Of a DNA stretch of 64,000 nucleotides, positions 1 through 64,000 are shown piece after piece. The stretch's first letter is position 1, and every line of letters starts with the position of its first letter. The translations under genes were made by a program, and so were the position numbers. Location of the stretch: contig JAHDLC010000038.1 in NCBI GenBank assembly GCA_018436595.1, positions 1-64,000 on the forward strand. The letters are read 5' to 3'. The DNA is from Synergistaceae bacterium. GTDB lineage: Bacteria > Synergistota > Synergistia > Synergistales > Aminobacteriaceae. The notes under the pieces were generated by a model. That model saw only the letters and a program-made list of their open reading frames with translations. It made no database searches and was not told the DNA's origin.

Positions 1-15
1 AAAATGGGAGTCACG

Positions 16-79
16 GGAAGGCCTCCTTTTTGTAGTTTTGTTATCTCGCGACTACAATTTTACAAAAGAGGGGCCTTCC
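16..79. repeat. imperfect long inverted repeat
   Basis: Arms GGAAGGCC (16-23) and GGCCTTCC (72-79) enclose a second pair, TTGTAG (30-35) and CTACAA (52-57), around a short centre. The arms are not the same length, so the stem would have bulges. It could be a terminator for a gene to the left or the end of a small mobile or palindromic element. No ORF of substance accompanies it. Confidence 0.45.
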
Positions 80-475
80 TGTCATTTTTATCCAGTCATT
101 TCAACGGTTTTTCGGCTGTCAAGGTCCTGCGAAAGTTGAGTAACAAGTAAACAAGGGACTTTCTGTTTTTTAAACACATTTTTACAAATGACTTTTCGTG
201 ATGGAGGCTGAAATGGGAAAAAGATGCGCTTGAAGAGGAGAAGTGACTGCTAATGAGGCCCTTCGTCGCCCTGCTCCTTGAGGACCGCAATCATGCCGGG
301 CCACCGGGAATTGACGGCCCGGCGGAATAGGCCGACAATGGAGGCACCTTACCGGAGGTGTCCCCATGAAAAGAATGAAACCTTCGCCCGACAGTCTCTT
401 CCGAACCCCGGCTGAACCCCTTTGCCCCGGGGACATACCTTTTCGAGCCCGCGAAGGGGCTCTCACACACCGGAA
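80..475. other. non-coding stretch before sbcD
   Basis: About 400 bases without a convincing gene. The short minus-strand frames here lack a plausible start and family resemblance. I see no clear sigma-70 promoter; the sbcDC promoter probably lies here but cannot be placed. Confidence 0.4.
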
Positions 476-1726
476 ATGAAAATCCTCCACACGTCGGACT
501 GGCATCTCGGCCGCACCCTCTACGGCAGAAAACGGTACGAGGAATACGAAGCCTTTCTGGACTGGCTGGCCGAGACGATCCGGGACAACGGGATCGACGT
601 CCTGGTGGTGGCGGGCGACGTTTTCGACACCACTGCGCCGGGCAACCGGGCGCAGGAGCTGTATTACCGCTTCCTCTGCCGGGCGGCTTCCCTCTGTTGC
701 CGCCACGTAGTGGTGATCTCCGGAAACCATGATTCCCCCTCCTTCCTCGACGCCCCGAAGGACCTGCTGAAGGCCCTCGAGGTCCACGTCACCGGCAGCC
801 CGTCCGGAAACCCTGAGGACGAGGTGCTGGTGCTCCGGAACGGCCAGGGAGTCCCCGAGCTGATCGTCTGTGCCGTGCCCCATCTCCGGGACCGGGATAT
901 CCGCACGGCCGAGGCGGGCGAGAGCATCGAAGACAAGGAGCGCAAGCTCCTGGACGGCATCCGGGATCATTACGCCTCAGTCGCCGCCTGTGCCGAAGGA
1001 AAGCGGAGGGAGCTCGGGGGCGCCATCCCCTTGGTCGCAACGGGCCATCTGTTCGCCGCAGGAGGCCGGACAGTGGAAGGCGACGGGGTCCGGGAGCTTT
1101 ACGTAGGCTCTCTGGCCCACGTGGATGCCGGAATCTTCCCGCCCTGTTTTGACTATGTGGCGCTGGGTCACCTCCACGTTCCCCAGAAAGTGAGCGGCTC
1201 TGAAATGGTCCGTTACAGCGGATCGCCCCTGCCCATGGGCTTCGGCGAGGCGAAGCAGCAGAAGAGCGTCTGCGTGGCGGAGTTCGGCGGAAGGGAGACC
1301 TCAGTCCGCCTGGTCCCAGTTCCGGTGTTCCAGCAGCTCGAGCAGATCAGGGGGGGCTGGGACCGCATCTCCGGACGGATCTTCGAGTTGGCCTCCCAGG
1401 GGTCCCGGGCATGGCTGGAGGTGGTCTACGACGGGAACGAAATCCTGGGCGACCTCCGGGAGCGGCTGGAAGAGGCGGTGGAGAATACCGCCATGGAGGT
1501 GCTCCGGGTGAAGAACACCGGGGCCGTCGAGCGGGCGCTGGCGCAGACCCTGGAGGAAGAGACCCTGGACGACCTGGACGAGGACGACGTCTTCCGCCGG
1601 TGTCTCGAGGCGAACCGGGTCCCTGAAGACCAGCATGCGGAGCTGTTCGCGGCCTACCGGGAAGCGGTCCTCTCCCTCTTGGAGCGCGGGGGGCAGCCGG
1701 AACAGGGGGGCCGCCATGAGGATTGA
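476..1726 (+). CDS. sbcD: exonuclease SbcCD, nuclease subunit SbcD
   Basis: Nuclease subunit of the SbcCD (Mre11-Rad50-type) complex, which opens DNA hairpins and processes blocked double-strand ends. The N-terminus carries the calcineurin-type metallophosphoesterase signature in order: HTSDWHLG, AGDVFD, SGNHDSP, then ATGHLF and ALGHLHVPQ, which supply the two-metal site. At about 416 aa it matches the family. The frame opens at 422, but the family begins at MKILHTSDWHLG, so ATG 476 is chosen although no strong Shine-Dalgarno precedes it. Its end overlaps sbcC by 11 bases, implying translational coupling and equal supply of the two subunits. Confidence 0.95.
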   Translation: MKILHTSDWHLGRTLYGRKRYEEYEAFLDWLAETIRDNGIDVLVVAGDVFDTTAPGNRAQELYYRFLCRAASLCCRHVVVISGNHDSPSFLDAPKDLLKALEVHVTGSPSGNPEDEVLVLRNGQGVPELIVCAVPHLRDRDIRTAEAGESIEDKERKLLDGIRDHYASVAACAEGKRRELGGAIPLVATGHLFAAGGRTVEGDGVRELYVGSLAHVDAGIFPPCFDYVALGHLHVPQKVSGSEMVRYSGSPLPMGFGEAKQQKSVCVAEFGGRETSVRLVPVPVFQQLEQIRGGWDRISGRIFELASQGSRAWLEVVYDGNEILGDLRERLEEAVENTAMEVLRVKNTGAVERALAQTLEEETLDDLDEDDVFRRCLEANRVPEDQHAELFAAYREAVLSLLERGGQPEQGGRHED

Positions 1727-4700
1727 AAAGATACGGTTTCGAAACCTCAACTCCCTGGTGGGGGAATGGGAGATCGACCTGACCCACCCCGCCTTCGCGT
1801 CCGACGGCATCTTCGCCATCACGGGGCCCACCGGCTCCGGAAAGACCACCATCCTGGACGCCGTCTGTTTGGCCCTCTACGGGCGGACCCCGCGGCTGAA
1901 CCGGGTGACGAAAAGCGGCAACGAGATCATGTCCCGCCAGACGGGGGAGTGCTTTGCCGAAGTGACCTTCCGGACCGGAGCGGGGTGCTTCCGGTGCCAC
2001 TGGAGCCAGCGCCGGGCGCGGAAAAAGCCGGACGGCGAACTCCAGGCCCCGAAGCACGAGATCGCCGACGGCGAGACGGGCACTCTCTTCGAGTCCAAGA
2101 TCCGGGGTGTGGCCGGGCAGATCGAGGAAGCCACCGGAATGGATTTCGACCGGTTCACCCGGTCCATGCTCCTGGCCCAAGGGGGCTTCGCCGCCTTCCT
2201 GCAGGCGGCCCCGGACGAACGGGCCCCCATCCTGGAGCAGATCACGGGCACGGAGATTTACAGCCACATTTCCATGGAGGTCCACGAACGCCGCCGGGAC
2301 GAGCGGGAGAGGCTGAACCTGCTCCAGGCGGAGACGGCGGGGATCACGGTCCTGCAGCCGGAGGAGGAGGAGGCCCTCCGGCGGGACCTGGCGGAGAAGG
2401 TGCGGGAGGAAGAGGCGACCGCCGGGAGGCTGGAGATAACGGCAAAGTCTTTGAACTGGCTTACGGCCCTGGAGGGGCTGGAAAAGGAGATCTCCGGCCT
2501 GAGGGAGGAAGAGACTGAGCTGCAGGGTGAATGGACAGCCTTTGAACCGCACCTGGAAAGGCTCCACCGGGCTCTGAGGGCTGCGGCTCTTGAAGGCGCC
2601 CATGCCACCCTCGAGGCCCTGCGGAAGCAGCAGGCCGACGATTCTGAAGCCCTGAAGGCAGAGCAGGAAAGTCTCCCCGAACTGGAATCCCGTGCCCGGG
2701 AGGGAGCGCAGGCTCTGCTCGAAGCGGAGCTGGTGACCATCCGGGCGAAGGAAGAACTGAACCGTGCCGCGCCCCTGATCGCGAAGGTCCGGTCCCTCGA
2801 CCAGCGGCTTGCGGACCGCCGGAACGCCCTTTCGGACCTGGATGAGGAATGCAGGCAGGACGGCGGAAGCTTGGAAAAAGCCCGGGAAAGCCGGGATGAA
2901 AAATCGGAGCTTCTGGCCGGTGAGGCGGACCGGCTGAAAATCGCAGAACGCTGGCTTGAGGAACACCGGCAGGATGAATGGCTGGCGGGCGGCCTGGCGG
3001 GAGTTGAGGAACAGGTGAACGCCCTGGTTTTCCGCCAAAAGGACATGGCCGATGGAGAGACCGCCCTGGAGAGGGCGGCGGACACCCTTCGGCAGGCGAA
3101 AACCAAACTCGAAGAGTGCCGGGAGCGTACCGGTGCCCGCAGAGGGGACCTGGAGGCAGTATCGGAAGAACTGAGCCGGGAGCAGGAAGCGCTTGCTCAC
3201 CTGCTGGACGGCCGCTTGCTCCGGGAATACCGGGCGGAAAAAGAAGCCCTGCTCCGGGAGATGGCCTTCCTGGCCAGGATTGCCGAGCTGGAGGACTACC
3301 GGGCGAGACTCGAGGACGGCAAGGCGTGCCCTCTCTGCGGTTCGCTGGAACACCCCTTTGCGGAGGGGAACGTTCCTTTGCCCGACGAGACGGAGGGGAA
3401 GATCTCCATCCTTGAAAAACTCATCGGGGAGGCGGAGGAGCGGGAAGCCGCCGTGCTGAGGCTGGAGAAAGCCGAGGCGGCAGCCCGTCAGCTGGTGACG
3501 GACGGGGAAAAGGACGAAGGGGCGGCCCTTTCAGCCAAAACGGCGGCGGAAAAGGCATTGGCTCTCTCCGCTGAAGGGCTGGAAAAACTGCGGGGGGACT
3601 GCCTGCGTCTTCAAAGTCTTCTTGAGAACAGGCTGCAGCCCCTCGGCATTTCGGAAATTCCTGAGGAGGATCTGCTGTCCCTGGCGGGCTCCCTGCGGGA
3701 ACGGCTGAAGTCGTGGCAGGAGAAGGTCCGGGAGAAGACGGAGATCGAAAAGAAAATCGGCCTTCTGGAAAGCGACCTGAAATGGCTGGACGGCACCCTG
3801 GAAACCCTGACCCGCGCCCTTGACGAGAAAAAAAAGCGCCTCGAAACTCTTCTGAATGAGTATGACCGCCTTCTGGATGAGCGGAAGGAACTCTACGGCG
3901 AAAAGGATCCCGACGGGGAGGAGCACCGTCTGAAGGATGCCCTGGAAGCCGCCGGGGAGGCCGAAAAGAAGGCTCGGGACCTCCGGGACGGGCTGAAAGA
4001 ACGGGAAGACGGGGCGAAATCCCGGGTGGAATCCCTGAACAGGATCATTCTTCGGAGGCAGCCGGAAGTGAACAGGGCGGAGGCCGCTTTTACCGCCGGT
4101 CTTTCTGCGGCAGGTTTTAAAGGAGAAGAGGACTTTCTGGAAGCCCGGCTTGAAGCGGAGCAGCGGAACGCCCTTTCTGCGGGGAAGAAGGATCTGGAAG
4201 ACCGCCGGACGGCACTGGCGGCCATGCGGACGGACCGGGAAAGAAAGCTGACGGAGGAAAGGGCCCGGCAGGTGACGGACGAAACCCCCGAGGAACTGGA
4301 AAGCCGTTTCCGGGAATGCGAGGACGCCCTGAAGACCTTGCGGGAGGAAGTTTCGGGCCTCAGGCACAGGCTGAACGAGAATGCCGCCGCCCGAGAGCGG
4401 GTGAAGGAAAAAAAGGCGGCCTTGGAGGCCCAGGGCAGGGAGTGCCGCCGGTGGGACAGCCTGCATGAGCTGATCGGCTCCGCCGACGGAAAGAAATACC
4501 GCAATTTCGCCCAGGGACTGACCTTCGACATGATGATCGGACAGGCCAACCGGCAGCTACAGAAGATGAGCGACCGGTACCTGCTGGTCCGGGACAGGGA
4601 ACAGCCCCTGGAGCTGAACGTGGTGGACGGTTACCAGGCCGGAGAAATCCGGTCAACCAAGAACCTCTCCGGCGGAGAGAGCTTTATCGTCAGTCTCGCG

Positions 4701-4973
4701 CTGGCCCTGGGGCTCTCCTCCATGGCGAGCAGGAACGTCCGGGTGGACTCCCTCTTTTTGGACGAAGGCTTCGGCACTCTGGACGAGGAAGCCCTGGACA
4801 CCGCCCTTGAAACCCTCGCGGGCCTGCAGCAGGACGGCAAGCTGATCGGGGTGATCTCCCACGTGCCCGCCCTCAAGGAGCGGATCAGCGCCCGGATCGA
4901 GGTCGTCCCCCGGACCGGGGGCAGAAGCCGGATCACCGGCCCGGGGTGCAGAAGAAATTCGGAGGCGGGGTAG
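1716..4973 (+). CDS. sbcC: exonuclease SbcCD, ATPase subunit SbcC
   Basis: Rad50-like SMC ATPase that pairs with SbcD. Walker A GPTGSGKTT lies near residues 37-45. Two long coiled-coil arms follow, meeting at a zinc hook CPLC near residue 538 that dimerises two complexes. The C-terminal head has the ABC signature LSGGES near 985 and Walker B LFLDEGFGTLDE near 1013. About 1085 aa, normal for the family. The frame is open from 1635, but ATG 1716 (MRIEKIRFRNLNSL) matches the family N-terminus and overlaps sbcD. Glu/Arg/Leu-rich coil composition dominates residues 190-920. Confidence 0.96.
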   Translation: MRIEKIRFRNLNSLVGEWEIDLTHPAFASDGIFAITGPTGSGKTTILDAVCLALYGRTPRLNRVTKSGNEIMSRQTGECFAEVTFRTGAGCFRCHWSQRRARKKPDGELQAPKHEIADGETGTLFESKIRGVAGQIEEATGMDFDRFTRSMLLAQGGFAAFLQAAPDERAPILEQITGTEIYSHISMEVHERRRDERERLNLLQAETAGITVLQPEEEEALRRDLAEKVREEEATAGRLEITAKSLNWLTALEGLEKEISGLREEETELQGEWTAFEPHLERLHRALRAAALEGAHATLEALRKQQADDSEALKAEQESLPELESRAREGAQALLEAELVTIRAKEELNRAAPLIAKVRSLDQRLADRRNALSDLDEECRQDGGSLEKARESRDEKSELLAGEADRLKIAERWLEEHRQDEWLAGGLAGVEEQVNALVFRQKDMADGETALERAADTLRQAKTKLEECRERTGARRGDLEAVSEELSREQEALAHLLDGRLLREYRAEKEALLREMAFLARIAELEDYRARLEDGKACPLCGSLEHPFAEGNVPLPDETEGKISILEKLIGEAEEREAAVLRLEKAEAAARQLVTDGEKDEGAALSAKTAAEKALALSAEGLEKLRGDCLRLQSLLENRLQPLGISEIPEEDLLSLAGSLRERLKSWQEKVREKTEIEKKIGLLESDLKWLDGTLETLTRALDEKKKRLETLLNEYDRLLDERKELYGEKDPDGEEHRLKDALEAAGEAEKKARDLRDGLKEREDGAKSRVESLNRIILRRQPEVNRAEAAFTAGLSAAGFKGEEDFLEARLEAEQRNALSAGKKDLEDRRTALAAMRTDRERKLTEERARQVTDETPEELESRFRECEDALKTLREEVSGLRHRLNENAAARERVKEKKAALEAQGRECRRWDSLHELIGSADGKKYRNFAQGLTFDMMIGQANRQLQKMSDRYLLVRDREQPLELNVVDGYQAGEIRSTKNLSGGESFIVSLALALGLSSMASRNVRVDSLFLDEGFGTLDEEALDTALETLAGLQQDGKLIGVISHVPALKERISARIEVVPRTGGRSRITGPGCRRNSEAG

Positions 4974-4984
4974 GGGGATACTGC

Positions 4985-5285
4985 TGCCTCGCTTTTGAAC
5001 CTGGTGAGACTCAAGCCCGAGATCCCTCGGCCATGAAGCCGACCTCGGGATGACAAACCGGGTTAGTGTCGTCCCGAGCGAGCGAAGCGATCGCGTCCCC
5101 GGAGAGGAAGAAGCCCCGTTTTGTCATCCTGAGGAGTGCAGCGACGAAGGATCTCGGGGTGATTTTAAGGATTCTAGAAACAGGTCCTTCACTTCGTTCA
5201 GGACGACAGACAAAACCAAACCAGATCCCTCACGTCCGCTCGGGATGAAAAACTGATTCCGTCGTCCCGGACGGAGAAAAACGAT
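4985..5285. repeat. interspersed palindromic repeat patch
   Basis: A 300-base gap filled with variants of one motif in both orientations: GACCTCGGGATGACA near 5040, GTCATCCTGAGGAG near 5123, AAGGATCTCGGGG near 5147 and TCCTTCACTTCGTTCAGGA near 5183. These resemble the widespread intergenic family reading GTCATCCTGAG...GAAGGATCTC. The copies are partial and face each other, so the RNA would fold into several hairpins. Small ORFs here are repeat translations and are not annotated. Confidence 0.65.
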
Positions 5286-5290
5286 GAAGT

Positions 5291-5983
5291 TCAGGAAACG
5301 TACTGCCGTTCCTGTTCCGTCCGCCGTGAAGAGGCGTCAAGAACAGGTACCCGGTCTGCCTGTGCTGTGGAGGTGCGATACCGGCCGTCTTCAAGCACAA
5401 CGGGTTCAACCAGGCCTGCCCGGACAGCCCTGATCAGGTCCCGCTCATTTCGTACAGGTTCAAGAAACCGCGTCGCGCAGAGCCCCACACGGTCCGGAAG
5501 GTGGGCGTCGCTTCCCCCGAGGCGCGCCAGGCCCAGTTCGAAGGCGAGATCCGATGCCATGGCGTTGTGATGCGGGCGGGTGCTTCCGTTCAGGGCTTCA
5601 AGACCGTGCAGGCCATGGAGCCCCCGTATTTCATTTCCCAGCCCCCTGCCGTTGTCACGAAATGGGTGTGCGCTAACCGCGCACCCTCCCTGCCTGTTGA
5701 CGAGGGAAACAAGCTCATCGGCGTGCATCGCGCGATCCGGAACCGTGTCAAGGCCGAAGACGAGCAGATCTCCCTCGAAGGTCAGGAATTCCATGCCGAC
5801 CAGCACCAGGAAGTCATGCCTGCGGGTCAGCTGTTCCGCAAGCCGCCGCATTCCCATGTGTTCATGATCGGTGACGCATAAGCCGTCAAGGCCTGCCGCC
5901 TTTCCGCGAAGTATGGCCTCACGGATGGGAAGGGGACTATCGTATGAAAATTCTTTTGAATGAACATGGGTATCGAGAATCAT
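5291..5983 (-). CDS. PHP-domain phosphoesterase
   Basis: About 230 aa with the polymerase-and-histidinol-phosphatase fold. The metal ligands appear in order: DTHVHS at the N-terminus, TDHEHMG, the conserved Glu of GMEF, SAHPF, and GGSDAH near the C-terminus. Stand-alone members hydrolyse small phosphorylated substrates such as 3',5'-bisphosphonucleotides, trp-related or sugar phosphates; the substrate cannot be told here. ATG 5983 is chosen because the metal motif follows at once and GGAGCGG precedes it; the frame extends a further 12 codons upstream. It is single-gene and convergent with sbcDC. Confidence 0.85.
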   Translation of the reverse strand: MILDTHVHSKEFSYDSPLPIREAILRGKAAGLDGLCVTDHEHMGMRRLAEQLTRRHDFLVLVGMEFLTFEGDLLVFGLDTVPDRAMHADELVSLVNRQGGCAVSAHPFRDNGRGLGNEIRGLHGLHGLEALNGSTRPHHNAMASDLAFELGLARLGGSDAHLPDRVGLCATRFLEPVRNERDLIRAVRAGLVEPVVLEDGRYRTSTAQADRVPVLDASSRRTEQERQYVS

Positions 5984-6151
5984 GGCCCGCTCCGTTATCT
6001 GGATGTGATGAAAGCACATTGAATGGAATTATACTTATTAATATTTTGAATGTCAAAGGAGAGCGCGTTCTTCGGGGAGGCACATCTCTTTTCTGGCATA
6101 CTTTATGCTACGATTATCCGGTCCGGCGGAGCCCGAAAGGAGGGGAATGCC

Positions 6152-7057
6152 ATGCCCGAAGCGACCGTTGTCATTCCGCTTTTCAACAAGGGGCCCTATA
6201 TCGGGCGGGCGCTCTCATCCGTCCTGAACCAGGGGCTGCAGGATATTGAAGTCCTGGTCGTGGATGACGGTTCCTCGGATGACGGTCCCGAACAGGCGGC
6301 GGCCTTTCGTGACCCCCGCGTCCGCCTGATCCGTCAGTCCCACGGCGGCGTTTCCTCGGCGCGGAATAACGGAATCCGGTCCGCCTGCTCTCCCTTTATC
6401 GCCTTTCTCGACGCGGATGACGAATGGCGCCCCGTTCACCTGGAAACCCTGCTTCGCCTCCATTCATCTTTCCCGGACGCAGGAATATGTGCCACGTCCT
6501 ACATGTTCATCTTGCCTGACGGGACCATGCGAATGCCTACATTCTCCGGATTTCCCGGTCCGCCCTGGGAAGGGCTCCTGCCTGACTACTTCAGGGCTGC
6601 GGCCATGGGCAAACCGCCGGTCTTTACTTCGGCTGCAGGAGCTCCCAAAAAAGTGCTGCACGAGGCAGGGCTCTTTGCCGAGGGCGTCCATCTTGGAGAG
6701 GATCTTGACCTCTGGGGACGGATAGCCCTGGAGTACCCGGTGGCGTTCAGTCATTCAGGCCCTTCCTGTTACAGAAAAGACGCCGGAAACCGCCTGTGCG
6801 TGCGCATTTCCCGGGAGCGGGAACTGCCCTTTGTTGCAACTGCCCGTGCCAGGCTTTCCGAAGGAGCAGTGCCGGATCATCTGGTTCCTTCGCTCAGGGC
6901 CTATTGCTGCAAGCTGGTTTATCTTTCCTGCAGGCATCTGCTTCGTGCCGGGCGAACTGAGGATGCGGCCCTGCTGCTTCACGACTCGGGTTTTGAACAC
7001 GAAGAAAACGGCCATATCAGGAGAATAGGGACCGCCATTGCCGGGAAGGGGGGGTGA
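6152..7057 (+). CDS. family 2 glycosyltransferase
   Basis: GT-A fold transferase of about 301 aa. It shows VVIPLFNKGPYIGRAL at the N-terminus, then LVVDDGSSDDG for nucleotide-sugar binding, then FLDADDEW as the DXD metal motif. HLGEDLDLWGRIAL near residue 190 supplies the acidic catalytic region. It probably adds a sugar to a surface glycan or lipid carrier; donor and acceptor are unknown. ATG 6152 follows AAGGAGGGG at optimal spacing, better than the upstream in-frame ATG at 6050. It overlaps or abuts the next glycosyltransferase, so the two form an operon. Confidence 0.88.
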   Translation: MPEATVVIPLFNKGPYIGRALSSVLNQGLQDIEVLVVDDGSSDDGPEQAAAFRDPRVRLIRQSHGGVSSARNNGIRSACSPFIAFLDADDEWRPVHLETLLRLHSSFPDAGICATSYMFILPDGTMRMPTFSGFPGPPWEGLLPDYFRAAAMGKPPVFTSAAGAPKKVLHEAGLFAEGVHLGEDLDLWGRIALEYPVAFSHSGPSCYRKDAGNRLCVRISRERELPFVATARARLSEGAVPDHLVPSLRAYCCKLVYLSCRHLLRAGRTEDAALLLHDSGFEHEENGHIRRIGTAIAGKGG

Positions 7058-7059
7058 GA

Positions 7060-8295
7060 ATGAGAATTCTTCACCTCTTGAGCCAGCGTCCGGATTCTAC
7101 GGGAAGTGGAACAATGCTTCAGTCTATCCTCACCGAATCGGAAAAATCCGGACATGATAACATGGTCGTGGCGGGCATACAGGAAGGCTCTCCCCCGATC
7201 TTCCCCGGTCTTTCACATCTCCGGACCCGTTTCGTCACCTTCGGGGGAGGAGACCTCCCCTTCCCGATACCGGGCATGAGCGACGTCATGCCCTATCCGT
7301 CCATGCGGTTCTCCGACCTGACGGACCGGCAGCTTTCCTCCTACAACGATGCCTTCAGGGCGGCTGTCCTGGAGGCTGCGGCCCTGTTCCAGCCTGACAT
7401 TATCCACTCGAACCACCTCTGGCTGCTCACCTCTCTCGCCCGCCGCACCCTTCCTGGCATTCCCATGGTGGCAACGTGCCACGGAACAGATCTTCGGCAA
7501 ATGCATGCATGCTCCCGATTCAGGCAGGACGTTGTCTCAGGGTGCTCCGGTCTTGACGGGGTATTTGCGCTGTATTCAGGGCAGGTGGAGGAGGTGCGGC
7601 AGCTCTACGGAATTCTTCCTGAACGGATCCACGTCACAGGCGCCGGATTCCGGAGCGGGCTGTTTGTTCCGGGAGAGAAAAAGACGGATATTCCGACAAT
7701 CGTCTATGGGGGAAAACTCAGCCGCGCCAAGGGGGTACCCTGGATGCTCCGGGCATTCGCTTCCGTCACTGATCTGCCGTGGACGCTGTTTCTTGCCGGA
7801 GGTGGAACGGATCCCGAACGGGCCGAATGCCTCGACCTCGCCGGGAGGCTCGGAAACCGCGCAGTCATTGCAGGATCTCTGAGACAGGAAGAATTCGCGG
7901 CTGCCCTGTCCGGGGCAAACCTGTTCATTCTCCCTTCCCTTTACGAGGGGCTTCCCCTGGTGCTCCCCGAGGCTCTTGCTTCCGGCTGCCTCTGTCTTGC
8001 CACCGACCTGCCGGGTGTCAGGGACATCCTCAAAATCGCGGGAAAGGACTGGCTCCGGCTGATCCCCTGCCCTCCCCTGGAAGGGGCTGATACCATCACG
8101 CCGGGGTACGAACCGAAATTCGTCAGCGACATTGCCGCAACACTGAGGAAGGCATTGACGGACATCTTCGAAAGGTTGCCTTCGGCGGAATCGTACAGAG
8201 AACTGGCGGAACGGCTGAAAAACAGCACGTGGCAGGCGGTGTTTCAGAGGATGGAGAAGGTCTACTGCGCTCTTGCAGACCCAAAATCCCGGTGA
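7060..8295 (+). CDS. family 4 glycosyltransferase (GT-B)
   Basis: About 411 aa, GT-B fold. The N-terminal half begins MRILHLLSQRPDSTGSGTML and contains the acceptor-side motif TCHGTDLRQM. The C-terminal half has GGKLSRAKGVPWML and the donor-binding segment FILPSLYEGLPLVLPEALASGC with its paired Glu residues. It likely extends a surface polysaccharide with the preceding GT2. ATG 7060 is preferred to GTG 7054, which sits in the upstream stop codon; a G-rich stretch at 7045-7053 is the probable ribosome site. Confidence 0.88.
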   Translation: MRILHLLSQRPDSTGSGTMLQSILTESEKSGHDNMVVAGIQEGSPPIFPGLSHLRTRFVTFGGGDLPFPIPGMSDVMPYPSMRFSDLTDRQLSSYNDAFRAAVLEAAALFQPDIIHSNHLWLLTSLARRTLPGIPMVATCHGTDLRQMHACSRFRQDVVSGCSGLDGVFALYSGQVEEVRQLYGILPERIHVTGAGFRSGLFVPGEKKTDIPTIVYGGKLSRAKGVPWMLRAFASVTDLPWTLFLAGGGTDPERAECLDLAGRLGNRAVIAGSLRQEEFAAALSGANLFILPSLYEGLPLVLPEALASGCLCLATDLPGVRDILKIAGKDWLRLIPCPPLEGADTITPGYEPKFVSDIAATLRKALTDIFERLPSAESYRELAERLKNSTWQAVFQRMEKVYCALADPKSR

Positions 8296-8602
8296 ACCTG
8301 TATGCGCGGCCGGTGCAACAACGGAAGCCTGCCCCTCTTTGCAGATTGAATGGGCAGCAAGACAAGCTTTTATGCAGGCTAGAGATAATGGAACCCGTGT
8401 TCCCTTTCATGCGGGGAAGTTTATAGATCGTCGTAACGTGTCGGACCTTGTGTCCGCCCACCGCAGTATCACCAATCTCCTTTCATAGTTCCAGGAGGGG
8501 GGCGTTGTTGTTCCTCCTTCCTTCTTTCTCTGATCGCCGCCAGAAGTGGAGTACTGCTTTTTGTCGGTTGTCTTTCACATAGCATATGAATTCAAAACAA
8601 TT
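8296..8602. other. intergenic stretch, possible small ORF remnant
   Basis: About 300 bases between the glycosyltransferases and the toxin-antitoxin promoter. A plus-strand frame ending at 8488 has coding-like composition from about 8340 (QIEWAARQAFMQARDNG) but no convincing start or recognised family. A GGAGG/CCTCC hairpin near 8493-8517 followed by pyrimidine-rich DNA may end transcription of the glycosyltransferase operon. Confidence 0.3.
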
Positions 8603-8632
8603 TTGACATAGCTTTACTGCTTGTGCTAAAAT
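8603..8632 (+). promoter_or_regulatory. sigma-70 promoter of the higBA module
   Basis: TTGACA at 8603-8608 and TAAAAT at 8627-8632 with an 18-base spacer, in an AT-rich stretch just before the toxin gene. Confidence 0.7.
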
Positions 8633-8650
8633 CAGATAGACGTGATTTTT

Positions 8651-8669
8651 ATTAACCTTAAGGGTTAAT
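8651..8669. promoter_or_regulatory. palindromic operator of the higBA module
   Basis: ATTAACC (8651-8657) and GGTTAAT (8663-8669) form a dyad just downstream of the promoter. The antitoxin carries an XRE helix-turn-helix, and such antitoxins usually repress their own operon through a dyad here, so autoregulation is the likely role. Confidence 0.6.
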
Positions 8670-8690
8670 GTTTATTTGCGGAGGGCGATT

Positions 8691-9044
8691 TTGGAGATAT
8701 CCTTTATCAGCAGGAAGCTTGAAAAGGAATTCAACGAGGGGGCGCGGCTCGTGAAAACGTACGGGCCGGAAAGAGCCAAAAAGATAGGCACACGGATGGC
8801 GGCAATTCGAGCGGCCGTCACGCTCCTCGATTTCTGGCCTCCGAAGACAGGGCCTTCCCGCTGCCACGAGCTGACGGAGGGGAAACGGAAGGGCAAATTC
8901 CATCTTTCTGTGGATCTGGATCACCCGTACCGTTTGATTTTCACTCCTGCTCACGATCCGATCCCGACGCATGATGACGGCGGTCTGGATTGGTCTAAAG
9001 TAACTGCCGTCACAATTCTGGGGGTGGAGAACACTCATGAGTAG
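8691..9044 (+). CDS. higB: HigB-type (RelE superfamily) toxin
   Basis: About 117 aa, matching the HigB family of RelE-fold, ribosome-dependent mRNA interferases. Visible family features are the N-terminal helix EISFISRKLEKEF, the basic segment KTYGPERAKKIGTRMAAI, and the C-terminal strands FHLSVDLDHPYRLIFTP and VTAVTILGVENTH. TTG 8691 is favoured because GGAGG lies seven bases upstream; the open frame starts at TTG 8676, which overlaps that ribosome site. It overlaps the antitoxin gene by eight bases, the usual toxin-first order of higBA. Confidence 0.82.
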   Translation: MEISFISRKLEKEFNEGARLVKTYGPERAKKIGTRMAAIRAAVTLLDFWPPKTGPSRCHELTEGKRKGKFHLSVDLDHPYRLIFTPAHDPIPTHDDGGLDWSKVTAVTILGVENTHE

Positions 9045-10134
9045 CACGCGAACCAATCAATACTGCCCCGACTACCTGACGACGCCGGGCGAGGTGCTTC
9101 TGGAATATCTGGAAGATCTCGGCATGACGCAGGCCGAACTCGCCGACAGAACGGGGCTTGCGAAAAAGACAGTCAACGAAATTGTGAAGGGGAAGTCGCA
9201 GATCACTCCCGAAACCGCGCGGAAGCTGGAGAAGGTTCTGGGTCGCCCCGCGCATTTCTGGAGCAACCTTGAACGCCAGTATCAGGATGACAAGGCCCGC
9301 CTCGCCGAACGAGAGCGGATGGAGTCCGGCATAGCGTGGCTGAAGAGGTTTTTCGTCAAAAAAATGACCGATCTCGGATGGCTCCCCAAGCACAAGGACA
9401 AGACGGATCAGGTGGAGTCGCTTCTGCGCTTCTTCGGAATCGCCTCCCCCGATCAATGGGAGACCGTGTACCGCGGATACCAGGTCTCCTACCGGCAGAC
9501 GAAGAGCTTCGCGTTTTCCGAAGAGTCTCTTTCCGCATGGCTGCGGAGAGGGGAGATTCTCGCGCAGGGCGTCTCCTGCGCTCCCTTCGACCGCGCTCGT
9601 TTTCAGGAGGTGCTGGAGGATATCCGCGGCCTGACGCGAGAGCAGCCGGAAAACTTCGTACCGCGCCTGAAAGAGCTGTGCTCTTCCGCCGGAGTCGTCG
9701 TGCTCTTCGTGCCGGAGCTGCCGAAGTGCGGCGTCTACGGCGCCACGCGCTGGATCGGCGACAATCCCGTCATTCAGCTCAGCCTCCGCTACAAGAGCAA
9801 CGATCACCTCTGGTTCACCTTCTTCCACGAGGTCGGGCACATCCTCAAGCACGGCCGTAGAGACGTGTTCATCGAATTCAAGGGGATTGACAGAGAAAAG
9901 GAAGAGGAAGAAGCGGACGTTTTCGCGTGCGATAAGCTCATTCCTCCGGCAGCATTGAAGGCGTTCCTTCAGAGGAAGGCTTTCACGCGCGCTGACCTCG
10001 TAGGCTTCGCCGATGAGATCGGCATCGCCCCCGGCATTCTCCTCGGACGCCTGCAGCACGACGGGATTTTGCCATTCACACACTATCTCAACAGCGAGCT
10101 GAAGCTCTTTTACGAGTGGGGGGAAGGGGCGTGA
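9037..10134 (+). CDS. higA: HigA-type antitoxin: XRE helix-turn-helix plus ImmA/IrrE metallopeptidase
   Basis: About 365 aa in two parts. Residues 10-80 are a HigA-like XRE domain (TPGEVLLEYLEDLGMTQAELADRTGLAKKTVNEIV). The C-terminal half has the ImmA/IrrE zinc-peptidase motif HEVGHILKH followed by EEEEADVFACDKLIPP. Short HigA proteins lack the peptidase; this extended class is common in plasmid and chromosomal modules. It likely neutralises the upstream toxin and represses the operon through the dyad at 8651-8669. Whether the peptidase cleaves the antitoxin itself or another repressor is not visible. Confidence 0.85.
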   Translation: MSSTRTNQYCPDYLTTPGEVLLEYLEDLGMTQAELADRTGLAKKTVNEIVKGKSQITPETARKLEKVLGRPAHFWSNLERQYQDDKARLAERERMESGIAWLKRFFVKKMTDLGWLPKHKDKTDQVESLLRFFGIASPDQWETVYRGYQVSYRQTKSFAFSEESLSAWLRRGEILAQGVSCAPFDRARFQEVLEDIRGLTREQPENFVPRLKELCSSAGVVVLFVPELPKCGVYGATRWIGDNPVIQLSLRYKSNDHLWFTFFHEVGHILKHGRRDVFIEFKGIDREKEEEEADVFACDKLIPPAALKAFLQRKAFTRADLVGFADEIGIAPGILLGRLQHDGILPFTHYLNSELKLFYEWGEGA

Positions 10135-10274
10135 GGACTCCATCTCCAGCAAAAGGAGGCGGTTTTGTGAGGTGGTTGGAATGGGGTTGATTGGGTGGTT
10201 TCGTCAATGCAAATTTGATCACCAAAGCGCTTAATTTGGATGGCCTAAGCTTTTTTCATGTTTGAAACATTTTC

Positions 10275-10481
10275 TTGACTCCGCGAAGAAGTTTTGATCG
10301 TAAATTCCACCAAAAAACAAATTTTGTGGTAATCAAATCAGAGATCGACAGAAAAATCGCTGAAGCAGTCGGACGTCCTTTGGGTGAAAGATCGGAATTC
10401 ACACGGATCGAATTAGACGCCATAGATCAATGTTTCTCCGAACTGTCCAAAGCCGCCCAACAAGAGGTATTCGATGCCTAG
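10275..10481 (+). CDS. small hypothetical protein
   Basis: Up to 68 aa, unrecognised. The region is noticeably AT-richer than its neighbours. The coding-like part is EIDRKIAEAVGRPLGERSEFTRIELDAIDQCFSE and onward, so a start at GTG 10326 is equally possible; no clear Shine-Dalgarno supports either. TTGACT at 10275 could instead be a -35 box. It overlaps the next ORF by eight bases, suggesting a small two-gene unit acquired together. Confidence 0.4.
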   Translation: MTPRRSFDRKFHQKTNFVVIKSEIDRKIAEAVGRPLGERSEFTRIELDAIDQCFSELSKAAQQEVFDA

Positions 10482-10713
10482 ACCTAAGTCTATTCTTCAA
10501 AAAGTAGAGGTCGATAGAGCTCAACGAGCACACAATTGCCAGCATAATGCAGCACATCGTATTCAATGCGGTGAACAACGCTTGAAGGTAAGAAATGGCA
10601 GATCACCAGAGCATTACTGCGTTGCCTGTGCTCTCCAAAATATTGAAAGAGATATTGAGAAACTGCAAGCGTTGGCTGAGGAGCTACGAGGGATGTCCCA
10701 CTATCAGCCATGA
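10474..10713 (+). CDS. small Cys/His-rich hypothetical protein
   Basis: About 79 aa, no family recognised. It has a possible zinc-binding set (HNCQHNAAHRIQC followed by HYCVAC) and a C-terminal amphipathic helix (ALQNIERDIEKLQALAEEL). AGAGG lies about six bases before ATG 10474, and the gene overlaps the preceding small ORF. AT-rich composition and position next to a toxin-antitoxin module suggest transferred DNA. Confidence 0.5.
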   Translation: MPRPKSILQKVEVDRAQRAHNCQHNAAHRIQCGEQRLKVRNGRSPEHYCVACALQNIERDIEKLQALAEELRGMSHYQP

Positions 10714-10742
10714 ATCTGATCTCGGGATGATATGCCAGCATC

Positions 10743-13016
10743 TCACTCCCCGAAGGAAAATCCTTCGGCAAAGACTTCCCGGCAGGCGTCGACCACAACC
10801 CCGTCAAACAGCCGGTCCCTGCCTTCCTCCACGAAGCGGAGGGCGGCTTCCACGCCAAGGGACGGGCGGTATGGACGGTGGGAGGCCATGGCCTCTACCG
10901 TGTCGGCCACGGCGAGTATCTTTGCTTCCAGAAGGATCTCTCCGTTTTTCAGCCCCCTGGGATATCCGCTGCCATCAATCCGTTCGTGGTGCTGGTGGAC
11001 TATTTCCGCTATACGCCATGGGAAATCCACTTTTTTGAGGATCTGGTATCCTTCTTCGGAGTGCGTCCTGACCAAGGCCATTTCAACGTCGTGAAGCACT
11101 CCCGGCTTGCTGAGAATTTCCGACGGAACGCTGATCTTTCCGACATCGTGGATAGCCGCCGCCAGGGAAATGCCTCTGCCGGTCTCCTCGCCAAGGCACA
11201 TGTGCCGGGCGATTTCGGCAGAGAGAATGGCCGTCCTCCGCTGGTGTCCTGCGGTATAGGGATCCCTGCTTTCCACAGTCTGGGCAAGGACGTCTATGGT
11301 CTGGGAAAAAGCGGTATGCAATCTCTCGATGTTGGCCAGCAGTTGTTTCTCCTTTTCCTTTATCGCCGTGAGATCCCGGAAAAAAAGGTAAAAGCCTTTC
11401 CCCTGGTCAGAGGCGTCCGGAAGGGGGAGGGCGAGGACGGAAAGGTACAGCTTTGTTCCCCCCTTCGTGATGAACCAGCCTTCCTCCACCGACGATTCTC
11501 CCAGAAAGGCCTTTTTCAGCACTTCTGCCAGCGAGGCCGAACCCCGGCCGTGGGAGAAGAAACCTTCCGTGAGAGGTTTGTTCACTATTTCCTCCGCCGT
11601 GAGGCCGGTCAGATTGCAGAATGCCTCATTGACCTGATGGGCCGTGATTCCGTCCCAGCTTGCAAGGAGACCCTCGGGGGAATTTTCGAAAAGGGCGAGG
11701 GCCTTTGCTTTCTCTATCTCACCATCGCGCTTCACTTTTTTCAGTTCAGTGATATCCCACCCCACGCACTGGATTTCCTTCACTTTTCCCGACTCGTCAA
11801 AAAAAGCCGTGTCGTTCCACAGCTGCCACTTTTCGGTTCCGTCAGGCATAACCGTACTGTTTTCAAAAAGCCGCGTGGGGGATTCGGGGGTCAGGCCGGA
11901 ATAGGCCTTGACAAGGTAGGAGACATCTTTGTTTCTCACTTCACCGAGGTTTCTCCCGATGAAATCCTCCGGTTGTCCGCCGATATATCGGGCGTAGGCG
12001 GGATTGCAGAAGCTGATGGTACAATCGGGCAGAAAACGGACGATGAGCTCTGACTGGGTCTCCACAATGCTCTGGTACCTGTTTTTCGTTGCCCGCAGTT
12101 CCTCTTCGGAGCGGATCAGCTCGAGAGTTTTTCCCATGACCTTTGAAATGCTGAAAAGCATGGGGTATTCCTGTTCCGGGTCGGAACTTTTCGCGGGAAT
12201 GTTGTCCAGCCCGACGAAACCGATAACCCGGTTCTCCGCCTCAACGGGGAAGACAACTACAGAACGGATTCCCTGGGAAAGAAGGAGGTCTCGTTCTGTC
12301 TGGGCTTCCGCGGGGAGAGAGAGTACATCGTTGATGCAAAATGGACCTTTCTGAAGCTGTTTGGTCCACCACGGAAAAACATCCTGCCGGATGTTCCGGA
12401 GGATGTGCTGCTGGGGAACAATCCCCGGGGCGCACCATTCGTTCGTATTGTCCATCAGGTTGTCCCGGTACAGGAAGAGATACGCCCTGTCCACGCCCTT
12501 TTCATTTCCTATAATGGATAGGGCATTATCGGTTACCCTGTGAAAATCTTCCTGCTTCCGGCAGAAGGCGTAGTCGGAGATGATCTGCGAGGCGACCTTT
12601 TCCCTCCTCAGACTCCCGGCAAGCATTTCATTTGCCTGCACCCGGTCGGTGACGTCCCTGCCGAAACCATGTACCATGGCTGTTTCCCCTTCCGGTGCGA
12701 ATTGCCCGCGGATGCTCCAGAGGTAATACCGCTTCTCGTCCGGAGGCAGCATGACGGTAATCCGAAAGGATTCCGAGGGATTTTCCGGGGCCAGGAGCGT
12801 CATTTTTTCCAAAAAGGTTTCCGCCCCTTTTTCCGGAAGAAAACGGTCCAGGTGACGTCCCGGAATCAGTCCTTTTTCCGTTTGAAAAAGTCTGCAGAAC
12901 GTATCGTTGGCGAAGGTGAGGGTACCGTCGGTCAGGAGTCGGCAAACGAGGTCCGGGCTCGACTCGACCATTTCCTTATACAAAACGCTTTCAAAATCAC
13001 TGGTATTATCTGGCAT
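10743..13016 (-). CDS. PAS/GAF sensor with HD-GYP cyclic-di-GMP phosphodiesterase
   Basis: About 757 aa. In order: a PAS domain (VESSPDLVCRLLTDG), a GAF-like domain with SVVVFPVEAENRVIGFVGLDN, a second PAS (QSIVETQSELIVRFLP), a third PAS (LFENSPEGLLASW), then an HD-GYP domain with HDVGKIS and HHERIDGSGYPRGL. HD-GYP domains hydrolyse cyclic di-GMP, often lowering it to favour motility. No membrane span is seen, so sensing is cytoplasmic. ATG 13016 (MPDNTSDF) follows GGGGGACAA; the frame extends 39 codons upstream without support. It lies downstream of mcp-cheW but a strong terminator separates them, so it probably has its own promoter. Confidence 0.9.
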   Translation of the reverse strand: MPDNTSDFESVLYKEMVESSPDLVCRLLTDGTLTFANDTFCRLFQTEKGLIPGRHLDRFLPEKGAETFLEKMTLLAPENPSESFRITVMLPPDEKRYYLWSIRGQFAPEGETAMVHGFGRDVTDRVQANEMLAGSLRREKVASQIISDYAFCRKQEDFHRVTDNALSIIGNEKGVDRAYLFLYRDNLMDNTNEWCAPGIVPQQHILRNIRQDVFPWWTKQLQKGPFCINDVLSLPAEAQTERDLLLSQGIRSVVVFPVEAENRVIGFVGLDNIPAKSSDPEQEYPMLFSISKVMGKTLELIRSEEELRATKNRYQSIVETQSELIVRFLPDCTISFCNPAYARYIGGQPEDFIGRNLGEVRNKDVSYLVKAYSGLTPESPTRLFENSTVMPDGTEKWQLWNDTAFFDESGKVKEIQCVGWDITELKKVKRDGEIEKAKALALFENSPEGLLASWDGITAHQVNEAFCNLTGLTAEEIVNKPLTEGFFSHGRGSASLAEVLKKAFLGESSVEEGWFITKGGTKLYLSVLALPLPDASDQGKGFYLFFRDLTAIKEKEKQLLANIERLHTAFSQTIDVLAQTVESRDPYTAGHQRRTAILSAEIARHMCLGEETGRGISLAAAIHDVGKISVPSEILSKPGVLHDVEMALVRTHSEEGYQILKKVDFPWRIAEIVHQHHERIDGSGYPRGLKNGEILLEAKILAVADTVEAMASHRPYRPSLGVEAALRFVEEGRDRLFDGVVVDACREVFAEGFSFGE

Positions 13017-13119
13017 GTTATTGTCCCCCGGATCAGGTCCTGGTGTTTCTTTTCTCTTGAAAAATGAAATTCCGGCAGGTTTCTCTTTGCTGACTCGCCT
13101 GATAAATATACATAAAAGC

Positions 13120-13163
13120 AAAAGGTGAGGCAAGGAAAAAAACTTTTCCCTGCCTCGCCTTTT
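13120..13163 (-). terminator. strong intrinsic terminator after cheW
   Basis: A near-perfect stem of about 20 bp with arms around AAAAGGTGAGGCAAGGAAAA and its wobble-paired complement, followed on the minus strand by a T-rich tract. The symmetrical T-runs could also stop plus-strand transcription. Confidence 0.8.
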
Positions 13164-13172
13164 CGGGTGTGC

Positions 13173-13625
13173 CTATTCTTGAGCGGTGTGACCGGAAAGC
13201 TCAAAAACTCTGTTCAGCTCGAGGACGATGATGAGCCGGTCGTCCACTTTCGCGATCCCCTCGATGAAGTCGGTTGAAATGCCGCCCGACATGATAGATG
13301 GCGTGGAGTCGATGGATTCATCCGGTACTCGAAGGATTTCGGAAACACCGTCAACCAGGATGCCGATGTCCTGACCTTCCATGTTCACCACGATGATGCG
13401 TTTCAGCGACTCTTCCGAATTTCCATTTTCCGTTATGCGGAACCTTGTGTTCAGGTCCACGATGGGTACGATCTGCCCCCTCAGGTTCACTATCCCCATG
13501 ACGTATTCCAGGGCCTGGGGGATTGCGGTGACGTTCTGGAGCCGGACGATTTCCCGGACCCGGGAGATCTCGATGCCGAACTCTTCCTTTCCCAGGGCGA
13601 AGACGACAAGCTGTCGTTCCTGCAT
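13173..13625 (-). CDS. cheW: chemotaxis coupling protein CheW
   Basis: About 150 aa, the usual CheW length. QLVVFALGKEEFGIEISRVREIVR opens the first beta-barrel, MGIVNLRGQIVPIVDLNTRF is the conserved receptor/kinase-contact strand, and GILVDGVSEILR follows. It links chemoreceptors to CheA. ATG 13625 gives the family N-terminus; the frame runs on upstream inside the mcp gene and is not used. It sits 10 bases after the MCP gene, so the receptor is co-transcribed with its coupler; no cheA is in the window. Confidence 0.92.
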   Translation of the reverse strand: MQERQLVVFALGKEEFGIEISRVREIVRLQNVTAIPQALEYVMGIVNLRGQIVPIVDLNTRFRITENGNSEESLKRIIVVNMEGQDIGILVDGVSEILRVPDESIDSTPSIMSGGISTDFIEGIAKVDDRLIIVLELNRVFELSGHTAQE

Positions 13626-13635
13626 GATCCCGGAC

Positions 13636-15429
13636 CTATCTTTTCTTGGCGCGGAACTTTTTCTCAGCGGATGTGCCGGGAAGGGAGGGAACAAGCCCCC
13701 GGTTTTCCGTTCCGCCGTCGAACCGGAAGTACCCCACCAGTTTCCGGAGTTCCGCCGACAGGTTCGCAAGTTCTTCGGACCCCTGGGCCACCCGTTCGGC
13801 AGACGCGGCGACCTCGGCCATCTGGCCCCGTACCATGTCCGACGAGGATGCGGCCCCACTGACCCTGGAGGCGATATTCTGCACCGCCCCGGCGATCTCC
13901 TCGCTGGACGCCGCCTGCTCCTCGGAGACAGCCGCAAGATCCTGGGTCGAGGACGAAATTCTTGACAGGGCGTCCATCATTCGGCCAATCGTCGTTCTTG
14001 TCTCCTCTGCAAGGGTGCTCGACTCGACGGAGTCCTTCGCGTTCCCTTCAGAAGAAGTCATCACGCTGTCCAGGTCCTTGGTTATCCCTGAGGCAAGTTC
14101 GGCGATCTTCTTCGCCGCCTCGTTGCTCTCTTCGGCGAGCTTCCGGACTTCCTCCGCCACAACGGCGAAGCCCCTTCCGGCCTCACCGGCCCGGGCCGCC
14201 TCGATGGCGGCGTTGAGGGCCAGCAGGTTGGTCTGGTCGGCGATGCCGCCGATCTGTGACACGAAGCTCTGGATCTCCCGGGCACGGTCTCCAAGGCTCC
14301 GTACTTCCTGGGCCGATCTGCCGGCGTCCTCCGCGACCTTCGAGATGCTTTTTACAACCTTGTCGACTGCTTTCGTCCCCTCTTCTCCGGCGACTCTTGC
14401 CTGCTCCACTTCGGTGGCCATCTCGGTGCTCTTCTGGGCGGAAGACTGGGCACCGCTGGCCACTTCCTCCACTGAGGCGTTGATTTCCTCGGAAGCGGCG
14501 GCGAGGTTCTCCATCTGGGAGGAAACGTCGTCGATGCCGGCCCGGGATTCCTCAACCCCGGCGTTGGACTCCTCGGCGAGGGCGGAAAACTCCTCGGAAT
14601 TGCTCCCCAGCCGCTCGGCAGCGGCGGCGATGGCTTTCATGGAATCTCTGAGCCTTTCAGCCATTTCTTGGAGAGCAGCGCCCATGCGGCCGATTTCGTC
14701 TTTTGTAACGGCTTCGAAGTTCACAGTGAGGTCGCCGGAGGCGAATCGCTCAACTCCTGACCGGAGGCGGTTGAGGGGACCGGCAATCCTGGAGGCTATG
14801 AGGAGGCCCAAAAGCACGGCGAGAATCACCGCTGCAAAGGAAATCCCAATTATTGTGCGGATTGTGTTCCTGGAATTCGTGTTGTTCTCCTGATAGGTCT
14901 TCAGAGCCGTTTCACGGTTGAATTCTCCCAGAGTCCGCATTTCAGCCTGGTACGTGTTGAAAACCGAAAGGGCACTTGTCTTGACGAGTTCGAAGGCTTC
15001 GGCATTCTTGTTCGCCGTGGCGAGTTCGGTGGCCTGTGCAAGAATGATCCTGTACTGCGCTAATGATTTCTTTGCTTTGGAAAGGTGTTCTTTTTCGTAA
15101 TCAGTGAGGTCCGTCTTTTCGTATTCGGCGAGATTGCGGTCCACCGTGTCTCTGCGCCGCTGGTTATCGTCGAGCAGCGGCTTGTATTCCTTTTCGTCAG
15201 TGTTGAGAATGAGAGCAAAAAGATTCGCCTGAATTGCCCTGCCGTGGACGAGGCTGTCGAAGATGAGTCCGACGGGAATGAGCAGGTCGGAATACATGCT
15301 TTCCATCGCCTCATCGGCCTTCGTGGCCGAGTTGTACCCGAGGAATCCCACCCCTGACAGCAGTGCTGCCATAATCAAAACAAGCGCAAGAATTTTCCCC
15401 TTGGTGTTCATGTTGCTGAACGTCTTCAC
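13636..15429 (-). CDS. methyl-accepting chemotaxis protein
   Basis: About 597 aa. TM1 is residues 13-30 ([20 protein letters not shown]). A periplasmic four-helix-bundle (4HB_MCP) ligand domain spans about 35-185, TM2 about 190-212 ([18 protein letters not shown]), then a HAMP domain, then the methyl-accepting coiled coil with hairpin tip [44 protein letters not shown] 15429 is chosen because GGGGGAAG lies about six bases upstream; ATG 15411 is the alternative. Co-transcribed with cheW. The ligand is unknown. Confidence 0.92.
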
Positions 15430-16221
15430 TTAAACTTCCCCCTTGATGTTTTATGTGCGGCCAGGCAGCCACAGTCGTAACGCCGCTGTTCTGCCCCTTC
15501 CCGGAGAAGATCGGGGAAGGAGAAGATAAAACGGTACTTCACCACCATTATGCTTTGGATAGAGCTTGATAAGGCGTGAGAGAACGGAAAGAGATCCTTG
15601 CGACAAATGCTGGAAAGACGTATTCCTTCAAAGGTGAAAGTACAACCTCTCAGCAAAAACAATAACTACATGATCACATCCAATCGCGGACGAGTCAAAA
15701 TTCCACGAAGGAGAATAATGCGGTAAAATGGAAGTTATCTCGCGAAAACGACTGTTTTCGTTAATTAGCATACTTTTATATATTAGTATTAACAATACTT
15801 GCAAATGGCATGAATAGTTAGAATCCGGTCCTTTGGGATTGGCTGAAATGAGCGAAAAGTCCCTGTGTTTATGGGAAATTACTGGGAAAATCCCAAAAAG
15901 CATGTCGGCTCTGGAATGGAAATTAACGGCAGGGGGGAGGGAGCGGTTTTCCTGGGAGCTTCCTTCGGAATGACAGCAATGATCGGGTTATCTGGATGAA
16001 AAGAGCGGAATTTCGGGGGATGAGGAATCCGGGATATAACGTGACTGAAAGTGAAGCGGGCAGATGATGCCTACCGGCGGGATTTTTCGTAGAGAACCAG
16101 GGGCAGGGGAAGTGATCCCCTGCCCTCCGGACCTGCAGGATTGACGGTTATCGGCTGACCCTTTCGGGATGCCTGGAACGATCCTGTCCTTCCTCAAAAC
16201 GGTCTGCCCGAACGGAAATTA
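15430..16221. other. 790-base AT-rich intergenic region
   Basis: No supported gene. Two short minus-strand frames (15426-15662 and 15628-15903) lack family resemblance, good starts and coding composition. The region is AT-richer than the surroundings and must hold the mcp-cheW promoter, possibly for an alternative flagellar-type sigma factor, but I could not fix boxes with confidence. Confidence 0.45.
16101..16125 (-). terminator. G+C-rich hairpin downstream of the TrkA gene
   Basis: GGGCAGGGGA (16101-16110) and TCCCCTGCCC (16116-16125) form a perfect 10-bp stem with a five-base loop about 100 bases beyond the TrkA stop. No T-run follows directly, so it is a weak or factor-assisted terminator. 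Confidence 0.45.
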
Positions 16222-16881
16222 TTATTCTTCCACCCACTTTGTCAGGTCTTCCCTCTGACCGGCGACGAGGATCATATCCCCGGCCTCGATGGTGGTCTCC
16301 GCCCTGGGGATGAACCGTTTCCCCCCGCGGTTTATGGTAAGAACCACTGCATTGAACCGCACGCGAAAATCGAGTTCTGCGAGGGTCTTGCCCAGCATTT
16401 CGGGGATGGGGCGGATTTCGCCCACGTAGAAGAGCGATCCGGGGACCTGGGCGAAGTGGGACATCCACGGGTGGACAAGCAATTGTGCCAGCCGTTCTCC
16501 CATGTCCCGCTCGGGAAAGATGACCCGATTGGCTCCCACCCTGGCGAGAACCCGGGCATGAATGTCGTTTTCCGCCCGGGCGATGACGTAGGGAACACCG
16601 AGATCCTTCAGGATGGTGGTGGCAAGGATGCTGGCCTCGACGCTTTCTCCTATGGCGACCACGGCGATGTCGGCTTCCTTGGCGCCGCATTTGGCAAGAG
16701 CGTCGGCGTCGGTTGCGTCAGCCTGCACGCACAGCTCAACGAGACCGGCGGTTTCCTCGACGCATTCAATATCGGTGTCCACCGCTATGACCTGGTTGTG
16801 GAACTCTGAGAGCGTTTTGCACAAAGATTGACCGAACCGGCCCAAACCGACGACCAGCACCACTTTTTCTTCTTTTTTCAT
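16222..16881 (-). CDS. TrkA/KtrA-type potassium-uptake regulator
   Basis: About 219 aa. The N-terminal RCK/Rossmann domain has VVLVVGLGRFGQSL as dinucleotide-binding loop and VIAVDTD as the acidic end of strand 2. The C-terminal TrkA-C domain starts near residue 140. Such proteins gate a membrane K+ channel (KtrB/TrkH) on binding ATP/NADH or c-di-AMP. No partner channel is in the window. The second of two ATGs (16881) is best spaced from GGAGG; 16887 is the alternative. It follows a KdpDE-like pair and a small ORF on the same strand, consistent with K+ homeostasis. Confidence 0.88.
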   Translation of the reverse strand: MKKEEKVVLVVGLGRFGQSLCKTLSEFHNQVIAVDTDIECVEETAGLVELCVQADATDADALAKCGAKEADIAVVAIGESVEASILATTILKDLGVPYVIARAENDIHARVLARVGANRVIFPERDMGERLAQLLVHPWMSHFAQVPGSLFYVGEIRPIPEMLGKTLAELDFRVRFNAVVLTINRGGKRFIPRAETTIEAGDMILVAGQREDLTKWVEE

Positions 16882-16973
16882 GTTCATTCCTCCAGGGAGT
16901 CGAGTGAGAAGATACCGGCTCGCCCATCCTGCGGGAGATGGCCGGATTCAGGCGCCGCTTCGGCCGTTGGGCT

Positions 16974-17156
16974 TCAGTGGGTTTTGACCCACCGCTCGGC
17001 CTCGCTCGGAGACAAATCCCCATCCCCGGCGAAGACTATGACATCGTCGTCTTTATACAGAACGACGGAATGATCCGAGAAAAACAGGCGAAGGCAGCCG
17101 TTTTCATCGAAGGAGAAAGAGCAGTGCTTTTCGGCAAGATCACCAAGACACAGCAT
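16974..17156 (-). CDS. small hypothetical protein
   Basis: About 60 aa, no family recognised. The sequence has balanced, coding-like composition (FSFDENGCLRLFFSDHSVVL, VIVFAGDGDLSPSEAERW) with no membrane span. GGAAGGAG lies about nine bases before ATG 17156; ATG 17165 is the alternative. It sits between kdpE-like and trkA-like genes on the same strand, so it is probably part of that transcript. Confidence 0.45.
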   Translation of the reverse strand: MLCLGDLAEKHCSFSFDENGCLRLFFSDHSVVLYKDDDVIVFAGDGDLSPSEAERWVKTH

Positions 17157-17298
17157 CCTTCCCATCTCCTTCCTTTCACGATTTCCCGCCGTATTTTTCC
17201 GGCATGGCGGGATTCACCCGGTACAGACTACCAGAGGGTAAATTAAGACACCGTCAAGAAAGAAGCCGCAGGCGTAAATTTTTAATAAAGAAAGGGGA

Positions 17299-17997
17299 TC
17301 ACTGGGAGGAAAAGCGGAATCCCACTCCTGGTTCCGTATGGATGTACCGCGGAAGGGAGGGATCCGGTTCGATCTTTTTCCTGAGGTTGCTCACGTGGAC
17401 GCGAAGAAGGGATGGGTCCCGTTCTTCCCTGTCGTCCCAGATTCTTTCGCTCAGCATGCGGTAGGTTACCACGCAGTCGATGTTCTGCGCGAGGAGGGAT
17501 AGAATCTCGAATTCCGTCCTCGTAAGGGAAATTTCCTGTTCCTTCCGCAGGAGCTGTCGTTTTGCCAGGTTGATGGTCAGGTCGCCTGCAACGATCTCCG
17601 GAGGCTGGATAATCCTCGATTCCGCCCGACGGAGAATGGCCCGTATCCTGGCGAGCAGCTCCCCCGCCTGGAAAGGTTTCGTGAGATAGTCATCGGCCCC
17701 CAGGTCAAGGGCCTGCACCTTGTCGCTCTCGTTCCCCCTGACTGAGAGGATCAGGATGGGGGAGTTCATCCAGGTGCGCAGTTCCCGGCAGACATCAAGG
17801 CCGTCCATATCGGGAAGGGAGAGGTCGAGGATGACGAGTTCCGGGTTGGTCTCGATGGCCTTTTCGATCCCTTCGGCGCCGCCGGAGGCAAGGGTTACGT
17901 CGTACTTCCGCAGGGACAGAATGGACTGGAGTGCCCTCCTGATGGATTCTTCGTCGTCGATGACCAGTATTCTGATGCTTCTCTCCGGGGAACTCAT
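17299..17997 (-). CDS. kdpE: KdpE-like OmpR-family response regulator
   Basis: About 232 aa. The receiver domain carries IDDEES (acidic pocket), VILDLSLPDMDGL (phosphoacceptor Asp) and LTKPFQ (Lys). The winged-helix DNA-binding domain ends RVHVSNLRKKIEPD...YIHTEPGVGFRF, close to KdpE. It overlaps the histidine kinase gene by four bases. In the family KdpE activates potassium-uptake genes; no kdpFABC is visible here, so the regulon may instead be the nearby TrkA gene. Confidence 0.85.
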   Translation of the reverse strand: MSSPERSIRILVIDDEESIRRALQSILSLRKYDVTLASGGAEGIEKAIETNPELVILDLSLPDMDGLDVCRELRTWMNSPILILSVRGNESDKVQALDLGADDYLTKPFQAGELLARIRAILRRAESRIIQPPEIVAGDLTINLAKRQLLRKEQEISLTRTEFEILSLLAQNIDCVVTYRMLSERIWDDREERDPSLLRVHVSNLRKKIEPDPSLPRYIHTEPGVGFRFSSQ

Positions 17998-19610
17998 GAG
18001 AGGTCGTCCTCCGTTTCCTCCCTGACGTGGCCTGAAGGCAGGGAAATGATGAAAACCGTTCCTGAAGGCGTATTGTCTTCGACCCGGATCGTTCCCTCGT
18101 GGACCCGGGCAATTTCCAGGGCGATGGGCAGTCCGAGTCCCGTTCCGCCGGGAAGAAGCCCCGAATGGATTCCCCGGAAGAACTTGGTAAAGATCATGCG
18201 TTTTTCGTCGTAAGGTATCCCCGGGCCGTTGTCGCTGATGCGGATGTCGAGGCCCGACGCGCTTCTTTCAGCTCCGACGGTGACGGGGCTGTCGGGAGGG
18301 CTGTAGGAGAGGGCGTTTTCCAGGATGTGCATCAGCATTCTGCCCCATTGCTGGAAGTCCACCAGAATGAGAGGGAGGTTCTCCGGCAGTTCCGCTTTGA
18401 CCCGCTCGCGGTCGTTCCGTTCCAGCCGGAAGAGAACCCAGCCGAGGACTTCTCCGGGTTCCACCCACTGAAGATCCGGTTTCCATGCTTCGGCGGCGAG
18501 TCTCGAAAGGTCCAGGAGGGAGCCGATCGAGTGGGATAGTCTGTCCAGGTCCTTTTTGACCGATCCGAGCTCCTTTTTTACGTGTTCAGGATCACCTGTC
18601 CTGTCGCTCTCCAGAATGTTGGAAATGGTGGCCGTCAATGAGGAAAGGGGCGTTTTCAGTTCGTGGGAAACCGAGGAAAAGATGGCCGACTTGAGCTTGT
18701 CCCCTTCCTTGAGGGTTTCAGCCTGGCGGGCCGATTCATCGAGCCTGTTCCTCTCCAGGAATGTTCCTGCCATGTGGGCCGCTGCCGACAGAAGCTGGAT
18801 TTCGTTCCAGCTGTAGTTTCTTTCGCTCCTCCGTTCCCCGATGTGCAGTATGCCTTCGAGCCTGCTGGAAGACAGCACGGGAAGGAATACGTCGTTTCGC
18901 GAGACGGAGGGGAACAGGCCGGAATGGCGGATGATTCCGCTTTCCTCACCCGGTGCGGGGCGGGACGGCTCGAAGGCGGGAGAGGCGATCCCGACGGACC
19001 GTTCCGCCGTTTCCCTGAGGAAATCCTCTTCGAGGGGGTCTTCGTCGAGGTCGTTTCTCATTCCGAAGAGGAGGGCCCTGTTTTTTGCGCTGTCCGTAAG
19101 GTGGAAACGGATAAACCGGGGGGAGAAGACCGCCTCGATTTCCGCGCAGAGGGTTTCGGCCATGTCCAGGGGCTTTTGTATGGCGAGAAGACGTCCTGTC
19201 AGCCTGTTGAGCAGGGCCATCTCCCTTTCCTGGGCGACTGCCAGAGCCTCCCTTTCTCTCAGTCTGCCTGAGGTGAGACCGATGAGTACTCCCACCACAA
19301 GGAAGACGCCGAGGGAGATCCAGTCCTTGGGATCGTCTACCCTGAAGGTATTGTAGGGGGGAAGAAAAAACACGTCCCAGGCCAGGAAGGCGGAGAGAGC
19401 TGCCAGGAAGGAGGGCCGGGATCCTGCCACCGAGGCGACCACGGAAATCACCAGAAGGTAGAGAAGGGCCCAGTGTCCCTTGCCGAGAAATTCGCGCCCG
19501 GGAAGAAACAGCAGGGTCGCCGCTCCGACGAAACCGGGAGCGAAAATAAACGGGTGGTTTTCGGCCCAGCGTCTCACGCTCTTGAAGATCATTTTTCCCT
19601 CCGCCGGCAT
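17994..19610 (-). CDS. KdpD-like sensor histidine kinase lacking the N-terminal KdpD/USP domains
   Basis: About 538 aa. It begins near the four-helix DUF4118 membrane domain of KdpD (WALLYLLVISVVASVAGSRPSFLAALSAFLAWDVFFLPPY), followed by GAF, HisKA with SSVSHELKTPLSSL (phosphoacceptor His) and HATPase with DNGPGIPYDEKRMIFTKFFRG. Full KdpD is near 900 aa and has an ATP-binding KdpD domain plus USP domain first; both are missing, a natural short form seen in several phyla. ATG 19610 overlaps the TAA of the upstream cyclase-family gene (TAATG), giving the start and showing coupling. Confidence 0.85.
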   Translation of the reverse strand: MPAEGKMIFKSVRRWAENHPFIFAPGFVGAATLLFLPGREFLGKGHWALLYLLVISVVASVAGSRPSFLAALSAFLAWDVFFLPPYNTFRVDDPKDWISLGVFLVVGVLIGLTSGRLREREALAVAQEREMALLNRLTGRLLAIQKPLDMAETLCAEIEAVFSPRFIRFHLTDSAKNRALLFGMRNDLDEDPLEEDFLRETAERSVGIASPAFEPSRPAPGEESGIIRHSGLFPSVSRNDVFLPVLSSSRLEGILHIGERRSERNYSWNEIQLLSAAAHMAGTFLERNRLDESARQAETLKEGDKLKSAIFSSVSHELKTPLSSLTATISNILESDRTGDPEHVKKELGSVKKDLDRLSHSIGSLLDLSRLAAEAWKPDLQWVEPGEVLGWVLFRLERNDRERVKAELPENLPLILVDFQQWGRMLMHILENALSYSPPDSPVTVGAERSASGLDIRISDNGPGIPYDEKRMIFTKFFRGIHSGLLPGGTGLGLPIALEIARVHEGTIRVEDNTPSGTVFIISLPSGHVREETEDDLS

Positions 19611-20218
19611 TACGGGATTTCCGGTGGTTCCTCTTCCGGGACGAACAGCACGGCCCGGCACGGCGCCCCTTCCGCTCCTCTGATCTTGAGGGGGGCCGCC
19701 GAGAGGAAGTAGTTTCCGTCGGGAACTTCTTCCAGCCACAGGGATTCGATGAGGGCAACGCCTCCCGTGAGGAGAGGGATATGAATGCCCGCTTCGTTGT
19801 CCGGCGGGGCCACGGACGAGGCGTCCGTGCCCAGAGTAATGACCCCCCGTCTGAGGAGAAGAGCCGCTCCCGAGGGTGCGAGGAAGGATGTGCCTCCCGA
19901 TTTCAGCAGCAGCCGCGTCGTTCCTTCGGGGAGTCGGTTCCTGAGATCGTCTTCCGTGACGAGTCTGTTTTCCGGAACGGAAAGGACGAGGCATGGCCCG
20001 ATAAAGTGTTCGAGGGGCATCGAGGCGATGTCACTCCCGTCGCGGCAGAAGTGAAGAAAAGCGTCGCAGTGGGTGCCGGCATGAAGACTGCAGGAAAGGG
20101 AGCGGAGGTTGAAGTCCGCTCCCCTCTGCATGTCGAAGACTGTTTCCAGCTGCGGTTCCCGGTCGCCGGGGTAGACCGGCGACGAGAGCAGTTCCCGGGT
20201 GATGTCGTAGTATTTCAT
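19610..20218 (-). CDS. cyclase / kynurenine-formamidase family metal hydrolase
   Basis: About 202 aa. It has the family signature HAGTHCDAFLHF (HxGTHxD, metal ligands) and opens YYDITRELLSSPVYPGD as KynB-type proteins do. Members hydrolyse N-formylkynurenine, isatin or related amides. No other kynurenine gene is nearby, so the substrate is open. It is first in the unit leading into kdpD-kdpE. Confidence 0.82.
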   Translation of the reverse strand: MKYYDITRELLSSPVYPGDREPQLETVFDMQRGADFNLRSLSCSLHAGTHCDAFLHFCRDGSDIASMPLEHFIGPCLVLSVPENRLVTEDDLRNRLPEGTTRLLLKSGGTSFLAPSGAALLLRRGVITLGTDASSVAPPDNEAGIHIPLLTGGVALIESLWLEEVPDGNYFLSAAPLKIRGAEGAPCRAVLFVPEEEPPEIP

Positions 20219-20242
20219 GAACGGGGCTGCCTCTCCGGTCCC

Positions 20243-21355
20243 TTACAGGGAAAAGGGCTCCACAGTTTTGAAGATGCCCGTTTTCGTCATGTTCCGGCGG
20301 ATCTCAAAGCCGCCGATGGCTTCCACGGGGTCGATGTCCGACAGGGCGGAGAAGTTGATGTCCTTCCATTGGTCCCTGTGGACCCGAAGGCTGTAAAGAT
20401 ACTGGTCTTCCTCCCGGCCCGTGGAGGGCTGGATCTTCTGGGTGTACCCCGAAAGAACGATTTCGGTGATGGACGGGATGGTCCGGAAGACTTCCCCGAG
20501 AAGCAGGAAGGCGACGCCGTGGACGTGGCGTGCAAAATCCTTCCGTATCTGGGTTTCGCTTTTCGGCGACTCCGTGAGGCCGGAACGTTTCGAGTATCCG
20601 TAGACCGCCTGGGGCATGTCTTCTATTTCGGGAAGGTCCACGTCGAGAAACGCTATGGTCCCGTCCACCTGGTAGGAGACATGGGTTTCCCTGGGCCATT
20701 CGATGGAGGAGATCACCGCCTCGAGGGCAGCCTCGGGCTTTTCTCCGGAGAGCTGTACGGCTTCTTTGAAGCGGACGGCCCGCCGGGTTTCCTCCTGTTC
20801 AAAGGCTTTTTTCCGTTCCTCCCATTCAGCGAGGAGCAGGCTGTGCCCCTTCTTTCTGACATAGTAAATGTATCCTTCCCACAGCGCCCAGGGAATGAAG
20901 GAGAGTCCCCACGTGAAGTAGAGGAGGACAAGCGCCGCCGCCAGGACCGCTCCTCGCAGCCAGAGGGGGAAGGGGGCGGGGGGCAGGCCGGGAACGGGCT
21001 CACCGTATTCCCGGGGGGTATAGGCCGGGGCGGCCGAGGGCGGAAGGGTCCGGAGGTGGATGTCGATGATCTCCTGGACGGTGCTGTTCATCTCTTCCGC
21101 TGCGATTCTTCCCTCATCTGCCTGAGGGCTTCCCGCCGCCGGGCCGGATTTTTTCGTGCCGCCGGGCCAGGGAATGGGGAGCTTCTTTCGGTAGAAGATG
21201 CCCGACCCCGGAATGCCCACATTTGCATGGACGCCTCCCCTGCCTATTCCCAGGGTGGCTCCCTTCGGGCCGACGGTGGCGCTGACGCCGCTCTTGCTCA
21301 GGTTGATCCTGATTCCGGGCGCGATGGTGATGGTTTTCCGAAAGCGGATGCCCAT
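20243..21355 (-). CDS. DUF4236-domain membrane-associated protein
   Basis: About 370 aa. The first 55 residues are a DUF4236 domain (GIRFRKTITIAPGIRINLSKSG, GPKGATLGIGRGG), a beta-rich module of unknown function. A Pro-rich linker and a hydrophobic segment near residues 130-150 (LRGAVLAAALVLLYFTWG) follow. The C-terminal 200 residues, probably soluble, contain FLDVDLPEIEDMP and GVAFLLLGEVFRTIPSI. Function unknown. Confidence 0.7.
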   Translation of the reverse strand: MGIRFRKTITIAPGIRINLSKSGVSATVGPKGATLGIGRGGVHANVGIPGSGIFYRKKLPIPWPGGTKKSGPAAGSPQADEGRIAAEEMNSTVQEIIDIHLRTLPPSAAPAYTPREYGEPVPGLPPAPFPLWLRGAVLAAALVLLYFTWGLSFIPWALWEGYIYYVRKKGHSLLLAEWEERKKAFEQEETRRAVRFKEAVQLSGEKPEAALEAVISSIEWPRETHVSYQVDGTIAFLDVDLPEIEDMPQAVYGYSKRSGLTESPKSETQIRKDFARHVHGVAFLLLGEVFRTIPSITEIVLSGYTQKIQPSTGREEDQYLYSLRVHRDQWKDINFSALSDIDPVEAIGGFEIRRNMTKTGIFKTVEPFSL

Positions 21356-21468
21356 GATGCCCTTCTCATCCTCCTTCCGTTGCGGGGACGATGTTCACGT
21401 TTGTCTGCAGAAAGCTCAAAGGTCCGGTTTCTTTGCCGGATCCGTCCCCCGAAACATGGAAACGAAGT

Positions 21469-22410
21469 CTACGCTTCCTCTTCCTCTGGGTCGAAGAGCA
21501 GGTAGTCCCACCGTTCTTCGGTGATTTCCCTTCCCCAGATGACATGCTTCGCTTCCTCGGTGGGGGAGAACCCGTACATTTCGTACAGGTGGCGGGCCTC
21601 CCGGAGTTCCGAAAAGGTCCACAGGAAGATTCGCTTGTAGAGGTTCAGTCTGCAGAATTCCATGGCTTCGTCCATGAGGTGCCTTCCGATGCCCATGCCC
21701 CGGAATTCCGGGTGGACGAGAAGCCAGCGGAGCTTGGCCGTTGTGTCGTCCTCGTGGTCGATGGCTATGGAGCCGACAACGGTGCCGTTGTGGTCCGCAA
21801 CCCAGACGCCTCCCTTTCCGGCTTCCCTGTTTTTAAGGAACCGTGCCATGCCTTCGAAGAGATAGTATTCGAAAGAACTGTCAAGATCGTATTCCTTCAT
21901 GTAGAAGTCCATGTGCTGAGAGGCGACGATGCCGAGTTCTCCGGGCTTTGCCGTGCGGACGGTCACTTCCCTGGGATCGTTGGACAGAATGCCGCGGATG
22001 GTCTCCATGGACCTCAGGAGGGCTTCCACGTCAGTCTTGGGCATGGGGGTCAGCAGTTCCGACGCCCTCTGGTCCGAGGCTTTTTCGAGGGCGGTGAGAA
22101 CATGTTCTCCCCGGGGGGTGAGGCGGAGGATGTAGGCCCTGCCGTCCAGAGGAGACCGTTCCTTTTCGAGAAGTTCGTCATGCTCGAACCGGCGGATGAT
22201 CCGGCTGAGGTACCCCGGATCAAGGCCGAGCTGGACGTTGATGACGCTGGCCGTGGGGGACTCGTTGTGCTTGATCTCGTAGAGCACCCGCGCCTCGGCG
22301 AGGGAGAAGGGGCTGTTGAGCACCGACTGGTTGACCGCTCCTATGACTCCGGTGTAGTATCGGTTGAAACTGCGGATCTGTTTCGTAAACTGTTCAGGAA
22401 TGTCCTTCAC
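21469..22410 (-). CDS. MarR-family regulator fused to GNAT acetyltransferase
   Basis: About 313 aa. Residues 1-145 are a MarR winged helix (SVLNSPFSLAEARVLYEI, VQLGLDPGYLSRIIRRFE, LTPRGEHVL). Residues 150-313 are a GNAT domain with acetyl-CoA loop RWLLVHPEFRGMGIGRHLMDEA. This fusion is a known architecture; it may couple sensing of a small molecule to its acetylation. It has its own promoter, so it is separable from the radical-SAM gene upstream. Confidence 0.88.
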   Translation of the reverse strand: MKDIPEQFTKQIRSFNRYYTGVIGAVNQSVLNSPFSLAEARVLYEIKHNESPTASVINVQLGLDPGYLSRIIRRFEHDELLEKERSPLDGRAYILRLTPRGEHVLTALEKASDQRASELLTPMPKTDVEALLRSMETIRGILSNDPREVTVRTAKPGELGIVASQHMDFYMKEYDLDSSFEYYLFEGMARFLKNREAGKGGVWVADHNGTVVGSIAIDHEDDTTAKLRWLLVHPEFRGMGIGRHLMDEAMEFCRLNLYKRIFLWTFSELREARHLYEMYGFSPTEEAKHVIWGREITEERWDYLLFDPEEEEA

Positions 22411-22445
22411 TTGTTTTGCCCTCCTTTCGATGACTCTTTCTCCTT

Positions 22446-22474
22446 ATAGTATTCCAATTTATTGCTGATGTCAA
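22446..22474 (-). promoter_or_regulatory. sigma-70 promoter of the MarR-GNAT gene
   Basis: On the minus strand TTGACA (22474-22469), a 17-base spacer and TACTAT (22451-22446). The -35 overlaps the stop codon of the upstream radical-SAM gene. Confidence 0.72.
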
Positions 22475-23799
22475 GGATAATATGCAGTTCTTTTTGCAAA
22501 TTTGGGCTTTTTGCTCCGCTCTTCCCTCTGGCCTTTCGCCAGATCCTTGAGTGCCTGGAGTTCCGTGGGTGACATATTACCGGCAAGATAGGAAGAGTAG
22601 ACCGTCTTGTTGGAGAGCAGGGGTTCGTCAGTCAGGCCGGGAAGCAGTTCGGCCGCCCGCCTGAAGGAGGGTGTTCCGGGAACGGGCGAAAACTCGGCTA
22701 TTTTGGGATTTCCTCCGTGCTCCAGGACGAACCGGATGGATCTTTCCACCGACTCGACAGACTGCCCCGGTACTCCCGCGAGGATGTAGGTCTCAAGCTG
22801 CCCGCCGGAAAATCCTGCCTTTCTGAGAGATGCCAGGGCCGCCACGTATTCCTCGTCCGATGTTTTGTCCGACCCCCTGCGCTGCATTTCGGGGTCGGAG
22901 CTCTCGAAGCTGAGGCGGAGGGTCTCGAAGCCTCTTTTTTTCAGCATTTCGGCGCATTCGTCGTCGATTTCCCGGACGTGGAGTCCGTTGGGGCTGTGGA
23001 ACCTTGTTCCGGGGTGCCGTTTGTTCAGCGCCTCAAGGAGGGGATAAAAATGCCGCTCCTTTCCCACGAGGAGGGCGTCGTCGTAGAAGGCGAGGTCCTT
23101 TGCCCCGCCGCCCGAGAGCTGCCGGGCCGCATCCTTCAGGACGAGACCGGGATCCCTTCTCCGGTAGGACGGTTCGAGAAGGCGGGAGGCGCAGTATTCG
23201 CACCGGAAGGGGCAGCCGAAGGTGGTGGCGAGGACGCCGTACCGCAGTCCCCGGTAGAGATCGGTGGCCGGCAGGGAGAACTCGAGATCCAGGGGCTCCG
23301 TCTGGATCATGTCCGCTCCGGAGCGTTTCGCATGGTCCGGGCAAAGCCGGGCGTAGATCCCCCCCAGGATCACCGGGACGCGGGGGAAGACCTGCCGCAG
23401 GGTGTCGATGCAGCTGAAGACTCCGCCGTACCAGTAGGTCATCATGGAGGTCACGAGGATGTAGTCGGGAACCGGGCAGCTTTCGAGAAGGGTGCGGAAG
23501 TCCTCTTCTCCGAGACCGAAGCGGTGATACCGTCTCGGGATGGCGGCGAGGCAGGCAGGCTTCGGAATTTCCGTCTTCCTGATCGCGTTTCTTCCGAAGG
23601 AAAGCTCTCCCGTCCGCCCCTCGAAGATGCAGTCAGCGAGGAAAACCCGGTTTCCCCTTTCCCGGAGGTAATCCAGCAGAAAAAGCAGGCCCAGGGGTTT
23701 GGCCCAGAGGTCGAAAAAAGTGAAGTCGTGCACCGGGGGATTGACCCCGAGGACGACGGCTCCCGTCATTTCCCGAAAGAGGGATGACAGTTCGGACAC
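22471..23799 (-). CDS. stand-alone B12-binding-type radical SAM protein
   Basis: About 442 aa. The N-terminal 190 residues resemble the cobalamin-binding Rossmann domain of class B radical SAM proteins (KPLGLLFLLDYLRERGNRV, VPVILGGIYARLCPDHA) without a DxHxxG motif. The radical SAM cluster ligands are C196, C200 and C203 (FGCPFRCEYC). LRLSFESSDPEMQ is a later barrel strand. It lacks the C-terminal PqqD-like segment of the five modules at 54-63 kb. Neighbours give no substrate; it may methylate or rearrange a small molecule or tRNA. Confidence 0.82.
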   Translation of the reverse strand: MSELSSLFREMTGAVVLGVNPPVHDFTFFDLWAKPLGLLFLLDYLRERGNRVFLADCIFEGRTGELSFGRNAIRKTEIPKPACLAAIPRRYHRFGLGEEDFRTLLESCPVPDYILVTSMMTYWYGGVFSCIDTLRQVFPRVPVILGGIYARLCPDHAKRSGADMIQTEPLDLEFSLPATDLYRGLRYGVLATTFGCPFRCEYCASRLLEPSYRRRDPGLVLKDAARQLSGGGAKDLAFYDDALLVGKERHFYPLLEALNKRHPGTRFHSPNGLHVREIDDECAEMLKKRGFETLRLSFESSDPEMQRRGSDKTSDEEYVAALASLRKAGFSGGQLETYILAGVPGQSVESVERSIRFVLEHGGNPKIAEFSPVPGTPSFRRAAELLPGLTDEPLLSNKTVYSSYLAGNMSPTELQALKDLAKGQREERSKKPKFAKRTAYYP

Positions 23800-23963
23800 G
23801 GCGGTGTCTCCTTCCGAAGTTTCCCGCAGCGGAGCGGCGGGGAGAGATCATATCGTGGAGTATAATAGCAAAAATACGCCTGTCCGGAGCGGAAGAGCGG
23901 CCGCGGATCGCTGTTTTCTCTTTCCCTGAGGGAGGCAAATATTGATTTCCGGGAGATAGTGCA

Positions 23964-24836
23964 ATGGTCTCGATGACTGAAGAACTGCGATCGATCCTCC
24001 GTGATTTCCAGCAGACGGAGATTACGGAACACGCCATTTACTCTGCCCTGGCGCGGCGGGTGAAGGGGCCCAACGGTGATCTTCTCCGAAAGATCGGTGA
24101 GGACGAAAAGCGCCATGCTTCCATCTGGGAGCGCTATACGGGGATTTCCCTTGCACCGGAGCGATGGAAGGTGCTGTTCTTTGTCCTCCTGGCGGCGGTG
24201 ATGGGCATCACCTTCGCCATCAAACTCATGGAAAAGGGAGAGGAGCGGGCGGAAAAGAACTACGGCGCGGTGGAAGAGGCCATTCCCGAGGCCGCTATCA
24301 TTCTGCGGGAGGAGACGGAACATGAAGCCGCCCTTGCCGCCCTCATCGACGAGGAGAGGCTGCAGTACATGAGCTCCATGATCCTTGGGCTGAACGATGC
24401 CCTGGTGGAGCTGACCGGGGCCCTTGCGGGCTTTACCTTCGCCCTTGGCAGCGGAAAAGTGGTGGCCATGGCGGGGACCATTACGGGCATTGCCGCTGCC
24501 CTTTCCATGTCCGCGTCGGAATATCTTTCCCAGAAGTCAGAGGAGGGGGACCGGAAACCCCTCAAGGCGGCCCTCTACACAGGAATAGCGTATCTCGGTA
24601 CCGTGGTGGTGCTGGTCTTTCCCTACATCATTTTTGAGAGTCCTTTTGCCGCCCTTGTGCTCACGCTGTTGAACGGCGTGGGTGTCATCCTGTTCTTCAC
24701 CTTCTTCATGTCGGTGGTCCGGGACGCGCCCTTCCGGAAGAATTTTCTCGAGATGCTCTCCATCAGCCTCGGCGTGGCGGGAATTTCCTTCCTCATCGGG
24801 TACGCCGCCAGGCTCGTTCTCGGCGTGGACCTCTGA
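23964..24836 (+). CDS. ferritin-like/VIT1 fusion (erythrin-vacuolar iron transporter)
   Basis: About 290 aa. The N-terminal 130 residues form a rubrerythrin-type four-helix bundle with diiron ligands spread over QTEITEHAIYSAL, EDEKRHASIWERY and ILREETEHEAALA. The C-terminus is a VIT-family membrane domain (MILGLNDALVELTGALAGF) with about five spans. Related proteins export Fe2+ or Mn2+, protecting against iron and oxidative stress. ATG 23964 has GGGAG about nine bases upstream; ATG 23973 is the alternative. Confidence 0.88.
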   Translation: MVSMTEELRSILRDFQQTEITEHAIYSALARRVKGPNGDLLRKIGEDEKRHASIWERYTGISLAPERWKVLFFVLLAAVMGITFAIKLMEKGEERAEKNYGAVEEAIPEAAIILREETEHEAALAALIDEERLQYMSSMILGLNDALVELTGALAGFTFALGSGKVVAMAGTITGIAAALSMSASEYLSQKSEEGDRKPLKAALYTGIAYLGTVVVLVFPYIIFESPFAALVLTLLNGVGVILFFTFFMSVVRDAPFRKNFLEMLSISLGVAGISFLIGYAARLVLGVDL

Positions 24837-24886
24837 CGATGCCGGTCCGGGCAGCGACAGGCAGTGAGTGAACCGAAGGAGACATC

Positions 24887-25393
24887 ATGCAGACCTTTCT
24901 TCCCTACCCCGATTTTTTCCGCTCCGCGGAGGTGCTGGACGTCCGCAGGCTGGGCAAACAGCGGGTGGAGGCCCTCCAGCTTCTGAACGCACTCTCTCCG
25001 GAGTACGCCCTCCGGGGATGGCGGAACCATCCCGCCCGGACCATGTGGAGCGGCCACTCCTCGGCCCTGGCCTTCTACGGCGTGGTGGTCTGCCGCCGAT
25101 GGACCGGGCTGGGCTACCGGGATACCTGCAGGGACAAAATTCTGGGCGCATTGAATATCATGGGCGGCGACGGTGACGAGGACCGGCTGGAGCAGCGCTA
25201 CCGGGAGGCCCTCGCCGGAAAGGGGCGGAATTTCCTGCCCCCCTGGTTCGGAGACGAGACCTTCCACCGGTCCCACCGGTCGAATCTTCTCCGAAAGGAT
25301 CCCGAATGGTACGGCCGGTTCGGCTGGGACGAGGGCCCGGACCTGCCCTACCTATGGCCCCTCCCGGCGGCTGAAGAAATGAAAAGGAGCTGA
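24887..25393 (+). CDS. pyrimidine-dimer DNA glycosylase-like protein (MSMEG_6728 type)
   Basis: About 168 aa, resembling the MSMEG_6728 family related to T4 endonuclease V. It starts MQTFLPYPDFFRSAEVLDVRRLGKQR, followed by HPARTMWSGH and a C-terminal HRSHRSNLLRKDPEWY as conserved blocks. Expected role is removal of UV-induced dimers, though many members are untested. AAGGAG precedes the ATG. Confidence 0.8.
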   Translation: MQTFLPYPDFFRSAEVLDVRRLGKQRVEALQLLNALSPEYALRGWRNHPARTMWSGHSSALAFYGVVVCRRWTGLGYRDTCRDKILGALNIMGGDGDEDRLEQRYREALAGKGRNFLPPWFGDETFHRSHRSNLLRKDPEWYGRFGWDEGPDLPYLWPLPAAEEMKRS

Positions 25394-25399
25394 CTGAAA

Positions 25400-26395
25400 G
25401 TGAAACCCTTTACCGACCCGGCCTATGCCGGCATTGCCACGTTCCTGAGAGCCCCCGCAATCACCCCGGACGACCTGCGGGAGGGGGATATCGCCATCGC
25501 AGGCATTCCCTTCGACACCACCTGCGGCTCCCGCCAGGGGGCCCGTTTCGGGCCGAGGGGCATCCGCGAGGGAAGCCTGCACTTCGTCTACCAGATGGAC
25601 GCCCTGAACAAGGGGGACAAGACCATGATCAACGCCGTCACGGGAGAGACGGTCCGGTTCCCTTTCAGGAACATCCTCCGGGATCTTGGGGACTTCACCG
25701 TGTATCCCGCCGACGTGGAGCGCACCTCCGCTTCCGTGAGGGACGGAGTTGAGGATATAGTCCTGAGGGGCGCCTTTCCCGTGCTGCTCGGCGGCGATCA
25801 TTACGTCACCTTTCCGGCCGTCGAGGGGTTCGAGCGGGCGTGGAAGAAGAAAAAAAACGCTCCAAAACTGGGCTACATCCACATCGATTCCCACCTCGAC
25901 CTGACCGATGACACGGAGGCCTGGGGCAGGCTGTATCACGGCTCCACGTCGAGGCGGGTGAGCGAGCTCGAGTGCTTCTCGCCTTCCAACATGGTTTGGA
26001 TCGGCGCGAGCGGAGGCTTCGTCAGCAGGGACAGGTGGGATTTCCTGCAGAATTCGGGGACCGTCCAGTTCTCCATGGCCGATATCGAATCCCTGGGCGT
26101 CGGCGAAGTGGTCCGCCGGGCGGCGGCCATCGCTTCCGCAGGATGCGATTCACTCTACGTCACCATCGATATCGACGTGGTGGACCATGCTTTTGCCCCG
26201 GGGACGGGATCCTATGTCTACGGAGGCATTACGTCCTTCCAGTTCCTTCAGCTTATGGATGCCCTCCGCACTGTGTCCGCCGGAGCCGTTGACCTGGTGG
26301 AAGTCGCTCCTCCCCTGGACCCGACGGGAACAACGTCACGCCTTGCGGCCACCGGGCTCATCCGGCTTCTTCTTCCCCGGCTCTCGGGACAATGA
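25400..26395 (+). CDS. arginase/agmatinase-family ureohydrolase
   Basis: About 331 aa. The binuclear manganese motifs are present: GGDHYVTFP, HIDSHLDL and TIDIDVVDHAFAPGTG. The last has His where Pro is usual after the final metal Asp. Family enzymes release urea from guanidino compounds (agmatine, guanidinobutyrate and others) or formamide from formiminoglutamate; agmatinase-like is most likely. GTG 25400 follows GGAGC at about nine bases, seven bases after the previous stop, so it is probably co-transcribed with it. Confidence 0.85.
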   Translation: MKPFTDPAYAGIATFLRAPAITPDDLREGDIAIAGIPFDTTCGSRQGARFGPRGIREGSLHFVYQMDALNKGDKTMINAVTGETVRFPFRNILRDLGDFTVYPADVERTSASVRDGVEDIVLRGAFPVLLGGDHYVTFPAVEGFERAWKKKKNAPKLGYIHIDSHLDLTDDTEAWGRLYHGSTSRRVSELECFSPSNMVWIGASGGFVSRDRWDFLQNSGTVQFSMADIESLGVGEVVRRAAAIASAGCDSLYVTIDIDVVDHAFAPGTGSYVYGGITSFQFLQLMDALRTVSAGAVDLVEVAPPLDPTGTTSRLAATGLIRLLLPRLSGQ

Positions 26396-26420
26396 CCGGA
26401 AAGGAAGAGTGGAGTATAAT
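26389..26420 (+). promoter_or_regulatory. promoter of the TPP riboswitch-thiT unit
   Basis: A consensus TATAAT at 26415-26420, ten bases before the riboswitch. The -35 is poor (around GACAAT, 26389-26394), so basal strength is uncertain. Confidence 0.55.
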
Positions 26421-26430
26421 AGGCTTATTC

Positions 26431-26521
26431 GCATCGGGGGAGTCCGGAAAGGACTGAGAGGGGGCATCGCCGCCCCGACCCCTGGAACCTGATCCGGGTT
26501 ATGCCGGCGAAGGGAAGGTGC
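26431..26521 (+). ncRNA. TPP riboswitch (THI element)
   Basis: All core THI-box blocks are in order: GGACTGAGAGGGG near 26451, ACCCCTGGAACCTGATCC near 26479, and GGGTTATGCCGGCGAAGGGA near 26495. GCATC (26431-26435) pairs with GGTGC (26517-26521) as P1. It lies 50 bases before the thiamine transporter ATG with no long T-run between, so control of translation initiation is more likely than termination. Thiamine pyrophosphate binding should lower thiT expression. Confidence 0.95.
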
Positions 26522-26571
26522 CCGCTTCAAGGACATTCCTCCGATGCATATCTGCAAAGGAGGATTTTTTT

Positions 26572-27087
26572 ATGGCCGGTGATAAAAACAGGATTCTCGT
26601 GGAAGGGGCCCTCGCGGTGGCCCTGTCGGTCGTCTTTTCGGCCCTGAGGCTGTGGACCATGCCCCAGGGCGGCTCCATCACCCTGGAGATGGTTCCTCTC
26701 TTCCTTTTCGCCCTGCGGAGGGGAGGGAAGGCGGGATGCTTCGCCGGGGCCGTTTCGGGCCTTCTGCAGCTCATGACCGGGGGCTACGTGGTGCATCCCC
26801 TCCAGGCGGTGCTCGACTATCCGGCGGCCTTCGGCGTTCTCGGCCTGGCCGGATTTTTCGCGGGCAGGCCCCTGGCCGGAATGGTTCTTTCGGGGCTTCT
26901 GCGATTCGGATGCCATGTCCTTTCCGGCGTGATCTTTTTCGGCAGCTTTGCCCCCGAGGGAAGCAACGTGTGGCTCTATTCCTCGGTCTACAACGGCTCC
27001 TTCCTTCTTCCCACACTGGTTGTGTCCGCCGTGCTGGTGCACCTCATTCTGCCCCGGCTTCCGGCCTTCGGGACAGGCAGGCGATAA
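26572..27087 (+). CDS. thiT: thiamine ECF transporter substrate-binding subunit ThiT
   Basis: About 171 aa, six membrane helices. The region ALRLWTMPQGGSITLEMVPLFLFALRRG matches the thiamine-binding first loop of ThiT/YuaJ, and the TPP riboswitch upstream confirms the substrate. It works with the shared EcfAA'T energising module, which is not in the window. ATG 26572 follows AAAGGAGG; the frame extends upstream through the riboswitch and is not used. Its last 44 bases overlap convergent mutY. Confidence 0.92.
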   Translation: MAGDKNRILVEGALAVALSVVFSALRLWTMPQGGSITLEMVPLFLFALRRGGKAGCFAGAVSGLLQLMTGGYVVHPLQAVLDYPAAFGVLGLAGFFAGRPLAGMVLSGLLRFGCHVLSGVIFFGSFAPEGSNVWLYSSVYNGSFLLPTLVVSAVLVHLILPRLPAFGTGRR

Positions 27088-28147
27088 GCCCCGCCCTGAA
27101 GAGCATTTTCCGTACCCTGGCGCTCCCGGAGGGGAGGGGAAGGGAGGCGAGTTCGTCGCCCCCGGCCCATCTCCCTCCGGGAGTGTTCTGTTCCATGCCG
27201 TCCTGAGCGGGAACGATCACCACTCGAAGGGTAATGCGCCACCGGGTGAAGGAGCACCGGATCAGGCCGAAATCGGCCCCTTCCGCCTGAGAAAGCGCAG
27301 GGGGCAGGGGAGGTTCCGCCGGGGGTGCTTCCCAGGGGAACTCTTCGAAACCGGCCCAGAGCCCCCGGGAAGGGCGCTTCCGGAGAAAGGCTTTTCCTTC
27401 CCTGAGGAAGACGATCATTTTCCCTTCCGCGGTCTCTCCCTTTTCTTTTCCCGAAAAGACCGGGCGGAGCAGGACCGTCCCCCGTTCACGGGCCCGGCAG
27501 ATCCCTGAAAGGGGGCATTTTCCGCACTTGGGCGACCGGGGGAGGCAGAGGGTGGCTCCCAGTTCCATCACCGCCTGGTTGAAGTCACCGGGTCGGTCAT
27601 GGGAGAGCATGAGGGCAAAGGCCTCCCGGATGGTCTCTTCTCCGGCGGAACGGTTCACGGGATTTTCGAGGTCGAGAAGACGGGAGAACACCCTTTTTCC
27701 GTTGGCGTCCACCGCCGGAACGGGAAGGCCGAAGGCGATGCTCGCCACCGCTCCGGCGGTGTAGGGGCCCACGCCGGGAAGGGCAAGAAGTCCTTCGTAG
27801 GACTCCGGAAGCCTGCCTCCGAGTGTGCCGGCGATCACCTTCGCCGCCGCCAGGAGGTTCCGTGCCCTGCCGTAATAGCCCAGGCCTTCCCACGCCTTGA
27901 GAACGTCCTCCTCGGGGGCCCGGGCGAGGGCTTCCGCCGTGGGGAAGAGACCGGTCCACCGGAGGTAGTAGTCCGCTGCCCGGGATGTCTGGGTCTGCTG
28001 CAGCATCACCTCGGAAATCCATATTTGGTACGGGTCAGTGGTCCCCCTCCAGGGAAAGGGGCGCCGGACCAGGTCATACCAGTCCAGAAGGGCTGATGCC
28101 GCCTGCTCTCCGTCTCGCCGGGAATCGAAGAGTTTCTTTTTCGTCAT
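27044..28147 (-). CDS. mutY: A/G-specific adenine DNA glycosylase MutY
   Basis: About 367 aa. The HhH-GPD domain includes WISEVMLQQTQTSRAADYY with the catalytic Glu, LPGVGPYTAGAVASIAFG (helix-hairpin-helix) and VDANGKRVFSRL with the catalytic Asp. A 4Fe-4S loop (CLPRSPKCGKCPLSGIC) follows, and the C-terminal 120 residues form the NUDIX-like domain that recognises 8-oxoguanine. It removes adenine mispaired with 8-oxoG. The 3' end overlaps the convergent thiT gene. Confidence 0.94.
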   Translation of the reverse strand: MTKKKLFDSRRDGEQAASALLDWYDLVRRPFPWRGTTDPYQIWISEVMLQQTQTSRAADYYLRWTGLFPTAEALARAPEEDVLKAWEGLGYYGRARNLLAAAKVIAGTLGGRLPESYEGLLALPGVGPYTAGAVASIAFGLPVPAVDANGKRVFSRLLDLENPVNRSAGEETIREAFALMLSHDRPGDFNQAVMELGATLCLPRSPKCGKCPLSGICRARERGTVLLRPVFSGKEKGETAEGKMIVFLREGKAFLRKRPSRGLWAGFEEFPWEAPPAEPPLPPALSQAEGADFGLIRCSFTRWRITLRVVIVPAQDGMEQNTPGGRWAGGDELASLPLPSGSARVRKMLFRAGLIACLSRRPEAGAE

Positions 28148-28246
28148 GAAATAACTCCTTCGGTGATTTTGGGAAAACGGTTCTCTCCGCCGTCATAGGG
28201 TACAATAACTTTCAGATTGATGCACCACCTGGGGGAGGAGAGAACC

Positions 28247-30166
28247 ATGACCGGAGCAGAAAAAACGGAGTATGATTTTTCTCTTTTCGGAGAGATGGAC
28301 TCGTATCTCTTCCGGGAGGGGAACCATTGCCGCCTCTACGAAAAACTCGGCGCCCACGTCACGGAACACGGCGGGAAGCGGGGAACATACTTTGCCGTCT
28401 GGGCTCCCAACGCCGAAGAAGTGAGCGTGACCGGCACATTCAACGGCTGGAACAGGACCGTAAACTATCTCTCTCCCCGGAAGGACAGCTCCGGCGTCTG
28501 GGAGGGCTTCATCCCGGGCGTGGAAAAAGGGGCGCTTTACAAGTACTCCCTCCGCACCGGCCGGGGGAAGGTCATCGAGAAAGGGGACCCCTTCGCCAAT
28601 TTCTGGGAAGTATCGCCCAAGACGGCGTCCATCGTCTGGCCCCATGAATACGAATGGGGAGACGGGGAATGGATGGCCTCCAGGAAGGAGAAAAATTCTC
28701 TCAACGCCCCGATGTCGGTGTACGAGGTCCATATCGGTTCATGGAGACGGAATCCCGTGGAAGGGTTCCGGTCCCTCTCGTACCGGGAGCTCGGCCACGA
28801 GCTGGGAGACTACGCCCTGTCCATGGGGTTCACCCACGTGGAGCTGCTTCCCGTGATGGAGCACCCCTTCTACGGCTCGTGGGGATACCAGACCCTGGGC
28901 TACTTCGCTCCCTCCAGCAGGTACGGCACACCGGAGGATTTCATGTACATGGTGGACGTGCTGCACCAGAAGGGTATCGGCGTGATCCTCGACTGGGTGC
29001 CCTCCCACTTCCCGGCGGACGGTTACGGCCTGGCGAAGTTCGACGGCACGTGCCTGTACGAGCACGAGGATCCCAGGAAAGGCTACCACCCCGACTGGGG
29101 AAGCTGGATTTTCAACTACGGCCGGAACGAGGTGCGGGGCTTTCTGCTCAGCAGCGCCTTCTTCTGGCTCGACCGGTTCCACGCCGACGGCCTGAGGGTG
29201 GATGCCGTGGCCTCCATGCTCTATCTGGACTATTCCCGGAAGGCGGGGGAGTGGATCCCCAACCGGTTCGGCGGCCGGGAGAACCTCGAGGCCATCGACT
29301 TTCTGAAGAAGCTGAACGAGGCCGTCTACGGCGATTTTCCCGACGTGCAGACCATCGCCGAGGAGTCCACCGCGTGGCCCATGGTCACCCGCCCTGTCTT
29401 CGTCGGGGGTCTGGGGTTCGGCATGAAGTGGAACATGGGGTGGATGCACGACACCCTTTCTTTCATGGAGAAGGACCCGGTGTACCGGAAGTACAGCCAC
29501 GACAAGGTCACCTTCAGCATCATGTACGCCTTCACGGAGAACTTCCTTCTTCCCTTCTCCCATGATGAGGTGGTCCACGGCAAGGGATCCATGCTGGGCA
29601 AGATGCCCGGGGACGCCTGGCAGAAATTTGCCGGTCTACGCGTGCTCTACGGCTATATGTTCGCCCACCCCGGGAAGAAGCTTCTGTTCATGGGGTGCGA
29701 ATTCGCCCAGGGGAAGGAATGGAACCACGACGACAGCCTCCAGTGGGACCAGCTCTCCTTCCCGGAGCACAAGGGGATTTCCCTTCTCGTGGCGGAGCTG
29801 AACCGGGTGTACCGGCAGGAAACCGCCCTCCACGAACGGGATTTCACTCCCGATGGCTTCGAGTGGTGCGATTTCTCCGACTGGGAAAAGAGCGTGGTTT
29901 CCTTCGTCCGGAAGAGCGTTTCCGGCGACATGGTCCTGGCAGTGTTCAACTTTACCCCTGTGCCCAGGCTCCATTACCGCATTCCCGTTCCCTGCGGAGG
30001 CTTCTGGCGGGAAATCCTCAACAGCGACGCAAAGGAATACGGCGGTTCGGGGTTCGGCAACTACGGGGGCCTCCACTCGGAGGAACTTCGGTGGAAAGAG
30101 AGCGCACACTCCCTGTGCCTCACCGTTCCTCCACTGGGGATGCTGCTGCTGAAGCTGGAACGGTAA
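28247..30166 (+). CDS. glgB: 1,4-alpha-glucan branching enzyme GlgB
   Basis: About 639 aa. An N-terminal CBM48 domain ([21 protein letters not shown]) is followed by a GH13 barrel with [20 protein letters not shown] (nucleophile Asp), TIAEESTAW (acid/base Glu) and [10 protein letters not shown] (transition-state Asp), then an all-beta C-terminal domain. It introduces alpha-1,6 branches into glycogen. ATG 28247 sits just after GGGGGAGGAG; the frame begins at 28217. No other glg gene is near. Confidence 0.95.
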
Positions 30167-30171
30167 AGAAC

Positions 30172-30197
30172 GGGGCGGAACCGGACGGGTCCGCCCC
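30172..30197. terminator. hairpin between convergent glgB and amidohydrolase genes
   Basis: GGGGCGGA (30172-30179) and TCCGCCCC (30190-30197) form an 8-bp GC stem with a ten-base loop, shared by the two convergent genes. No strong T-run follows. Confidence 0.6.
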
Positions 30198-30216
30198 TTG
30201 TCAATTGCGGTGTTTT

Positions 30217-31461
30217 TCAGACCGCGGCCTTCGCCAGGGAGAGCACCGCGCCGAGGACCACGTCCACGCCCTTCTTGATCTGGCCGTAGTCGGTCCACTC
30301 CTCCGGGCAGTGGCTCCGCCCTCCCTTGCTGGGGACGAAGACTAGGCCCACGTCCGCGGCCGATGCCATGATCATGGCGTCGTGCCCGGCTCCGCTCTGC
30401 ATGACCTTCGACGAGTAGCCCCGCTTCGCCGCCTCTGCCCCGAAAAGGCCGAGAATCTCCGCCGACATCTCCACGGGCCGGACGGTGAGCTTGTCGGTGA
30501 GGGATATGGTGACGCCGTGCTTTTTCTCCAGGTCCTTCAGGAAGGCGGCGAAGGACCCGGTCACCTGTTCGAGCTTCGACATGTCCGCCGACCGGACGTC
30601 GATGGTGAAGAACACCCTCCCCGGAACGATGTTCGCCCCGCCGGGGAAGACTTCCATCCTCCCCACGGTCCCCACCGTTCCCCCGGCGGCCTCCTTCGCC
30701 GCCCGGTCGAGGAAGAGTACCGCCTCGGAGGCCGCGAGGAGGGCGTTGCACCGCATGTCCATGGGAGTGGTCCCGGCATGGTCGGGTCTGCCGAGAATCT
30801 CCACTTCCCGCTGGCTGATGCCCACGATTGTCTTGACCAGGCCGAGGTCCGTTCCCTCGCTCTCGAGGATGGGGCCCTGCTCGATGTGCATTTCGATGAA
30901 GACCTTCAGACTGCCCTCGGTCCGGATCGCCTCTCCGATTCTGTCGGGATCGAAGCCGAAGGCTTTCATTGCTTCCGCGGCGGACACCCCGTCCCGGTCC
31001 TTGAAGGTATCCAGGGCCTCCCTGGTGACCTTGCCCGTCATGGCCCTGCTGCCGTAGAGCCCTCCGCCGAACCGGGCCCCTTCTTCCTCCACCAGGGCGG
31101 CAAACTCCAGGGGGTGTTCCGGGGCGATGCCGTTCTCATGGAGGATCCTGGCGATCTCCAGGCCCATGACCACCCCCGCGGGACCGTCGAAGGCCCCGCC
31201 GTTCTTCACCGAGTCGAAGTGGGACCCGATCATGACGGCAGGCGCCCCGGGGACGGTTCCCTCCCGTCGGCCGAACAGGTTTCCCGCCGCGTCCTCGAAG
31301 ACCGCCAGGCCGGCCCCCTTCATCTCCGAGGCGATGTAGTCCCTGGTCAGCCGGTCCTCCTTCGAGAAGGAGAACCTCGTCATCCCCTTTCCGGGCGTGG
31401 CCGTGAACCCGGCCATGGTTTCGATGTCCTTTCTGATCCTCTCTGTTTTTGCCTCCAGCAT
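30217..31461 (-). CDS. M20-family amidohydrolase (N-carbamoyl-amino-acid hydrolase / allantoate amidohydrolase type)
   Basis: About 414 aa. Two-metal peptidase fold with IGSHFDSVKNGGAFDGPAGV, the Glu pair in ALVEEEGARFGGGLYGS, EMHIEQGPILE and GAGHDAMIMA, which match the hydantoinase/carbamoylase (HyuC/AllC) branch of M20. It likely cleaves N-carbamoyl amino acids or ureido compounds. ATG 31461 (MLEAKTER) is chosen; the long upstream extension overlaps the EamA gene in another frame and is not real. It is two bases downstream of that gene, in one operon. Confidence 0.9.
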   Translation of the reverse strand: MLEAKTERIRKDIETMAGFTATPGKGMTRFSFSKEDRLTRDYIASEMKGAGLAVFEDAAGNLFGRREGTVPGAPAVMIGSHFDSVKNGGAFDGPAGVVMGLEIARILHENGIAPEHPLEFAALVEEEGARFGGGLYGSRAMTGKVTREALDTFKDRDGVSAAEAMKAFGFDPDRIGEAIRTEGSLKVFIEMHIEQGPILESEGTDLGLVKTIVGISQREVEILGRPDHAGTTPMDMRCNALLAASEAVLFLDRAAKEAAGGTVGTVGRMEVFPGGANIVPGRVFFTIDVRSADMSKLEQVTGSFAAFLKDLEKKHGVTISLTDKLTVRPVEMSAEILGLFGAEAAKRGYSSKVMQSGAGHDAMIMASAADVGLVFVPSKGGRSHCPEEWTDYGQIKKGVDVVLGAVLSLAKAAV

Positions 31462-31463
31462 GT

Positions 31464-32366
31464 CTATCCTTCCTTTCTTCTCTTGTGCGGTTCGTTCTGT
31501 TCCTCCTGTGACGCGATAAAAATCCCCGCCAGGATGAGGGCTCCCCCCGCCGCCTTGCCCCAGGTCACGGGCTCGGAAAGGAAGATGGCCGCGAGGATGG
31601 TGCTGCCGAGGGGCTCTCCCAGAAGGCAGAGGGCCACTGTCCCCCCGGAAAGCCAGCGGAGGGCCCAGTTGTAGCTGGAATGGCCGAGGATCTGGGGCAC
31701 CAGGGCCATGAGGAAGAAGGCGGCCCAGGTCGTCCCCGAATACCCCGAGGGCGGGAGCCTCATGGCGGCGACGATACCCCACAGGACAAGGGCCGAAGTG
31801 CCGTAGTTCAGGGTCACGTAGCCCGTCAGGGACATCCTCGGCCGGACTCTCCTGCCGAAGAGGATGTACAGGGCGGCGAAGAAGCTTCCCAGCAGGGCGA
31901 GGAAATCTCCCCACAGGGCGGTCCCGCCGAGGGCAAAATCCCCCCACCCGATGATGACCCCTCCTGGAAGGGCGAGCAGCAGACCCTTCTTCAGCCGGGA
32001 GGAAAAAGGGTCTCCCGTCAGCAGGGGGGAGAGCAGGCCCGTCCACAGGGGAATGGCGTTCACGATGACCACGCTGCTCGCCACGGTGGTGTAGAAGAGG
32101 GAGGAGATCCACGTGGCGAAGTGCAGGGCGAGAAAGCCCCCCGAGAGCACCACAGTAAGGAGATCCCTCCTTGAGAGGTCCCGGGCCTCCCGAAGGGTTC
32201 CCGCTCCGGTGAATGGCAGAAGGAAGAGGGATGCGAGCCCCGTCCTGTAGGCGGCGATCACCAGGGCCGGGGCGTCCGCCATGCGGGCGAAGATGGCCCC
32301 CGTGGAGATGGCGAACACCCCCACGGACAGGACGAGCCAGGGCGATACCGGGGGCTTCTCCGCCAT
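31464..32366 (-). CDS. EamA/DMT-family membrane transporter
   Basis: About 300 aa with ten predicted membrane helices in two EamA repeats (SVGVFAISTGAIFARMADAP and WGDFLALLGSFFAALYILFG start repeats). Family members export amino acids or metabolites. Adjacent to the amidohydrolase, it may export or import a product of that reaction. Confidence 0.85.
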   Translation of the reverse strand: MAEKPPVSPWLVLSVGVFAISTGAIFARMADAPALVIAAYRTGLASLFLLPFTGAGTLREARDLSRRDLLTVVLSGGFLALHFATWISSLFYTTVASSVVIVNAIPLWTGLLSPLLTGDPFSSRLKKGLLLALPGGVIIGWGDFALGGTALWGDFLALLGSFFAALYILFGRRVRPRMSLTGYVTLNYGTSALVLWGIVAAMRLPPSGYSGTTWAAFFLMALVPQILGHSSYNWALRWLSGGTVALCLLGEPLGSTILAAIFLSEPVTWGKAAGGALILAGIFIASQEEQNEPHKRRKEG

Positions 32367-32372
32367 GACTCT

Positions 32373-33398
32373 CTAGGCCTTTGCCTTCCTGTGGCCGAGG
32401 TACAGTTCGTAATGCTTTTTCAGCATTGCCGGAATGGGGAGGGTGTAGGGGCACTTTTTCACGCAGGCCCCGCATTCCGTGCATTTGGGCAGGGTGTCCA
32501 TGCCCGCGGAGGCGAACTCTGAGGCCACCTCGGGTGACATGCGGCTCGCCAGCAGGGGGTAGATCATTCCCTGAGTGATGGAGACTCCCTGCGGGCAGGG
32601 CTGGCAGTACTCGCAGCGGCGGCAGAACTGGCCTCCCAGTTCGCTCCTTACCGCCTCCATGGCGGTGAGGTCATCGGCGGTGACTTCGTTCGGTTTCCCG
32701 TAGAACGAGACGATCTGCTCCACCGATTCCGCCGAGTCGTACCCGGGGATGGGGAAGAGGTTCCCGTGGGAGCGAAGGTACTTGAAGGCCAGGGCAGCTT
32801 CGGTGATGGCCCCGCCCGCGAAGGGCTTCATGGCGAGGATGGCGACCCCCCTTTCCCGGGCAAGGGGGTGGAGTTCCTTCGCCGCATCGGTCTCGATGAA
32901 GTTGAAGGGGAACTGGATGGAGACGAACAGGCCCGATTCCACGTACTTCTTCGCCATGGAGAGGCTGTGGGAAGTGATGCCGATAAAGCGGATCTTCCCC
33001 GCCTTTTGTGCCTCCAGGACCGCCTCCATGGCGCCTCCCGGAGCCATGATCTTCTCCCAGTCCTTTTCGAGGGCCACCTGGTGGAACTGGAAGAGGTCGA
33101 TATGATCCGTGTTCAGCCGCCTGAGGCTCAGGTCGATGTGTTCCGCGGCGGAGGGGGCGTCCCGCTTCATGGTCTTGGTAGCGAGGAAAATCCTGTCTCT
33201 CACCGGTGAAAGGGCCCGGCCGATTTTCTCCTCGCTGTCATGGTATGCGTTGGCCGTGTCGAAGAGGGTGATGCCCAGGTCGTAGGCCCGGCGGAGGGTC
33301 CGCTCGGCCTCGGCGAAGGACAGCCGGATGATGGGTATGGCCCCGAATCCGAGTTCGGAGACGGAGACTCCTGTGGTGCCGAAGGGAAAATATTTCAT
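32373..33398 (-). CDS. aldo/keto reductase with C-terminal 4Fe-4S ferredoxin motifs
   Basis: About 341 aa. The aldo/keto barrel starts GTTGVSVSELGFGAIPI and has the catalytic-type Asp/Tyr segment LFDTANAYHDSEEKIGRAL. The C-terminal 90 residues carry two cysteine sets, CRRCEYCQPCPQG and CTECGACVKKCPY, for iron-sulfur clusters. This COG1453-type reductase is common in anaerobes and probably draws electrons from ferredoxin. ATG 33398 follows GGAG at nine bases. First gene of the unit with EamA and M20 genes. Confidence 0.88.
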   Translation of the reverse strand: MKYFPFGTTGVSVSELGFGAIPIIRLSFAEAERTLRRAYDLGITLFDTANAYHDSEEKIGRALSPVRDRIFLATKTMKRDAPSAAEHIDLSLRRLNTDHIDLFQFHQVALEKDWEKIMAPGGAMEAVLEAQKAGKIRFIGITSHSLSMAKKYVESGLFVSIQFPFNFIETDAAKELHPLARERGVAILAMKPFAGGAITEAALAFKYLRSHGNLFPIPGYDSAESVEQIVSFYGKPNEVTADDLTAMEAVRSELGGQFCRRCEYCQPCPQGVSITQGMIYPLLASRMSPEVASEFASAGMDTLPKCTECGACVKKCPYTLPIPAMLKKHYELYLGHRKAKA

Positions 33399-33562
33399 GG
33401 TCGTCAGCTCCTTCTCGCCGGACGGTTTCCGGCATTTCACCACAGGATAGCAGACAACTCCCCGGACCGGAAGAGAGGGGAATGACGCATCGTTCGCTCA
33501 GGTTGTAACGATTGCAGGAAATACGGCAGAGGGAGTGTTGCCGGGCGCAGCGCCAGGCCGAG

Positions 33563-33617
33563 AAACCGACAGGGATGTCGGTTTAAGGCGCAGTTGTCAC
33601 GGATGACAATGTGCGCC
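33563..33617. repeat. REP-like paired hairpins
   Basis: AAACCGACA/TGTCGGTTT (33563-33571, 33576-33584) with loop GGGA, then GGCGCA/TGCGCC (33587-33592, 33612-33617) enclosing TTGTCA/TGACAA around loop CGGA. Two hairpins with GNRA-like loops in tandem resemble interspersed REP elements. Similar flanking GC-rich sequence extends from about 33535 to 33655. Confidence 0.6.
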
Positions 33618-33680
33618 GGCGGCCCAAGTGAGCACCGGTAACGCTCCCCGCTGCCCTTCCTGTACCGCAAATTTCAGGGC

Positions 33681-33709
33681 TTGCATTCCCGCCGCCCTTT
33701 GCCTATACT
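33681..33709 (+). promoter_or_regulatory. sigma-70 promoter of the sugar operon
   Basis: TTGCAT (33681-33686), 17-base spacer, TATACT (33704-33709), about 50 bases before the SorC-type regulator ATG. It drives regulator and transporter genes together, so autoregulation by the regulator is likely. Confidence 0.68.
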
Positions 33710-33760
33710 GTGCCTTAAGAGAAAATTATTTCAGGAATATCTTTCAAGTGGAGGATCCCC

Positions 33761-34723
33761 ATGTATTCGGACGCCCTGCTGGTAAAAGCCTCTGAGCTCT
33801 ACTACTACTCCCGGATGTCCCAGGCCGAGATCGGCCGGGTGCTGGGCGTCTCCGCCCCCACGGTCTCCCGCATCCTCCAGGAGGCCATGGAACGGGGCGT
33901 CATCGAGGTCCGCATTCGGGACACCCTCACACGGACGGCCGATGCCGAGGAGGAACTGAAAAAAAAGTTCGGCCTGCTGGACGCCGTGGTGGTGGAGGTT
34001 CCCCAGGACACCGACGGCAATTTCCTCCGGAAGCTCCTCGGCAAGAAATCCAGCGAACTGCTGCCCCGATTCTGCGACCGTGGAGGGACCATAGGCATCG
34101 GCTGCGGTGTGACCATCCGGGAGATGATCGAATCCCTGGACCGGTCGCGCCGTTTCCCCGACCTCAGGATCGTCCCCCTTCTGGGAGGGTGGGGAAAGGA
34201 GGAGCCCGAAAGGGAAACGAACCGCCTCGCCAGTGACATGGGCACCATCCTGGGGTGCGCTTTCTCCTACCTGCTGGCACCGGCCATCGTCAGTTCAGCG
34301 GAAGTACGGGACCTCCTGCTGCAGGAGCCCCAGATCCAGCTTACAACACGCCTGTGGGAGTCGGTGAAGACAGCCTTTTTCTCCATCGGTCCGGAGCTGG
34401 ACAGGATGTTCTTTCCCTACATCCCGGCGGAGTACCTCGACATGGAAAAGGCCCGCAGAGCGGGAGGCGTGGGCGACGTGCTCGGCAGGATCATCGACGG
34501 AAAGGGAAGGGAAGTGCCCATCCCCTACAACGGCAGGCTGGTGAGCATCCCCTTCGAAACCCTGAAGAACATTCCCCGCCGCGTGGGCATCGGCGGAGGG
34601 CCCCAGAAGTACCGGGGAATCTACGCCGCCCTGGCGGGACAACTGGTGAACGTGCTCATCACGGATTACGAGACGAGCGAATATCTCTTGCACCTGGAGG
34701 CGATGGAACATGACGGTATTTGA
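33761..34723 (+). CDS. SorC/DeoR-family sugar-responsive regulator
   Basis: About 320 aa. The N-terminal helix-turn-helix is YYYSRMSQAEIGRVLGVSAPTVSRILQEA. The remaining 260 residues form the phosphosugar-binding SorC domain (GGTIGIGCGVTIREMIE, VPLLGGWG, GVGDVLGRIIDGKG). Such proteins are released from DNA or activated by a phosphorylated sugar. Here the ligand is probably the product of the FGGY kinase at the end of the operon. It overlaps the next gene by 14 bases. Confidence 0.9.
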   Translation: MYSDALLVKASELYYYSRMSQAEIGRVLGVSAPTVSRILQEAMERGVIEVRIRDTLTRTADAEEELKKKFGLLDAVVVEVPQDTDGNFLRKLLGKKSSELLPRFCDRGGTIGIGCGVTIREMIESLDRSRRFPDLRIVPLLGGWGKEEPERETNRLASDMGTILGCAFSYLLAPAIVSSAEVRDLLLQEPQIQLTTRLWESVKTAFFSIGPELDRMFFPYIPAEYLDMEKARRAGGVGDVLGRIIDGKGREVPIPYNGRLVSIPFETLKNIPRRVGIGGGPQKYRGIYAALAGQLVNVLITDYETSEYLLHLEAMEHDGI

Positions 34724-35519
34724 AGAACTGTTCAAGGTAAAGAAACCCCTTCTCGGGATGGTGCACTTTCCGCCCCTTCCCGGATCCCCTCTCTACGACG
34801 CCGTGGCGGGCATGCAGAAAATCCGCGACACGGCCCTGAGGGACGCGGAAGCCCTGGTGAAGGCGGGCTTCGACGGCATCGTCTTCAGCAACGAGGGAGA
34901 CCGGCCCTACCTGTCAAAGGTTGACAACGCCACCGTGGCGGCCATGAGCAGGGTCATCTCGGAGACATCGGCGACCTTCGACGTGCCCTTCGGCCTTTCG
35001 GTCCTCGCCGACCCGGAGGCAGCCGTGGCCATCGGCGCGGCTGTGGAAGCAGACTTCGTAAGGATTTTTCTCTCCTGGGTCTTCGTGGGCGACTGGGGCA
35101 TCGTGGACCCTGACGCGGGGAAGATCCAGAGGCTCAAAGCCTCCCTGTCCGGGAAGATGAAGGTCTTCGCCAACATCTCGGGCCACACTGAACCCCTGGG
35201 GGGCCGGAAGCTCGAGGACATCGCCCGGGGCGCCGTGAAGTTCGGCCTCGCCGACGCGGTCTGCCTGGCGGGCACCACCGCCGGGAGCGAGATCGCCGAG
35301 GAAGACCTCCGGGCCGCCCGCAGGGGGGCGGGGGATGCCCCCGTGATCGCCGGCACCGGCGTGAGCGTGGAGAACGCCGAGCGGATGCTCTCCCTGGCGG
35401 ACGGCGTGATCATGGGAACGAGCATCAAGTTCGGCAGGGACACCTTCAAACCCGTGGATCCGGAGAAGGCAGCCGAGTTCATCCGCCGGGCGAAGGACAT
35501 CAGGGACAGACTGCAATGA
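34710..35519 (+). CDS. BtpA/SgcQ-family protein
   Basis: About 269 aa TIM-barrel protein. KKPLLGMVHFPPLPGSPLYD is the family N-terminus, VKAGFDGIVFSNEGDRP and ADFVRIFLSWVFVGDWG are later strands, and VIAGTGVSVENAERMLSLADGVIMGTSIK is the phosphate-binding end. In enteric bacteria SgcQ sits in a sugar operon; the catalytic role is undefined. The barrel could serve as the aldolase or epimerase otherwise missing here. It overlaps neighbours on both sides. Confidence 0.86.
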   Translation: MTVFEELFKVKKPLLGMVHFPPLPGSPLYDAVAGMQKIRDTALRDAEALVKAGFDGIVFSNEGDRPYLSKVDNATVAAMSRVISETSATFDVPFGLSVLADPEAAVAIGAAVEADFVRIFLSWVFVGDWGIVDPDAGKIQRLKASLSGKMKVFANISGHTEPLGGRKLEDIARGAVKFGLADAVCLAGTTAGSEIAEEDLRAARRGAGDAPVIAGTGVSVENAERMLSLADGVIMGTSIKFGRDTFKPVDPEKAAEFIRRAKDIRDRLQ

Positions 35520-36997
35520 CCGTCCTCGAGACCCGGAACCTCACCAAGGAATTTCCCGGGGTACGGGCGCTTTCCGACTTCTCCTTCACCCTGGAGAAGG
35601 GAGAGATTCATGGGCTCGTGGGCGAAAACGGGGCGGGGAAATCCACCCTGGTGAAGATCCTCGCGGGGGTTCACACTCCTACCTCGGGATCCTTTCTCCT
35701 GAACGGCGGGGAGATGCATTTCCGGTCTCCCCGGGATGCGGCGGAGCGCATCGGCGTGGTGCACCAGGAGAGAGAGCTTGTTCCTCATTTTTCGGGTTGG
35801 GAGAACCTCTTCCTCGGCCTGGAGTTCTCCTCGGCCGGGTTCCTGCGGAAGAGGAAGATGCGGGAGGATGCCCTCCGGTTCGCTGAAAAGTACGGCATGG
35901 ACGTGGATCTAGACGCCCCCGCGTCCGAGCTTGGCAGCGGACGACAGGAGATGCTCTCCATCCTGAAGGTGCTCTTCCGGGATCCGGAAGTGGTGATCTT
36001 CGACGAACCCACCGCTCCCCTGAGCGTGAAGGAGTGCGAAAGCCTCTTCGCCCTCATCAGGGACCTGAAGGCCCGGGGACTGGCCATACTGTACATTTCG
36101 CACCATCTTTCCGAGGTGCTTGACCTGGCGGACCGGGTCACGGTCCTCAGGAACGGGAAAAAAGTGGACACATTGGACGCTTCCTCGGTGGACGAGCAGG
36201 GGCTCATCCGCCTGATGATCGACCGGGACCTCGCCGGGCAGTACCCCAAGCGGCCCGTTGCACTGGGGGAAGAGGTCTTCGCCATGGAAGGATGCTCCTC
36301 GGCGGCGGGCAGGTTCAGGGACGTGTCCTTTTCCGTCCGCCGTGGTGAGATCGTCGGGTTTGCCGGGCTCGTGGGCTCGGGCAGGACGGAACTCGCCAGG
36401 GCCGTCTTCTGCGGTCTCCCCTTCGAGGAGGGAATCATGCGCCTCGCCGGAAACCCGTTCACCTCCGGGAGCCCGGGGGAGAGCATCGCGAAAGGCATGG
36501 CCATGATACCGGAGAACCGCAGGGAAGAAGGTGTCGTCTCCGACCTGTCCGTGGGGGAGAACCTGGTGCTGCCCCTGCTGGGCAATTTCACATCCCTGGG
36601 CTTCCTGAGGAAAAAGGATGCCGCCCGACATGCCCTCTCGGTTTCGGAACGGCTGTCCATCAAGTCGGCCGGCCTGTCCCAGGACGTGCGGACCCTGAGC
36701 GGGGGCAACCAGCAGAAGGTCTCGGTGGGGAAGTGGTTCGGCACACCCTCCTTACTTTGGATTTTCGACGAGCCCACCCAGGGGATTGACGTGGACGCCA
36801 AGCGGGAAGTCTACTCCATCATGGAGGACCTCGCCGAGGGCGGCGCGGGCGTGTGGTTTATCAGTTCCGACCTTCGGGAGCTGCTCGCCATGGCCGACAG
36901 GATCATCGTTATGAGAAACAACCGCATCGCCGGGGAGTTCCGCCCTCCCTGCGACAGCGAAGAAATACTCGCCACCATGATGGGGGAGGAGAGCTGA
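35516..36997 (+). CDS. ribose-type sugar ABC transporter, double ATPase (RbsA-like)
   Basis: About 493 aa with two ATPase domains. The first has Walker A GENGAGKST and Walker B VVIFDEPTAPL. The second has the degenerate loop GLVGSGRTEL typical of RbsA-type proteins, signature LSGGNQQKV and WIFDEPTQGIDV. It powers uptake with the permease and binding protein that follow. ATGA overlap with the BtpA gene. Confidence 0.93.
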   Translation: MTVLETRNLTKEFPGVRALSDFSFTLEKGEIHGLVGENGAGKSTLVKILAGVHTPTSGSFLLNGGEMHFRSPRDAAERIGVVHQERELVPHFSGWENLFLGLEFSSAGFLRKRKMREDALRFAEKYGMDVDLDAPASELGSGRQEMLSILKVLFRDPEVVIFDEPTAPLSVKECESLFALIRDLKARGLAILYISHHLSEVLDLADRVTVLRNGKKVDTLDASSVDEQGLIRLMIDRDLAGQYPKRPVALGEEVFAMEGCSSAAGRFRDVSFSVRRGEIVGFAGLVGSGRTELARAVFCGLPFEEGIMRLAGNPFTSGSPGESIAKGMAMIPENRREEGVVSDLSVGENLVLPLLGNFTSLGFLRKKDAARHALSVSERLSIKSAGLSQDVRTLSGGNQQKVSVGKWFGTPSLLWIFDEPTQGIDVDAKREVYSIMEDLAEGGAGVWFISSDLRELLAMADRIIVMRNNRIAGEFRPPCDSEEILATMMGEES

Positions 36998-36998
36998 C

Positions 36999-37958
36999 AT
37001 GTCCCAGGAAAAACTGAATTTCCAGCGGTCGCTGACGAGGTTCGGCACCATACTCGCCCTGATCGTCATCTCGGCGGGCTTTGCCCTCGCAGTCCCCGGC
37101 TTTGCAGGCGGGGAAAACATCATGAACATCCTCCGGCAGATCGCCCTGCTGGCGGTCATTTCGGAAGGTTTCACCATGTGCCTCATCGTGGGTGAACTGG
37201 ACCTGGCCTTTCCCCATATCGCCAGCCTGTCCGGGGCCCTTGTGGCGGGGCTCATCTTCGGGGGAATGCACCCTCTGGCGGCGGTGCTCATTTCCCTGGC
37301 CGTGGGAATCGCCTTCGGCCTGGCGGCGGGACTGCTGGTGACCAAGATCGGCATCCCGTCCCTCATCACCACCCTTGCCACGGGCATTATCGCCGGTGGC
37401 ATGGTCTACATGTATACCAAGGGAGTCTCCTTTTACGGCCAGATGCCCCCGTCCTTCCTCGCCCTCGGCAGGGGGAGCGTGGGACCTGTGCCCTCGCTCA
37501 TATTCATCATGTTCGCCGTGGTTGCCGCGGCCCAGGTGATGATCTCGTGCACCCGCACCGGCAAGTACATGCAGGCCACGGGGGCCAACCCGGCGGCGTC
37601 CCGCCTCGCGGGCATCAACATCGACCGGTGCAAGATATTCGCCCTCAGCCTCTCCGGCCTGGCTGCCGCCTTCACGGGCATTTTGCTCACGTCCCGCCTC
37701 GGCTCGGCAAACCCCGAAGGTGCATCAGGCTTCATGATGGACGCCTTCGCGGCGGCCCTCCTCGGCATGACGGTGCTCAGCGTCGGCCGGGCGAATCCCT
37801 TCGGCACCTTCGTCGGCGCCCTCATGATCGGGGTCATCAACAACGGCATGACCCTCGCCGGGGCGCCCTACTACACCCAGGACATCGTGAAGGGGCTCAT
37901 CATCCTGCTGTCCGTCACCATAACGTCCCTTCAGGCGAAAAAGATGGCGCGGCACTGA
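36999..37958 (+). CDS. ribose-type sugar ABC transporter permease (RbsC-like)
   Basis: About 319 aa, roughly ten membrane helices. FTMCLIVGELDLAFPHIASLSGA and the later cytoplasmic segment GANPAASRLAGINIDRCKIFALSLSGL match RbsC-family permeases. It starts one base after the ATPase stop. Confidence 0.92.
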   Translation: MSQEKLNFQRSLTRFGTILALIVISAGFALAVPGFAGGENIMNILRQIALLAVISEGFTMCLIVGELDLAFPHIASLSGALVAGLIFGGMHPLAAVLISLAVGIAFGLAAGLLVTKIGIPSLITTLATGIIAGGMVYMYTKGVSFYGQMPPSFLALGRGSVGPVPSLIFIMFAVVAAAQVMISCTRTGKYMQATGANPAASRLAGINIDRCKIFALSLSGLAAAFTGILLTSRLGSANPEGASGFMMDAFAAALLGMTVLSVGRANPFGTFVGALMIGVINNGMTLAGAPYYTQDIVKGLIILLSVTITSLQAKKMARH

Positions 37959-38016
37959 CCGCGCCCGGGAAGCACTTTTTTTCTGGAACGAAACACACAT
38001 CAGGGAGGGAAGAACG

Positions 38017-38946
38017 ATGAAAAGAACGGCGGTACTGTTGGCGGCAATAGCGGTTGTCCTCGCGGCGGCGGGGTGCGGAGCGGCGAAGGAGATTTCGGTG
38101 GGCTTCATCGCCACGAACTTCTCGGCGGAAGCCCAGGCGCGGGTTGCCAATTCCTTCGAGAAGCTGGCAAAGGAGAAGGGCTGGGACGTGAAAATGCTCA
38201 ACTCTGCCGGATCCATCGAGACCCAGTCCAACCAGCTCGAGAACCTGTACCAGATGAAGGTTGACGCCGTGGTCATGGCCATGGCCCATCCCCAGGAGAT
38301 CCGCCCAGCCCTTGACAAGCTCGTGGAGGCGAAGATCCCCGTGATTACCATCGACTCCGGGTACGTGGACGGCGTGGTGGCGGACATCACGGCAGACAAC
38401 TTCGCCATGGGGGCGAAGGCGTCCACCTTCCTGATGGACACCATCGGAGGCCAGGGCAATATCATCGTCATCAAGTTCGAGAAGCACTACGGCACCCGCC
38501 GGAGGGGAAAGGTCCTCGACGTGGTGCTCACCGAGTACCCCGGAGTGAAGGTCCTGGCCGAGTACAGCGTGGTGGCTACCAAGCGGTTCATGGACGATAC
38601 CAGGGCAGCCATGGAGACCTACGCGACCCGTTTCGGCGACCAGATCGACGGCGTGTGGTGCGCCTTCGACCAGCTTGCCTACGTGGCAGGTGACGTGCTT
38701 CAGGAGCGTGGAAACAAGAAGGCAGTAATCGTCGGTGTTGACGGCAACCAGGAGACCTTCCGGCGGATCGGCGCCGGACAGATGGCCGCCACGGTGGCCC
38801 AGCCCTTCGAAGCCATGGCGGGGAAGGCCATCGAGCTGGTGAATTCCCTCGCCGTGGAGGGAAAAACCGTTGAGGAAGCCACCGGAGGGCGGAAGATCTT
38901 CTACATGGACGCTCCTCTCATTGACAGGACCAACCTGCCGGAATAA
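38017..38946 (+). CDS. sugar-binding lipoprotein of the ribose-type ABC transporter
   Basis: About 309 aa. Signal peptide with lipobox LAAAGC near residue 19, so it is membrane-anchored in the periplasm. The periplasmic-binding-protein fold of the Peripla_BP_4 family shows VDAVVMAMAHPQEIRPALDKLVEAKIPVITIDSG and ADNFAMGAKA. An AGGGAGGGA ribosome site precedes it. The ligand is unidentified. Confidence 0.9.
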   Translation: MKRTAVLLAAIAVVLAAAGCGAAKEISVGFIATNFSAEAQARVANSFEKLAKEKGWDVKMLNSAGSIETQSNQLENLYQMKVDAVVMAMAHPQEIRPALDKLVEAKIPVITIDSGYVDGVVADITADNFAMGAKASTFLMDTIGGQGNIIVIKFEKHYGTRRRGKVLDVVLTEYPGVKVLAEYSVVATKRFMDDTRAAMETYATRFGDQIDGVWCAFDQLAYVAGDVLQERGNKKAVIVGVDGNQETFRRIGAGQMAATVAQPFEAMAGKAIELVNSLAVEGKTVEEATGGRKIFYMDAPLIDRTNLPE

Positions 38947-38978
38947 CATCCCTTAAGGGAAAGAAAAGCAGCACACCG

Positions 38979-39012
38979 CGGGCCGCCGGAAGATCTTTCC
39001 GGGCGGCCCGTT
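38979..39012 (+). terminator. hairpin between binding-protein and kinase genes
   Basis: GGGCCGCCGGAA paired with TTCCGGGCGGCCC (one bulge) followed by TTT. It probably reduces read-through into the kinase, leaving the binding protein more abundant, a common arrangement. Confidence 0.65.
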
Positions 39013-39030
39013 TCAAAGGAGATGAAGCCT

Positions 39031-40464
39031 ATGCCCCTGTTTCTGGGAGTGGATATGGGAACGTCCTCCCTCAAAGCCTGTGTGATCGACGGAGAAGGCC
39101 ATGCGGCCGCAAGGGCGAAGGTCCCGTCGGAGACTCTTTCTCCCGCTCCGGGTATGTACGAGGTGGACGGAGAAGCATGCTGGTGGCGGGGCTTCCTTTC
39201 CCTCTGCGGGGAGATTTCCCGCTCCGTTCCCCTGTCGGATATCGCCGGGATCTGCGTCAGTTCCGTGTGCGGGTCCTTCATCCCGGTGGACGGCGAAGGG
39301 CGCCAGACCCACAACGCCATCCTGTACGGCATTGACCGGCGGGCAGTCAAACAGGCTGAGGAACTGAACGAAAAATACGGCCCGGAACTGGCGGCCAGGC
39401 TCGGTGGATCCTTCACGACCCATTCCGTCTTTCCCAAGATTCTCTGGCTGAGGGAGCATTGTCCGGAAGTGTTCGCGGAAAGCGACTATTTCCTGGAACC
39501 CAACAATTTCGTTACCTTCCGCCTCACGGGGAAACAGGCCTGGGATTACCCTTCAGCCGCCGGAACAACCCTGGTGGACCGGCCCGCTCTGGAGTGGCCC
39601 CGGGACCTCTTCGCCGCCGAAGGAGTCGATCCGGACCGTTTCCCCCCTCTCCGCTGGCCTCTTTCCGTCCTGGGAAGGACAACAGCTGGTGCGGCCCGGG
39701 AAACCGGACTCCCCGAAGGCATTCCCGTGGCGGTCGGGGCCTGTGACATCAACGCGGAGGCGGCAGCGGCCACGGCCTTTTTCCCGGGAGACTGCGTGGT
39801 GGTCTTCGGCTCCACGGTGAGCATGCTCCTGACCACGGATACCCCCCTTGAGGTTCCGGGTTTCGTCTCGGGCATGTCCCTTCTGGAGGGAACCTATCGC
39901 ATCGGGGCTGCCACGGCTTCGGGATCCCGGTTCCTCCAGTGGATGAACCGGACGTTCCGTTCCGGGGATCCGGAGCGGGAGCAGTCTCCCACCGGCATTC
40001 TCATCCTCCCGTGGCTCGACGGGGCGAGAACCCCTTTCCATAACCCCGATGGGAAGATGACCTTCACCGGCATAGACGGTACCGCGACCCCGGAGCGCCT
40101 GATCCGGGCAGGAAGGGAAGCTCTTGGCTACGAGCTTTCTTTCCTGCTGTCGAAGATCGGGGAATTCCGGCCCGTTCCGGACGTCCTTGACGTTTCCGGG
40201 GGGCTTTGCAACGACAGGATTCTCATGGGGATCATCAGTTCCATAACGGGAAGAAAACTCCGTCTTCACCGGGATGTGGACGCTTCCTACGGAGATGCCC
40301 TCCTGGCCGCTGCCGCATCGGGCTTCCTTCCGCCGGAAGAGCTGAAAGACATGAGAGGCGGAGGAACCATGGTCTTTCCCGACCGGACCCTCCACGAAAA
40401 ATTCCTGCCCTGGAACCGCCGCTTCAGGGACCTGGCCGAAAACGGGGGAGTGACCCGCCCCTAG
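39031..40464 (+). CDS. FGGY-family carbohydrate kinase
   Basis: About 477 aa. It has the sugar-kinase ATPase fold with GVDMGTSSLKACVIDGEG at the N-terminus, YGIDRRAVKQ, GACDINAEAAAATAF in the hinge, and DVLDVSGGLCNDRILM as the adenosine motif. It phosphorylates the imported sugar, making the probable inducer for the SorC-type regulator. ATG 39031 is spaced nine bases from AAAGGAG; ATG 39022 is too close. Its stop overlaps the convergent AbrB-type gene. Confidence 0.9.
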   Translation: MPLFLGVDMGTSSLKACVIDGEGHAAARAKVPSETLSPAPGMYEVDGEACWWRGFLSLCGEISRSVPLSDIAGICVSSVCGSFIPVDGEGRQTHNAILYGIDRRAVKQAEELNEKYGPELAARLGGSFTTHSVFPKILWLREHCPEVFAESDYFLEPNNFVTFRLTGKQAWDYPSAAGTTLVDRPALEWPRDLFAAEGVDPDRFPPLRWPLSVLGRTTAGAARETGLPEGIPVAVGACDINAEAAAATAFFPGDCVVVFGSTVSMLLTTDTPLEVPGFVSGMSLLEGTYRIGAATASGSRFLQWMNRTFRSGDPEREQSPTGILILPWLDGARTPFHNPDGKMTFTGIDGTATPERLIRAGREALGYELSFLLSKIGEFRPVPDVLDVSGGLCNDRILMGIISSITGRKLRLHRDVDASYGDALLAAAASGFLPPEELKDMRGGGTMVFPDRTLHEKFLPWNRRFRDLAENGGVTRP

Positions 40465-41549
40465 CCGAACAGAAAGGTCATGAGAAGGGGAAATACCATC
40501 AGAATCGTCACGAGGCGGACTGTCTGGAGAATGCTCACCTTCAGGGGGTCCGCCCCCATTTCTTCCGAGATGATGGACATCTGGGAGAGCCCTCCCAGTG
40601 AAGTGGACAGCAGGCAGGTGGGGTAGTTCCATCCCGTCATCCTGTGGAGCAGGAAGCCCAGGGAGAGACTGCCCGCCAGCATGGCGAGGGTGATGAGAAT
40701 CACCGGACCGGCCATGGTGGTGAACTGTCTCAGGGTGTCCGTGGTGATGTTGGCGGCGATGATGATCCCGATACCGATCTGGGCAGCGGTCCTCAGACCT
40801 CCCGGCAGGGGAGGCTGTTCCTTCCCGGCCAGGTTCATGGCGGACACGGTGAACATGGCCCCTGTCAGGATACCGACCGGAAGGTGGAGGCGGTACCCCG
40901 TGAAGCCTCCGGCGAGAGCTGCGGCGGCAAGGATGGCATACCCCCGGGCCGAAGGCCTGTTTCTGCCGGGGGAGGGAGGAAGGTCGTCATCGCCTATATC
41001 CCCGATGTCCGCGGGGAGAGGGCAGACCCGGGAAAGGGCGCCCTGCGTCCTGCCTTCGTGCCAGGCGGTCCATTTCCGGCAGAAGACGGGGGTGGCCAGA
41101 ATGGCGGCGAGAAGCCGGAACACCTGCAGTAGGGTAACGCTTGCCACGTCCGCGCCGAGGGACATGGAAAGAAGGGCCATCTCGGAAATGCCCCCGGCGG
41201 TGGAACCCAGGAATGCCGTGACGGGGGACAGGTCGCTCATGAAGTAGAGCAGTGTGCCTCCCGTAAGGGAAATGGCCAGCATTCCCGCCGAAATCGTAAG
41301 GGCGGGGACCGGGAGGTCCCGCAGGAAGCGGACCGAGGTGCGGGTCACCTTCTGTCCAACGTAGGTGCCGATGACAATGTTGCTGAACCACACCAGGTAC
41401 CGGAGGGGGAACTCGGGATAGAAACCTGCCAGGTTCAGGGCGGCGGCGAAACAAAGAGACCCAAGCACGCCCGGGACGGGCAGCCTGAAGTGCCGGAAAA
41501 ACAGATAGCCGCTGATTCCTGCGGCGAAGACGAGGAGAAGACCTGTCAT
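40461..41549 (-). CDS. AbrB-type membrane protein (COG3180 family)
   Basis: About 362 aa with about ten membrane helices arranged as an internal duplication (FRLPVPGVLGSLCFAAALNL versus LHLPVGILTGAMFTVSAMNL, and STAGGISEMALLSMSLGADVA versus TSLGGLSQMSIISEEMGADP). Members are variously annotated as AbrB membrane regulators or ammonia-monooxygenase-like; a transport role is plausible, function unproven. It is downstream of acylphosphatase on the same strand. Confidence 0.82.
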   Translation of the reverse strand: MTGLLLVFAAGISGYLFFRHFRLPVPGVLGSLCFAAALNLAGFYPEFPLRYLVWFSNIVIGTYVGQKVTRTSVRFLRDLPVPALTISAGMLAISLTGGTLLYFMSDLSPVTAFLGSTAGGISEMALLSMSLGADVASVTLLQVFRLLAAILATPVFCRKWTAWHEGRTQGALSRVCPLPADIGDIGDDDLPPSPGRNRPSARGYAILAAAALAGGFTGYRLHLPVGILTGAMFTVSAMNLAGKEQPPLPGGLRTAAQIGIGIIIAANITTDTLRQFTTMAGPVILITLAMLAGSLSLGFLLHRMTGWNYPTCLLSTSLGGLSQMSIISEEMGADPLKVSILQTVRLVTILMVFPLLMTFLFG

Positions 41550-41573
41550 GGGGGATAACCTCCGGATAAAATG

Positions 41574-41849
41574 TCAGAAATGGCGTATGACGAAGGACTC
41601 CTCCCCGCGTTGGGGGGGCTTCCCAATGATCGTCAATCGTGTGACCCGGGCGGAGGAGGGGCCCCGCCGCAGCCAGACCGCCATTTTCTCCAGGGATTCC
41701 CGTTCTCCCTGGGCCTGGACTTCCACGGAACCGTCGGGAAGGTTGCGGACCCATCCCGTGAGCCCGAGGGAAAGGGCAGTCCTGGCTGTCCAGTGACGGA
41801 AGCCCACTCCCTGCACCCTTCCCTCAACGAGAAAATGATGCCGTTCCAC
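41574..41849 (-). CDS. acyP: acylphosphatase
   Basis: About 91 aa, full length. VEGRVQGVGFRHWTARTA contains the catalytic Arg, and GWVRNLPDGSVEVQAQGE contains the catalytic Asn. It hydrolyses acyl phosphates such as acetyl or carbamoyl phosphate. It starts two bases after the htpX stop. Confidence 0.93.
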   Translation of the reverse strand: MERHHFLVEGRVQGVGFRHWTARTALSLGLTGWVRNLPDGSVEVQAQGERESLEKMAVWLRRGPSSARVTRLTIIGKPPQRGEESFVIRHF

Positions 41850-41851
41850 CG

Positions 41852-42781
41852 TCAGGCGGATGCTCCCATAAGTCCCTCCAGGCGCTCGATCCTGGAAGAA
41901 AGGGCCGGGTGGGTGCTGAAGAGGCTGTCCTTCCCCTTCTTTTTCTTGAGGAGGGGGTTCACGATGTAGAGGTGCTGCATCCCCTGGCTCGCCCCCTTCA
42001 GCTCGGCGGTGTCGGCAGTGAGTTTCTTCAGGGCGGAGATGAGCCCTGCCGGGTTCCGTGTCAGTTCCACGGCCGAGGCGTCGGCCAGGTATTCCCTCTG
42101 GCGGCTCACCGCGAGCTGGATGAGAGACGCCAGAAGGGGGGCGATAATGGACAGGACGACGGCAACGATGGCGAGGATTGCCTGGGCCTGCCCGCCGCCC
42201 CGGGAATCGCGGCTCCGCCTTCTGCCGCCGAAGGAACTGTAGAACAGGCTCCGCCGGACCACGTCGGCCAGGAGGACAATGGACCCCACCATCACCGCCA
42301 TGAGCATGGCGAACCGGATGTCATAGTTCCGCACGTGGGACATCTCGTGGGCCATGACTCCCTGGAGCTCTTCCCTGTTCAGCTTTTCCAGAAGCCCCCT
42401 GGTGATGGCCACGCTGGCGTGCTGGGGGTCCCTCCCGGTGGCGAAGGCGTTCATGGCCTCGTCCTCGATGAGGTACACCTTCGGCATGGGCATCCCTCCC
42501 GCGATGGAAAGCTCCTCCACCACGTTCCAGAGCTGGGGGGCCTCGTCGTGGGAGATCTCCTTCGCGCCGCTCGAAGCCAGGATCATGGAAGCGCCGAACC
42601 GCCAGGAGATGAAGAAGTACAGCCCCGCCACAGCCACGGCGATAATCACTCCCGTGAGCCAGTCGCCGCCCCAGTAGGCTCCGAGGGAGGCCCCGAAAAA
42701 GGCGAAAAGGACGGCCATGACCCCGAAGAGGAGGATGCTCATGTGCTTGTTGTGGTCGATCAGCTTGTTGAAGCTTGCCAT
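41852..42781 (-). CDS. htpX: M48-family membrane metalloprotease HtpX
   Basis: About 309 aa. Two N-terminal membrane helices (MSILLFGVMAVLFAFFGASL and GVIIAVAVAGLYFFISW), then HEMSHVRNYDIR with the HExxH zinc site, two more hydrophobic segments, and the third-ligand region SRQREYLADASAVELTRNP. It degrades misfolded inner-membrane proteins. Often paired with LemA, as here. Confidence 0.93.
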   Translation of the reverse strand: MASFNKLIDHNKHMSILLFGVMAVLFAFFGASLGAYWGGDWLTGVIIAVAVAGLYFFISWRFGASMILASSGAKEISHDEAPQLWNVVEELSIAGGMPMPKVYLIEDEAMNAFATGRDPQHASVAITRGLLEKLNREELQGVMAHEMSHVRNYDIRFAMLMAVMVGSIVLLADVVRRSLFYSSFGGRRRSRDSRGGGQAQAILAIVAVVLSIIAPLLASLIQLAVSRQREYLADASAVELTRNPAGLISALKKLTADTAELKGASQGMQHLYIVNPLLKKKKGKDSLFSTHPALSSRIERLEGLMGASA

Positions 42782-42793
42782 GATCTCAGCCCC

Positions 42794-43354
42794 CTACCGG
42801 AAGGAAACGTCGACGGCGTTCCGCTCGGAAGCGTCGTCCACCGCCCAGAGAGGCCTGGGGCCGTAGCCAAGTTTCCCCGAAATAAGGTTGTTGGGGAAAA
42901 CGGCAATGGCGATGTTGTACTCCTTCACCGCATCGTTATAGTACTGGCGGGCGAAGGCGATCTTGTTCTCAGTGGAGGCAAGTTCCTCCTGCAGGGCGAG
43001 AAAATTCCGGTTCGCCTTCAGGTCGGGGTAGTTTTCCGACACGGCCAGAAGGGACTTGAGCGCCCCGGTGAGCTGATTCTGCAGCGGGGCGGTTTCTTCC
43101 ACCGTGGTGGCGGCGAGGGAGGCGCTCCGCAGGGCGGCGATCCGCTCGAAAATCTCCCGTTCATGGGTTGCGTAGGCTTTCACCGTCTCCACCAGGTTGG
43201 GTATGAGGTCGTACCGCCTCTTGAGCTGCACGTCTATCTGGCTCCAGCCGTTGTCGGCATGGGCCTTCTTCCGGACAAGGGAATTGTAGATGTACACGGC
43301 GTAAAGTACTGCCGCCGCAAGAAGAGCGAGCAGGACATAGAGAATGTTCTCCAA
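42794..43354 (-). CDS. lemA: LemA family protein
   Basis: About 186 aa. One N-terminal membrane helix (ILYVLLALLAAAVLYAVYIYN), then the LemA helical core KAHADNGWSQIDVQLKRRYDLIPNLVETVKAYATHE and the conserved YYNDAVKEYN. TTG 43354 lies five bases after GGAGGGG and starts directly before the helix. Function in membrane stress or HtpX partnering is inferred from the frequent neighbourhood. Confidence 0.9.
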   Translation of the reverse strand: MENILYVLLALLAAAVLYAVYIYNSLVRKKAHADNGWSQIDVQLKRRYDLIPNLVETVKAYATHEREIFERIAALRSASLAATTVEETAPLQNQLTGALKSLLAVSENYPDLKANRNFLALQEELASTENKIAFARQYYNDAVKEYNIAIAVFPNNLISGKLGYGPRPLWAVDDASERNAVDVSFR

Positions 43355-43411
43355 GGAAACCCCTCCTTCACTGGGCAAATGGCTGATGCATGCCAGCATT
43401 ATACCTTTTCT

Positions 43412-44230
43412 TCAGTCCAGGTACAGCGGGATCCGCTCCCTGAACAGCCTGATCAGTTTCCCGGTCACGGGTCCCGGCGTTCCGCCGCCGATCATCCTTT
43501 CTCCGACCTTCACTACCGGTGCCACTTCCTTCACGCTGCCGGTGATGAACGCTTCCGAGACGCATTCCAGCTCGTCGAGGTGGAGACATCGGAGTTCCAC
43601 GTTCAGGCCGATCTCCCGGGCGACCTCCACGATGATCTCCCTCGTGATGCCCCGGAGGACCCTGTGGTCCGGCGCCGTGATGAGATTGTCCCCAGCGACG
43701 GAGAAAAAACTGCTCGTGGCGGACTCGGTGATCTCGCCCCCGGGACAGTAGAGAGGTTCGAAAGTTCCCGGTTCACGATGGCAGAAGGGAATCATGTAGT
43801 TGATGCTCTTGATGCGGGGAAGCTCCCTTTCCTGGGGCAGAAGCGAAAGGGCCAGCCCTGATGAGTACACTTCTCCGGGAACGGGGGAGAGGGGAGAGAA
43901 GAGGATGAAGAATCGGGGATGGGGGAATGTGCCGTTCTCTTCCATGTCGCCCGCGGTGACGAAGGGCTTGGCGAGGCTGTCCCCGGGGATGCGGGACGCC
44001 CCCTCCCGGAGGACAGCGGCTATGTCCTCCGGGGGCATGGGAAGGCTGATGCCGGAGAGCCGTGCCGACTCCGCAAGCCGCTCCAGATGGCGCCCCATCG
44101 CGAAGGGGCGGCCGCCGTACGTCCGAATCGCGTCGAAAACAGCGATACCCCTCTGGAGGGCGAGATCGGAAAAAGGAAGCGCCGCGCGGGCCCCCTCGAT
44201 AAATTCTCCGTTGAAATAACAGAATGACAT
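43412..44230 (-). CDS. class IV PLP aminotransferase (branched-chain aminotransferase / aminodeoxychorismate lyase type)
   Basis: About 272 aa, fold-type IV. CYFNGEFIEGARAALPFSDLALQRGIAVFDAIRTYGGRPF is the typical N-terminal domain. RIKSINYM holds the PLP lysine, ESATSSFFSVAGDNLITA and GITREIIVEVAREIG complete the cofactor pocket. It could be a branched-chain or D-amino-acid aminotransferase or an aminodeoxychorismate lyase; these are not separable by eye. Confidence 0.85.
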   Translation of the reverse strand: MSFCYFNGEFIEGARAALPFSDLALQRGIAVFDAIRTYGGRPFAMGRHLERLAESARLSGISLPMPPEDIAAVLREGASRIPGDSLAKPFVTAGDMEENGTFPHPRFFILFSPLSPVPGEVYSSGLALSLLPQERELPRIKSINYMIPFCHREPGTFEPLYCPGGEITESATSSFFSVAGDNLITAPDHRVLRGITREIIVEVAREIGLNVELRCLHLDELECVSEAFITGSVKEVAPVVKVGERMIGGGTPGPVTGKLIRLFRERIPLYLD

Positions 44231-44344
44231 TTGGCAGAAAGCACCTCGATCCGTTTATTTTTTGATGGCTAATCCTAGCACTTCAGGGAGAGAGGCTCAA
44301 TGTTAAAATGCCTCGGGGAAGGAACTTTTTTGAGGAACGACAAA

Positions 44345-44378
44345 AAAGAGGCTGCCTCCGAAGAGACAGCCTCTTTTT
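44345..44378. terminator. bidirectional intrinsic terminator after the tRNA pair
   Basis: AAAGAGGCTG and CAGCCTCTTT form a stem of about ten base pairs around a loop of roughly a dozen bases. T-runs on both sides let it stop transcription of the minus-strand tRNA genes and from the opposite direction. Confidence 0.85.
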
Positions 44379-44385
44379 TCTATTA

Positions 44386-44461
44386 TGGTAGCCCCAACGG
44401 GATTCGAACCCGTGTTTTAACCTTGAGAGGGTTACGACCTAGGCCACTAGTCGATGGGGCC
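44386..44461 (-). tRNA. tRNA-Glu (anticodon CTC)
   Basis: 76 bases on the minus strand, with encoded CCA. The acceptor GGCCCCA pairs with TGGGGCT (one G-U pair), the D arm carries TAGTGG, the anticodon loop is CTCTCAA giving CTC, and the T arm is the standard GGTTCGAATCC. Confidence 0.95.
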
Positions 44462-44470
44462 ATTGCTTGC

Positions 44471-44544
44471 TGGCTGGGGAACCTGGATTCGAACCAAGAT
44501 TACCTGATCCAGAGTCAGGCGTCCTGCCATTGGACGATTCCCCA
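44471..44544 (-). tRNA. tRNA-Gln (anticodon CTG)
   Basis: 74 bases on the minus strand, with encoded CCA. The acceptor TGGGGAA pairs with TTCCCCA, the anticodon loop is CTCTGGA giving CTG, and the T arm is GGTTCGAATCC. Nine bases separate it from tRNA-Glu, so both are processed from one transcript. Confidence 0.95.
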
Positions 44545-44977
44545 ACTTCGGCGATTTATGGTGCTATGGGTTGTGCGGGGAGTATATTACCATAAATCAG
44601 GCATTTGACAAGGGGCGGGCGTGAATATTTTTCGATGGCAAAGAATCGGAATTTTTAGTCTTTAAGCGGTTTTGATGAGTTTTTGTTTTCCGCTGCCTGC
44701 TCCGGATAACCTGATCAATATCTGCTTTTATTTACAGGCAGAATACATTCCAAAAAGGAGTGGTTTGCCTTCCAATCAACGAAACGGACGGGAACATCGG
44801 GACAGGCCGGGAGAAGTCGGTTATAGAGAGGGAGAATGAAATTTCGTTGGAACTGCTCCGAAATGGTCTCTCCCTGAAGTTTTCTTGACACGTCCGGCGA
44901 AAACACTCACAATGGCCGCATATGGATTTTAGCGTCAATATTAGCGGCTTCGGCCGCTCTCCCTGGGGGAATGAACG
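44545..44977. other. intergenic region upstream of the partner-switching operon
   Basis: About 430 bases without a convincing gene. It holds the divergent promoters for the tRNA pair (minus) and the STAS operon (plus). A candidate plus promoter is TTGACA (44885-44890), 17 bases, CACAAT (44908-44913), with a weak -10. Confidence 0.45.
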
Positions 44978-45328
44978 ATGTTCGAAATGAAAATTGCGGT
45001 CGAGTCCTGGGGGCGGGATGTCTCACTCACAGGGCGCCTGGACGCAGGATCAGCGCCCGATTTTGAAAAGGAAGCCATAGCTGCTGTCGATGCGGCCGGG
45101 GAGAGTGTCCACTTTGTCCTCGACTTCACGAATCTCGAATATATCAGCAGTGCGGGTCTGCGCTCCATTCTCGTCCTTGCGAAGCGCCTTGCTCCTTCCG
45201 GCGGCAAGGTGGTTCTCTGCGGCATGTCCGGTGTCGTTGAAGAAGTCATCGGTGTCTCAGGCTTCGACAGCTTTCTTCCCGTGGCCGGTAGCCGCGGGGA
45301 TGCCCTCCGAATCGTCGGAGCGGTGTAG
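44978..45328 (+). CDS. STAS-domain anti-sigma-factor antagonist (RsbV/SpoIIAA-like)
   Basis: About 116 aa. The signature FTNLEYISSAGLRSIL includes the phosphorylatable Ser of the SSAG loop. In partner switching the unphosphorylated STAS protein binds the kinase/anti-sigma protein and frees a sigma factor or other target. GGGGGAA precedes the ATG. It is followed by its likely kinase after 14 bases. Confidence 0.9.
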   Translation: MFEMKIAVESWGRDVSLTGRLDAGSAPDFEKEAIAAVDAAGESVHFVLDFTNLEYISSAGLRSILVLAKRLAPSGGKVVLCGMSGVVEEVIGVSGFDSFLPVAGSRGDALRIVGAV

Positions 45329-45342
45329 AGGGGGAGATGTGA

Positions 45343-45771
45343 ATGGAATCCACTGTAAGAGAACGGACTTTTCCAGCCTCTCTTGATTGCCTGGGCGGCT
45401 TCCGGGCCTTCATCCTGGAGGAAAACGGAGCAGAGGAGCGTCTTCCCCCGAAGCGCGTTGCGCACCTGGATGTCGCGATTGAGGAGATCGTGGTGAACAT
45501 CTGTTCCTACGCCTACGAGACTCCTCCCGGAAAACTCACCATCAGGGTGGAAGAGTCTCCCGAGGCTTTCGCCGTCGAATTTCTGGACAACGGCGTGGCG
45601 TTCGATCCCCTCGAGGTGGACGAGCCGGATGTTACCCGTCCGCTTGAAGAGCGTGATGCCGGCGGCCTGGGCATCCTCCTGGTCCGGAGGATGATGGACG
45701 AGGTCCACTACTCCCGGAAGGGGACGCTGAACAGTCTCCGTATCGTGGTGAAGACGCCCCGGGAAAGGTAG
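45343..45771 (+). CDS. HATPase anti-sigma kinase (RsbW/SpoIIAB-like)
   Basis: About 142 aa, a single GHKL ATPase domain. RVAHLDVAIEEIVVNICSYAYE is the N box, VEFLDNGVAFDPLEV the G1 box and RDAGGLGILLVRRMMDEVHYSR the G2 box. It should phosphorylate the STAS protein and sequester a sigma factor. No sigma gene is adjacent, so the output target is elsewhere. Confidence 0.9.
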   Translation: MESTVRERTFPASLDCLGGFRAFILEENGAEERLPPKRVAHLDVAIEEIVVNICSYAYETPPGKLTIRVEESPEAFAVEFLDNGVAFDPLEVDEPDVTRPLEERDAGGLGILLVRRMMDEVHYSRKGTLNSLRIVVKTPRER

Positions 45772-45784
45772 GGAGGCGTCTCAG

Positions 45785-46801
45785 GTGTTCCCCGGCTCTT
45801 TGGCCGCCCGTCGCCTGCCGGCTTTCCTTCTTTTTGTCCTTCTCCTCCTCTTCTTCGCCGGAGGAGCGCAGGGGCAGCAAGCGGCTCCCCCCCTGACGAA
45901 GGCGACCCTGACCCTTCAGTGGTATCCCCAGACACAGTTCGCGGGGTATTACATGGCGCTGGAGAAGGGGTTTTATGCTGCCCGGGGCATCGACCTCGAA
46001 ATCCGGCGCGGAGGCTCCGACGTTGATGCCATTGGGGATCTCCGCACCGGAAGGACCGACTTCGCGACGCTCTTCCTCACTGCGGGCATCCGGTATCGAT
46101 CGAAGGATCTGCCCCTGGTGAACGTCGGGCAGATCGTCAACAGGGGCAATCTGCTTATCGTGGCGTACAAAAACCGCGGCATCCGCACGGTCAGGGATCT
46201 GAACGGGCGCAAGATGAGCCTGTGGGGAGACCATTTTTCAGGCGGATACAAGAAACTCTTCAGCGACAACGGAATCTGGCCGGTGATCTTCCCCCAGCTC
46301 ATATCGGTGGAGGTCTTCCTGCGCGGGGGAGTGGACGCCTGCTGCGCCATGAGCTACAACGAGTATATCCGCATTCTCCATGCCGGACGGCGCCCCGAGG
46401 ATCTCGTGGTGATCTCTCTCCGGGAGGAGGGGTACGACTTTCCGGAAGACGGTATTTACTGCATGGAAGAGACATTGCTCAGGAATCCGCGTCTTGCCCG
46501 GGATATGCGCGAGGCATCGCTGGAGGGGTGGCGCTACGCGGCCGAACATCCCGACGAGGCCGTCGACCTGATCCTCCGCAAGGCCGATGAGGCAGGGTAC
46601 ATCGTGAACCGTCTTCTGCTGCGCCGGATGCTCGACACGATCCTTCCGTCGATATTTCCGGAGGACTCCTCGGAGTGGACTCCCGGGGTGCTCTCCAGGG
46701 CAGACTATGAGCGCACCTTCGACATGATGGAGACTGTCTTCGTCGAGATGACGGAGCGGGTTCCCTATAGCGTTTTCTTTCCGGGGAGCGGCGAGCGATG
46801 A
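45785..46801 (+). CDS. periplasmic solute-binding protein (NMT1/THI5-like)
   Basis: About 338 aa. Signal peptide with basic start and hydrophobic core (PAFLLFVLLLLFFAGG), then the NMT1/THI5 fold: LTLQWYPQTQFAGYYMALEKGFYAARGIDLEIRRGG, a conserved CCAMSYNEY substrate-site segment. Relatives bind pyrimidine precursors, sulfonates or nitrate for ABC importers. No ABC partner is present. It overlaps the following sensor phosphatase by four bases, suggesting it delivers a ligand to that sensor. GTG 45785 has GGAGG eight bases upstream. Confidence 0.85.
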   Translation: MFPGSLAARRLPAFLLFVLLLLFFAGGAQGQQAAPPLTKATLTLQWYPQTQFAGYYMALEKGFYAARGIDLEIRRGGSDVDAIGDLRTGRTDFATLFLTAGIRYRSKDLPLVNVGQIVNRGNLLIVAYKNRGIRTVRDLNGRKMSLWGDHFSGGYKKLFSDNGIWPVIFPQLISVEVFLRGGVDACCAMSYNEYIRILHAGRRPEDLVVISLREEGYDFPEDGIYCMEETLLRNPRLARDMREASLEGWRYAAEHPDEAVDLILRKADEAGYIVNRLLLRRMLDTILPSIFPEDSSEWTPGVLSRADYERTFDMMETVFVEMTERVPYSVFFPGSGER

Positions 46802-48774
46802 AGGAGCATCTTTTTCCCCTCTTTCCCGACGGCCGCAGGGGAGTCTCCATCGCGGCCAAGCTTTCCCTGATGATCATCGCGGGCGTCGGCGCCATCTTTC
46901 TCGCGATCGTCTTCTACGGCTACTCGACATCGAGGGCGGTCCTGGAGGAGGAGTTCAGCGCACGGATGGAGAACCTCGGCAACGCCGCTGAGAGCAAGTT
47001 TCGCCAGATCCCTCGCGTGGCCGAGGCGGTGACGCGGGATCTCGTCTCCGTGCTGACCTTTTTCAATCCTCCTCCCGGGAAGATTCCCGAAATGATGAAG
47101 GTGCTTCTGGAGTCTCATCCCGAGGTCTCCGGACTCTCGATAGGTTTCTCGAAGCAGGCGGGGGATCCGCTGCTGCGGAACTTCTGCCCTATCGTCTTCC
47201 GGAGAGGGGGGGCGATTCTCTACCAGGATCTCGCGCAGGAACTCGACTGGACGGTGCAGGACTGGTACCAGCTCCCCCTCCAGATGGGAAAGCCTCTCTG
47301 GACGGAGCCCTTCTTCGGCGACGACGGGTCCGGAGCGATGATGGTCAACTACTCCGTTCCGGTCTACGATTCGTCATGGCGCTACCTGGCCTCGGTCGGC
47401 GCTTCGCTGGAACTGAACTGGCTGGCCGATATCATCTCGGCGATGGAGGTGGGCGGCCGCGGCTACGTCTTCCTGGTGACCTCGAACGGCGCTTTCGTAT
47501 CCCACCCGCGGCGGGAACTGCTGATGCGGGAGACCCTCTTTACCGTAGCCGAGATGGAGAACCGCCCCGACCTGATACCCCTGGGGCACAGCATGATAGG
47601 CGGGGAGACCGGCGTGCACTCCCTTTACGACCCCCTCCGCGGAAGGCTGCTGGTTTTCTTCCGCCCCGTGGGGGACATGGGGTGGTCCCTCGGCATCGTC
47701 TTTCCCGAGGAAGAGGTGCTGGACGACATCATCCTCCTGCGCCGGGTGCAGACGTTCCTCGGCCTGGGCGGAACGTTTGCCCTGCTCCTCATGGTCTTTT
47801 TCATCTCCGGAAGGATCAGCGGACCGATACGCAGGCTCAAGGACGCCACGCAGCGACTCTCCTCGGGCGACCTGAACGCTCCCCTCCCGCCGATCTCGGG
47901 GCGTGACGAGGTTGCGCTCCTGACCGTCTCCTTCGCCTCCATGAGGGAGAACCTCCTTCTCTATGTGGAGCGCCTGAAGAACGAGACGGCGGCCAGGGAA
48001 CGCATTGCCAGCGAACTGGACATTGCCCGGTCGATCCAGATGAGCCTCGTTCCCCGAACCTTCCCGCCGTTTCCGAAGGACGGGCGAATAGACCTCTTTG
48101 CCCGTCTTGAGCCGGCCCGCGAGGTGGGAGGAGATTTCTACGACTTCTTCCGGACGGACGAAGATCACCTGATGCTCGTTGTGGGCGACGTCTCCGGCAA
48201 GGGGATACCCGCAGCGCTCTTCATGGCGGTGACGCGAAGCTTCGTCAAAGCCATCGCAGCGGCTTCCGGAGGGTGCCCCTCGCCTGCCGAACTGATGGCA
48301 GCGGTCAATGACCAGATCGTCGAGGGGAACGAAGCCTGCATGTTCGTCACCCTTTCGTTCGTCCTTGTGGATCTCCGGGACGGATCGTTCCGGTACGCCG
48401 GCGGAGGACACCCGTTTCCGAGGCTTTTCGGAAGCGAAGGCGCCGCTTCGCTTCCTCCCGTAAAAGGACCTTTGGTGGGGGCTATGGGGGGAATGTTCTT
48501 CGAAGAAGGCTCGGGAAAGCTGAAGGAGGGTGAGGGACTCTTCCTCTTCACCGACGGGGTGACCGAAGCCTTCGATGCGGACGAAGCCCTGCTGAGTGAA
48601 GACGTTATGGACCGCTGGCTCTCGGAGATGCGCTCCCTTGGAAGCGAGGCGCTTGTCAGCGAGATGCGCCGGAGGATCTCCGGCTTCGCAGGTGAGGCGG
48701 AGCAGTCGGACGACATCACGCTGCTCTGCTTCCGCTATAGGGGATCGGAAACCCGAACGCCCCAGGCGGATTGA
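46798..48774 (+). CDS. dCache-HAMP-SpoIIE (PP2C) sensor phosphatase
   Basis: About 658 aa. TM1 near residues 20-40, a periplasmic dCache-type sensor region to about 310, TM2 near 320-340 (LGGTFALLLMVFFISG), HAMP, then a linker coiled coil and a PP2C-type SpoIIE domain with EVGGDFYDFF, VVGDVSGKGIPAALFMA and LFTDGVTEAFD. RsbU/SpoIIE-like role: dephosphorylate the STAS protein encoded upstream when the periplasmic signal is present, thereby releasing the anti-sigma target. Confidence 0.92.
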   Translation: MKEHLFPLFPDGRRGVSIAAKLSLMIIAGVGAIFLAIVFYGYSTSRAVLEEEFSARMENLGNAAESKFRQIPRVAEAVTRDLVSVLTFFNPPPGKIPEMMKVLLESHPEVSGLSIGFSKQAGDPLLRNFCPIVFRRGGAILYQDLAQELDWTVQDWYQLPLQMGKPLWTEPFFGDDGSGAMMVNYSVPVYDSSWRYLASVGASLELNWLADIISAMEVGGRGYVFLVTSNGAFVSHPRRELLMRETLFTVAEMENRPDLIPLGHSMIGGETGVHSLYDPLRGRLLVFFRPVGDMGWSLGIVFPEEEVLDDIILLRRVQTFLGLGGTFALLLMVFFISGRISGPIRRLKDATQRLSSGDLNAPLPPISGRDEVALLTVSFASMRENLLLYVERLKNETAARERIASELDIARSIQMSLVPRTFPPFPKDGRIDLFARLEPAREVGGDFYDFFRTDEDHLMLVVGDVSGKGIPAALFMAVTRSFVKAIAAASGGCPSPAELMAAVNDQIVEGNEACMFVTLSFVLVDLRDGSFRYAGGGHPFPRLFGSEGAASLPPVKGPLVGAMGGMFFEEGSGKLKEGEGLFLFTDGVTEAFDADEALLSEDVMDRWLSEMRSLGSEALVSEMRRRISGFAGEAEQSDDITLLCFRYRGSETRTPQAD

Positions 48775-48832
48775 GAGCGTTCGGATGTTGATATGACGGA
48801 GCATAGTATATCCTCATGAAGGAGTGGTCTTT

Positions 48833-49654
48833 TTGAACGAAGTGTTTTCAATGTGGAAGAATATGAAGATGGTTGTTCTTGCGGTGCTCTGCGCAGCTCT
48901 GTACGCGGCTCTGCTGATCCCTTTCAAGGGCTTTGTGCTGATTCAGGGTATCACGGAGTTTCGTCCTGCGAGTGCCCTTCCCGTAACGATGGGGCTGTTA
49001 TTTGGTCCCGCAGGGGCCTGGGGGGCGGCTATAGGGAATCTCGTGGGTGACTTTTTCGGCTCGCTGAGTGCTGGCAGTCTCTTCGGTTTCGTGGGGAACT
49101 TCATGTTCGCCTATGTGCCGTACAAGCTCTGGATCAACCTGGGGCTGGTCCCGAAGAACGACAGGGAACCCGACCTGAAGTCGAAGCGGAAGATCGCCGC
49201 GTACGTGACCGTCGCTGTTCTGGGCTCGCTCGCATGCGCCCTGGTGATCGCGTGGGGGCTCGATGTGCTGGGAATGGTCCCCTTCGCTGCCCTCGGCAGC
49301 ATCATCTCGCTCAACAATTCGATTCCTGCGGCCGTTCTGGGCATTCCCATACTGATCTTCCTCTACCCGGTGATCAAGAGGTGGAATCTTCTCTGGACCG
49401 ATGTTATGAATGAAGAGGATATTCCGGTGGCAGGCGGTTTGTCCAGAATCGGTGGCATCCTCATGACGGTCAGTATTCTCGTCGGCATAATCGGTGGTTT
49501 CATAAGGGCTTCAAATGCGGGACAGGCGTTCTTGTACAGGGGACTCGGCGCCGTCGGCGAAGTCGGGTCATTCGGTGTGTTTCTGGTTGCCGGAATGGGC
49601 GTTGCGGGGCTGGTTCTTTCGGGCTTTCTTCAGTCCATGCCGGGGAAAAAGTAG
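48833..49654 (+). CDS. ECF-transporter S-component-like membrane protein
   Basis: About 273 aa with five to six N-terminal membrane helices resembling ECF S components (AALYAALLIPFKGFVLIQG, RPASALPVTMGLLFGPAGAWGAAIG) and a C-terminal extension with two more spans. Substrate unknown; it is larger than ThiT-type subunits. TTG 48833 has AAGGAG eight bases upstream; the annotated frame could open at GTG 48824, which lies in that ribosome site. Confidence 0.65.
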   Translation: MNEVFSMWKNMKMVVLAVLCAALYAALLIPFKGFVLIQGITEFRPASALPVTMGLLFGPAGAWGAAIGNLVGDFFGSLSAGSLFGFVGNFMFAYVPYKLWINLGLVPKNDREPDLKSKRKIAAYVTVAVLGSLACALVIAWGLDVLGMVPFAALGSIISLNNSIPAAVLGIPILIFLYPVIKRWNLLWTDVMNEEDIPVAGGLSRIGGILMTVSILVGIIGGFIRASNAGQAFLYRGLGAVGEVGSFGVFLVAGMGVAGLVLSGFLQSMPGKK

Positions 49655-49695
49655 ATTCTTTATTCGTCTGCTGCGGAAACGGCGCATGCCATAGG

Positions 49696-49734
49696 GGAGC
49701 GGTTACTTCCCGCTGTGCTGGAAGTAACCGCTCC
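49696..49734. terminator. perfect 15-bp hairpin between convergent genes
   Basis: GGAGCGGTTACTTCC (49696-49710) and its exact complement (49720-49734) with a nine-base loop, between the convergent ECF-like and MerR genes. No T-run on either side. Confidence 0.65.
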
Positions 49735-49753
49735 GTTGAGAAATATGCCCCGT

Positions 49754-50545
49754 TCAGGCCGTGGGAAGAGGTGTTCCCTCCAGGGTGACGGCGATCTCCA
49801 CCCTTCCGTGGGGGTGATCTTCCTCCCCGCTTGGAAAGTACCGTTCGAGCACGCGCCCGTTTGTTCTTAATTCGTTTTGTTTCACCCACGCTAGAAGCTG
49901 CTCCAGAGTGGCCGGAACCGTCTCGTACGCTCCTCTGTGGAGCGAGACGGCAAGCACGCATTCCGGCATAATCTCCCCGCAGGGCTCCTCCGCCGGAATG
50001 CAGATCGTCGATCTGGCCGGTCCCTCGTGCAGATCGTAGAGGCAGAAAAGAGGCGCGTTCGCGCCGTCTTCTCCGAAGAGGCGTTTAGCTTCGGTACGCG
50101 CGATCTCGCGAAGCCGCAGTCTTTCGCCGGCCAGAGGGGCGGAGAGAACGCGCACCGGGGCGAAACGGGCCAGCACACACTCCTCCGGCCCCCGGTGCTT
50201 TTCGAGGTGCTCCAGCTCCTCCAGCGCCATCTTCATTGCCGCTATCTTCCGGGTGATCGACTCGCGCTGGGCAGCAACGCACTCTCCCCACTGCGCCGTC
50301 TCAAGTCCATTGAGAATCACGGCAATGTCGTCGAGTGAAAAGTCGGCCTGCCGCAACCGTCGCAGCAGCTTTGCTTCGATGAGCTGCGACGGCAGATAGT
50401 ACCGATACCCCGTTGCATTGTCGGTGAACGCGGGAACAAGGATATTCCGTTCCGCATAAAAACGAAGCATCCGGCTCGATAGGCCGCTCAGCTTCGCGAA
50501 CTGCCCTATGAGCAGTACGGACGGAAACGCTTCTCTCGTCTTCAT
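49754..50545 (-). CDS. MerR-family regulator with GyrI-like effector domain
   Basis: About 263 aa. The N-terminal MerR helix-turn-helix is LLIGQFAKLSGLSSRMLRFYAERNILVPAFTD with the wing ATGYRYY, then a dimerising coiled coil (residues 75-120). The C-terminal 140 residues resemble the BmrR/GyrI drug-binding domain (CVLAVSLHRGAYETVPATLEQLLAWVK). These regulators detect hydrophobic or cationic small molecules and untwist promoters with 19-bp spacers. Two such promoters lie nearby, so it probably controls its own operon and the Nif11-type precursor genes. Start ATG overlaps the upstream stop (ATGA). Confidence 0.9.
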   Translation of the reverse strand: MKTREAFPSVLLIGQFAKLSGLSSRMLRFYAERNILVPAFTDNATGYRYYLPSQLIEAKLLRRLRQADFSLDDIAVILNGLETAQWGECVAAQRESITRKIAAMKMALEELEHLEKHRGPEECVLARFAPVRVLSAPLAGERLRLREIARTEAKRLFGEDGANAPLFCLYDLHEGPARSTICIPAEEPCGEIMPECVLAVSLHRGAYETVPATLEQLLAWVKQNELRTNGRVLERYFPSGEEDHPHGRVEIAVTLEGTPLPTA

Positions 50546-50814
50546 GGGATGCTTCTCGGTTCCTGGCCTGCCGCGCTCAGCAGATCGACATCGTCATCGG
50601 AAAGTTCATCGTTCTTTCTTCGTCCCTCTTCTCCGGCCATGGCGAGCAGCTGCTCGCGGAGGTCGGCTAACTCGATGTTCCGCAGAAGGAGCATATCCTC
50701 CTCCTTTTTCAGGGAGGCCAGAACAGCGCTGACATCTCCGTCCCGCAAGGCGCTGCGGACTCGTTCCGGGTCCAGTCCGAACGAACGCAGCGACCGGCCG
50801 AACTCATCCATCAT
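50542..50814 (-). CDS. small protein with leader-like C-terminus, coupled to the MerR gene
   Basis: About 90 aa, no family recognised. Highly charged helical body (DPERVRSALRDGDVSAVLAS, ELADLREQLLAMAGEEG), then DELSDDDVDLLSAAGQEPRS, which resembles the acidic tail and Gly-containing cut site of RiPP leaders but with AG for GG. Starts at ATG 50814 after AGGGGGG; the in-frame ATG 50865 lies upstream of the predicted transcription start and is rejected. Four-base overlap with merR. It may be a cofactor for the regulator, an immunity protein or a precursor. Confidence 0.6.
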   Translation of the reverse strand: MMDEFGRSLRSFGLDPERVRSALRDGDVSAVLASLKKEEDMLLLRNIELADLREQLLAMAGEEGRRKNDELSDDDVDLLSAAGQEPRSIP

Positions 50815-50850
50815 TTTCCCCCCTTTGGATACCCGATTGAAAACGGCGTC

Positions 50851-50881
50851 ATCGTACACCTTCACACGATGTGAGAGTCAA
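50851..50881 (-). promoter_or_regulatory. MerR-type autoregulatory promoter, 19-bp spacer
   Basis: On the minus strand TTGACT (50881-50876) and TACGAT (50856-50851) are separated by exactly 19 bases. The spacer holds the dyad CTCACA/TGTGAA around TCG. The long spacer with an internal dyad is the hallmark of MerR targets; the core matches that of the promoter at 51002. Confidence 0.72.
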
Positions 50882-51001
50882 TCCTCCCGGATTTCTTCGA
50901 TGATCCGCCGACATCGGATGGGTGCCGTCAAAGTACACAAAGTATGCCATGAAGCTTTTTCTCCTTCAAGCAATCCAGGAACAAATTTTTAAATTTCGCA
51001 C

Positions 51002-51032
51002 TTGACATTGACACGATGTCAATGTCTATACT
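51002..51032 (+). promoter_or_regulatory. MerR-type promoter of the Nif11 precursor genes, 19-bp spacer
   Basis: TTGACA (51002-51007) and TATACT (51027-51032) with a 19-base spacer. A perfect dyad, GACATTGACA (51004-51013) and TGTCAATGTC (51017-51026) around CGA, fills the spacer and ends at the -10, as at merT or bmr promoters. Should be silent until the regulator twists it. Confidence 0.82.
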
Positions 51033-51073
51033 GTCCCAGAAGGGATTTTTTCGTTTTTGTATATCTTGGAGGA

Positions 51074-51349
51074 TTGAACATTTCTGCGGAATCTGCGGCA
51101 GCGTTCTACGGGCTTCTGGAAAAAAATCGGCACGACTTCACGCTGGAGGAGATGCAGAAAGTGATCTTCGGGAAGAATCCGGAGATGACCGACGAGGAAC
51201 TTGAGGCTGCCGCAGAAATTGCAGGTGTGTATATAACCTCTTCCGAAAAGGGAGAGCGTATAAAAGGAGGTCGTATTATATGTCGATGGAATCTGCAGCG
51301 GCGTTCTATGAGCGTCTCCAGAGTGACGCGACGCTTCAGGAAAACCTGA
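51074..51349 (+). pseudogene. decayed Nif11-type precursor paralogue
   Basis: The frame carries SAESAAAFYGLLEKN directly joined to HDFTLEEMQKVIFGKNPEMT. Compared with the intact gene at 51280 about 26 residues are missing between the two halves and the GG site is lost (EELEAAAEIAGVY). The codon aligned with the intact ATG reads ATT, while GGAGG upstream is kept; TTG 51074 is one base from that site and a poor substitute. The frame runs into the next gene out of phase. Confidence 0.65.
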
Positions 51350-51588
51350 AGGCGGCGGGGAACAGGGATCAGGTGGAAGCGTACGTGAAGGGGGAACTTG
51401 GTTATGACTTCACGAAGGAAGAGATGCAGAAGGTGGTTTTCGAACGGAATCCGGAGATGACCGACGAAGAGCTGGAGGCTGTCATCGGAGGAGCAAGCAA
51501 CGATATGATGTGGGGGATTACCATCGGCGTCGGCATCGGCGGTGGGCTGGGGATTATCGCCCTTGCGATCGCCGCTGCGGGTGCGTAG
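51280..51588 (+). CDS. Nif11-type RiPP precursor with Gly-rich hydrophobic core
   Basis: 102 aa. Leader residues 1-71 match the Nif11 domain (ESAAAFYERLQSDATLQENL, then YDFTKEEMQKV) and end MTDEELEAVIGG, a double-glycine export site at 70-71. The predicted core, 31 residues, begins ASNDMMWGITIGVGIGGG and ends in a hydrophobic, Ala-rich tail with GxxxG spacing and no Cys, suggesting a membrane-active peptide. AAAAGGAGG lies nine bases before ATG 51280. MerR-type promoter upstream; no modifying enzyme is immediately beside it, though the radical-SAM genes are 2.4 kb away. Confidence 0.88.
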   Translation: MSMESAAAFYERLQSDATLQENLKAAGNRDQVEAYVKGELGYDFTKEEMQKVVFERNPEMTDEELEAVIGGASNDMMWGITIGVGIGGGLGIIALAIAAAGA

Positions 51589-51641
51589 CGAAAAAAGAGA
51601 GAGAGGAAATCTTCAGGAACTGTCCGTTCCGTCGGGAAGAG

Positions 51642-51851
51642 ATGGAATTGTGGGAGATGACCGACGCTGAGCAGGAAGCTGCCGCAGGTGGAGGCCGGTT
51701 GTTCGAATTCATAGGACTGGTCTTCTTCGGCCTCCATGGGGTCGGGTACTACTCCCCGCGCCGGACCCACCGCCCCATCACCCTGTCGGCTTCGGCGAGG
51801 ACGAGCCACAGTTCCTGGATTGCGTTTATCAGCTCCGTCCTGCTTTTCTGA
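51642..51851 (+). pseudogene. second precursor remnant with double-glycine motif
   Basis: A plus frame 54 bases after the Nif11 stop reads MELWEMTDAEQEAAAGGGRL then FEFIGLVFFGLHGVGYYSP. The stretch before GGG mirrors the tail of the intact leader (MTDEELEAVIGG) and a hydrophobic core-like part follows, but the Nif11 body is missing and the frame continues antisense into the TolC-like gene. In the same frame, coding-like residues (EREEIFRNCPFRREEM) precede the ATG. Likely a truncated third copy. Confidence 0.4.
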
Positions 51852-53005
51852 TCGGCTTCCTGCGCTGTGATCAGGTCAAGCTGGGATCCCAGCCCCTCGC
51901 GGTACATCATCTCGGCGATCTCCAGCTCCTTGTCGGCCCGCTCGGCCTGGCGGCGGCGGATGGTGACGATTTCGAGCGCCCGTCCCCATCGTTCGCGGAC
52001 GAGCTCCGCCTCCTTCTTCAGGCTGTCGCGCCTCGCCTCCAGTTCGTACTCGGCCTTTCGGAGAAGCAGCGCGGCCGCCTCGGTTGTGTTGGCCGTTTCC
52101 CCCCCGTCTGTCAGGGGAACTGTCAGCACGGCGCGGACGAAAACCTCTCCGGCCCTCTCATCGGCGATGGCAGAGGAGGAGTCCTGTCTCACCCGCAGCC
52201 CGACGGAGAGGTCAACGAACGGAGAGAGCCCCTTCGCGGCGAGCGAGCGCTGTACGGAGGCGCGTTCCCTGGAGAGCATAAGCGAGGCGACGTCCGGACG
52301 GAGCCCCCATGCCTTCTTCTCGTCGATGTCGGGACGCAGTTCCTCGAGTTGGGGGAGCATGATCTCCGGCGTGACCGAAACTCCCCCTGCCAGGGCGCTC
52401 ATCTCGACCAGCTGCTGCTCGTACTTCTGGCGTGCCTGGAGGAGAAATGCTTCGCCGTCATCAACCTGCGACTGAGCCCGAAGCAGCTCCAGCAGGGAGA
52501 CCAGCTCCTTGTCGAACTTCTCGCGGGTGATCAGCATCGACTCGCGGCGCTTTGCCACGATCTGCTCCATCGCCTCCCGGTTCAATGCAGCCATCACCGC
52601 CTGGCGGTAGGCGGACGCGGCGAGGGCGAGCCGTTCGTTGACCGCATCGGCGTACTGGTTCCGGAGAATCTCGACTCCGAGGAGAAGGTCCCGTTCCTGG
52701 AGTCCGTAGGTTCCCGAGAGGTTGACGCGGTGGGAGAGGGAAAGATCGATCTGCTGATCGCCCCGTTCCTGGTCGAGCCACTTGCTTGCCTCGGCGGAGA
52801 GCCCAAGAGAGGGGCGCTGAACGGAAAGCTCCGCCCTGGCGGAGAAAAGCCGCGCCTCGATCTCCTGGCTGATCGCAGCAAGGTCGTTGTTTCGCTCCAT
52901 CACAAGCGCCAGGTACTGTGCTTCCGAAATCGGCGCGGAGAAGACCGCGCCGGGAAAGAGAAAAAGAAGCGCAGGCAGTGCGGCGAAGAACATGGTAAAT
53001 TTCAT
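51749..53005 (-). CDS. TolC-like outer-membrane efflux protein
   Basis: About 418 aa. Signal peptide (FFAALPALLFLFPGAVFSAP), then two OEP repeats rich in long amphipathic helices, each with the family's RE..L/ALA pattern (LGLSAEASKWL, NQYADAVNERLALAASAYRQ, GLRVRQDSSS, KEAELVRERWGRALEIVTIRRR). ATG 53005 lies five bases after GGAGGATCC; the frame extends upstream without support. A trimeric outer-membrane channel for the adjacent peptide exporter is the probable role; an HlyD-type adaptor is not in the window. Confidence 0.88.
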   Translation of the reverse strand: MKFTMFFAALPALLFLFPGAVFSAPISEAQYLALVMERNNDLAAISQEIEARLFSARAELSVQRPSLGLSAEASKWLDQERGDQQIDLSLSHRVNLSGTYGLQERDLLLGVEILRNQYADAVNERLALAASAYRQAVMAALNREAMEQIVAKRRESMLITREKFDKELVSLLELLRAQSQVDDGEAFLLQARQKYEQQLVEMSALAGGVSVTPEIMLPQLEELRPDIDEKKAWGLRPDVASLMLSRERASVQRSLAAKGLSPFVDLSVGLRVRQDSSSAIADERAGEVFVRAVLTVPLTDGGETANTTEAAALLLRKAEYELEARRDSLKKEAELVRERWGRALEIVTIRRRQAERADKELEIAEMMYREGLGSQLDLITAQEADQKSRTELINAIQELWLVLAEADRVMGRWVRRGE

Positions 53006-53178
53006 GGGATCCTCCTTGTCGTCACTTCGGCAGGATGGGAATTTCGGTTTCTCGGAATCCATTCTACTCTTTGGGGGAGCAATGAATCCATACGGCGCGC
53101 AGAATCCGTGAAAAATCATAGCCGGAGACTGCTGCATAACCGGCGCTGACCGTAAAGGTATACACAGGAAAAGGTGCG

Positions 53179-53610
53179 GTGAAAAAAGAAACCAAATCAC
53201 TGCCGGAAACGCTGCAGTCTGATCATATTGCAGGATTTTTTGGGGGAAACCCGGTTCTGCAGCTGTTCAGCGAGCCGCTGATTGACAACACTGCCAAGCT
53301 TTGTCATACTATTCCGGTATATTCTATCGACTTGGTCGGCCTTTGAAAAGCGGATATTTTGCTCTCCGACGAATCGCTGGAATCTGTTTTCCCCGGAACG
53401 GCCATCGTTCAGAGGTCTTTGATCGGGACTGTGAATGTGGTGCGCAAGAAGCAGATGACGGCCGCCTATTTTCTACCGGTATCTTTGTATTATAGCCAGA
53501 CGCAGGTTCATAAATCGATCGGTTGGTATTTTATATCAATTCGATTTCAAGTATTGGCTGAGGCATTGTACGTTTCAGCCAAAATACTCAACAAAGGAGA
53601 ACGGATATGA
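53179..53610 (+). pseudogene. reading frame interrupted by one in-frame TGA, upstream of the second precursor
   Basis: GTG 53179 (after AGGAAAAGG) opens 55 coding-like codons (KKETKSLPETLQSDHIAGFF) to a TGA at 53344. The same frame goes on with KADILLSDESLESVFPGTAI and ends at 53610 in an ATGA overlap with the Nif11 start. The second part resembles a leader tail. No family recognised. It could be a broken gene or two short ORFs that share a frame by chance; a candidate promoter lies inside it. Confidence 0.35.
53282..53312 (+). promoter_or_regulatory. candidate promoter with 19-bp spacer before the second precursor
   Basis: TTGACA (53282-53287), 19 bases, TACTAT (53307-53312). GACAA (53284-53288) and TTGTC (53301-53305) form a short dyad across the spacer. 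The spacer length recalls the two MerR-type promoters at 50.9-51.0 kb, but the dyad core differs and it is 300 bases from the precursor. Confidence 0.4.
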
Positions 53611-53876
53611 CGATTGACAGCGCAAAGGCATTGGCTGCAAAAGTTTTAACGGACGAAGCTCTGGCGAAAAAATTGGGTGACGCGAAAACCGAGGCGGAAT
53701 TTAATGCGGTGGTTGCAAAACTGGGGTACACCTGCACAGCGGTGGAATTTGAGGCTGCCTTCAAAGAGGCACAGGAAAACACGCCACTCACTGATGAGCA
53801 GCTGGACCAGGCGTCCGGCGGTTTGAGCATTGTCGGTGTGGATTACGCATTTGTAGCTGTTCAAACATCAAAATAA
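53607..53876 (+). CDS. Nif11-type RiPP precursor with 17-residue core
   Basis: 89 aa. Nif11 leader residues 1-72 (DSAKALAAKVLTDEALAKKL, TEAEFNAVVAKLGYTCT) end in LTDEQLDQASGG with the double glycine at 71-72. The predicted core is LSIVGVDYAFVAVQTSK: five Val/Ile-type residues in the first eleven, one Tyr, a C-terminal Lys and no Cys, so thioether bridges are excluded within the core. AAAGGAG precedes ATG 53607. It heads a run of four radical-SAM genes, with a hairpin between them that should keep precursor mRNA in excess. GC and codon use are lower than in flanking housekeeping genes. Confidence 0.88.
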   Translation: MTIDSAKALAAKVLTDEALAKKLGDAKTEAEFNAVVAKLGYTCTAVEFEAAFKEAQENTPLTDEQLDQASGGLSIVGVDYAFVAVQTSK

Positions 53877-53910
53877 ACGAAGGGGGTTTCCCTCTTCACG
53901 AGCAGTAGCG

Positions 53911-53939
53911 GCGGAGACCGGAAATTGTCCGGTCTCCGC
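53911..53939 (+). terminator. attenuating hairpin between precursor and radical-SAM genes
   Basis: GCGGAGACCGGA (53911-53922) and TCCGGTCTCCGC (53928-53939) form a perfect 12-bp stem with a five-base loop. No T-run follows, so partial termination or mRNA 3' protection is expected rather than a full stop. Confidence 0.7.
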
Positions 53940-53959
53940 TTCAGGGCGGAGGCAATCAC

Positions 53960-55711
53960 GTGGAGGTACTTTTTATAAAATCGCATCGCTATGTCAGCGG
54001 CTATATTCCCGGAAGCAACCTGGGAATGAACATATTGATACAATTGCTGACACGAAAAGGATATTCAGCCCGGATGTACCAGGGCTATGCCAAAGAAGCC
54101 CTGAATTATGTGAAAGAACTCATGGACAGCGAGGACCGGCCGAAAGTCATCGGTTTTTACTGTGATTTCGACAATGTTCACTGGGTGAAGACCTTTGCGC
54201 GGGAAGTGAAAAAAGAGTACCCCGAAGTGATTCTGCTGGCAGGCGGTCCTCAAACTGTCGACATGGACGCCGTTTTTTTTAAAGAGACGGGTATTGCCGC
54301 TGTCTGCATCGGAGAAGGGGAAGAAACGGTTCCGGAGCTCATGGAGTTTTTCATCCATCATCGCGGTGCTCTGGAGGCGATCCAGGGAATAGCGTTTCTG
54401 GACGCCTCGATGGAGCTTGTGAAAACACCCCCGAGAACCCCGCCGGAGGATCTGGATGATATTCCCTGGCCGGACATCACCTTGACCAACGATTATAAGC
54501 ACTACGCGCTTCTCCCCATTTTAACCGGACGGGGCTGTCCTTTCGGATGCACCTTCTGTTACGAGGGGGCCAATGCCAAACGGGTGCGCCGCCACTCGGT
54601 TCCCTCGCTGATGAAGGAAATAAGGGCGAATTTTAAACGCAATCCGGACATAAAGTATATTAATTTTCTTGATGACACTTTTACGCTGGATTCAAAACGG
54701 GTCCGTCAGATTTGCGAAGAGATCAGAGAAATCCGGAAAGAATATGATTTCGTATGGTTTGCCAGCGCCCATATTTCACTCATCGACAAACACCGGGACA
54801 TGGCACGGAATCTGGCGGAAGCAGGGCTGAAAAAAATCTTCTTCGGTCTGGAATCCGGCAGCGACGCGGTTTTACAAAGCTATAACAAGAAAATAACCCG
54901 GAAAATGGCGGTGGACGTCATCGAGCATTGCGTTGCATCGGGTATTTCCGCTATTTCCGGCAATATTATCCTGGGAGGTCCCCACGAAACCCGGGAAACC
55001 ATTCGGGAATCCGAAGATCTGATCATGGAACTGCTTCACCGGGCGCCGGGGCAGTTTGAAACCGCCTATTTCTCCTTTCTGCCTTTTCCCCAAACGCCTA
55101 TTACGATGAATCCTCAAAAATTCGGGATGGAAATTTACGGGGACCTCATCGACTGCTGCAACGAAGACATTCCTCTATCAGGAACGAAAACGCTGGATTT
55201 TCTCGATCTTACCCAGATTCGGCTTGAGGCCAACAGGCGACTCCAGAATGAAATGCGGAAGATCTATCTCGACGGAAAGATTCCCGAGGCCGTGATTCTG
55301 GATGCGTACCGTTCAGGAGGGCGCTACGGAGTGTTTACCCGCTGGAACGACTATGTGTACAAAAATCTGCCCATTGACGATGCCTACTGGAAAATGCGGG
55401 TTTTCGGCGGGTATGCCGTCAGCAGCCAACTGGGAGCTTGCCAGGAGGACGCCATCCCGCACCGGACCTTCGAACTGTGGCTGTATACCGACATCGGCGG
55501 GGAAAAACCGAAGATTTTCGATACAGTTCTGGACGAAATAGACTATACCCTTCTTCAATTATGCAGCGGGAAACTCTCGAAACGGGAAGTACTTCAGCAG
55601 GGGAAAATGATGCTTGACCCTTCGGGGTGCCGGCCTGATTTTTACACACGGGCGGAAGAATCGCTGAATTTCCTGGAAAAGAAGAAATGGATTCTCTACC
55701 AGAAAGCATGA
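53960..55711 (+). CDS. B12-binding radical SAM RiPP maturase (module 1)
   Basis: 583 aa. Residues 1-150 form a cobalamin-binding-like Rossmann domain (VIGFYCDFDNVHWVKTFARE, ILLAGGPQTVDMDAVF, CIGEGEETVPELMEF) without DxHxxG. The radical SAM ligands are C193, C197 and C200 (GRGCPFGCTFCYEGAN), followed by FLDDTFTLDSKR, KKIFFGLESGSDAV and GNIILGGPHETRET. The last 60 residues (DYTLLQLCSGKLSKREVLQQ and onward) resemble a PqqD-type winged helix for leader binding. GTG 53960 follows GGAGG at seven bases. Likely modifies the upstream 17-residue core; C-methylation is a known activity of B12 relatives, epimerisation or cyclisation are alternatives. Confidence 0.87.
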   Translation: MEVLFIKSHRYVSGYIPGSNLGMNILIQLLTRKGYSARMYQGYAKEALNYVKELMDSEDRPKVIGFYCDFDNVHWVKTFAREVKKEYPEVILLAGGPQTVDMDAVFFKETGIAAVCIGEGEETVPELMEFFIHHRGALEAIQGIAFLDASMELVKTPPRTPPEDLDDIPWPDITLTNDYKHYALLPILTGRGCPFGCTFCYEGANAKRVRRHSVPSLMKEIRANFKRNPDIKYINFLDDTFTLDSKRVRQICEEIREIRKEYDFVWFASAHISLIDKHRDMARNLAEAGLKKIFFGLESGSDAVLQSYNKKITRKMAVDVIEHCVASGISAISGNIILGGPHETRETIRESEDLIMELLHRAPGQFETAYFSFLPFPQTPITMNPQKFGMEIYGDLIDCCNEDIPLSGTKTLDFLDLTQIRLEANRRLQNEMRKIYLDGKIPEAVILDAYRSGGRYGVFTRWNDYVYKNLPIDDAYWKMRVFGGYAVSSQLGACQEDAIPHRTFELWLYTDIGGEKPKIFDTVLDEIDYTLLQLCSGKLSKREVLQQGKMMLDPSGCRPDFYTRAEESLNFLEKKKWILYQKA

Positions 55712-57396
55712 AAAGGCCGCCCCTCGTTCTCCTCGTGTACACCCAGCGGCTTGTTCCGGGGCGAACCTTTGAAATGATCGGGAACCTGGGGGTTCTCACC
55801 CTGGCGGCCCAGCTCAATGCCGGCGGCTTCGACGCAAAAGCCTATACCGGTATCACCACCGATGTCGTTAAAACCATCGGAGGAATAAAAGACCGCCTGT
55901 TCGCTGTCTGTTTTTACTGCGACTTCGACAATCAGTCGGCGGTGGCAGCCATTATCAATGATCTGAAAAAAGAAGCCGGAAATGCCTTTTACGTAGTGCT
56001 GGGAGGACCGCACACGCTGCACATGACGGAACGGGATCTGGAAAAATACGGCGCGGACGCCATCATCAAGGGAGAAGGGGAAGAATCCCTGCCCGCATGG
56101 CTGGGGGCGCGCATTTCGGGAGAAACGGCCGCCGTGCCGGGAGAAATCCTTCCCCATGAGAATCCGGAGTACGTCTATCTGGAGGATTTCTCTCACTATC
56201 AACTGCCACAGGATGAAGCTGTGCCGGATTATTCGGAGAGACCCCTGATGTCGGTGATAACGGCCAGAGGCTGTCCCTACCGGTGCGCATTCTGTTTCGA
56301 AGGCGGCAATTCGAAAAATTTGAGAATGCGGACTGCGGACGATGTGTTGTTCGAAATCGAAACACGGCTGCAGAAAAGCCGGGGTCCCCGGTACCTGTTT
56401 TTTTGCGACGACACCTTCACCGCCAATCCTCAAAGGCTGGAAAAGCTGCTTGCAGGATTGAGACGCCTTCGAAAAAAACTTGATTTTGTCTGGTTCTGCG
56501 AAGGGCATCCGGGGTTTCTTTCACAACGCCCGGAGCTGATCAAAGAAATGATGGAGAGCGGTATGGTCCGGATGCAGATCGGGATGGAGTCCGGAGCTGA
56601 TTCCGTTCTTCAGGCCTACGGGAAGCAGGCCGTCCCGGAGGACGTGAAGAATGTTGTGGATACCTGCTACCGAGAGGGACTGCCCCAGCTCGCAGGAAAC
56701 TTTATCATCGGCGGGGCCTTTGAAACTCCGCACACCCTCGAGGCAACCACCCGTTTTGCCCTTGACCTGCTCGAGCGGGCTCCGGGGATGCTGGATTTAT
56801 CCACTACCTTTCTGACGCCGCTGCCGGGTACCCTGATCTCCGGGGATCCCGGGCGTTTCGATATCGTGCTGGAAGACCAGGACTGCCTCACCTCAATGGA
56901 GGATTTTCCGGTGAACCGAACCCGGGAGCTGTCCCTGCCGGAAATATGCAGGGCACGCTCCGCCTTTCTCACACGCGTTTCGAACACCATGAAAGAGCAG
57001 TTCAGGAACGGCCGGATTCCCGAAAGGCGGATTCGCCGTGACTTCGAGCTTGCCTTTCGATATGGCATCGCGGCGGGGTACCTGAAGTTTATCTACGGCC
57101 GGAACCCGGTCATGGTGAGTTACTATCGAAAACTTACGGAGTACCGGGGGCTTTTGAAGGAATGGGAGGAGCTTGAAGGTGCTCAAAAGGAACGGTATGT
57201 CATCCAGCGCATTCCGGATTTTTCGCAGGTGGATTTCGAAAGCCTGAACGGGATGGAATCGGAAATTCTTCTGGATGCAGGTTTGTATTCGGTGGACGAG
57301 ATGGCGAAGAAGCTGGCCGTATCGGCTGAGGAAATGGCCGTGTACCTTGAAGGACTGAGCCGCCGTCATCTGGTGTTATTTTCCCCCTGCCTCTGA
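55708..57396 (+). CDS. B12-binding radical SAM RiPP maturase (module 2)
   Basis: About 562 aa, same plan as module 1. Rossmann part (VCFYCDFDNQSAVAAIIN, VVLGGPHTLHMTERDLEK, IKGEGEESLPAW), radical SAM ligands C189, C193, C196 (ARGCPYRCAFCFEGGN), FFCDDTFTANPQR, RMQIGMESGADSV and GNFIIGGAFETPHT. The C-terminal end (SEILLDAGLYSVDEMAKKLA, then VYLEGLSRRHLVLF) is the winged-helix-like part. ATG 55708 overlaps the previous stop (ATGA); ATG 55687 is possible. Divergent from its neighbours, so a different reaction or site is likely. Confidence 0.86.
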   Translation: MKRPPLVLLVYTQRLVPGRTFEMIGNLGVLTLAAQLNAGGFDAKAYTGITTDVVKTIGGIKDRLFAVCFYCDFDNQSAVAAIINDLKKEAGNAFYVVLGGPHTLHMTERDLEKYGADAIIKGEGEESLPAWLGARISGETAAVPGEILPHENPEYVYLEDFSHYQLPQDEAVPDYSERPLMSVITARGCPYRCAFCFEGGNSKNLRMRTADDVLFEIETRLQKSRGPRYLFFCDDTFTANPQRLEKLLAGLRRLRKKLDFVWFCEGHPGFLSQRPELIKEMMESGMVRMQIGMESGADSVLQAYGKQAVPEDVKNVVDTCYREGLPQLAGNFIIGGAFETPHTLEATTRFALDLLERAPGMLDLSTTFLTPLPGTLISGDPGRFDIVLEDQDCLTSMEDFPVNRTRELSLPEICRARSAFLTRVSNTMKEQFRNGRIPERRIRRDFELAFRYGIAAGYLKFIYGRNPVMVSYYRKLTEYRGLLKEWEELEGAQKERYVIQRIPDFSQVDFESLNGMESEILLDAGLYSVDEMAKKLAVSAEEMAVYLEGLSRRHLVLFSPCL

Positions 57397-57548
57397 GGCA
57401 CCGTACATGTGAGCGGTTCTGCAGGCAGTATCTGAAGATGCGAGCGATCCTGTCGGCCGGATGCCTGCCCTGACGTGGGCGCCGGGGGAGGTTTCTCGAA
57501 GGGCCGGCAGCAGGTTGCGCATAATTATTTAACATTCGGAGGCGCGGC

Positions 57549-60500
57549 GTGAAAACGATCAACCTGAGACTGATGCTGATTCATCGCGGAACGAGAACCC
57601 ATTCGATCACCCAGATCGAGCCCATCGGTCTTATGTCGCTGGCGGAGATGATGACCGGCAAGGGGATCGAAACGGCCGTTTTTTCAGGAGAGCTGCTGAA
57701 AGGCCTGGAATTCCTGAACGCGGCTGGCTGCAGCCGGAACACGGTAGTGGGATTATATTGTGATTACGAGAATCAGTCGGCGGTCGAGAGTTTTTCCAGG
57801 GTGGTCAAGGAGCGTTTCGGCGCCGTCGTTCTGGTGGGCGGACCCCAGACCGTGGGGCTGGGAGAAGAGTTCCTGCGGGCGAGCGGGGCTGACGGGATCA
57901 TGCGGGGCGAAGGGGAGTACTCGCTGCACGACGCTCTCCGCGCATTGGAAGAAGACCGGAGGGACCTGTGGGAGACCATCCCCGGGATGTGTTCGTTCAG
58001 AAAGGACGGGACCTGGTACGACAACGGGATCTATCCCGTCATCGAGGATCTGGACGCCGTCCCCGGCATTTCGGGAACCATAAAATCGGCCCAGCACCGC
58101 GGCATCAATCACATGGCGGTGATGACGGGACGGGGGTGTCCTTTCCACTGCTCTTTCTGTTACGAGGGGGCCAACAGCAAGAACGTCAGGCAGCGCAGCG
58201 TGGCGTGCGTCATGAAGGAAATACGCCGGCGCCTGCGGGAGAATCCCAATGTGAAGTATCTCTTTTTCTGCGACGATACCTTCACCCTGGATATGAAACG
58301 GGTGCGCGCCTTTTGTGATGAACTGAAAGAGCTGAGGAAAGAGCACGATTTCGTCTGGTTCGCCGACGCCCATGTGAACGTGGTCATCAAATATCCCGAA
58401 ATGGTGAAGATGATGGTGGACGCCGGCCTGGTCCGGATGCAGATCGGCATTGAAAGCTGCAACCAGCACATCATAGACATCTATAACAAAAACGTGAAAC
58501 GGGAAGGGTTCTTCGAAGTCATTGAGATATGCAAAGCGGCCGGACTTCCGCAGCTGGTGGGCAACATCATCATCGGCGGGGCTCTGGAAACGCGGGAAAC
58601 GCTGAATTTTACCTTCGACACCGTCTATGAGATGCTGCGCGCGGGCCGCGGAATGGTGGAAGTGGTCAGCACTTTTTACATGCCCTTTCCGGAAACCGCC
58701 ATGTCAAAGGATCCCGGCGGGTACGGCCTTTTTGTGAGGGACGAAAAGGCGCTCACCTCGGTGGGGGATTTTCCGGTGATCGAGACGGAGACACTGAGCA
58801 TCGAAGAAATCTGCGCGGCCCGAAACGAGTTTTTTGAAGGGACGACCGGAGTTATGCGGAAAATGTTCCGCGACGGCGAAATCCCGGACGAGACCGTGCT
58901 GAAAAGCTGCGAGCTGAGTGAAAAATACGGTCTCAGCGGGATGTGGCAGAGTCTTGCGTACGCCAGATACCCCTATTTCGACGCCCAGAACAAGGCGCGG
59001 GTCCGCGGGGATAAGCTCACACGGGACTATGATCTTTCAACGGTGTTTGAAACCCATCCCCAGCGCATTGCCCTGCTTTCCCTGACACCTGAGCTGGCGG
59101 CGGAAATTCCGGTCCTGAACGGATTTGTCTACTCGCCCTTTGAATTCGACGTCCTGACGTACACCTCCGGCAAACTGTCCATGCTCGAAATGGCGGAGGC
59201 GCTTTTCCCCAAGTATCAGACGAGCTTCGAAAGTTTTGAGATGTTCAGGCTCCATCTGCTGGAAACCGTCAAAAAACTGGAAGCGGCGGGAATGTGCGTG
59301 CTGTCCGGCTCATTGAAGCCGAAAGCGGCCGATCTGGAATGGAAAAATCAAAAACACTCAGAGGAGCGCCCTGTGAAAAACAAGGTCATTCTGTTCAAAG
59401 TATCGACCATCAGTATGGAGATAGCCGGCTTCAGCCGAAACGGAGCCTTTCTGGGACTCTACAGCCTGGTAAGCTACCTGAATGAAAAAGGGTATGACGC
59501 CGTTGCCTGCGAATGCAGGCCGGACCAGGTCACGGAGCATCTTCGGCGGCTTCCGTCCGGTGAAATATGCTGCGTCGGTTTTTCGGTGGACTTCGAGAAC
59601 AGGCACGCAGTGAAAAAAATCAGCGCTTCCATAGCGGAATCCTGCGGGATACCTGTGCTGATCGGCGGCCCCGAAGCTCTTTCTCTGGATGAGGAGTACC
59701 TGCGCGGATCAAAGGCAGCCGCTGTCGTGCGAGGCGAAGGTGAACTGGCCATGGCGGCGGTACTGGATGCATTGAAAGAAAAGAAGAGCCTCGGTGATAT
59801 TCCCGGAATCTTCTTCATCGACGAAAACGGGAAGTGCATCGACAGGGGAGAAGGGCCGGTGGTGGAAAATCTTGATGAGCTGCCCTTCCCTGACTACGAT
59901 AAAACCATGACGCCCATTGATTACTCCAACCTGTACATCATGACCAGCCGGGGCTGCCCCTATCACTGTGTCTTCTGTCATGAAGGCGCCCTGAAACGGC
60001 CCGTTCGCCGGCGGAGCGTCGCGAATGTCGTCGCTGAAATGCGCTCCCTGCTTCTCAAATATCCGGAACTTCGCTACTTTTTATTCTGCGACGACACCCT
60101 GGTCACCAGCCCCGAATGGTTGGATGAATTTTGCCGGGAGGTAAAGGCGCTTCAGGCCGTCAGACCATTCCAGTTCTATTGCGAGGCTGATGTCGCTTCC
60201 CTGAGCAGACGACCCGGGGTCATTAAGGACATGGTGGCGGCGGGGCTCAACAGGCTGCAGATCGGCATAGAATCCGCCGACAGGGAGATGCTGAAGACAT
60301 ACCGCAAAAACATCACTCCCGAAATGGTGGAAACAGTGGTGAAAGCGGCGTATGACGCCGGAGTCCAGCAGGTTTTCGGCGCGATCCTGGTGGGAGGGCC
60401 CTTCGAGAACCGCGGGCATATCGAAAAGAACAAAGCCTTCTGCGCAAAGCTGCTGCGGCTGGGGCCGGGGATGATGGAAATCGCACCCAGTATCCTGATG

Positions 60501-61139
60501 CCCTATCCAATGACCGATATCGGGCAGCACCCCGAAAAATACGGGCTGACGATTTACGACAGGCAGGGGCTGAGAAGCATCTCCGATTATCCCCTCATGG
60601 AGAGCGAAACCATGGATCGGCGGGAGATCATGGCAGCCTACCAGGAGTACATTCAGAGCTTTGTGGACGAAGTGAAGGCGATGCTGAACAGCGGCGAGCT
60701 CGGCCATGAGGATCTTCTGCGCTGTCACCGCGCCTCCATGAATTCAAAGGGAGCGAAATACTGGGTGAATATCATAGCCCACCATAAACCTTTCCTCACA
60801 ACCTATTACACTCTGCTGGCACGGGAGGCAGCCTACCGCATCGCGGATGTGAAGCCGGATGAGCTTCCCGGATGGCGCCCCCAGCGGCTGATCGAGATGT
60901 GGCGGGATGTGGATTTTTCCCGGGGCTATCCTCTCGTGCGGGGAGAGGCGCTGTCGCCTTTTGAATACGAGGTGCTGAAATACTCCACTGGAAAGAGCAC
61001 CATCGCCGATATTGCCGGAATCCTCCACGAGCGGTTCGGAAAGCCGTTCGGAGAAACCCGGGAAGAATTGATGGAGAGAATCATTGAAACCTTGAAGGCT
61101 TTTGACGGAAAATACTGGCTGCTTGTCGTTCCGTACTAG
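57549..61139 (+). CDS. tandem fusion of two B12-binding radical SAM modules (modules 3 and 4)
   Basis: 1196 aa, twice the usual length. Module 3 (1-605): VVGLYCDYENQSAVESFSR, ligands C197, C201, C204 (GRGCPFHCSFCYEGAN), FFCDDTFTLDMKR, RMQIGIESCNQHI, winged-helix-like end YSPFEFDVLTYTSGKLSMLE. Module 4 (609-1196): CVGFSVDFENRHAVKKISA, ligands C803, C807, C810 (SRGCPYHCVFCHEGAL), FCDDTLVTSPEW, RLQIGIESADREM, end LSPFEYEVLKYSTGKSTIAD. Between them GAGGAG (59361-59366) stands seven bases before an in-frame GTG (59373), a relic or working internal start. GTG 57549 follows GGAGG. Confidence 0.86.
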   Translation: MKTINLRLMLIHRGTRTHSITQIEPIGLMSLAEMMTGKGIETAVFSGELLKGLEFLNAAGCSRNTVVGLYCDYENQSAVESFSRVVKERFGAVVLVGGPQTVGLGEEFLRASGADGIMRGEGEYSLHDALRALEEDRRDLWETIPGMCSFRKDGTWYDNGIYPVIEDLDAVPGISGTIKSAQHRGINHMAVMTGRGCPFHCSFCYEGANSKNVRQRSVACVMKEIRRRLRENPNVKYLFFCDDTFTLDMKRVRAFCDELKELRKEHDFVWFADAHVNVVIKYPEMVKMMVDAGLVRMQIGIESCNQHIIDIYNKNVKREGFFEVIEICKAAGLPQLVGNIIIGGALETRETLNFTFDTVYEMLRAGRGMVEVVSTFYMPFPETAMSKDPGGYGLFVRDEKALTSVGDFPVIETETLSIEEICAARNEFFEGTTGVMRKMFRDGEIPDETVLKSCELSEKYGLSGMWQSLAYARYPYFDAQNKARVRGDKLTRDYDLSTVFETHPQRIALLSLTPELAAEIPVLNGFVYSPFEFDVLTYTSGKLSMLEMAEALFPKYQTSFESFEMFRLHLLETVKKLEAAGMCVLSGSLKPKAADLEWKNQKHSEERPVKNKVILFKVSTISMEIAGFSRNGAFLGLYSLVSYLNEKGYDAVACECRPDQVTEHLRRLPSGEICCVGFSVDFENRHAVKKISASIAESCGIPVLIGGPEALSLDEEYLRGSKAAAVVRGEGELAMAAVLDALKEKKSLGDIPGIFFIDENGKCIDRGEGPVVENLDELPFPDYDKTMTPIDYSNLYIMTSRGCPYHCVFCHEGALKRPVRRRSVANVVAEMRSLLLKYPELRYFLFCDDTLVTSPEWLDEFCREVKALQAVRPFQFYCEADVASLSRRPGVIKDMVAAGLNRLQIGIESADREMLKTYRKNITPEMVETVVKAAYDAGVQQVFGAILVGGPFENRGHIEKNKAFCAKLLRLGPGMMEIAPSILMPYPMTDIGQHPEKYGLTIYDRQGLRSISDYPLMESETMDRREIMAAYQEYIQSFVDEVKAMLNSGELGHEDLLRCHRASMNSKGAKYWVNIIAHHKPFLTTYYTLLAREAAYRIADVKPDELPGWRPQRLIEMWRDVDFSRGYPLVRGEALSPFEYEVLKYSTGKSTIADIAGILHERFGKPFGETREELMERIIETLKAFDGKYWLLVVPY

Positions 61140-61153
61140 AAAAAGGTGATGCG

Positions 61154-62866
61154 ATGAAGATTCTTCTCTGCAACGTATCGAAAAAGTACGATACAAACAC
61201 CCATGATTATGTGGGGCTTTTTTACCTGGCGGGCGCCCTGGAAGAGGCCGGCTTTGAGCCTTTGGTGTTTCATGGAAAGCCGGAACATCTCCTGGACGAG
61301 ATAGAAAAGAACAAGCCCCGGGCGGTGGGTTTTTCCTGTGATTTCGACAATGTCCGGGTCATCGAAGACCTGTCAGGGAAAATAAAGAAGCGCTGGGGAA
61401 TTCCCGTTGTTGTGGGCGGGCCCCAGAGCATTGCTCTGGGAAGGGATTTTCTGGAAAAAAGCGGGGCTGACTATATCCTGCGGGGCGAAGGCGAAGTCTC
61501 TCTGCCCAGACTGCTCGATGCGGTCCTGAAGGATGAAGGGGATGTCGACGGGGTGAAGGGGCTGGCGAGAATTCAGGACGGAGTGTTTCTGGAAAACCCG
61601 CCCGAGATCATCGAGGATCTGGATGCTCTGCCCCTGCCGGCGTACTCAGCATCGCTGCATGCGGACCACGCCTACGGCAACTTGATTTTTACCGGCCGGG
61701 GGTGCCCCTACCGGTGCGCATACTGCGCCCCCAGCCCCGGCAAGCGGAAGGTTCGCCTGAGAAGCATTCCGCTGGTACTGGAGGAAATCAAAGTCAATCT
61801 GAAAAACAATCCGGGGCTGAAGTGCCTGATCGTTATGGACGACACCTTCACTCTCGGCCGGGAGCGGATCGAAGAATTCTGCCGCGGCATGACGGAGCTG
61901 CGGAAAGAGCGTGACCTGGTCTGGTACTGTGAATGCCATGTCGGCCGAATCAGGGACTTTATGGATATCCTGCCCGCCATGATCGACGCCGGGCTGATCC
62001 GTCTGCAGATCGGGATAGAATCAGGTGATCAGAACGTCATCGACCAGTACAACAAGCACGTCAAAATCGACGACATCGTTGAATTTGTAACCTACGCGGC
62101 CGACTGCGGCCTCGCCCAGATCGCCACAAACTTCATCGTGGGGGGGCCCGCAGAAAAAGACGGGGCGACCGCCTCGCTGATCCGGACCCTGATCGATCGG
62201 GCCCCCGGAGTCATCGATATCATTACCGGTTTTTTACGGGCCTACCCGGGGACCGAGATCTTCGAGAACCCGGGAAAATTCAACCTGCAGCTCCATGACG
62301 AATCCGGCCGCCGGACCGGGGACGACTACCCGTTCGTAACGCCGGTCGGATGCAGCCAGGACCAGGTGATGCGCCAGCGCCAGGAACTCAACAGGGTGAT
62401 TCGCCGCAGCATGCAGCAAAAAATCAAACACCGCGGGCTGAAAGAGGACGCGGTGAGGAAGCAGTTCGAAGCCGCATTCAAATACGGGATCCGAAGCCGG
62501 TGGTTCGCGGAAATTTCGGCCAATCCCAGGGCCTACGAATATTATTATGTGCTTTTTTTGAACGAGGGCCAAGCCTTTGAGGAATCCCTGGATTTTTCCA
62601 GAGATTATCCCCAGCGGACCTTTGAATTATGGCGCGCCATGACGTTTTCCGACGGATTTCCGCAGCTGGACGGTATGGCGCTCTCGCCGCTGGAGTATGA
62701 ACTGCTGTTGCGCTGCGCCGGCAAACGAAGCCTGAAGAAAATTCAGACCGAGCTTTATGAGGTGTTCGGCGGCTCGTATGAAAACGAGAGGGAATTCCAT
62801 CGGCAGCTCATCGATATGCTGCATCGTTTTGATTCTAAATACTGGCTGACCCATTTCGTGGTGTAG
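61154..62866 (+). CDS. B12-binding radical SAM RiPP maturase (module 5)
   Basis: 570 aa. Rossmann part (AVGFSCDFDNVRVIEDLSG, VVVGGPQSIALGRDF, LRGEGEVSLPRLLDA), ligands C184, C188, C191 (GRGCPYRCAYCAPSPG), VMDDTFTLGRERIEEF, RLQIGIESGDQNV and NFIVGGPAEKDGA. It differs from the others after the cluster: CAPSPGKRKV replaces the C[YFH]EG pattern. The C-terminal winged-helix-like end reads LSPLEYELLLRCAGKRSLKKI. ATG 61154 follows AAAGGTG, 14 bases after the previous stop. Last gene of the operon, convergent with the exporter. Confidence 0.86.
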   Translation: MKILLCNVSKKYDTNTHDYVGLFYLAGALEEAGFEPLVFHGKPEHLLDEIEKNKPRAVGFSCDFDNVRVIEDLSGKIKKRWGIPVVVGGPQSIALGRDFLEKSGADYILRGEGEVSLPRLLDAVLKDEGDVDGVKGLARIQDGVFLENPPEIIEDLDALPLPAYSASLHADHAYGNLIFTGRGCPYRCAYCAPSPGKRKVRLRSIPLVLEEIKVNLKNNPGLKCLIVMDDTFTLGRERIEEFCRGMTELRKERDLVWYCECHVGRIRDFMDILPAMIDAGLIRLQIGIESGDQNVIDQYNKHVKIDDIVEFVTYAADCGLAQIATNFIVGGPAEKDGATASLIRTLIDRAPGVIDIITGFLRAYPGTEIFENPGKFNLQLHDESGRRTGDDYPFVTPVGCSQDQVMRQRQELNRVIRRSMQQKIKHRGLKEDAVRKQFEAAFKYGIRSRWFAEISANPRAYEYYYVLFLNEGQAFEESLDFSRDYPQRTFELWRAMTFSDGFPQLDGMALSPLEYELLLRCAGKRSLKKIQTELYEVFGGSYENEREFHRQLIDMLHRFDSKYWLTHFVV

Positions 62867-62957
62867 CCAAAAAGAACAGGCATACGGGCCGAAGCGCATC
62901 CGGCATTCCGAAAAAGCACAGACCCCTCCCGTTCTTCCGGGGGAAGCGGACAAGATT

Positions 62958-64000
62958 CTATACCGTCTGCCTGCGGACCAGCTCTGCGAAAAGACCGTCC
63001 TTCGCCATCAGCTCGTCGTACTTCCCCTCCTCGACGAGCCGGCCGTCCTCCAGAACGCAGATCCGGTCCGCTCCGATGACAGTGGAGAGCCGGTGCGCAA
63101 CGACGATGCGCGTCGCCTGGATGTTCTCCAGGCTCCGGCTGATCATCGCCTGCGTTCTGTTGTCCAGGGCGCTCGTAGCCTCGTCGAAGATGAGCACACG
63201 CGGCTTCCCGGCAACGGCGCGGGCGATCAGGAGGCGCTGCTTCTGTCCGCCTGAAACCGTGTTCGCCCCGTCCGTGATGACCGTATGAATCCCCATGGGC
63301 ATCGCGGCGATGTCCTCTTCCATCCCCGCCGTGCGAAGCGCATCCTCTATCTGCCCGGCCGTGAGATTGCGCGAGCAGCGCACGTTGGAGGCTATGTCCC
63401 CGGAGAGCAGTCCGCCGCTCTGGAGGACGACGCCGATCTGCCGCCGCAGTTTCCCCAGGTCCAGTTCGGCAATGTCCTTGTTGTCGTAGAAGATGCCTCC
63501 CGACTCCGGCTGGTCGAAACCCAGGAGCAGCCGGATAAGCGTGGACTTGCCCGCCCCGGAGGGACCGACCACGGCGACGAACTCCCCTGCCTCAATGTGG
63601 AGGTCAAGTCCTTTCAGCACGGGAGGGCCGTCCTTCAGATAGCGGAAGACAACCCCTTCAAGGTCGATACGACCTGTGATTTCGCCCGGGTCGGTCTTCA
63701 TGTCGCCGGTCTCGGGCTCCGCCCGGAGGATGGGTGCGAGGTTCTCCACCAGCGGAAGCATGTTCAGCGTGGCTGTAAACGAGCTGACCATCTGAAAGAA
63801 GGCCCCTTGCAGCGCCCCGAAGGCCGACCAGAAGGCCATGAAGCGCCCCGTTTCGTACGAGGCGTCCGCAGCGCTCCAGCGGACAAGGGCAAAGAGAATA
63901 ACGATGGCGACGGAGAGGGGGAAGAGTGCCATGACCGTGTTCAGAAAAACTTCCAGCCGTCTCGCCTTCGTCCCCAGCATCCGCTGCGCTCCGAACAACT
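62958..64000 (-). CDS. NHLP-type peptide-export ABC transporter, C-terminal part (runs off the window)
   Basis: At least 346 aa; the gene continues past 64000. End of the membrane domain (MALFPLSVAIVILFALVRW, LNMLPLVENLAPILRAEPE) then the ATPase with VVGPSGAGKSTLIRLLLG, the Q-loop region GVVLQSGGLLSGDIASNV, signature VSGGQKQRLLIARA and VLIFDEATSALDN, H-loop VVAHRLSTV. The ATPase features match the exporters paired with Nif11/NHLP precursors (NHLM family), one of which carries a C39 peptidase that cuts after GG. Whether this copy has that domain or is its peptidase-free partner cannot be seen. Presumed exporter for one or both precursors. Confidence 0.85.
   Translation of the reverse strand, partial: LFGAQRMLGTKARRLEVFLNTVMALFPLSVAIVILFALVRWSAADASYETGRFMAFWSAFGALQGAFFQMVSSFTATLNMLPLVENLAPILRAEPETGDMKTDPGEITGRIDLEGVVFRYLKDGPPVLKGLDLHIEAGEFVAVVGPSGAGKSTLIRLLLGFDQPESGGIFYDNKDIAELDLGKLRRQIGVVLQSGGLLSGDIASNVRCSRNLTAGQIEDALRTAGMEEDIAAMPMGIHTVITDGANTVSGGQKQRLLIARAVAGKPRVLIFDEATSALDNRTQAMISRSLENIQATRIVVAHRLSTVIGADRICVLEDGRLVEEGKYDELMAKDGLFAELVRRQTV

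Follow-up and report, generated by a model that had tools for sequence, protein, structure and literature searches.

Among the promoters of bacterial peptide clusters one whose −35 and −10 hexamers lie nineteen base pairs apart, with an inverted repeat between them, raises the question of whether a MerR family protein works it, and if so which one and over how many genes. The promoter considered here (P1) lies in a 64,000 nucleotide stretch of a Synergistaceae bacterium, the whole of which is called the window, and positions beyond it are those of its contig (C20). With high confidence, based on sequence comparisons within the genome and across the phylum, P1 is a MerR-activated promoter and the MerR/GyrI protein encoded next to it is the pathway-specific master switch of a Nif11-type RiPP island. 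The regulator very probably turns on the whole peptide-making and export island, and the product of that island is probably thioamidated.

Direct reading places TTGACA at 51002-51007 and TATACT at 51027-51032 with a 19 bp spacer (51008-51026) between them, just as a preliminary description of this DNA had it. That description also had a perfect 10 bp dyad exactly filling the spacer; the perfect arms stand but the exact filling does not, since the dyad begins four bases before the spacer, inside the −35 hexamer, and runs to the last base of the spacer, and so its centre (51015) is shifted upstream by 2 bp from that of the spacer (51017). Promoters of the MerR family have spacers of 19 to 20 bp with a palindrome between the boxes, and kinking and under-twisting of the DNA realign −35 and −10 (PMC9909328, PMC8113463); P1 has both the spacer and the palindrome. 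To call the geometry diagnostic for MerR was however too strict, because a LacI family protein is cited in the review PMC9909328 as acting within a 20 bp spacer. By count, TTGACA-N19-TATACT with up to two mismatches is expected 0.68 times per 64 kb window and occurs twice, P1 being the sole exact match, and dyads with arms of at least 10 and a loop of up to 4 are expected 0.35 times per window (20 first-order Markov simulations), therefore the P1 dyad alone is unremarkable and it is the placement that counts. When three mismatches are allowed, the 25-mer TTGACATTGACANNNTGTCAATGTC still occurs in the 3.2 Mb genome at P1 only, its two matches being one palindrome read on two strands. A search of the plus strand from 50000 to 53000 found no sigma-70 promoter with a 16 to 18 bp spacer. 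An early terminator at 51033-51046 (a weak hairpin and then T) was considered and dropped because the stretch is not conserved in the two relatives L026 and L027. The features of the locus are collected below.

Features of the P1 locus and of the distant part of its putative regulon (window positions unless a contig is named)
Feature	Position	Strand	Remarks
MerR/GyrI regulator, 263 aa	49754..50545	-	PF13411, PF00376, PF09278, PF06445
Small protein, 89 aa, candidate co-regulator	50542..50811	-	conserved; overlaps the start of merR by 4 bases
P2, second MerR-type promoter	50851..50881	-	TTGACTCTCACATCGTGTGAAGGTGTACGAT, 19 bp spacer; immediately ahead of the small ORF and merR
Possible basal promoter of the merR operon	50941..50969	-	TTGAAG, 17 bp, CATACT; agrees with the consensus at 8 of 12 bases
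P1, MerR-type promoter of the Nif11 precursor gene	51002..51032	+	direct reading, alignment with two relatives, in-phase −10 in related sites
P1 operator dyad	51004..51026		GACATTGACA-CGA-TGTCAATGTC; perfect 10 bp arms, 3 bp centre
Remnant of a first Nif11 precursor	51080..51220	+	no GG site
Intact Nif11-leader RiPP precursor, 102 aa	51280..51588	+	under P1; GG and then a hydrophobic core
TolC-like outer-membrane protein	51749..53005	-	convergent to the precursor gene
NHLP export ABC2, last gene of the P3 run	C20:62958-65897 (window end 62958..64000)	-	
P3, third operator	C20:74821-74851	-	outside the window, 23.8 kb from P1

What P1 precedes is one intact precursor gene and not the precursor genes, in the plural, of the preliminary description. 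The intact product scores 58.8 bits against the TIGR03798 leader model (cut-off 32.3), whereas the frame at 51080 has no ATG, GTG or TTG start in register, lacks 24 internal codons of the intact precursor and gave no family in Pfam or NCBIfam, staying under the TIGR03798 cut-off, and for these reasons is taken as a remnant. A second remnant may be seen at 51657-51760, where a further Nif11 leader is represented by its end alone, the GG and hydrophobic tail included (MTDAEQEAAAGGGRLFEFIGLVFFG). The TolC-like gene beyond has no operator before it by a relaxed pattern run over the whole genome.

The regulator lies where the preliminary description put it, about 0.5 kb off and facing away, the start of its gene on the minus strand being 457 bp from P1. 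It has an N-terminal MerR winged HTH (PF13411 at 49.6 bits with a cut-off of 21.6, PF00376 at 44.1 with 28.2) and a GyrI-like C-terminal domain (PF06445, 29.4 bits, cut-off 26), and no other MerR-HTH protein was found in the 3.2 Mb genome, two HTH models each matching it alone. The modelled monomer (mean pLDDT 79.5) shows the winged HTH, a long helix at residues 83-116 and a GyrI-like fold from residue 124 to 255, which in Foldseek matches BmrR, EcmrR, CTR107 and CtaZ; by sequence and fold EcmrR and BmrR are the nearest solved relatives. Over the whole chain the TM-scores, taken by query length, are only 0.36-0.44; a misplaced orientation of the domains in the predicted monomer could explain such low values. 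A TipA-class identity was rejected, as the Pfam matches include no TipAS domain and have a GyrI-like one instead; the N-terminal domain of TipA matches the HTH part of the regulator only. With its GyrI-like domain the regulator would suit a small molecule or a peptide as ligand. In one syntenic orthologue (genome G045) the MerR protein stops after 137 residues and the DNA beyond reads, in a different frame, as a protein of no relation; the GyrI domain, kept in five of the six orthologues, is hence truly missing there. Drug sensing thus lies outside the conserved core, and because G045 has the small ORF along with a GyrI-less MerR, a role of GyrI in ligand sensing is taken as provisional.

How far the regulator might reach was addressed by running a relaxed 27-mer (up to three mismatches) over the whole genome, which gave three distinct sites, P1, P2 and P3, and none for the backward control. 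All three have a 19 bp spacer and all lie within the peptide island; P2, P3 (outside the window) and the small partner protein had not figured in the preliminary description. P2 is aligned and kept in L026 and L027, and by its position the regulator would control its own operon. The TTGAAG-17-CATACT element is likewise aligned in both relatives, scores below the threshold of the promoter scan, and possibly serves as a basal promoter of the merR operon. P3 is followed on the same strand by genes for an asparagine-synthase-like protein, Nif11, YcaO, TfuA, Nif11, HlyD (of the NHLM type), ABC1 (with a C39 peptidase) and ABC2, presumably a continuous operon, although about 290 bases separate HlyD from the gene ahead of it. 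The exporter genes of this run exceed the cut-offs of TIGR03794, TIGR03796 and TIGR03797, and the YcaO-TfuA pair (C20:71522-72934), with Nif11 on both sides, exceeds those of Pfam at 214.7 bits for YcaO and 102.8 for TfuA. Three of the four Nif11 precursors over cut-off genome-wide are found behind P1-P3 sites. The asparagine-synthase-like ORF (G000:C20:74766, equal to L034:14767) opens with residues like a Nif11 start, REVLRMCMESAASLF, as though a deletion downstream of P3 had merged a precursor into it.

Comparison across the phylum speaks to the pairing of site and regulator. The 27-base pattern with up to one mismatch finds sites in 9 of 185 Synergistota genomes and its backward control in none of the 185, the 27-mer and 24-mer patterns having themselves been built from the first sites seen, and all six genomes with the MerR orthologue are among the nine (chance 1.6e-9 if kinship is ignored). 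G072, G034, G056 and G009 have orthologues that are 43-87% identical over most of the protein, and that of G045 has 50% identity over the HTH part; in each of the six genomes some of the sites are within a few hundred bases of merR. The cognate regulator is thus nearby and co-inherited, with exceptions in G039, G053 and G071. When the window is aligned with L026 ('Synergistaceae bacterium isolate LM3-B13.2', whose sites are the same as those of G072 contig C63) and L027 (in G034), P1 hardly varies over its 31 bases, and in both relatives the counterpart of P1 precedes Nif11 peptide genes. In another family (L030, G045) a divergent site precedes YcaO, TfuA, an asparagine-synthase-like gene and a Nif11 peptide with a core nearly the same as that of the window, and there too a convergent TolC gene comes next. 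The four other genomes of the window's own genus gave neither regulator nor sites, so the island is patchy. Distant MerR genes of the phylum (L010, L011, L016, L020, L022, L023) are near 19 bp sites with different arms, and so operator arms seem to follow the regulator; the weaker scan matches near such genes were left out of the site counts.

The spacing was itself put to a test in which the −10 box was dropped from the search pattern to avoid circularity. The 59 matches, less two palindromes read backwards (P1 in G000 and in G072), leave 57 sites, and A2 and T6 of a −10 box stand exactly 19 bp from −35 in all 57 and at 15, 16, 17, 18 or 20 bp in none. A 17 bp reading of P1 was rejected on this result and on the lack of any 16-18 bp promoter there. 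So strict is the 19 bp spacing that the site can be used to predict response genes in relatives. Since the adjacent protein is the sole MerR found in the genome, operators recur beside its orthologues and the spacing is 19 bp in 57 of 57 sites, it is taken as the controller; a MerR-type promoter before a RiPP precursor, most probably under the adjacent MerR/GyrI protein, is hence backed by comparative genomics and not by geometry alone.

Two readings would deny the regulator this part. The dyad could be a chance one, or P1 a constitutive promoter with an odd spacer, and the expectation of 0.35 such dyads per window would permit it, but P1 is nearly invariant in three genomes, three sites were found in the genome against none for the backward control, and there is no 16-18 bp alternative, all of which makes this very improbable; chance origin of the dyad was rejected on the same conservation, together with its rarity in genome and phylum. 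Another transcription factor could also act on the dyad with MerR as a bystander, as the three site-bearing genomes without an orthologue would suggest: G039 (99% complete, five sites) gave no MerR-HTH protein and no small partner, G053 (one site) has only other MerR proteins, and in G071 (85% complete, five sites) no orthologue was found. Sites are present in all six orthologue genomes, near merR, and with the invariant 19 bp geometry, and against these a bystander role for MerR is improbable, if somewhat less so than chance.

The sites of the relatives extend beyond peptide genes. The phylum scan gave 55 rows of sites, with 52 distinct 80-base stretches, as one identical stretch was merged and two G056 sites were outside the scanned set. 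For 54 of the rows (G056:C51:21300 being left out) the downstream genes were classed by comparison with reference proteins from the same loci, the labels being Pfam or NCBIfam matches of representatives, and this gives 22 sites before beta-helix genes, 13 before RiPP or exporter genes, 4 before the regulator operon, 3 before MinC-like genes, 2 before FapA-like and beta-helix genes, 2 before a 51 aa GG peptide and beta-helix genes, and 8 before none of the reference set, these eight including three that are closer than 190 bases to the end of a contig. The beta-helix label rests in L092 on repeats, with no Pfam match, and the L072 representative has a Synerg-CTERM match slightly below cut-off. 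Beta-helix repeat families were seen in L069, L072, L076, L077, L087 and L091 (genomes G072, G034, G056 and G039), many of their genes having a 19 bp promoter of MerR type of their own; L091 (G039:C1:80000-99900) has five promoters of the operator type, although its genome, which is nearly complete, gave no MerR-HTH match. A MinC C-terminal domain with a different N-terminal part stands directly behind the operator in three genomes (L064, L074, L081). Genes for NHLP-leader peptides follow the same operator type in L066 (TIGR03793), L073 and L080 and are, going by their leaders, a second leader class of the regulon.

Also kept with the regulator is the 89 aa product of the ORF that runs into merR. 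It has no match in Pfam or NCBIfam, is predicted to form two short helices and one long, with block pLDDT values of 86-93 up to residue 60, and its fold gave no structural neighbour at E below 0.001; the C-terminal segment resembles, by eye only, the end of a Nif11 leader. A profile built from its six relatives matches in precisely those six genomes that have the MerR orthologue (6 of 185), and in G056 its gene is behind an operator and ahead of exporter genes. Because it tracks the orthologue and persists in G045, where MerR lacks GyrI, it is proposed as a probable co-regulator, with confidence that stops somewhat short of even.

These observations bear on two further readings, both of which keep the MerR-type promoter. 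The small protein could be the true switch and MerR mainly a DNA-bending arm, with the small protein binding MerR and carrying the signal, for example through competition with the leaders of precursors, or by retaining MerR until the machinery for the peptides has become active. Its occurrence in the same six genomes, its retention in G045, its place in G056 and its predicted helices would all suit such a role, yet its likeness to a leader is seen by eye only, it has no structural neighbour at that E-value, and the GyrI domain is kept in five of six orthologues, so we regard this as unlikely though worth keeping in view. A shade more doubtful is the idea that the main role of the regulator in the group is with surface proteins (beta-helix, MinC-like and FapA-like), the RiPP genes having been recruited to it. 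The 22 of 54 sites before beta-helix genes, with the FapA-like, GG-peptide and beta-helix, and MinC-like cases, argue for it; against it none of the three sites of the window's own genome is before a beta-helix gene, the beta-helix matches there being on another contig, and the divergent sites adjoining merR (L026, L027, L030 and the window) face RiPP genes. Rather speculatively, MerR and an obligate small helical partner may coordinate modified peptides with beta-helix surface proteins and a MinC-like protein in several Synergistota, at up to 15 promoters per genome and with the sensor domain optional.

With the MerR/GyrI protein as activator, which is the preferred reading, a dimer would bind the P1 dyad and the like sites at P2 and P3. 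In the off state the 19 bp spacer would leave −35 and −10 misaligned for RNA polymerase, and on switching on, most likely by a compound in the GyrI-like domain, the spacer would be kinked and untwisted. The precursor, the asparagine-synthase-like, YcaO and TfuA enzymes, the NHLP exporters and the regulator would then be expressed together, with a positive loop through P2 that is possibly started from the basal 17 bp promoter (50969-50941). As to the compound, the modified peptide itself or a molecule derived from the precursor is a likely candidate, though at less than even confidence; a competitor's compound or another signal may act instead. Closthioamide is a thioamide, and CtaZ is a resistance protein. 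The structure of CtaZ with closthioamide (7zhd) shares the GyrI-like fold that makes up the C-terminal half of the regulator (TM 0.68 by target length), and from this likeness, and from the YcaO-TfuA pair nearby, it is plausible, and nothing beyond that, that the ligand is a thioamidated product. CtaZ is free-standing, without the DNA-binding domain of the regulator, and the fold does not imply that the domain of the regulator binds thioamides. A literature search on CtaZ and closthioamide found nothing.

Regulators of the BmrR and EcmrR type control an efflux pump, in contrast to the RiPP precursor, modifying enzymes and exporters, spread over several promoters, that are the putative targets here, and they differ further from the present system in that a conserved small protein is co-encoded and one syntenic orthologue is without GyrI. 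Shared with them are the MerR winged HTH, the GyrI-like C-terminal domain and a pseudo-palindrome in a 19 bp spacer (PMC8113463, PMC9909328), the 19 bp spacers of EcmrR and BmrR being given in PMC8113463; the predicted long helix may correspond to their dimer helix. Thiostrepton-induced and autoregulated TipA is again a MerR family protein with a MerR-type promoter of its own and a possible link to modified peptides (PMC7762955), but it serves resistance, whereas the putative targets here are biosynthesis genes and the effector domain is GyrI-like and not TipAS. The TIGR03798 leaders, exporter genes and TfuA/YcaO pair are those of known Nif11, YcaO-TfuA and NHLP clusters, to which an asparagine-synthase-like enzyme and a MerR regulon are added here. 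PMC8120280 shows a TfuA cluster whose precursor is related to Nif11; a term search of its main text found neither MerR nor Synergist. A literature search, short on subscription journals, found no MerR regulator of Nif11 or NHLP peptides. The parts are of known kinds, and their combination, of MerR/GyrI and a small partner over a RiPP island, with surface proteins in relatives, appears to be new. The known MerR regulators for the most part switch a single resistance promoter or a few of them. One acting as dedicated master switch of a peptide island would give a handle for waking silent clusters, because the site defines the regulon and the ligand can be screened for with a simple reporter.

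The fourth Nif11 precursor of the genome (53607) lies upstream of the B12-radical-SAM genes (53960-62866) and has an ordinary 17 bp promoter-like match before it. The stretch from 53607 to 62866 holds this precursor and then four genes for radical SAM proteins that bind B12, one of which is 1196 aa long and has two modules; three of the four were scanned, none reaching an NCBIfam cut-off. Between the precursor gene and the first radical SAM gene there is an inverted repeat with 12 bp arms (53911-53939), possibly an RNA element.

What the first reader, a model, noticed from the sequence alone, without database searches (positions are those of the whole stretch)
53607..62866. RiPP operon with one Nif11-type precursor and five B12-type radical SAM modules
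Seen: one 89-aa precursor with a double-glycine site followed by four same-strand genes encoding five complete Rossmann plus CxxxCxxC modules (C193, C189, C197, C803, C184 as first Cys). Known: Nif11-type leaders are processed by radical SAM RiPP enzymes and exported by NHLP ABC transporters. Inferred: several enzymes share one 17-residue core, a very high enzyme-to-substrate ratio that suggests multi-step tailoring. This is the best candidate for an undescribed system in the window.
Basis: partly seen in the sequence, partly recalled or inferred. Interest (0 to 1): 0.92.

Follow-up and report, generated by a model that had tools for sequence, protein, structure and literature searches.

The report
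Conserved five-enzyme B12 radical-SAM peptide pathway
A small gene set, shared almost unchanged by anaerobes of two phyla including acetogens, encodes one tiny peptide and five related vitamin-B12/radical enzymes that probably decorate it step by step into a natural product nobody has isolated, which makes it a ready-made case for finding out what such a peptide does.

Summary
Window 53607-62866 encodes an 89-aa Nif11-leader peptide with a GG site, then four same-strand genes with five complete B12-binding + radical-SAM modules (A, B, C-D fused, E). The interpretation largely holds and is strengthened. The same cassette (peptide plus all five modules, 60-89% identical per module) is in other Synergistaceae, Acetobacterium, Sporomusa malonica, Ca. 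Formimonas and a Thermoclostridium MAG. Of 24 such loci, 23 carry the peptide; the exception is a 4.6-kb contig. The core is nearly frozen (LSIVGVDYAF[TV]...; Gly5, Asp7, Tyr8, Phe10 invariant in 25 copies). In a diverged six-module cluster the core is 65% identical, the leader 37%. The modules are five old paralogue groups, each with a predicted RRE-like C-terminal domain. Best reading: a bottromycin-like division of labour, in which several site-specific B12-radical-SAM enzymes act in turn on one conserved core, mainly by C-methylation, with a Tyr-x-Phe cross-link possible; C39/NHLP transporters then cut at GG and export it. The chemistry is inferred, not shown. AntiSMASH had flagged the Acetobacterium cluster as 'bacteriocin' in 2019, without chemistry. 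I found no product and no other description. New variant of a known kind.

The parts
53593..53599 (+). Shine-Dalgarno-like AAAGGAG before the precursor
   Evidence: sequence
53607..53822 (+). Nif11-type leader of the precursor, ending in the double-glycine site
   Evidence: TIGR03798 45.7 bits and PF07862 38.2 bits, both above cut-off
53823..53873 (+). core peptide LSIVGVDYAFVAVQTSK; G5, D7, Y8 and F10 invariant in 25 copies
   Evidence: codon-level alignment; for further copies
53879..53940 (+). two RNA hairpins (53879-53897 and 53910-53940) between the precursor and gene A; similar structured spacers in the other cassettes
   Evidence: z-scores -2.6 to -6.8 in 12 of 12 loci
53960..55711 (+). 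module A, B12-binding + radical SAM, 583 aa
   Evidence: PF02310 and PF04055; orthologue group A
55687..57396 (+). module B, B12-binding + radical SAM, 569 aa (562 from the start at 55708)
   Evidence: PF02310 and PF04055; orthologue group B
57549..59357 (+). module C, first half of the 1196-aa fusion (boundary approximate)
   Evidence: orthologue group C
59358..61139 (+). module D, second half of the fusion (boundary approximate)
   Evidence: orthologue group D
61154..62866 (+). module E, 570 aa; AlphaFold2 model pLDDT 92.7
   Evidence: orthologue group E
62585..62863 (+). C-terminal winged-helix domain of E, RRE/PqqD-like; similar C-terminal domains in A, B, C and D
62958..63998 (-). NHLP export ABC2 (runs past the window); ABC1 with the C39-type peptidase and HlyD follow at G000:C20:65931-69471; probable exporter
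   Evidence: TIGR03797 483.9 bits on the visible part; TIGR03796 986.5 bits at 65931-68081, the only one in the genome

Best explanation
It is a self-contained RiPP pathway. A Nif11-leader precursor is bound through its leader by an RRE-like domain at the C-terminus of each module. Five B12-dependent radical SAM enzymes, each with its own job, then modify the conserved first ten or so core residues (L-S-I-V-G-V-D-Y-A-F). The commonest reaction is expected to be methylation of unactivated side-chain carbons (Ile3, Val4, Val6, Tyr8, Phe10 are candidates); one enzyme may instead join Tyr8 and Phe10 in a three-residue ring. An NHLP transporter cuts after Gly-Gly with its C39-type peptidase and exports the product. 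SHOWN by computation: the parts, their conservation, one enzyme set per core, the domain folds, the presence of the exporter. INFERRED: leader binding by the RRE-like domain, the order of steps, the reactions, the sites and the biological role (most likely a secreted small-molecule effector or inhibitor).
For: Families of all parts. Same cassette, with circularly permuted gene order, in Synergistota and several Bacillota families. Core far more constrained than neutral drift, with varied codons. In the diverged cluster L085 the leader is 37% and the core 65% identical, and 0 of 200,000 shuffles reach the core match. Five orthologue groups; A, B, D and E each join their L085 counterpart at 99-100% support. 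E folds as a class 1 cobalamin radical SAM enzyme (MgmA, CysS, TokK, TsrM, OxsB). C-terminal domain matches RREs of TbiB1, TigE, lasso B1, ThcOx, LynD/TruD and PqqD (Z 6-8.6) and PqqD models in 9 of 41 members. RiPP precedents: bottromycin, three radical SAM methyltransferases for four C-methylations (PMC5103208); ApyD, an RRE-bearing B12-rSAM that beta-methylates Tyr in GYLYD (PMC10635010), whose model is the best NCBIfam hit for E at 106 bits, well below its cut-off. GG and ABC1 go together: eight genomes with the GG precursor have TIGR03796; G1139, whose precursor lacks GG, has none.
Against: No product, mass shift or expression is known. Methylation is only a prior: OxsB and AprD4, among the nearest solved structures, are not methyltransferases. 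By alignment these enzymes carry Asp/Glu where TokK and CysS have the Trp under cobalt, and Asp where OxsB has Asn186, so their cobalt surroundings may differ from known methylases. Winged-helix proteins that are not RREs match the C-terminal domain about equally well. In some loci (L048, L027) no exporter is adjacent, though the genome has one.
Confidence: 0.6

Rival explanations
1. Cross-linked ring peptide: the invariant Y8-x-F10 is an aromatic-x-aromatic motif, and one or more modules form C-C cross-links, as the B12-rSAM PbsB does in biphenomycin-like peptides; methylation is secondary.
For: Y8 and F10 invariant in 25 copies while residue 9 varies (A, P, T) and kept in L085. PbsB cross-links two o-Tyr around one residue, and such three-residue rings recur in RiPPs (PMC12257519). 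Cobalt-face residues differ from TokK/CysS.
Against: PbsB needs ortho-hydroxylated rings made by an MNIO; no MNIO or P450 is in the cassette. One cross-link needs one enzyme, not five. The second precursor of G379 (core ARGIDFYENSIW) lacks the motif, if it is a substrate.
Confidence: 0.25
2. Peptide-derived cofactor, metal carrier or signal with a housekeeping-type role in anaerobic metabolism, rather than an antagonistic compound; this would explain the frozen core.
For: Core nearly invariant between phyla. In Acetobacterium a periplasmic binding protein (PF13458, 159.5 bits) sits between the enzymes and the exporter, as if something were taken up or sensed. Several hosts are acetogens or related C1 anaerobes.
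Against: Distribution is patchy: 5 of 188 Synergistota, 3 of 391 of the class of Acetobacterium, 1 close match in 250 of the class of Sporomusa, 2 of 398 of the phylum of Formimonas, one of them the diverged cluster. GC is lower than the surrounding genome (54.8 vs 60.1%) and flanks differ by locus, so it is transferred and dispensable. Antibiotic RiPPs such as bottromycin also have fixed cores (own knowledge). The binding protein was seen only in the Acetobacterium-type loci.
Confidence: 0.2
3. The enzymes modify something else and the Nif11 peptide is a passenger, or serves a neighbouring cluster.
For: Remote single-module relatives lie in cassettes without Nif11. In this genome YcaO/TfuA enzymes with their own Nif11 peptides lie within about 12 kb.
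Against: The peptide is inside or at the head of the cassette in 23 of 24 loci, in both gene orders; in A. dehalogenans, A. paludosum and A. bakii it is the only Nif11 peptide of the genome. Core retained in L085 while the leader diverged.
Confidence: 0.05

Closest known systems
Bottromycin pathway (bot/btm)
   Same: Several site-specific B12-type radical SAM C-methyltransferases share one short core of aliphatic and aromatic residues (three enzymes, four methylations; PMC5103208, PMC11285071)
   Different: Bottromycin has an N-terminal core with a follower peptide and YcaO-type cyclisation; here a Nif11 leader, five modules, NHLP export and no other tailoring gene in the cassette
ApyD (aminopyruvatide pathway, NF050148)
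   Same: RRE-bearing B12-rSAM that beta-methylates a Tyr in GYLYD (PMC10635010); best NCBIfam match of E
   Different: E scores 106 bits against a cut-off of 750; Apy has one B12-rSAM plus MNIO, P450 and methyltransferase
PbsB / biphenomycin-like peptides
   Same: B12-rSAM acting on an aromatic-x-aromatic core motif (PMC12257519)
   Different: Pbs needs MNIO-made o-Tyr; no MNIO here
PoyB/PoyC (polytheonamides)
   Same: Two B12-rSAM C-methyltransferases on one RiPP core, including Ile and Val (PMC11285071)
   Different: Proteusin leader, long 49-residue core, epimerase and dehydratase; PoyC has a Cx7Cx2C motif, these modules have CxxxCxxC
Nif11 / NHLP bacteriocin export systems (TIGR03796, TIGR03797, TIGR03798)
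   Same: Leader, GG site and exporter are those families
   Different: Tailoring enzymes differ; Nif11 precursors usually have variable cores (own knowledge), here the core is nearly fixed
Acetobacterium 'bacteriocin' cluster reported by antiSMASH (PMC6925170)
   Same: Very probably the same locus: radical SAM and B12 radical SAM proteins, HlyD and a Nif11 peptide in A. woodii and other Acetobacterium species
   Different: Listed as seven genes; no core analysis, chemistry or cross-phylum comparison

Membership tests
Nif11-leader RiPP precursor (TIGR03798 / PF07862) | Score above the curated cut-off | tested here: met
   45.7 vs 32.3 and 38.2 vs 23.8 bits
Nif11-leader RiPP precursor (TIGR03798 / PF07862) | Double-glycine cleavage site before the core | tested here: met
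   GG in 25 of 25 close copies; lost in L085
B12-dependent (class B) radical SAM enzymes | N-terminal B12-binding Rossmann domain plus radical SAM domain with CxxxCxxC | tested here: met
   PF02310 and PF04055 above cut-off in all four proteins, five modules; invariant Cys in 46 rows; fold match to CysS, TokK, TsrM and OxsB
B12-dependent (class B) radical SAM enzymes | C-methyltransferase activity | not testable with these tools
   needs mass spectrometry or an enzyme assay
rSAM_ocin_1 RiPP maturase (TIGR03975) | Score above the cut-off of 281.85 bits | tested here: not met
   28 to 141 bits
ApyD (NF050148) | Score above the cut-off of 750 bits | tested here: not met
   56 to 187 bits
RiPP recognition element (RRE) | PqqD-like winged-helix domain (three strands, then three helices) | tested here: inconclusive
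   Right fold and order in the model; many RREs at Z 6-8.6 but other winged-helix proteins too; weak PqqD HMM hits in 9 of 41
RiPP recognition element (RRE) | Binds the leader peptide | not testable with these tools
   needs a binding assay
NHLP export system | ABC1 with peptidase domain and ABC2 in the genome or operon | tested here: met
   TIGR03796 986.5 bits in G000, 3 kb from the cassette; TIGR03797; in-operon in Acetobacterium
Bottromycin family | N-terminal core with follower peptide and YcaO cyclase in the cluster | tested here: not met
   N-terminal Nif11 leader and no YcaO in the cassette; comparison features from PMC11285071 and own knowledge

The most novel reading that the evidence does not exclude
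A fixed, heavily radical-modified decapeptide with a conserved biological target or cofactor/signal role in strict anaerobes of at least two phyla, made by a dedicated assembly line of five (in one lineage six) B12-radical-SAM enzymes, at least one of which does chemistry other than methylation.
Probability: 0.25. Interest if true: 0.88.

Novelty: new variant of a known kind. Interest (0 to 1): 0.66.

Why it matters
It offers an unusually dense set of B12-radical-SAM enzymes for a single short substrate. The enzymes have been kept apart as separate paralogues since before the cassette spread, so each should have its own site or reaction. Cultured Acetobacterium and Sporomusa species carry it. 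The core is nearly invariant, so one structure would answer for the whole family, and the function of a conserved anaerobe RiPP would become testable by a gene deletion.

Tried and rejected
Cobalamin riboswitch or other Rfam element in the cassette: none at gathering scores in the window, L034, L042 or L047. Literature search for the core string VGVDYAF: no paper; Nif11 with 'B12-dependent radical SAM': none. I first remembered ApyD as a cross-linking enzyme; the paper shows it methylates Tyr and a P450 cross-links, so that argument was dropped. TvgB cyclopropylglycine formation was considered as an analogue because of its TVGG motif, but its paper gives no sign of B12 dependence. Sigma-70-like promoter upstream: found at about the chance rate.

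Full report
Observation. The peptide at 53607-53876 is a Nif11-leader precursor above the curated cut-offs of two libraries. The four proteins downstream hold five B12-binding plus radical SAM modules. I name them A (53960-55711), B (55687-57396; the ATG at 55708 in an ATGA overlap is the better start), C and D (halves of 57549-61139) and E (61154-62866). No module passes the cut-off of any named NCBIfam equivalog listed, so none is a catalogued enzyme.

Relatives. A scan of genome contigs with E found the same protein at 71-83% identity in Synergistaceae MAGs, Acetobacterium (dehalogenans, wieringae, paludosum, tundrae, bakii and MAGs), Sporomusa malonica, Ca. Formimonas warabiya and a Thermoclostridium MAG, and at 51% in one more Synergistaceae MAG. 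Whole-genome searches added three further genomes with the cassette: one of the window's own genus, and two from the class of Acetobacterium with E at 75 and 65%. Where contigs are long enough all five modules are present, each 60-89% identical to its window counterpart, together with the precursor. The one locus of 24 without a precursor is a 4.6-kb contig that ends inside C and E. Gene order is precursor-A-B-CD-E in Synergistota and CD-E-precursor-A-B in Bacillota. Some A. wieringae-type loci carry two or three precursors; the extra ones vary the core (ITLVGIDYPFVMTPIVP, TSMIGFDYPFVMTPIVP). Distribution is patchy: 5 of 188 Synergistota, 3 of 391 genomes of the class of Acetobacterium. GC of the cassette is 54.8% against 60.1% for the first 50 kb of the window, and flanks differ, all of which points to horizontal transfer.

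The core. In 25 precursors Gly5, Asp7, Tyr8 and Phe10 of the core never change, and LSIVGVDYAF is nearly fixed while codons vary, so selection acts on the peptide. Residues after 11 vary more. The strongest test is L085, from a distant genome. There, six modules surround a precursor whose leader is only 37% identical and has lost GG, yet whose core (LTFVGIDYAFVGVKTSSG) is 65% identical; none of 200,000 shuffles reaches that match. That genome also lacks the C39-type NHLP transporter which all eight other checked genomes have, and has a papain-family protease gene beside the cluster, a plausible replacement for leader removal (inference; the genome may also be incomplete).

The enzymes. A tree of 64 modules gives five groups. 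A, B, D and E each contain their L085 counterpart at the base with 99-100% support; group C's link to L085 is unsure. The five duplications are thus older than the spread of the cassette. AlphaFold2 gives E at pLDDT 92.7, and its best fold matches are the solved cobalamin radical SAM enzymes MgmA, CysS, TokK, TsrM and OxsB, plus AprD4. In the loop that sits under cobalt in TokK (Trp76) and OxsB (Asn186) (PMC13331322), these modules have the signature [CV]-D-[FY]-[DEN]-N. The aligned residues are acidic or polar rather than Trp, a hint of different cobalt chemistry that alignment alone cannot settle. Each module ends in a domain of about 75-95 residues. For E it is predicted as three strands, three helices and a strand, and matches RRE domains (TbiB1, TigE, lasso B1, ThcOx, TruD/LynD, PqqD) at Z 6-8.6, but also other winged-helix proteins; PqqD models match 9 of 41 members weakly. 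I treat it as a probable RRE.

Other parts. The spacer between precursor and gene A folds into stable hairpins in all 12 loci tested (z -2.6 to -6.8), with different sequences in the two phyla. In several Bacillota loci the strand that can close the first hairpin can instead pair with the purine-rich ribosome-binding region before A. I read this as a brake that keeps peptide output above enzyme output (inference). In Acetobacterium the operon continues with a periplasmic binding protein, HlyD, ABC1 and ABC2; in the window's genome the only ABC1 lies 3 kb past E and is shared with a YcaO/TfuA Nif11 cluster.

Mechanism. The nearest functional precedents are bottromycin, where three radical SAM methyltransferases place four methyl groups on one short core (PMC5103208), and ApyD, an RRE-bearing B12-rSAM that methylates a Tyr beta carbon (PMC10635010). 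I therefore favour sequential, site-specific C-methylation of the conserved core with a possible Tyr8-Phe10 cross-link, which has a precedent in PbsB (PMC12257519). What the product does is open. A secreted effector or inhibitor fits patchy, transferred genes; a cofactor or signal fits the fixed core and the binding protein.

Known or new. A 2019 genome paper reported an antiSMASH 'bacteriocin' cluster in A. woodii and other Acetobacterium species with radical SAM and B12 radical SAM proteins, HlyD and a Nif11 peptide (PMC6925170), very probably this locus. I found nothing on its core, enzymes, spread or product; the paper library lacks most subscription journals. It is a new variant of a known kind.

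Noticed in passing
L028, L029, L086, L087, L088: The closest single-module relatives (30-39% identity) sit in a different conserved cassette with no Nif11 peptide: a ~600-aa GTPase-like protein (GAVKAGKSSLGN), a ~390-aa radical SAM-like protein (starting MQIILKLTTACNLNCVYCSEGD or similar), the B12-rSAM module, and a second ~570-aa GTPase-like protein (GIYNAGKSSILNE). Found in Synergistota and in the class of Sporomusa; named by eye from motifs; may be an undescribed system.
   Followed up: no
G000:C20:62958-74766 (L024), just past the window's right edge: A second RiPP cluster on the - strand: NHLP ABC2, ABC1, HlyD, two Nif11 peptides, TfuA-like and YcaO proteins (thioamide-type pair) and an asparagine-synthase-like protein, sharing the exporter with this cassette.
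   Followed up: partly
window 51280-51588 (+): A further Nif11-leader peptide (TIGR03798 58.8 bits) with a glycine-rich hydrophobic, class IIc bacteriocin-like core (weak PF10439); overlapping it at 51002-51349 is what looks like a broken Nif11 leader fragment.
   Followed up: partly
L084 (G193:C28:23000-42000, Sporomusa malonica): A second cluster about 90 kb away: two precursors with a nitrile-hydratase-like leader (by eye), two B12-rSAM modules and an NHLP exporter; same enzyme family on another leader type.
   Followed up: partly
L085 (G1139:C15:59000-78000): Diverged six-module cluster whose precursor lost GG; the genome lacks NHLP ABC1 and has a papain-family protease gene beside the cluster, perhaps a swap of leader-removal machinery.
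   Followed up: partly
L070 7071-7313 (-): A second Nif11 precursor with a quite different core (ARGIDFYENSIW) inside an otherwise normal five-module cassette.
   Followed up: no
L042 (Ca. Formimonas warabiya), 1-1032 and 17853-21713: The cassette lies between two rRNA operons, an insertion-prone setting.
   Followed up: no
window 26426-26533 (+) and 44389-44544 (-): TPP riboswitch and two tRNA genes.
   Followed up: no

Follow-up and report, generated by a model that had tools for sequence, protein, structure and literature searches.

The window, a 64,000-nt stretch of DNA from a Synergistaceae bacterium, carries on its forward strand a gene at 57549..61139 (GTG start, TAG stop) that encodes a protein of 1196 residues. 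Pfam detects two Radical_SAM (PF04055) and two B12-binding (PF02310) stretches in this open reading frame, which we divide into modules N and C. Each module has its own CxxxCxxC motif, GCPFHCSFC in N (C197/C201/C204) and GCPYHCVFC in C (C803/C807/C810), and the cysteines of both are invariant among orthologues. A single 1196-residue frame with two full modules and separate clusters, as the preliminary description of this DNA had read it, is confirmed by frame, motifs and Pfam alike. From the Pfam match, the radical-SAM core of module N spans residues 193-355 (58125..58613). It is followed by an RRE-like domain at the C-terminal end of the module (residues 495-586, 59031..59306), assigned by alignment to the modelled domain of module C, which is of the same family. 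Module C has 588 residues (59373..61139; delimited by Pfam, by comparison of the two halves and by the module tree) and ends in its own RRE-like domain, residues 1100-1196, at 60846..61136. Between the modules lies a linker of residues 587-608 (59307..59372) that we read as a former intergenic region which is now translated. It is predicted to be disordered, with pLDDT below 50 at residues 586-608 in the structure model of the fused protein, and it is hypervariable: orthologues differ there by a 4-residue indel and show the highest variability of that part of the protein, with W598 and D595 conserved inside the otherwise variable stretch.

The model of the fused protein has a mean pLDDT of 75 and gave fold matches to MgmA, CysS, AprD4, TsrM, OxsB and TokK; a sequence profile also detected AprD4, OxsB, CysS and TokK, together with 9ccb. 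Because the C-terminal domains had no Pfam match, nor a match by sequence profile, we assessed them by structure. A small domain is formed by the C-terminal ~95 residues of a module; modelled alone from 43 sequences of modules N, C, D and A (B not included), it reached a pLDDT of 93. It resembles PqqD (Z 7.5) and the leader-bound RREs TbiB1 (Z 8.8) and LarB1 (Z 8.7); overall, Z ranged from 7.4 to 8.8 with a Foldseek E-value of only 0.02. Each module is thus probably built, as modelled, from a B12-binding domain, a radical-SAM core and a C-terminal RRE-like domain.

Four collinear B12-binding/radical-SAM genes hold five modules in total, and the fused gene comes third among them. Gene A (53960..55711, +, 583 residues; a monophyletic module type) overlaps by 25 bp with gene B (55687..57396, +, 569 residues; module B), and gene D (61154..62866, +, 570 residues; the sister type of module C) follows the fusion; all were identified by Pfam. 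Upstream of A, an 89-residue Nif11-leader RiPP precursor is encoded at 53607..53876 (+; PF07862, E = 1.8e-9; TIGR03798, E = 5.8e-12). Its score of 45.7 bits against TIGR03798 (leader_Nif11) exceeds the cut-off of 32.3 and places it among the Nif11-leader peptides, and it ends in ASGG-LSIVGVDYAFVAVQTSK, with a GG cleavage site directly before the core (...ASGG|LSIV). Export genes lie downstream of the radical-SAM genes and are convergent to them. The first, at 62958..64000 (-), encodes an NHLM-type bacteriocin-export ABC transporter (TIGR03797, E = 8.6e-145) of 979 residues that runs past the window; the part within the window scores below the full-length cut-off of TIGR03797, and the whole gene comprises ABC_membrane and ABC_tran domains. 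Next to it come a gene for a C39-peptidase ABC exporter and one for an HlyD protein. By its gene content the cluster is a Nif11-leader RiPP cluster, and the fused gene is one of its four predicted maturase genes; the preliminary description included neither the RiPP precursor nor the three sister genes.

Other genes with a possible part in RiPP biology lie on both sides. Just upstream of the precursor, at 51749-53200 (-), is a gene for a TolC-type outer membrane efflux protein, possibly an outer-membrane export component. On the same contig past the window we found a TfuA-domain protein (L008:18126-19802; PF07812, E = 1.2e-29) and two more Nif11-leader peptides (L069:4939-5244 and 1762-2280, minus strand), which together have the appearance of a second RiPP locus immediately after the exporter genes.

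We then compared the locus with ~1,100 genomes and, in one scan, with GTDB contigs; Sporomusa sp. KB1 (L068/L074), which had a short or distant match only, was left out. The fused gene has 25 distinct orthologues in Synergistota and Bacillota with 53-86% identity. Within Synergistota they are 86, 85, 81 and 82% identical, with a more distant one at 53%; those of many Acetobacterium, of Sporomusa malonica and of Ca. Formimonas share 75-79%, and one order member 67%. All 25 are open through the junction, which rules out an assembly or frameshift artefact. The cluster itself is present in at least three bacterial phyla. In Bacillota the precursor is placed between D and A, and a C39-peptidase ABC exporter follows B in both Bacillota clusters scanned (L050 and L062), with an HlyD gene in L050. 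Because the distribution is patchy within genera yet identity is high between phyla, the data suggest that the cluster has spread by horizontal transfer. A mobile-element or viral cluster was considered and rejected, as the cluster had neither a viral match nor a PLSDB plasmid match. No 16S gene that could have served for taxonomy turned up in the genome of the window. The clusters occur in Acetobacterium and Sporomusa type strains that have been sequenced, among them A. wieringae DSM 1911, and are amenable to experiment there.

The origin of the double gene is best seen in an uncultured member of the Acidobacteria (L065), in which the modules are encoded by genes of their own that lie next to each other as N, C, D. 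There, N ends in ...LIFTRY-TGA, and C begins ~27 nt further on, without a change of frame, at the TTG of AGGA-N6-TTG. This locus further comprises two copies of A as well as B and the precursor, and its split pair shares 37-39% identity with the fused protein. The duplicated A gene, at L065:15929-21340, amounts to a sixth module for the same core. It is the sole split genome found: no second split pair was detected in 396 genomes of Acidobacteria, 300 of the Sporomusa class, 43 of the Ca. Formimonas class, 67 of the Acetobacterium order and 185 of Synergistota. Single-module relatives did emerge from the genome searches, and these form a group of their own (support 78 in the module tree) and lack a relative of the precursor that phmmer could detect. 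Sporomusa malonica has a second locus (L116) with two adjacent single-module relatives, at 6374-8215 and 8185-10005; the precursor has no detectable relative there.

The preliminary description had proposed a fusion of two genes and had made this depend on split homologues existing somewhere. With one split and 25 distinct fused loci now in hand, and with the pair in L065 both adjacent and in frame, the sequences leave a fusion of two genes well supported. Its description of the gene as tandem-fused holds insofar as two genes were joined, but not in the sense of a duplicated half. The two halves have the same domain order and are 32% identical to each other, as would be expected from an internal tandem duplication. 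In a quick tree of 64 modules, however, each of the types N, C, A, B and D forms a clade (SH-aLRT 100), module C is sister to D (95) and module N groups with B (97), so that neither half is nearer to its partner than to A, B or D; moreover, the split homologue has both as genes. We therefore rejected internal duplication, which the tree contradicts and which we regard as highly improbable. The Acidobacteria genes, flagged as long branches by the warnings of the tree, mostly fall with their namesakes: L065_C joins module C (99), L065_D module D (92) and L065_A module A (99), and the Acidobacteria B groups with module B. The L065 N module groups with N plus B and not strictly inside N, which counts against the fusion reading. 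Since the tree places each module with its namesakes, all five module types probably predate the fusion, which, as far as these sequences tell, joined two different old paralogues. The likely event is the loss of the stop codon of N in an operon where C already lay just downstream in frame, so that the intergenic stretch, with the leader and ribosome-binding site of C, would have become the linker.

Consistent with such an event, the module boundary retains the elements of a gene start. GAGGAG at 59361-59366 (+) precedes, with a spacer of 6 nt, an in-frame GTG at 59373..59375 (+; codon 609), which, by comparison with orthologues, once began a separate gene for module C. The preliminary description had noted this arrangement exactly between the modules, and we find it there as GAGGAG-N6-GTG; a protein initiated at this GTG would have 588 residues and begin VKNKVILF. 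Such arrangements are infrequent in the window, where a Shine-Dalgarno sequence of at least 5 nt lies upstream of 16 of 745 in-frame start codons (~2%) and GAGGAG occurs at three places in 15,813 codons (both for 29 long open reading frames). Among the 25 orthologues, codon 609 is GTG in 22, ATG in one (G034, a Val-to-Met change), GTA in L136 and AGG in L122. When all 1194 columns were ranked for the joint occurrence of a 4-nt Shine-Dalgarno core and a start codon, codon 609 came first with 76%, the next column reaching 61%. The earlier reading of a relic internal start therefore stands, albeit with the start absent in L136 and L122, and at the level of sequence the internal start is certainly a relic.

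Whether it is also a working start is evenly balanced for many of these organisms. Dual initiation at 57549 and 59373, also raised in the preliminary description, would yield the fusion plus a free 588-residue C module, with the signals maintained under selection; its chance falls slightly short of even. In addition to the first rank of column 609, it is favored by the sole Val-to-Met change (G034), which keeps a start codon, and by the pattern of change in the linker: E606 and V609 changed twice each on the tree, compared with 13 changes each for residues 607 and 608 in the Shine-Dalgarno-to-start spacer. The Glu codon at 606 is GAG in 78% of sequences; on average, Glu columns use it in 31%. 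Internal in-frame products are established elsewhere, an example being Cas11b from cas8b (PMC11899642). Against a working start, codon 609 needs three codon changes, compared with a mean of 6.1, but several of the 48 Val columns need no more than three, and by codon changes alone it ranks only within the top seven of them. Third codon positions after codon 609 show no distinctive gene-start signature, their conservation being not unusual, and the Shine-Dalgarno sequence is weak in several Acetobacterium (-2.7 to -3.3 kcal/mol). Two fused orthologues have lost the start. L122, the most divergent at 53% identity, has AGG and no substitute start nearby. L136 has GTA, but four codons before it stands an in-frame TTG that AGGAG precedes by six bases, and the start may have shifted to that codon instead of vanishing; L061 and L063 have upstream start candidates similar to that of L136.

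The same two losses favor a relic pure and simple, in which the Shine-Dalgarno sequence and GTG persist because the fusion is fairly recent and V609 and E606 are tolerated or structurally preferred. Two further observations fit this explanation: an unrelated Val column, 372, was equally start-like by chance in an earlier set of 20 sequences, and W598 and D595 are conserved in the linker without any initiation role. What it accommodates poorly is that the joint conservation of Shine-Dalgarno sequence and start codon exceeds that of every other column while the surrounding linker is saturated with changes. We would put its chance, too, at just under one in two. Split state, fused state and fading start codon are all present in living lineages, and a fusion whose signals are still readable makes it testable whether the second enzyme keeps or loses its independent expression once the genes are joined.

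The peptide core of the cluster has changed very little. The core sequence LSIVGVDY is unchanged in all main precursors of Synergistota, Bacillota and Acidobacteriota in the clusters examined, and LSIVGVDY[AVT]F, the wider core, hardly varies among the three phyla, with a core length of 17-19 residues; the core of the L065 precursor is LSIVGVDYVFVGVQTAS. In several Bacillota clusters an additional precursor, a second or a third, has a variant core (ITLVGIDYPF, TSMIGFDYPF and ARGIDFYENSIW). Our literature search found no paper naming the LSIVGVDY core. In the Nif11-leader RiPP family, cores are often variable. Here, five B12-radical-SAM modules have stayed together in different phyla around a single, almost invariant core, which points to a product that is fixed and serves a general function, and away from a diversifying bacteriocin. 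For this reason the cluster itself is of more value than the fusion.

We consider it rather likely that the gene is a fusion of two cobalamin-dependent RiPP maturases, [B12-rSAM-RRE]-linker-[B12-rSAM-RRE], which acts with its sister enzymes on the Nif11 precursor. The fused enzyme and the three single-module sisters would act on the precursor encoded at 53607-53876, whose Nif11 leader the RRE-like domains are predicted to bind. Each module would carry out one or more radical modifications, and the five modules together successive modifications of the core LSIVGVDYxF, after which the C39-peptidase NHLM exporter would cleave at GG and export the product. Several known B12-dependent radical-SAM enzymes C-methylate peptides: ApyD acts on the beta-carbon of Tyr and TmoD carries out three C-methylations (PMC11002830), and the residues methylated by PoyB and PoyC are Val, Ile and Met (PMC11285071). 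Because these four enzymes do so and Ile, Val, Tyr and Phe abound in the core, B12-dependent C-methylation would be the most likely chemistry. The fused protein is probably a tethered two-step maturase that performs two such C-methylations of one peptide. B12-dependent radical-SAM enzymes also catalyze ring contraction, cyclization or dehydration (OxsB, BchE, AprD4), so methylation is what we infer and no more. The tether between N and C would fix their ratio at 1:1 and allow two steps on one leader-bound substrate without release. The old start of C, with its Shine-Dalgarno sequence and GTG, may still yield some free C module, an optional product since some orthologues have lost the internal start. 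A broader and rather unlikely proposal is that the tandem maturase is a two-step assembly unit for one leader-bound peptide, whose inherited internal start sets the ratio by providing additional free module C, and that the five-module cluster makes a conserved, modified peptide of cofactor-like or signal-like nature in acetogens, Synergistota and Acidobacteria.

As in class B radical-SAM enzymes, an N-terminal B12-binding domain precedes the radical-SAM core and CxxxCxxC occurs in each module. The fused protein scores far below all family cut-offs. It reaches 140.8 bits (as the double protein) against TIGR03975, the RiPP maturation radical SAM C-methyltransferase family, with a cut-off of 281.85, and 186.8 bits against NF050148 (ApyD), with a cut-off of 750; the ApyD match is strong though below the cut-off, and reads as a protein that works like ApyD and not as a member of its family. 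An N-terminal cobalamin domain followed by a radical-SAM core is shared with ApyD, TmoD, PoyB/PoyC and TsrM, the last also a fold match, and ApyD has a fused RRE (PMC11002830); the RiPP maturases of the cited papers are single-module enzymes, whereas here there are two modules per chain and five per cluster. The Nif11 leader, the GG site and a C39-peptidase/NHLM exporter nearby are found with other Nif11-leader (TIGR03798) precursors, but here the LSIVGVDY core is almost invariant across phyla. FO-synthase modules are not known to have a B12 domain, whereas both halves have one here, along with an RRE-like domain. FO synthase does provide a parallel for two radical-SAM modules that share one chain in some organisms and are separate genes in others, as in L065: FbiC is fused in many bacteria, and CofG and CofH are separate in archaea (PMC11917521). 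FbiC makes a deazaflavin from small molecules, whereas the context here is that of a peptide precursor. Cas11b, the internal in-frame product of cas8b (PMC11899642), likewise depends on a start codon inside a longer open reading frame, which here could yield the C-terminal part; the internal start of the fused gene differs in that it descends from a separate gene. Fused and split pairs and internal starts are thus already documented, and what is particular here is a fused B12-rSAM-RRE pair in a Nif11 RiPP cluster together with an almost invariant core.
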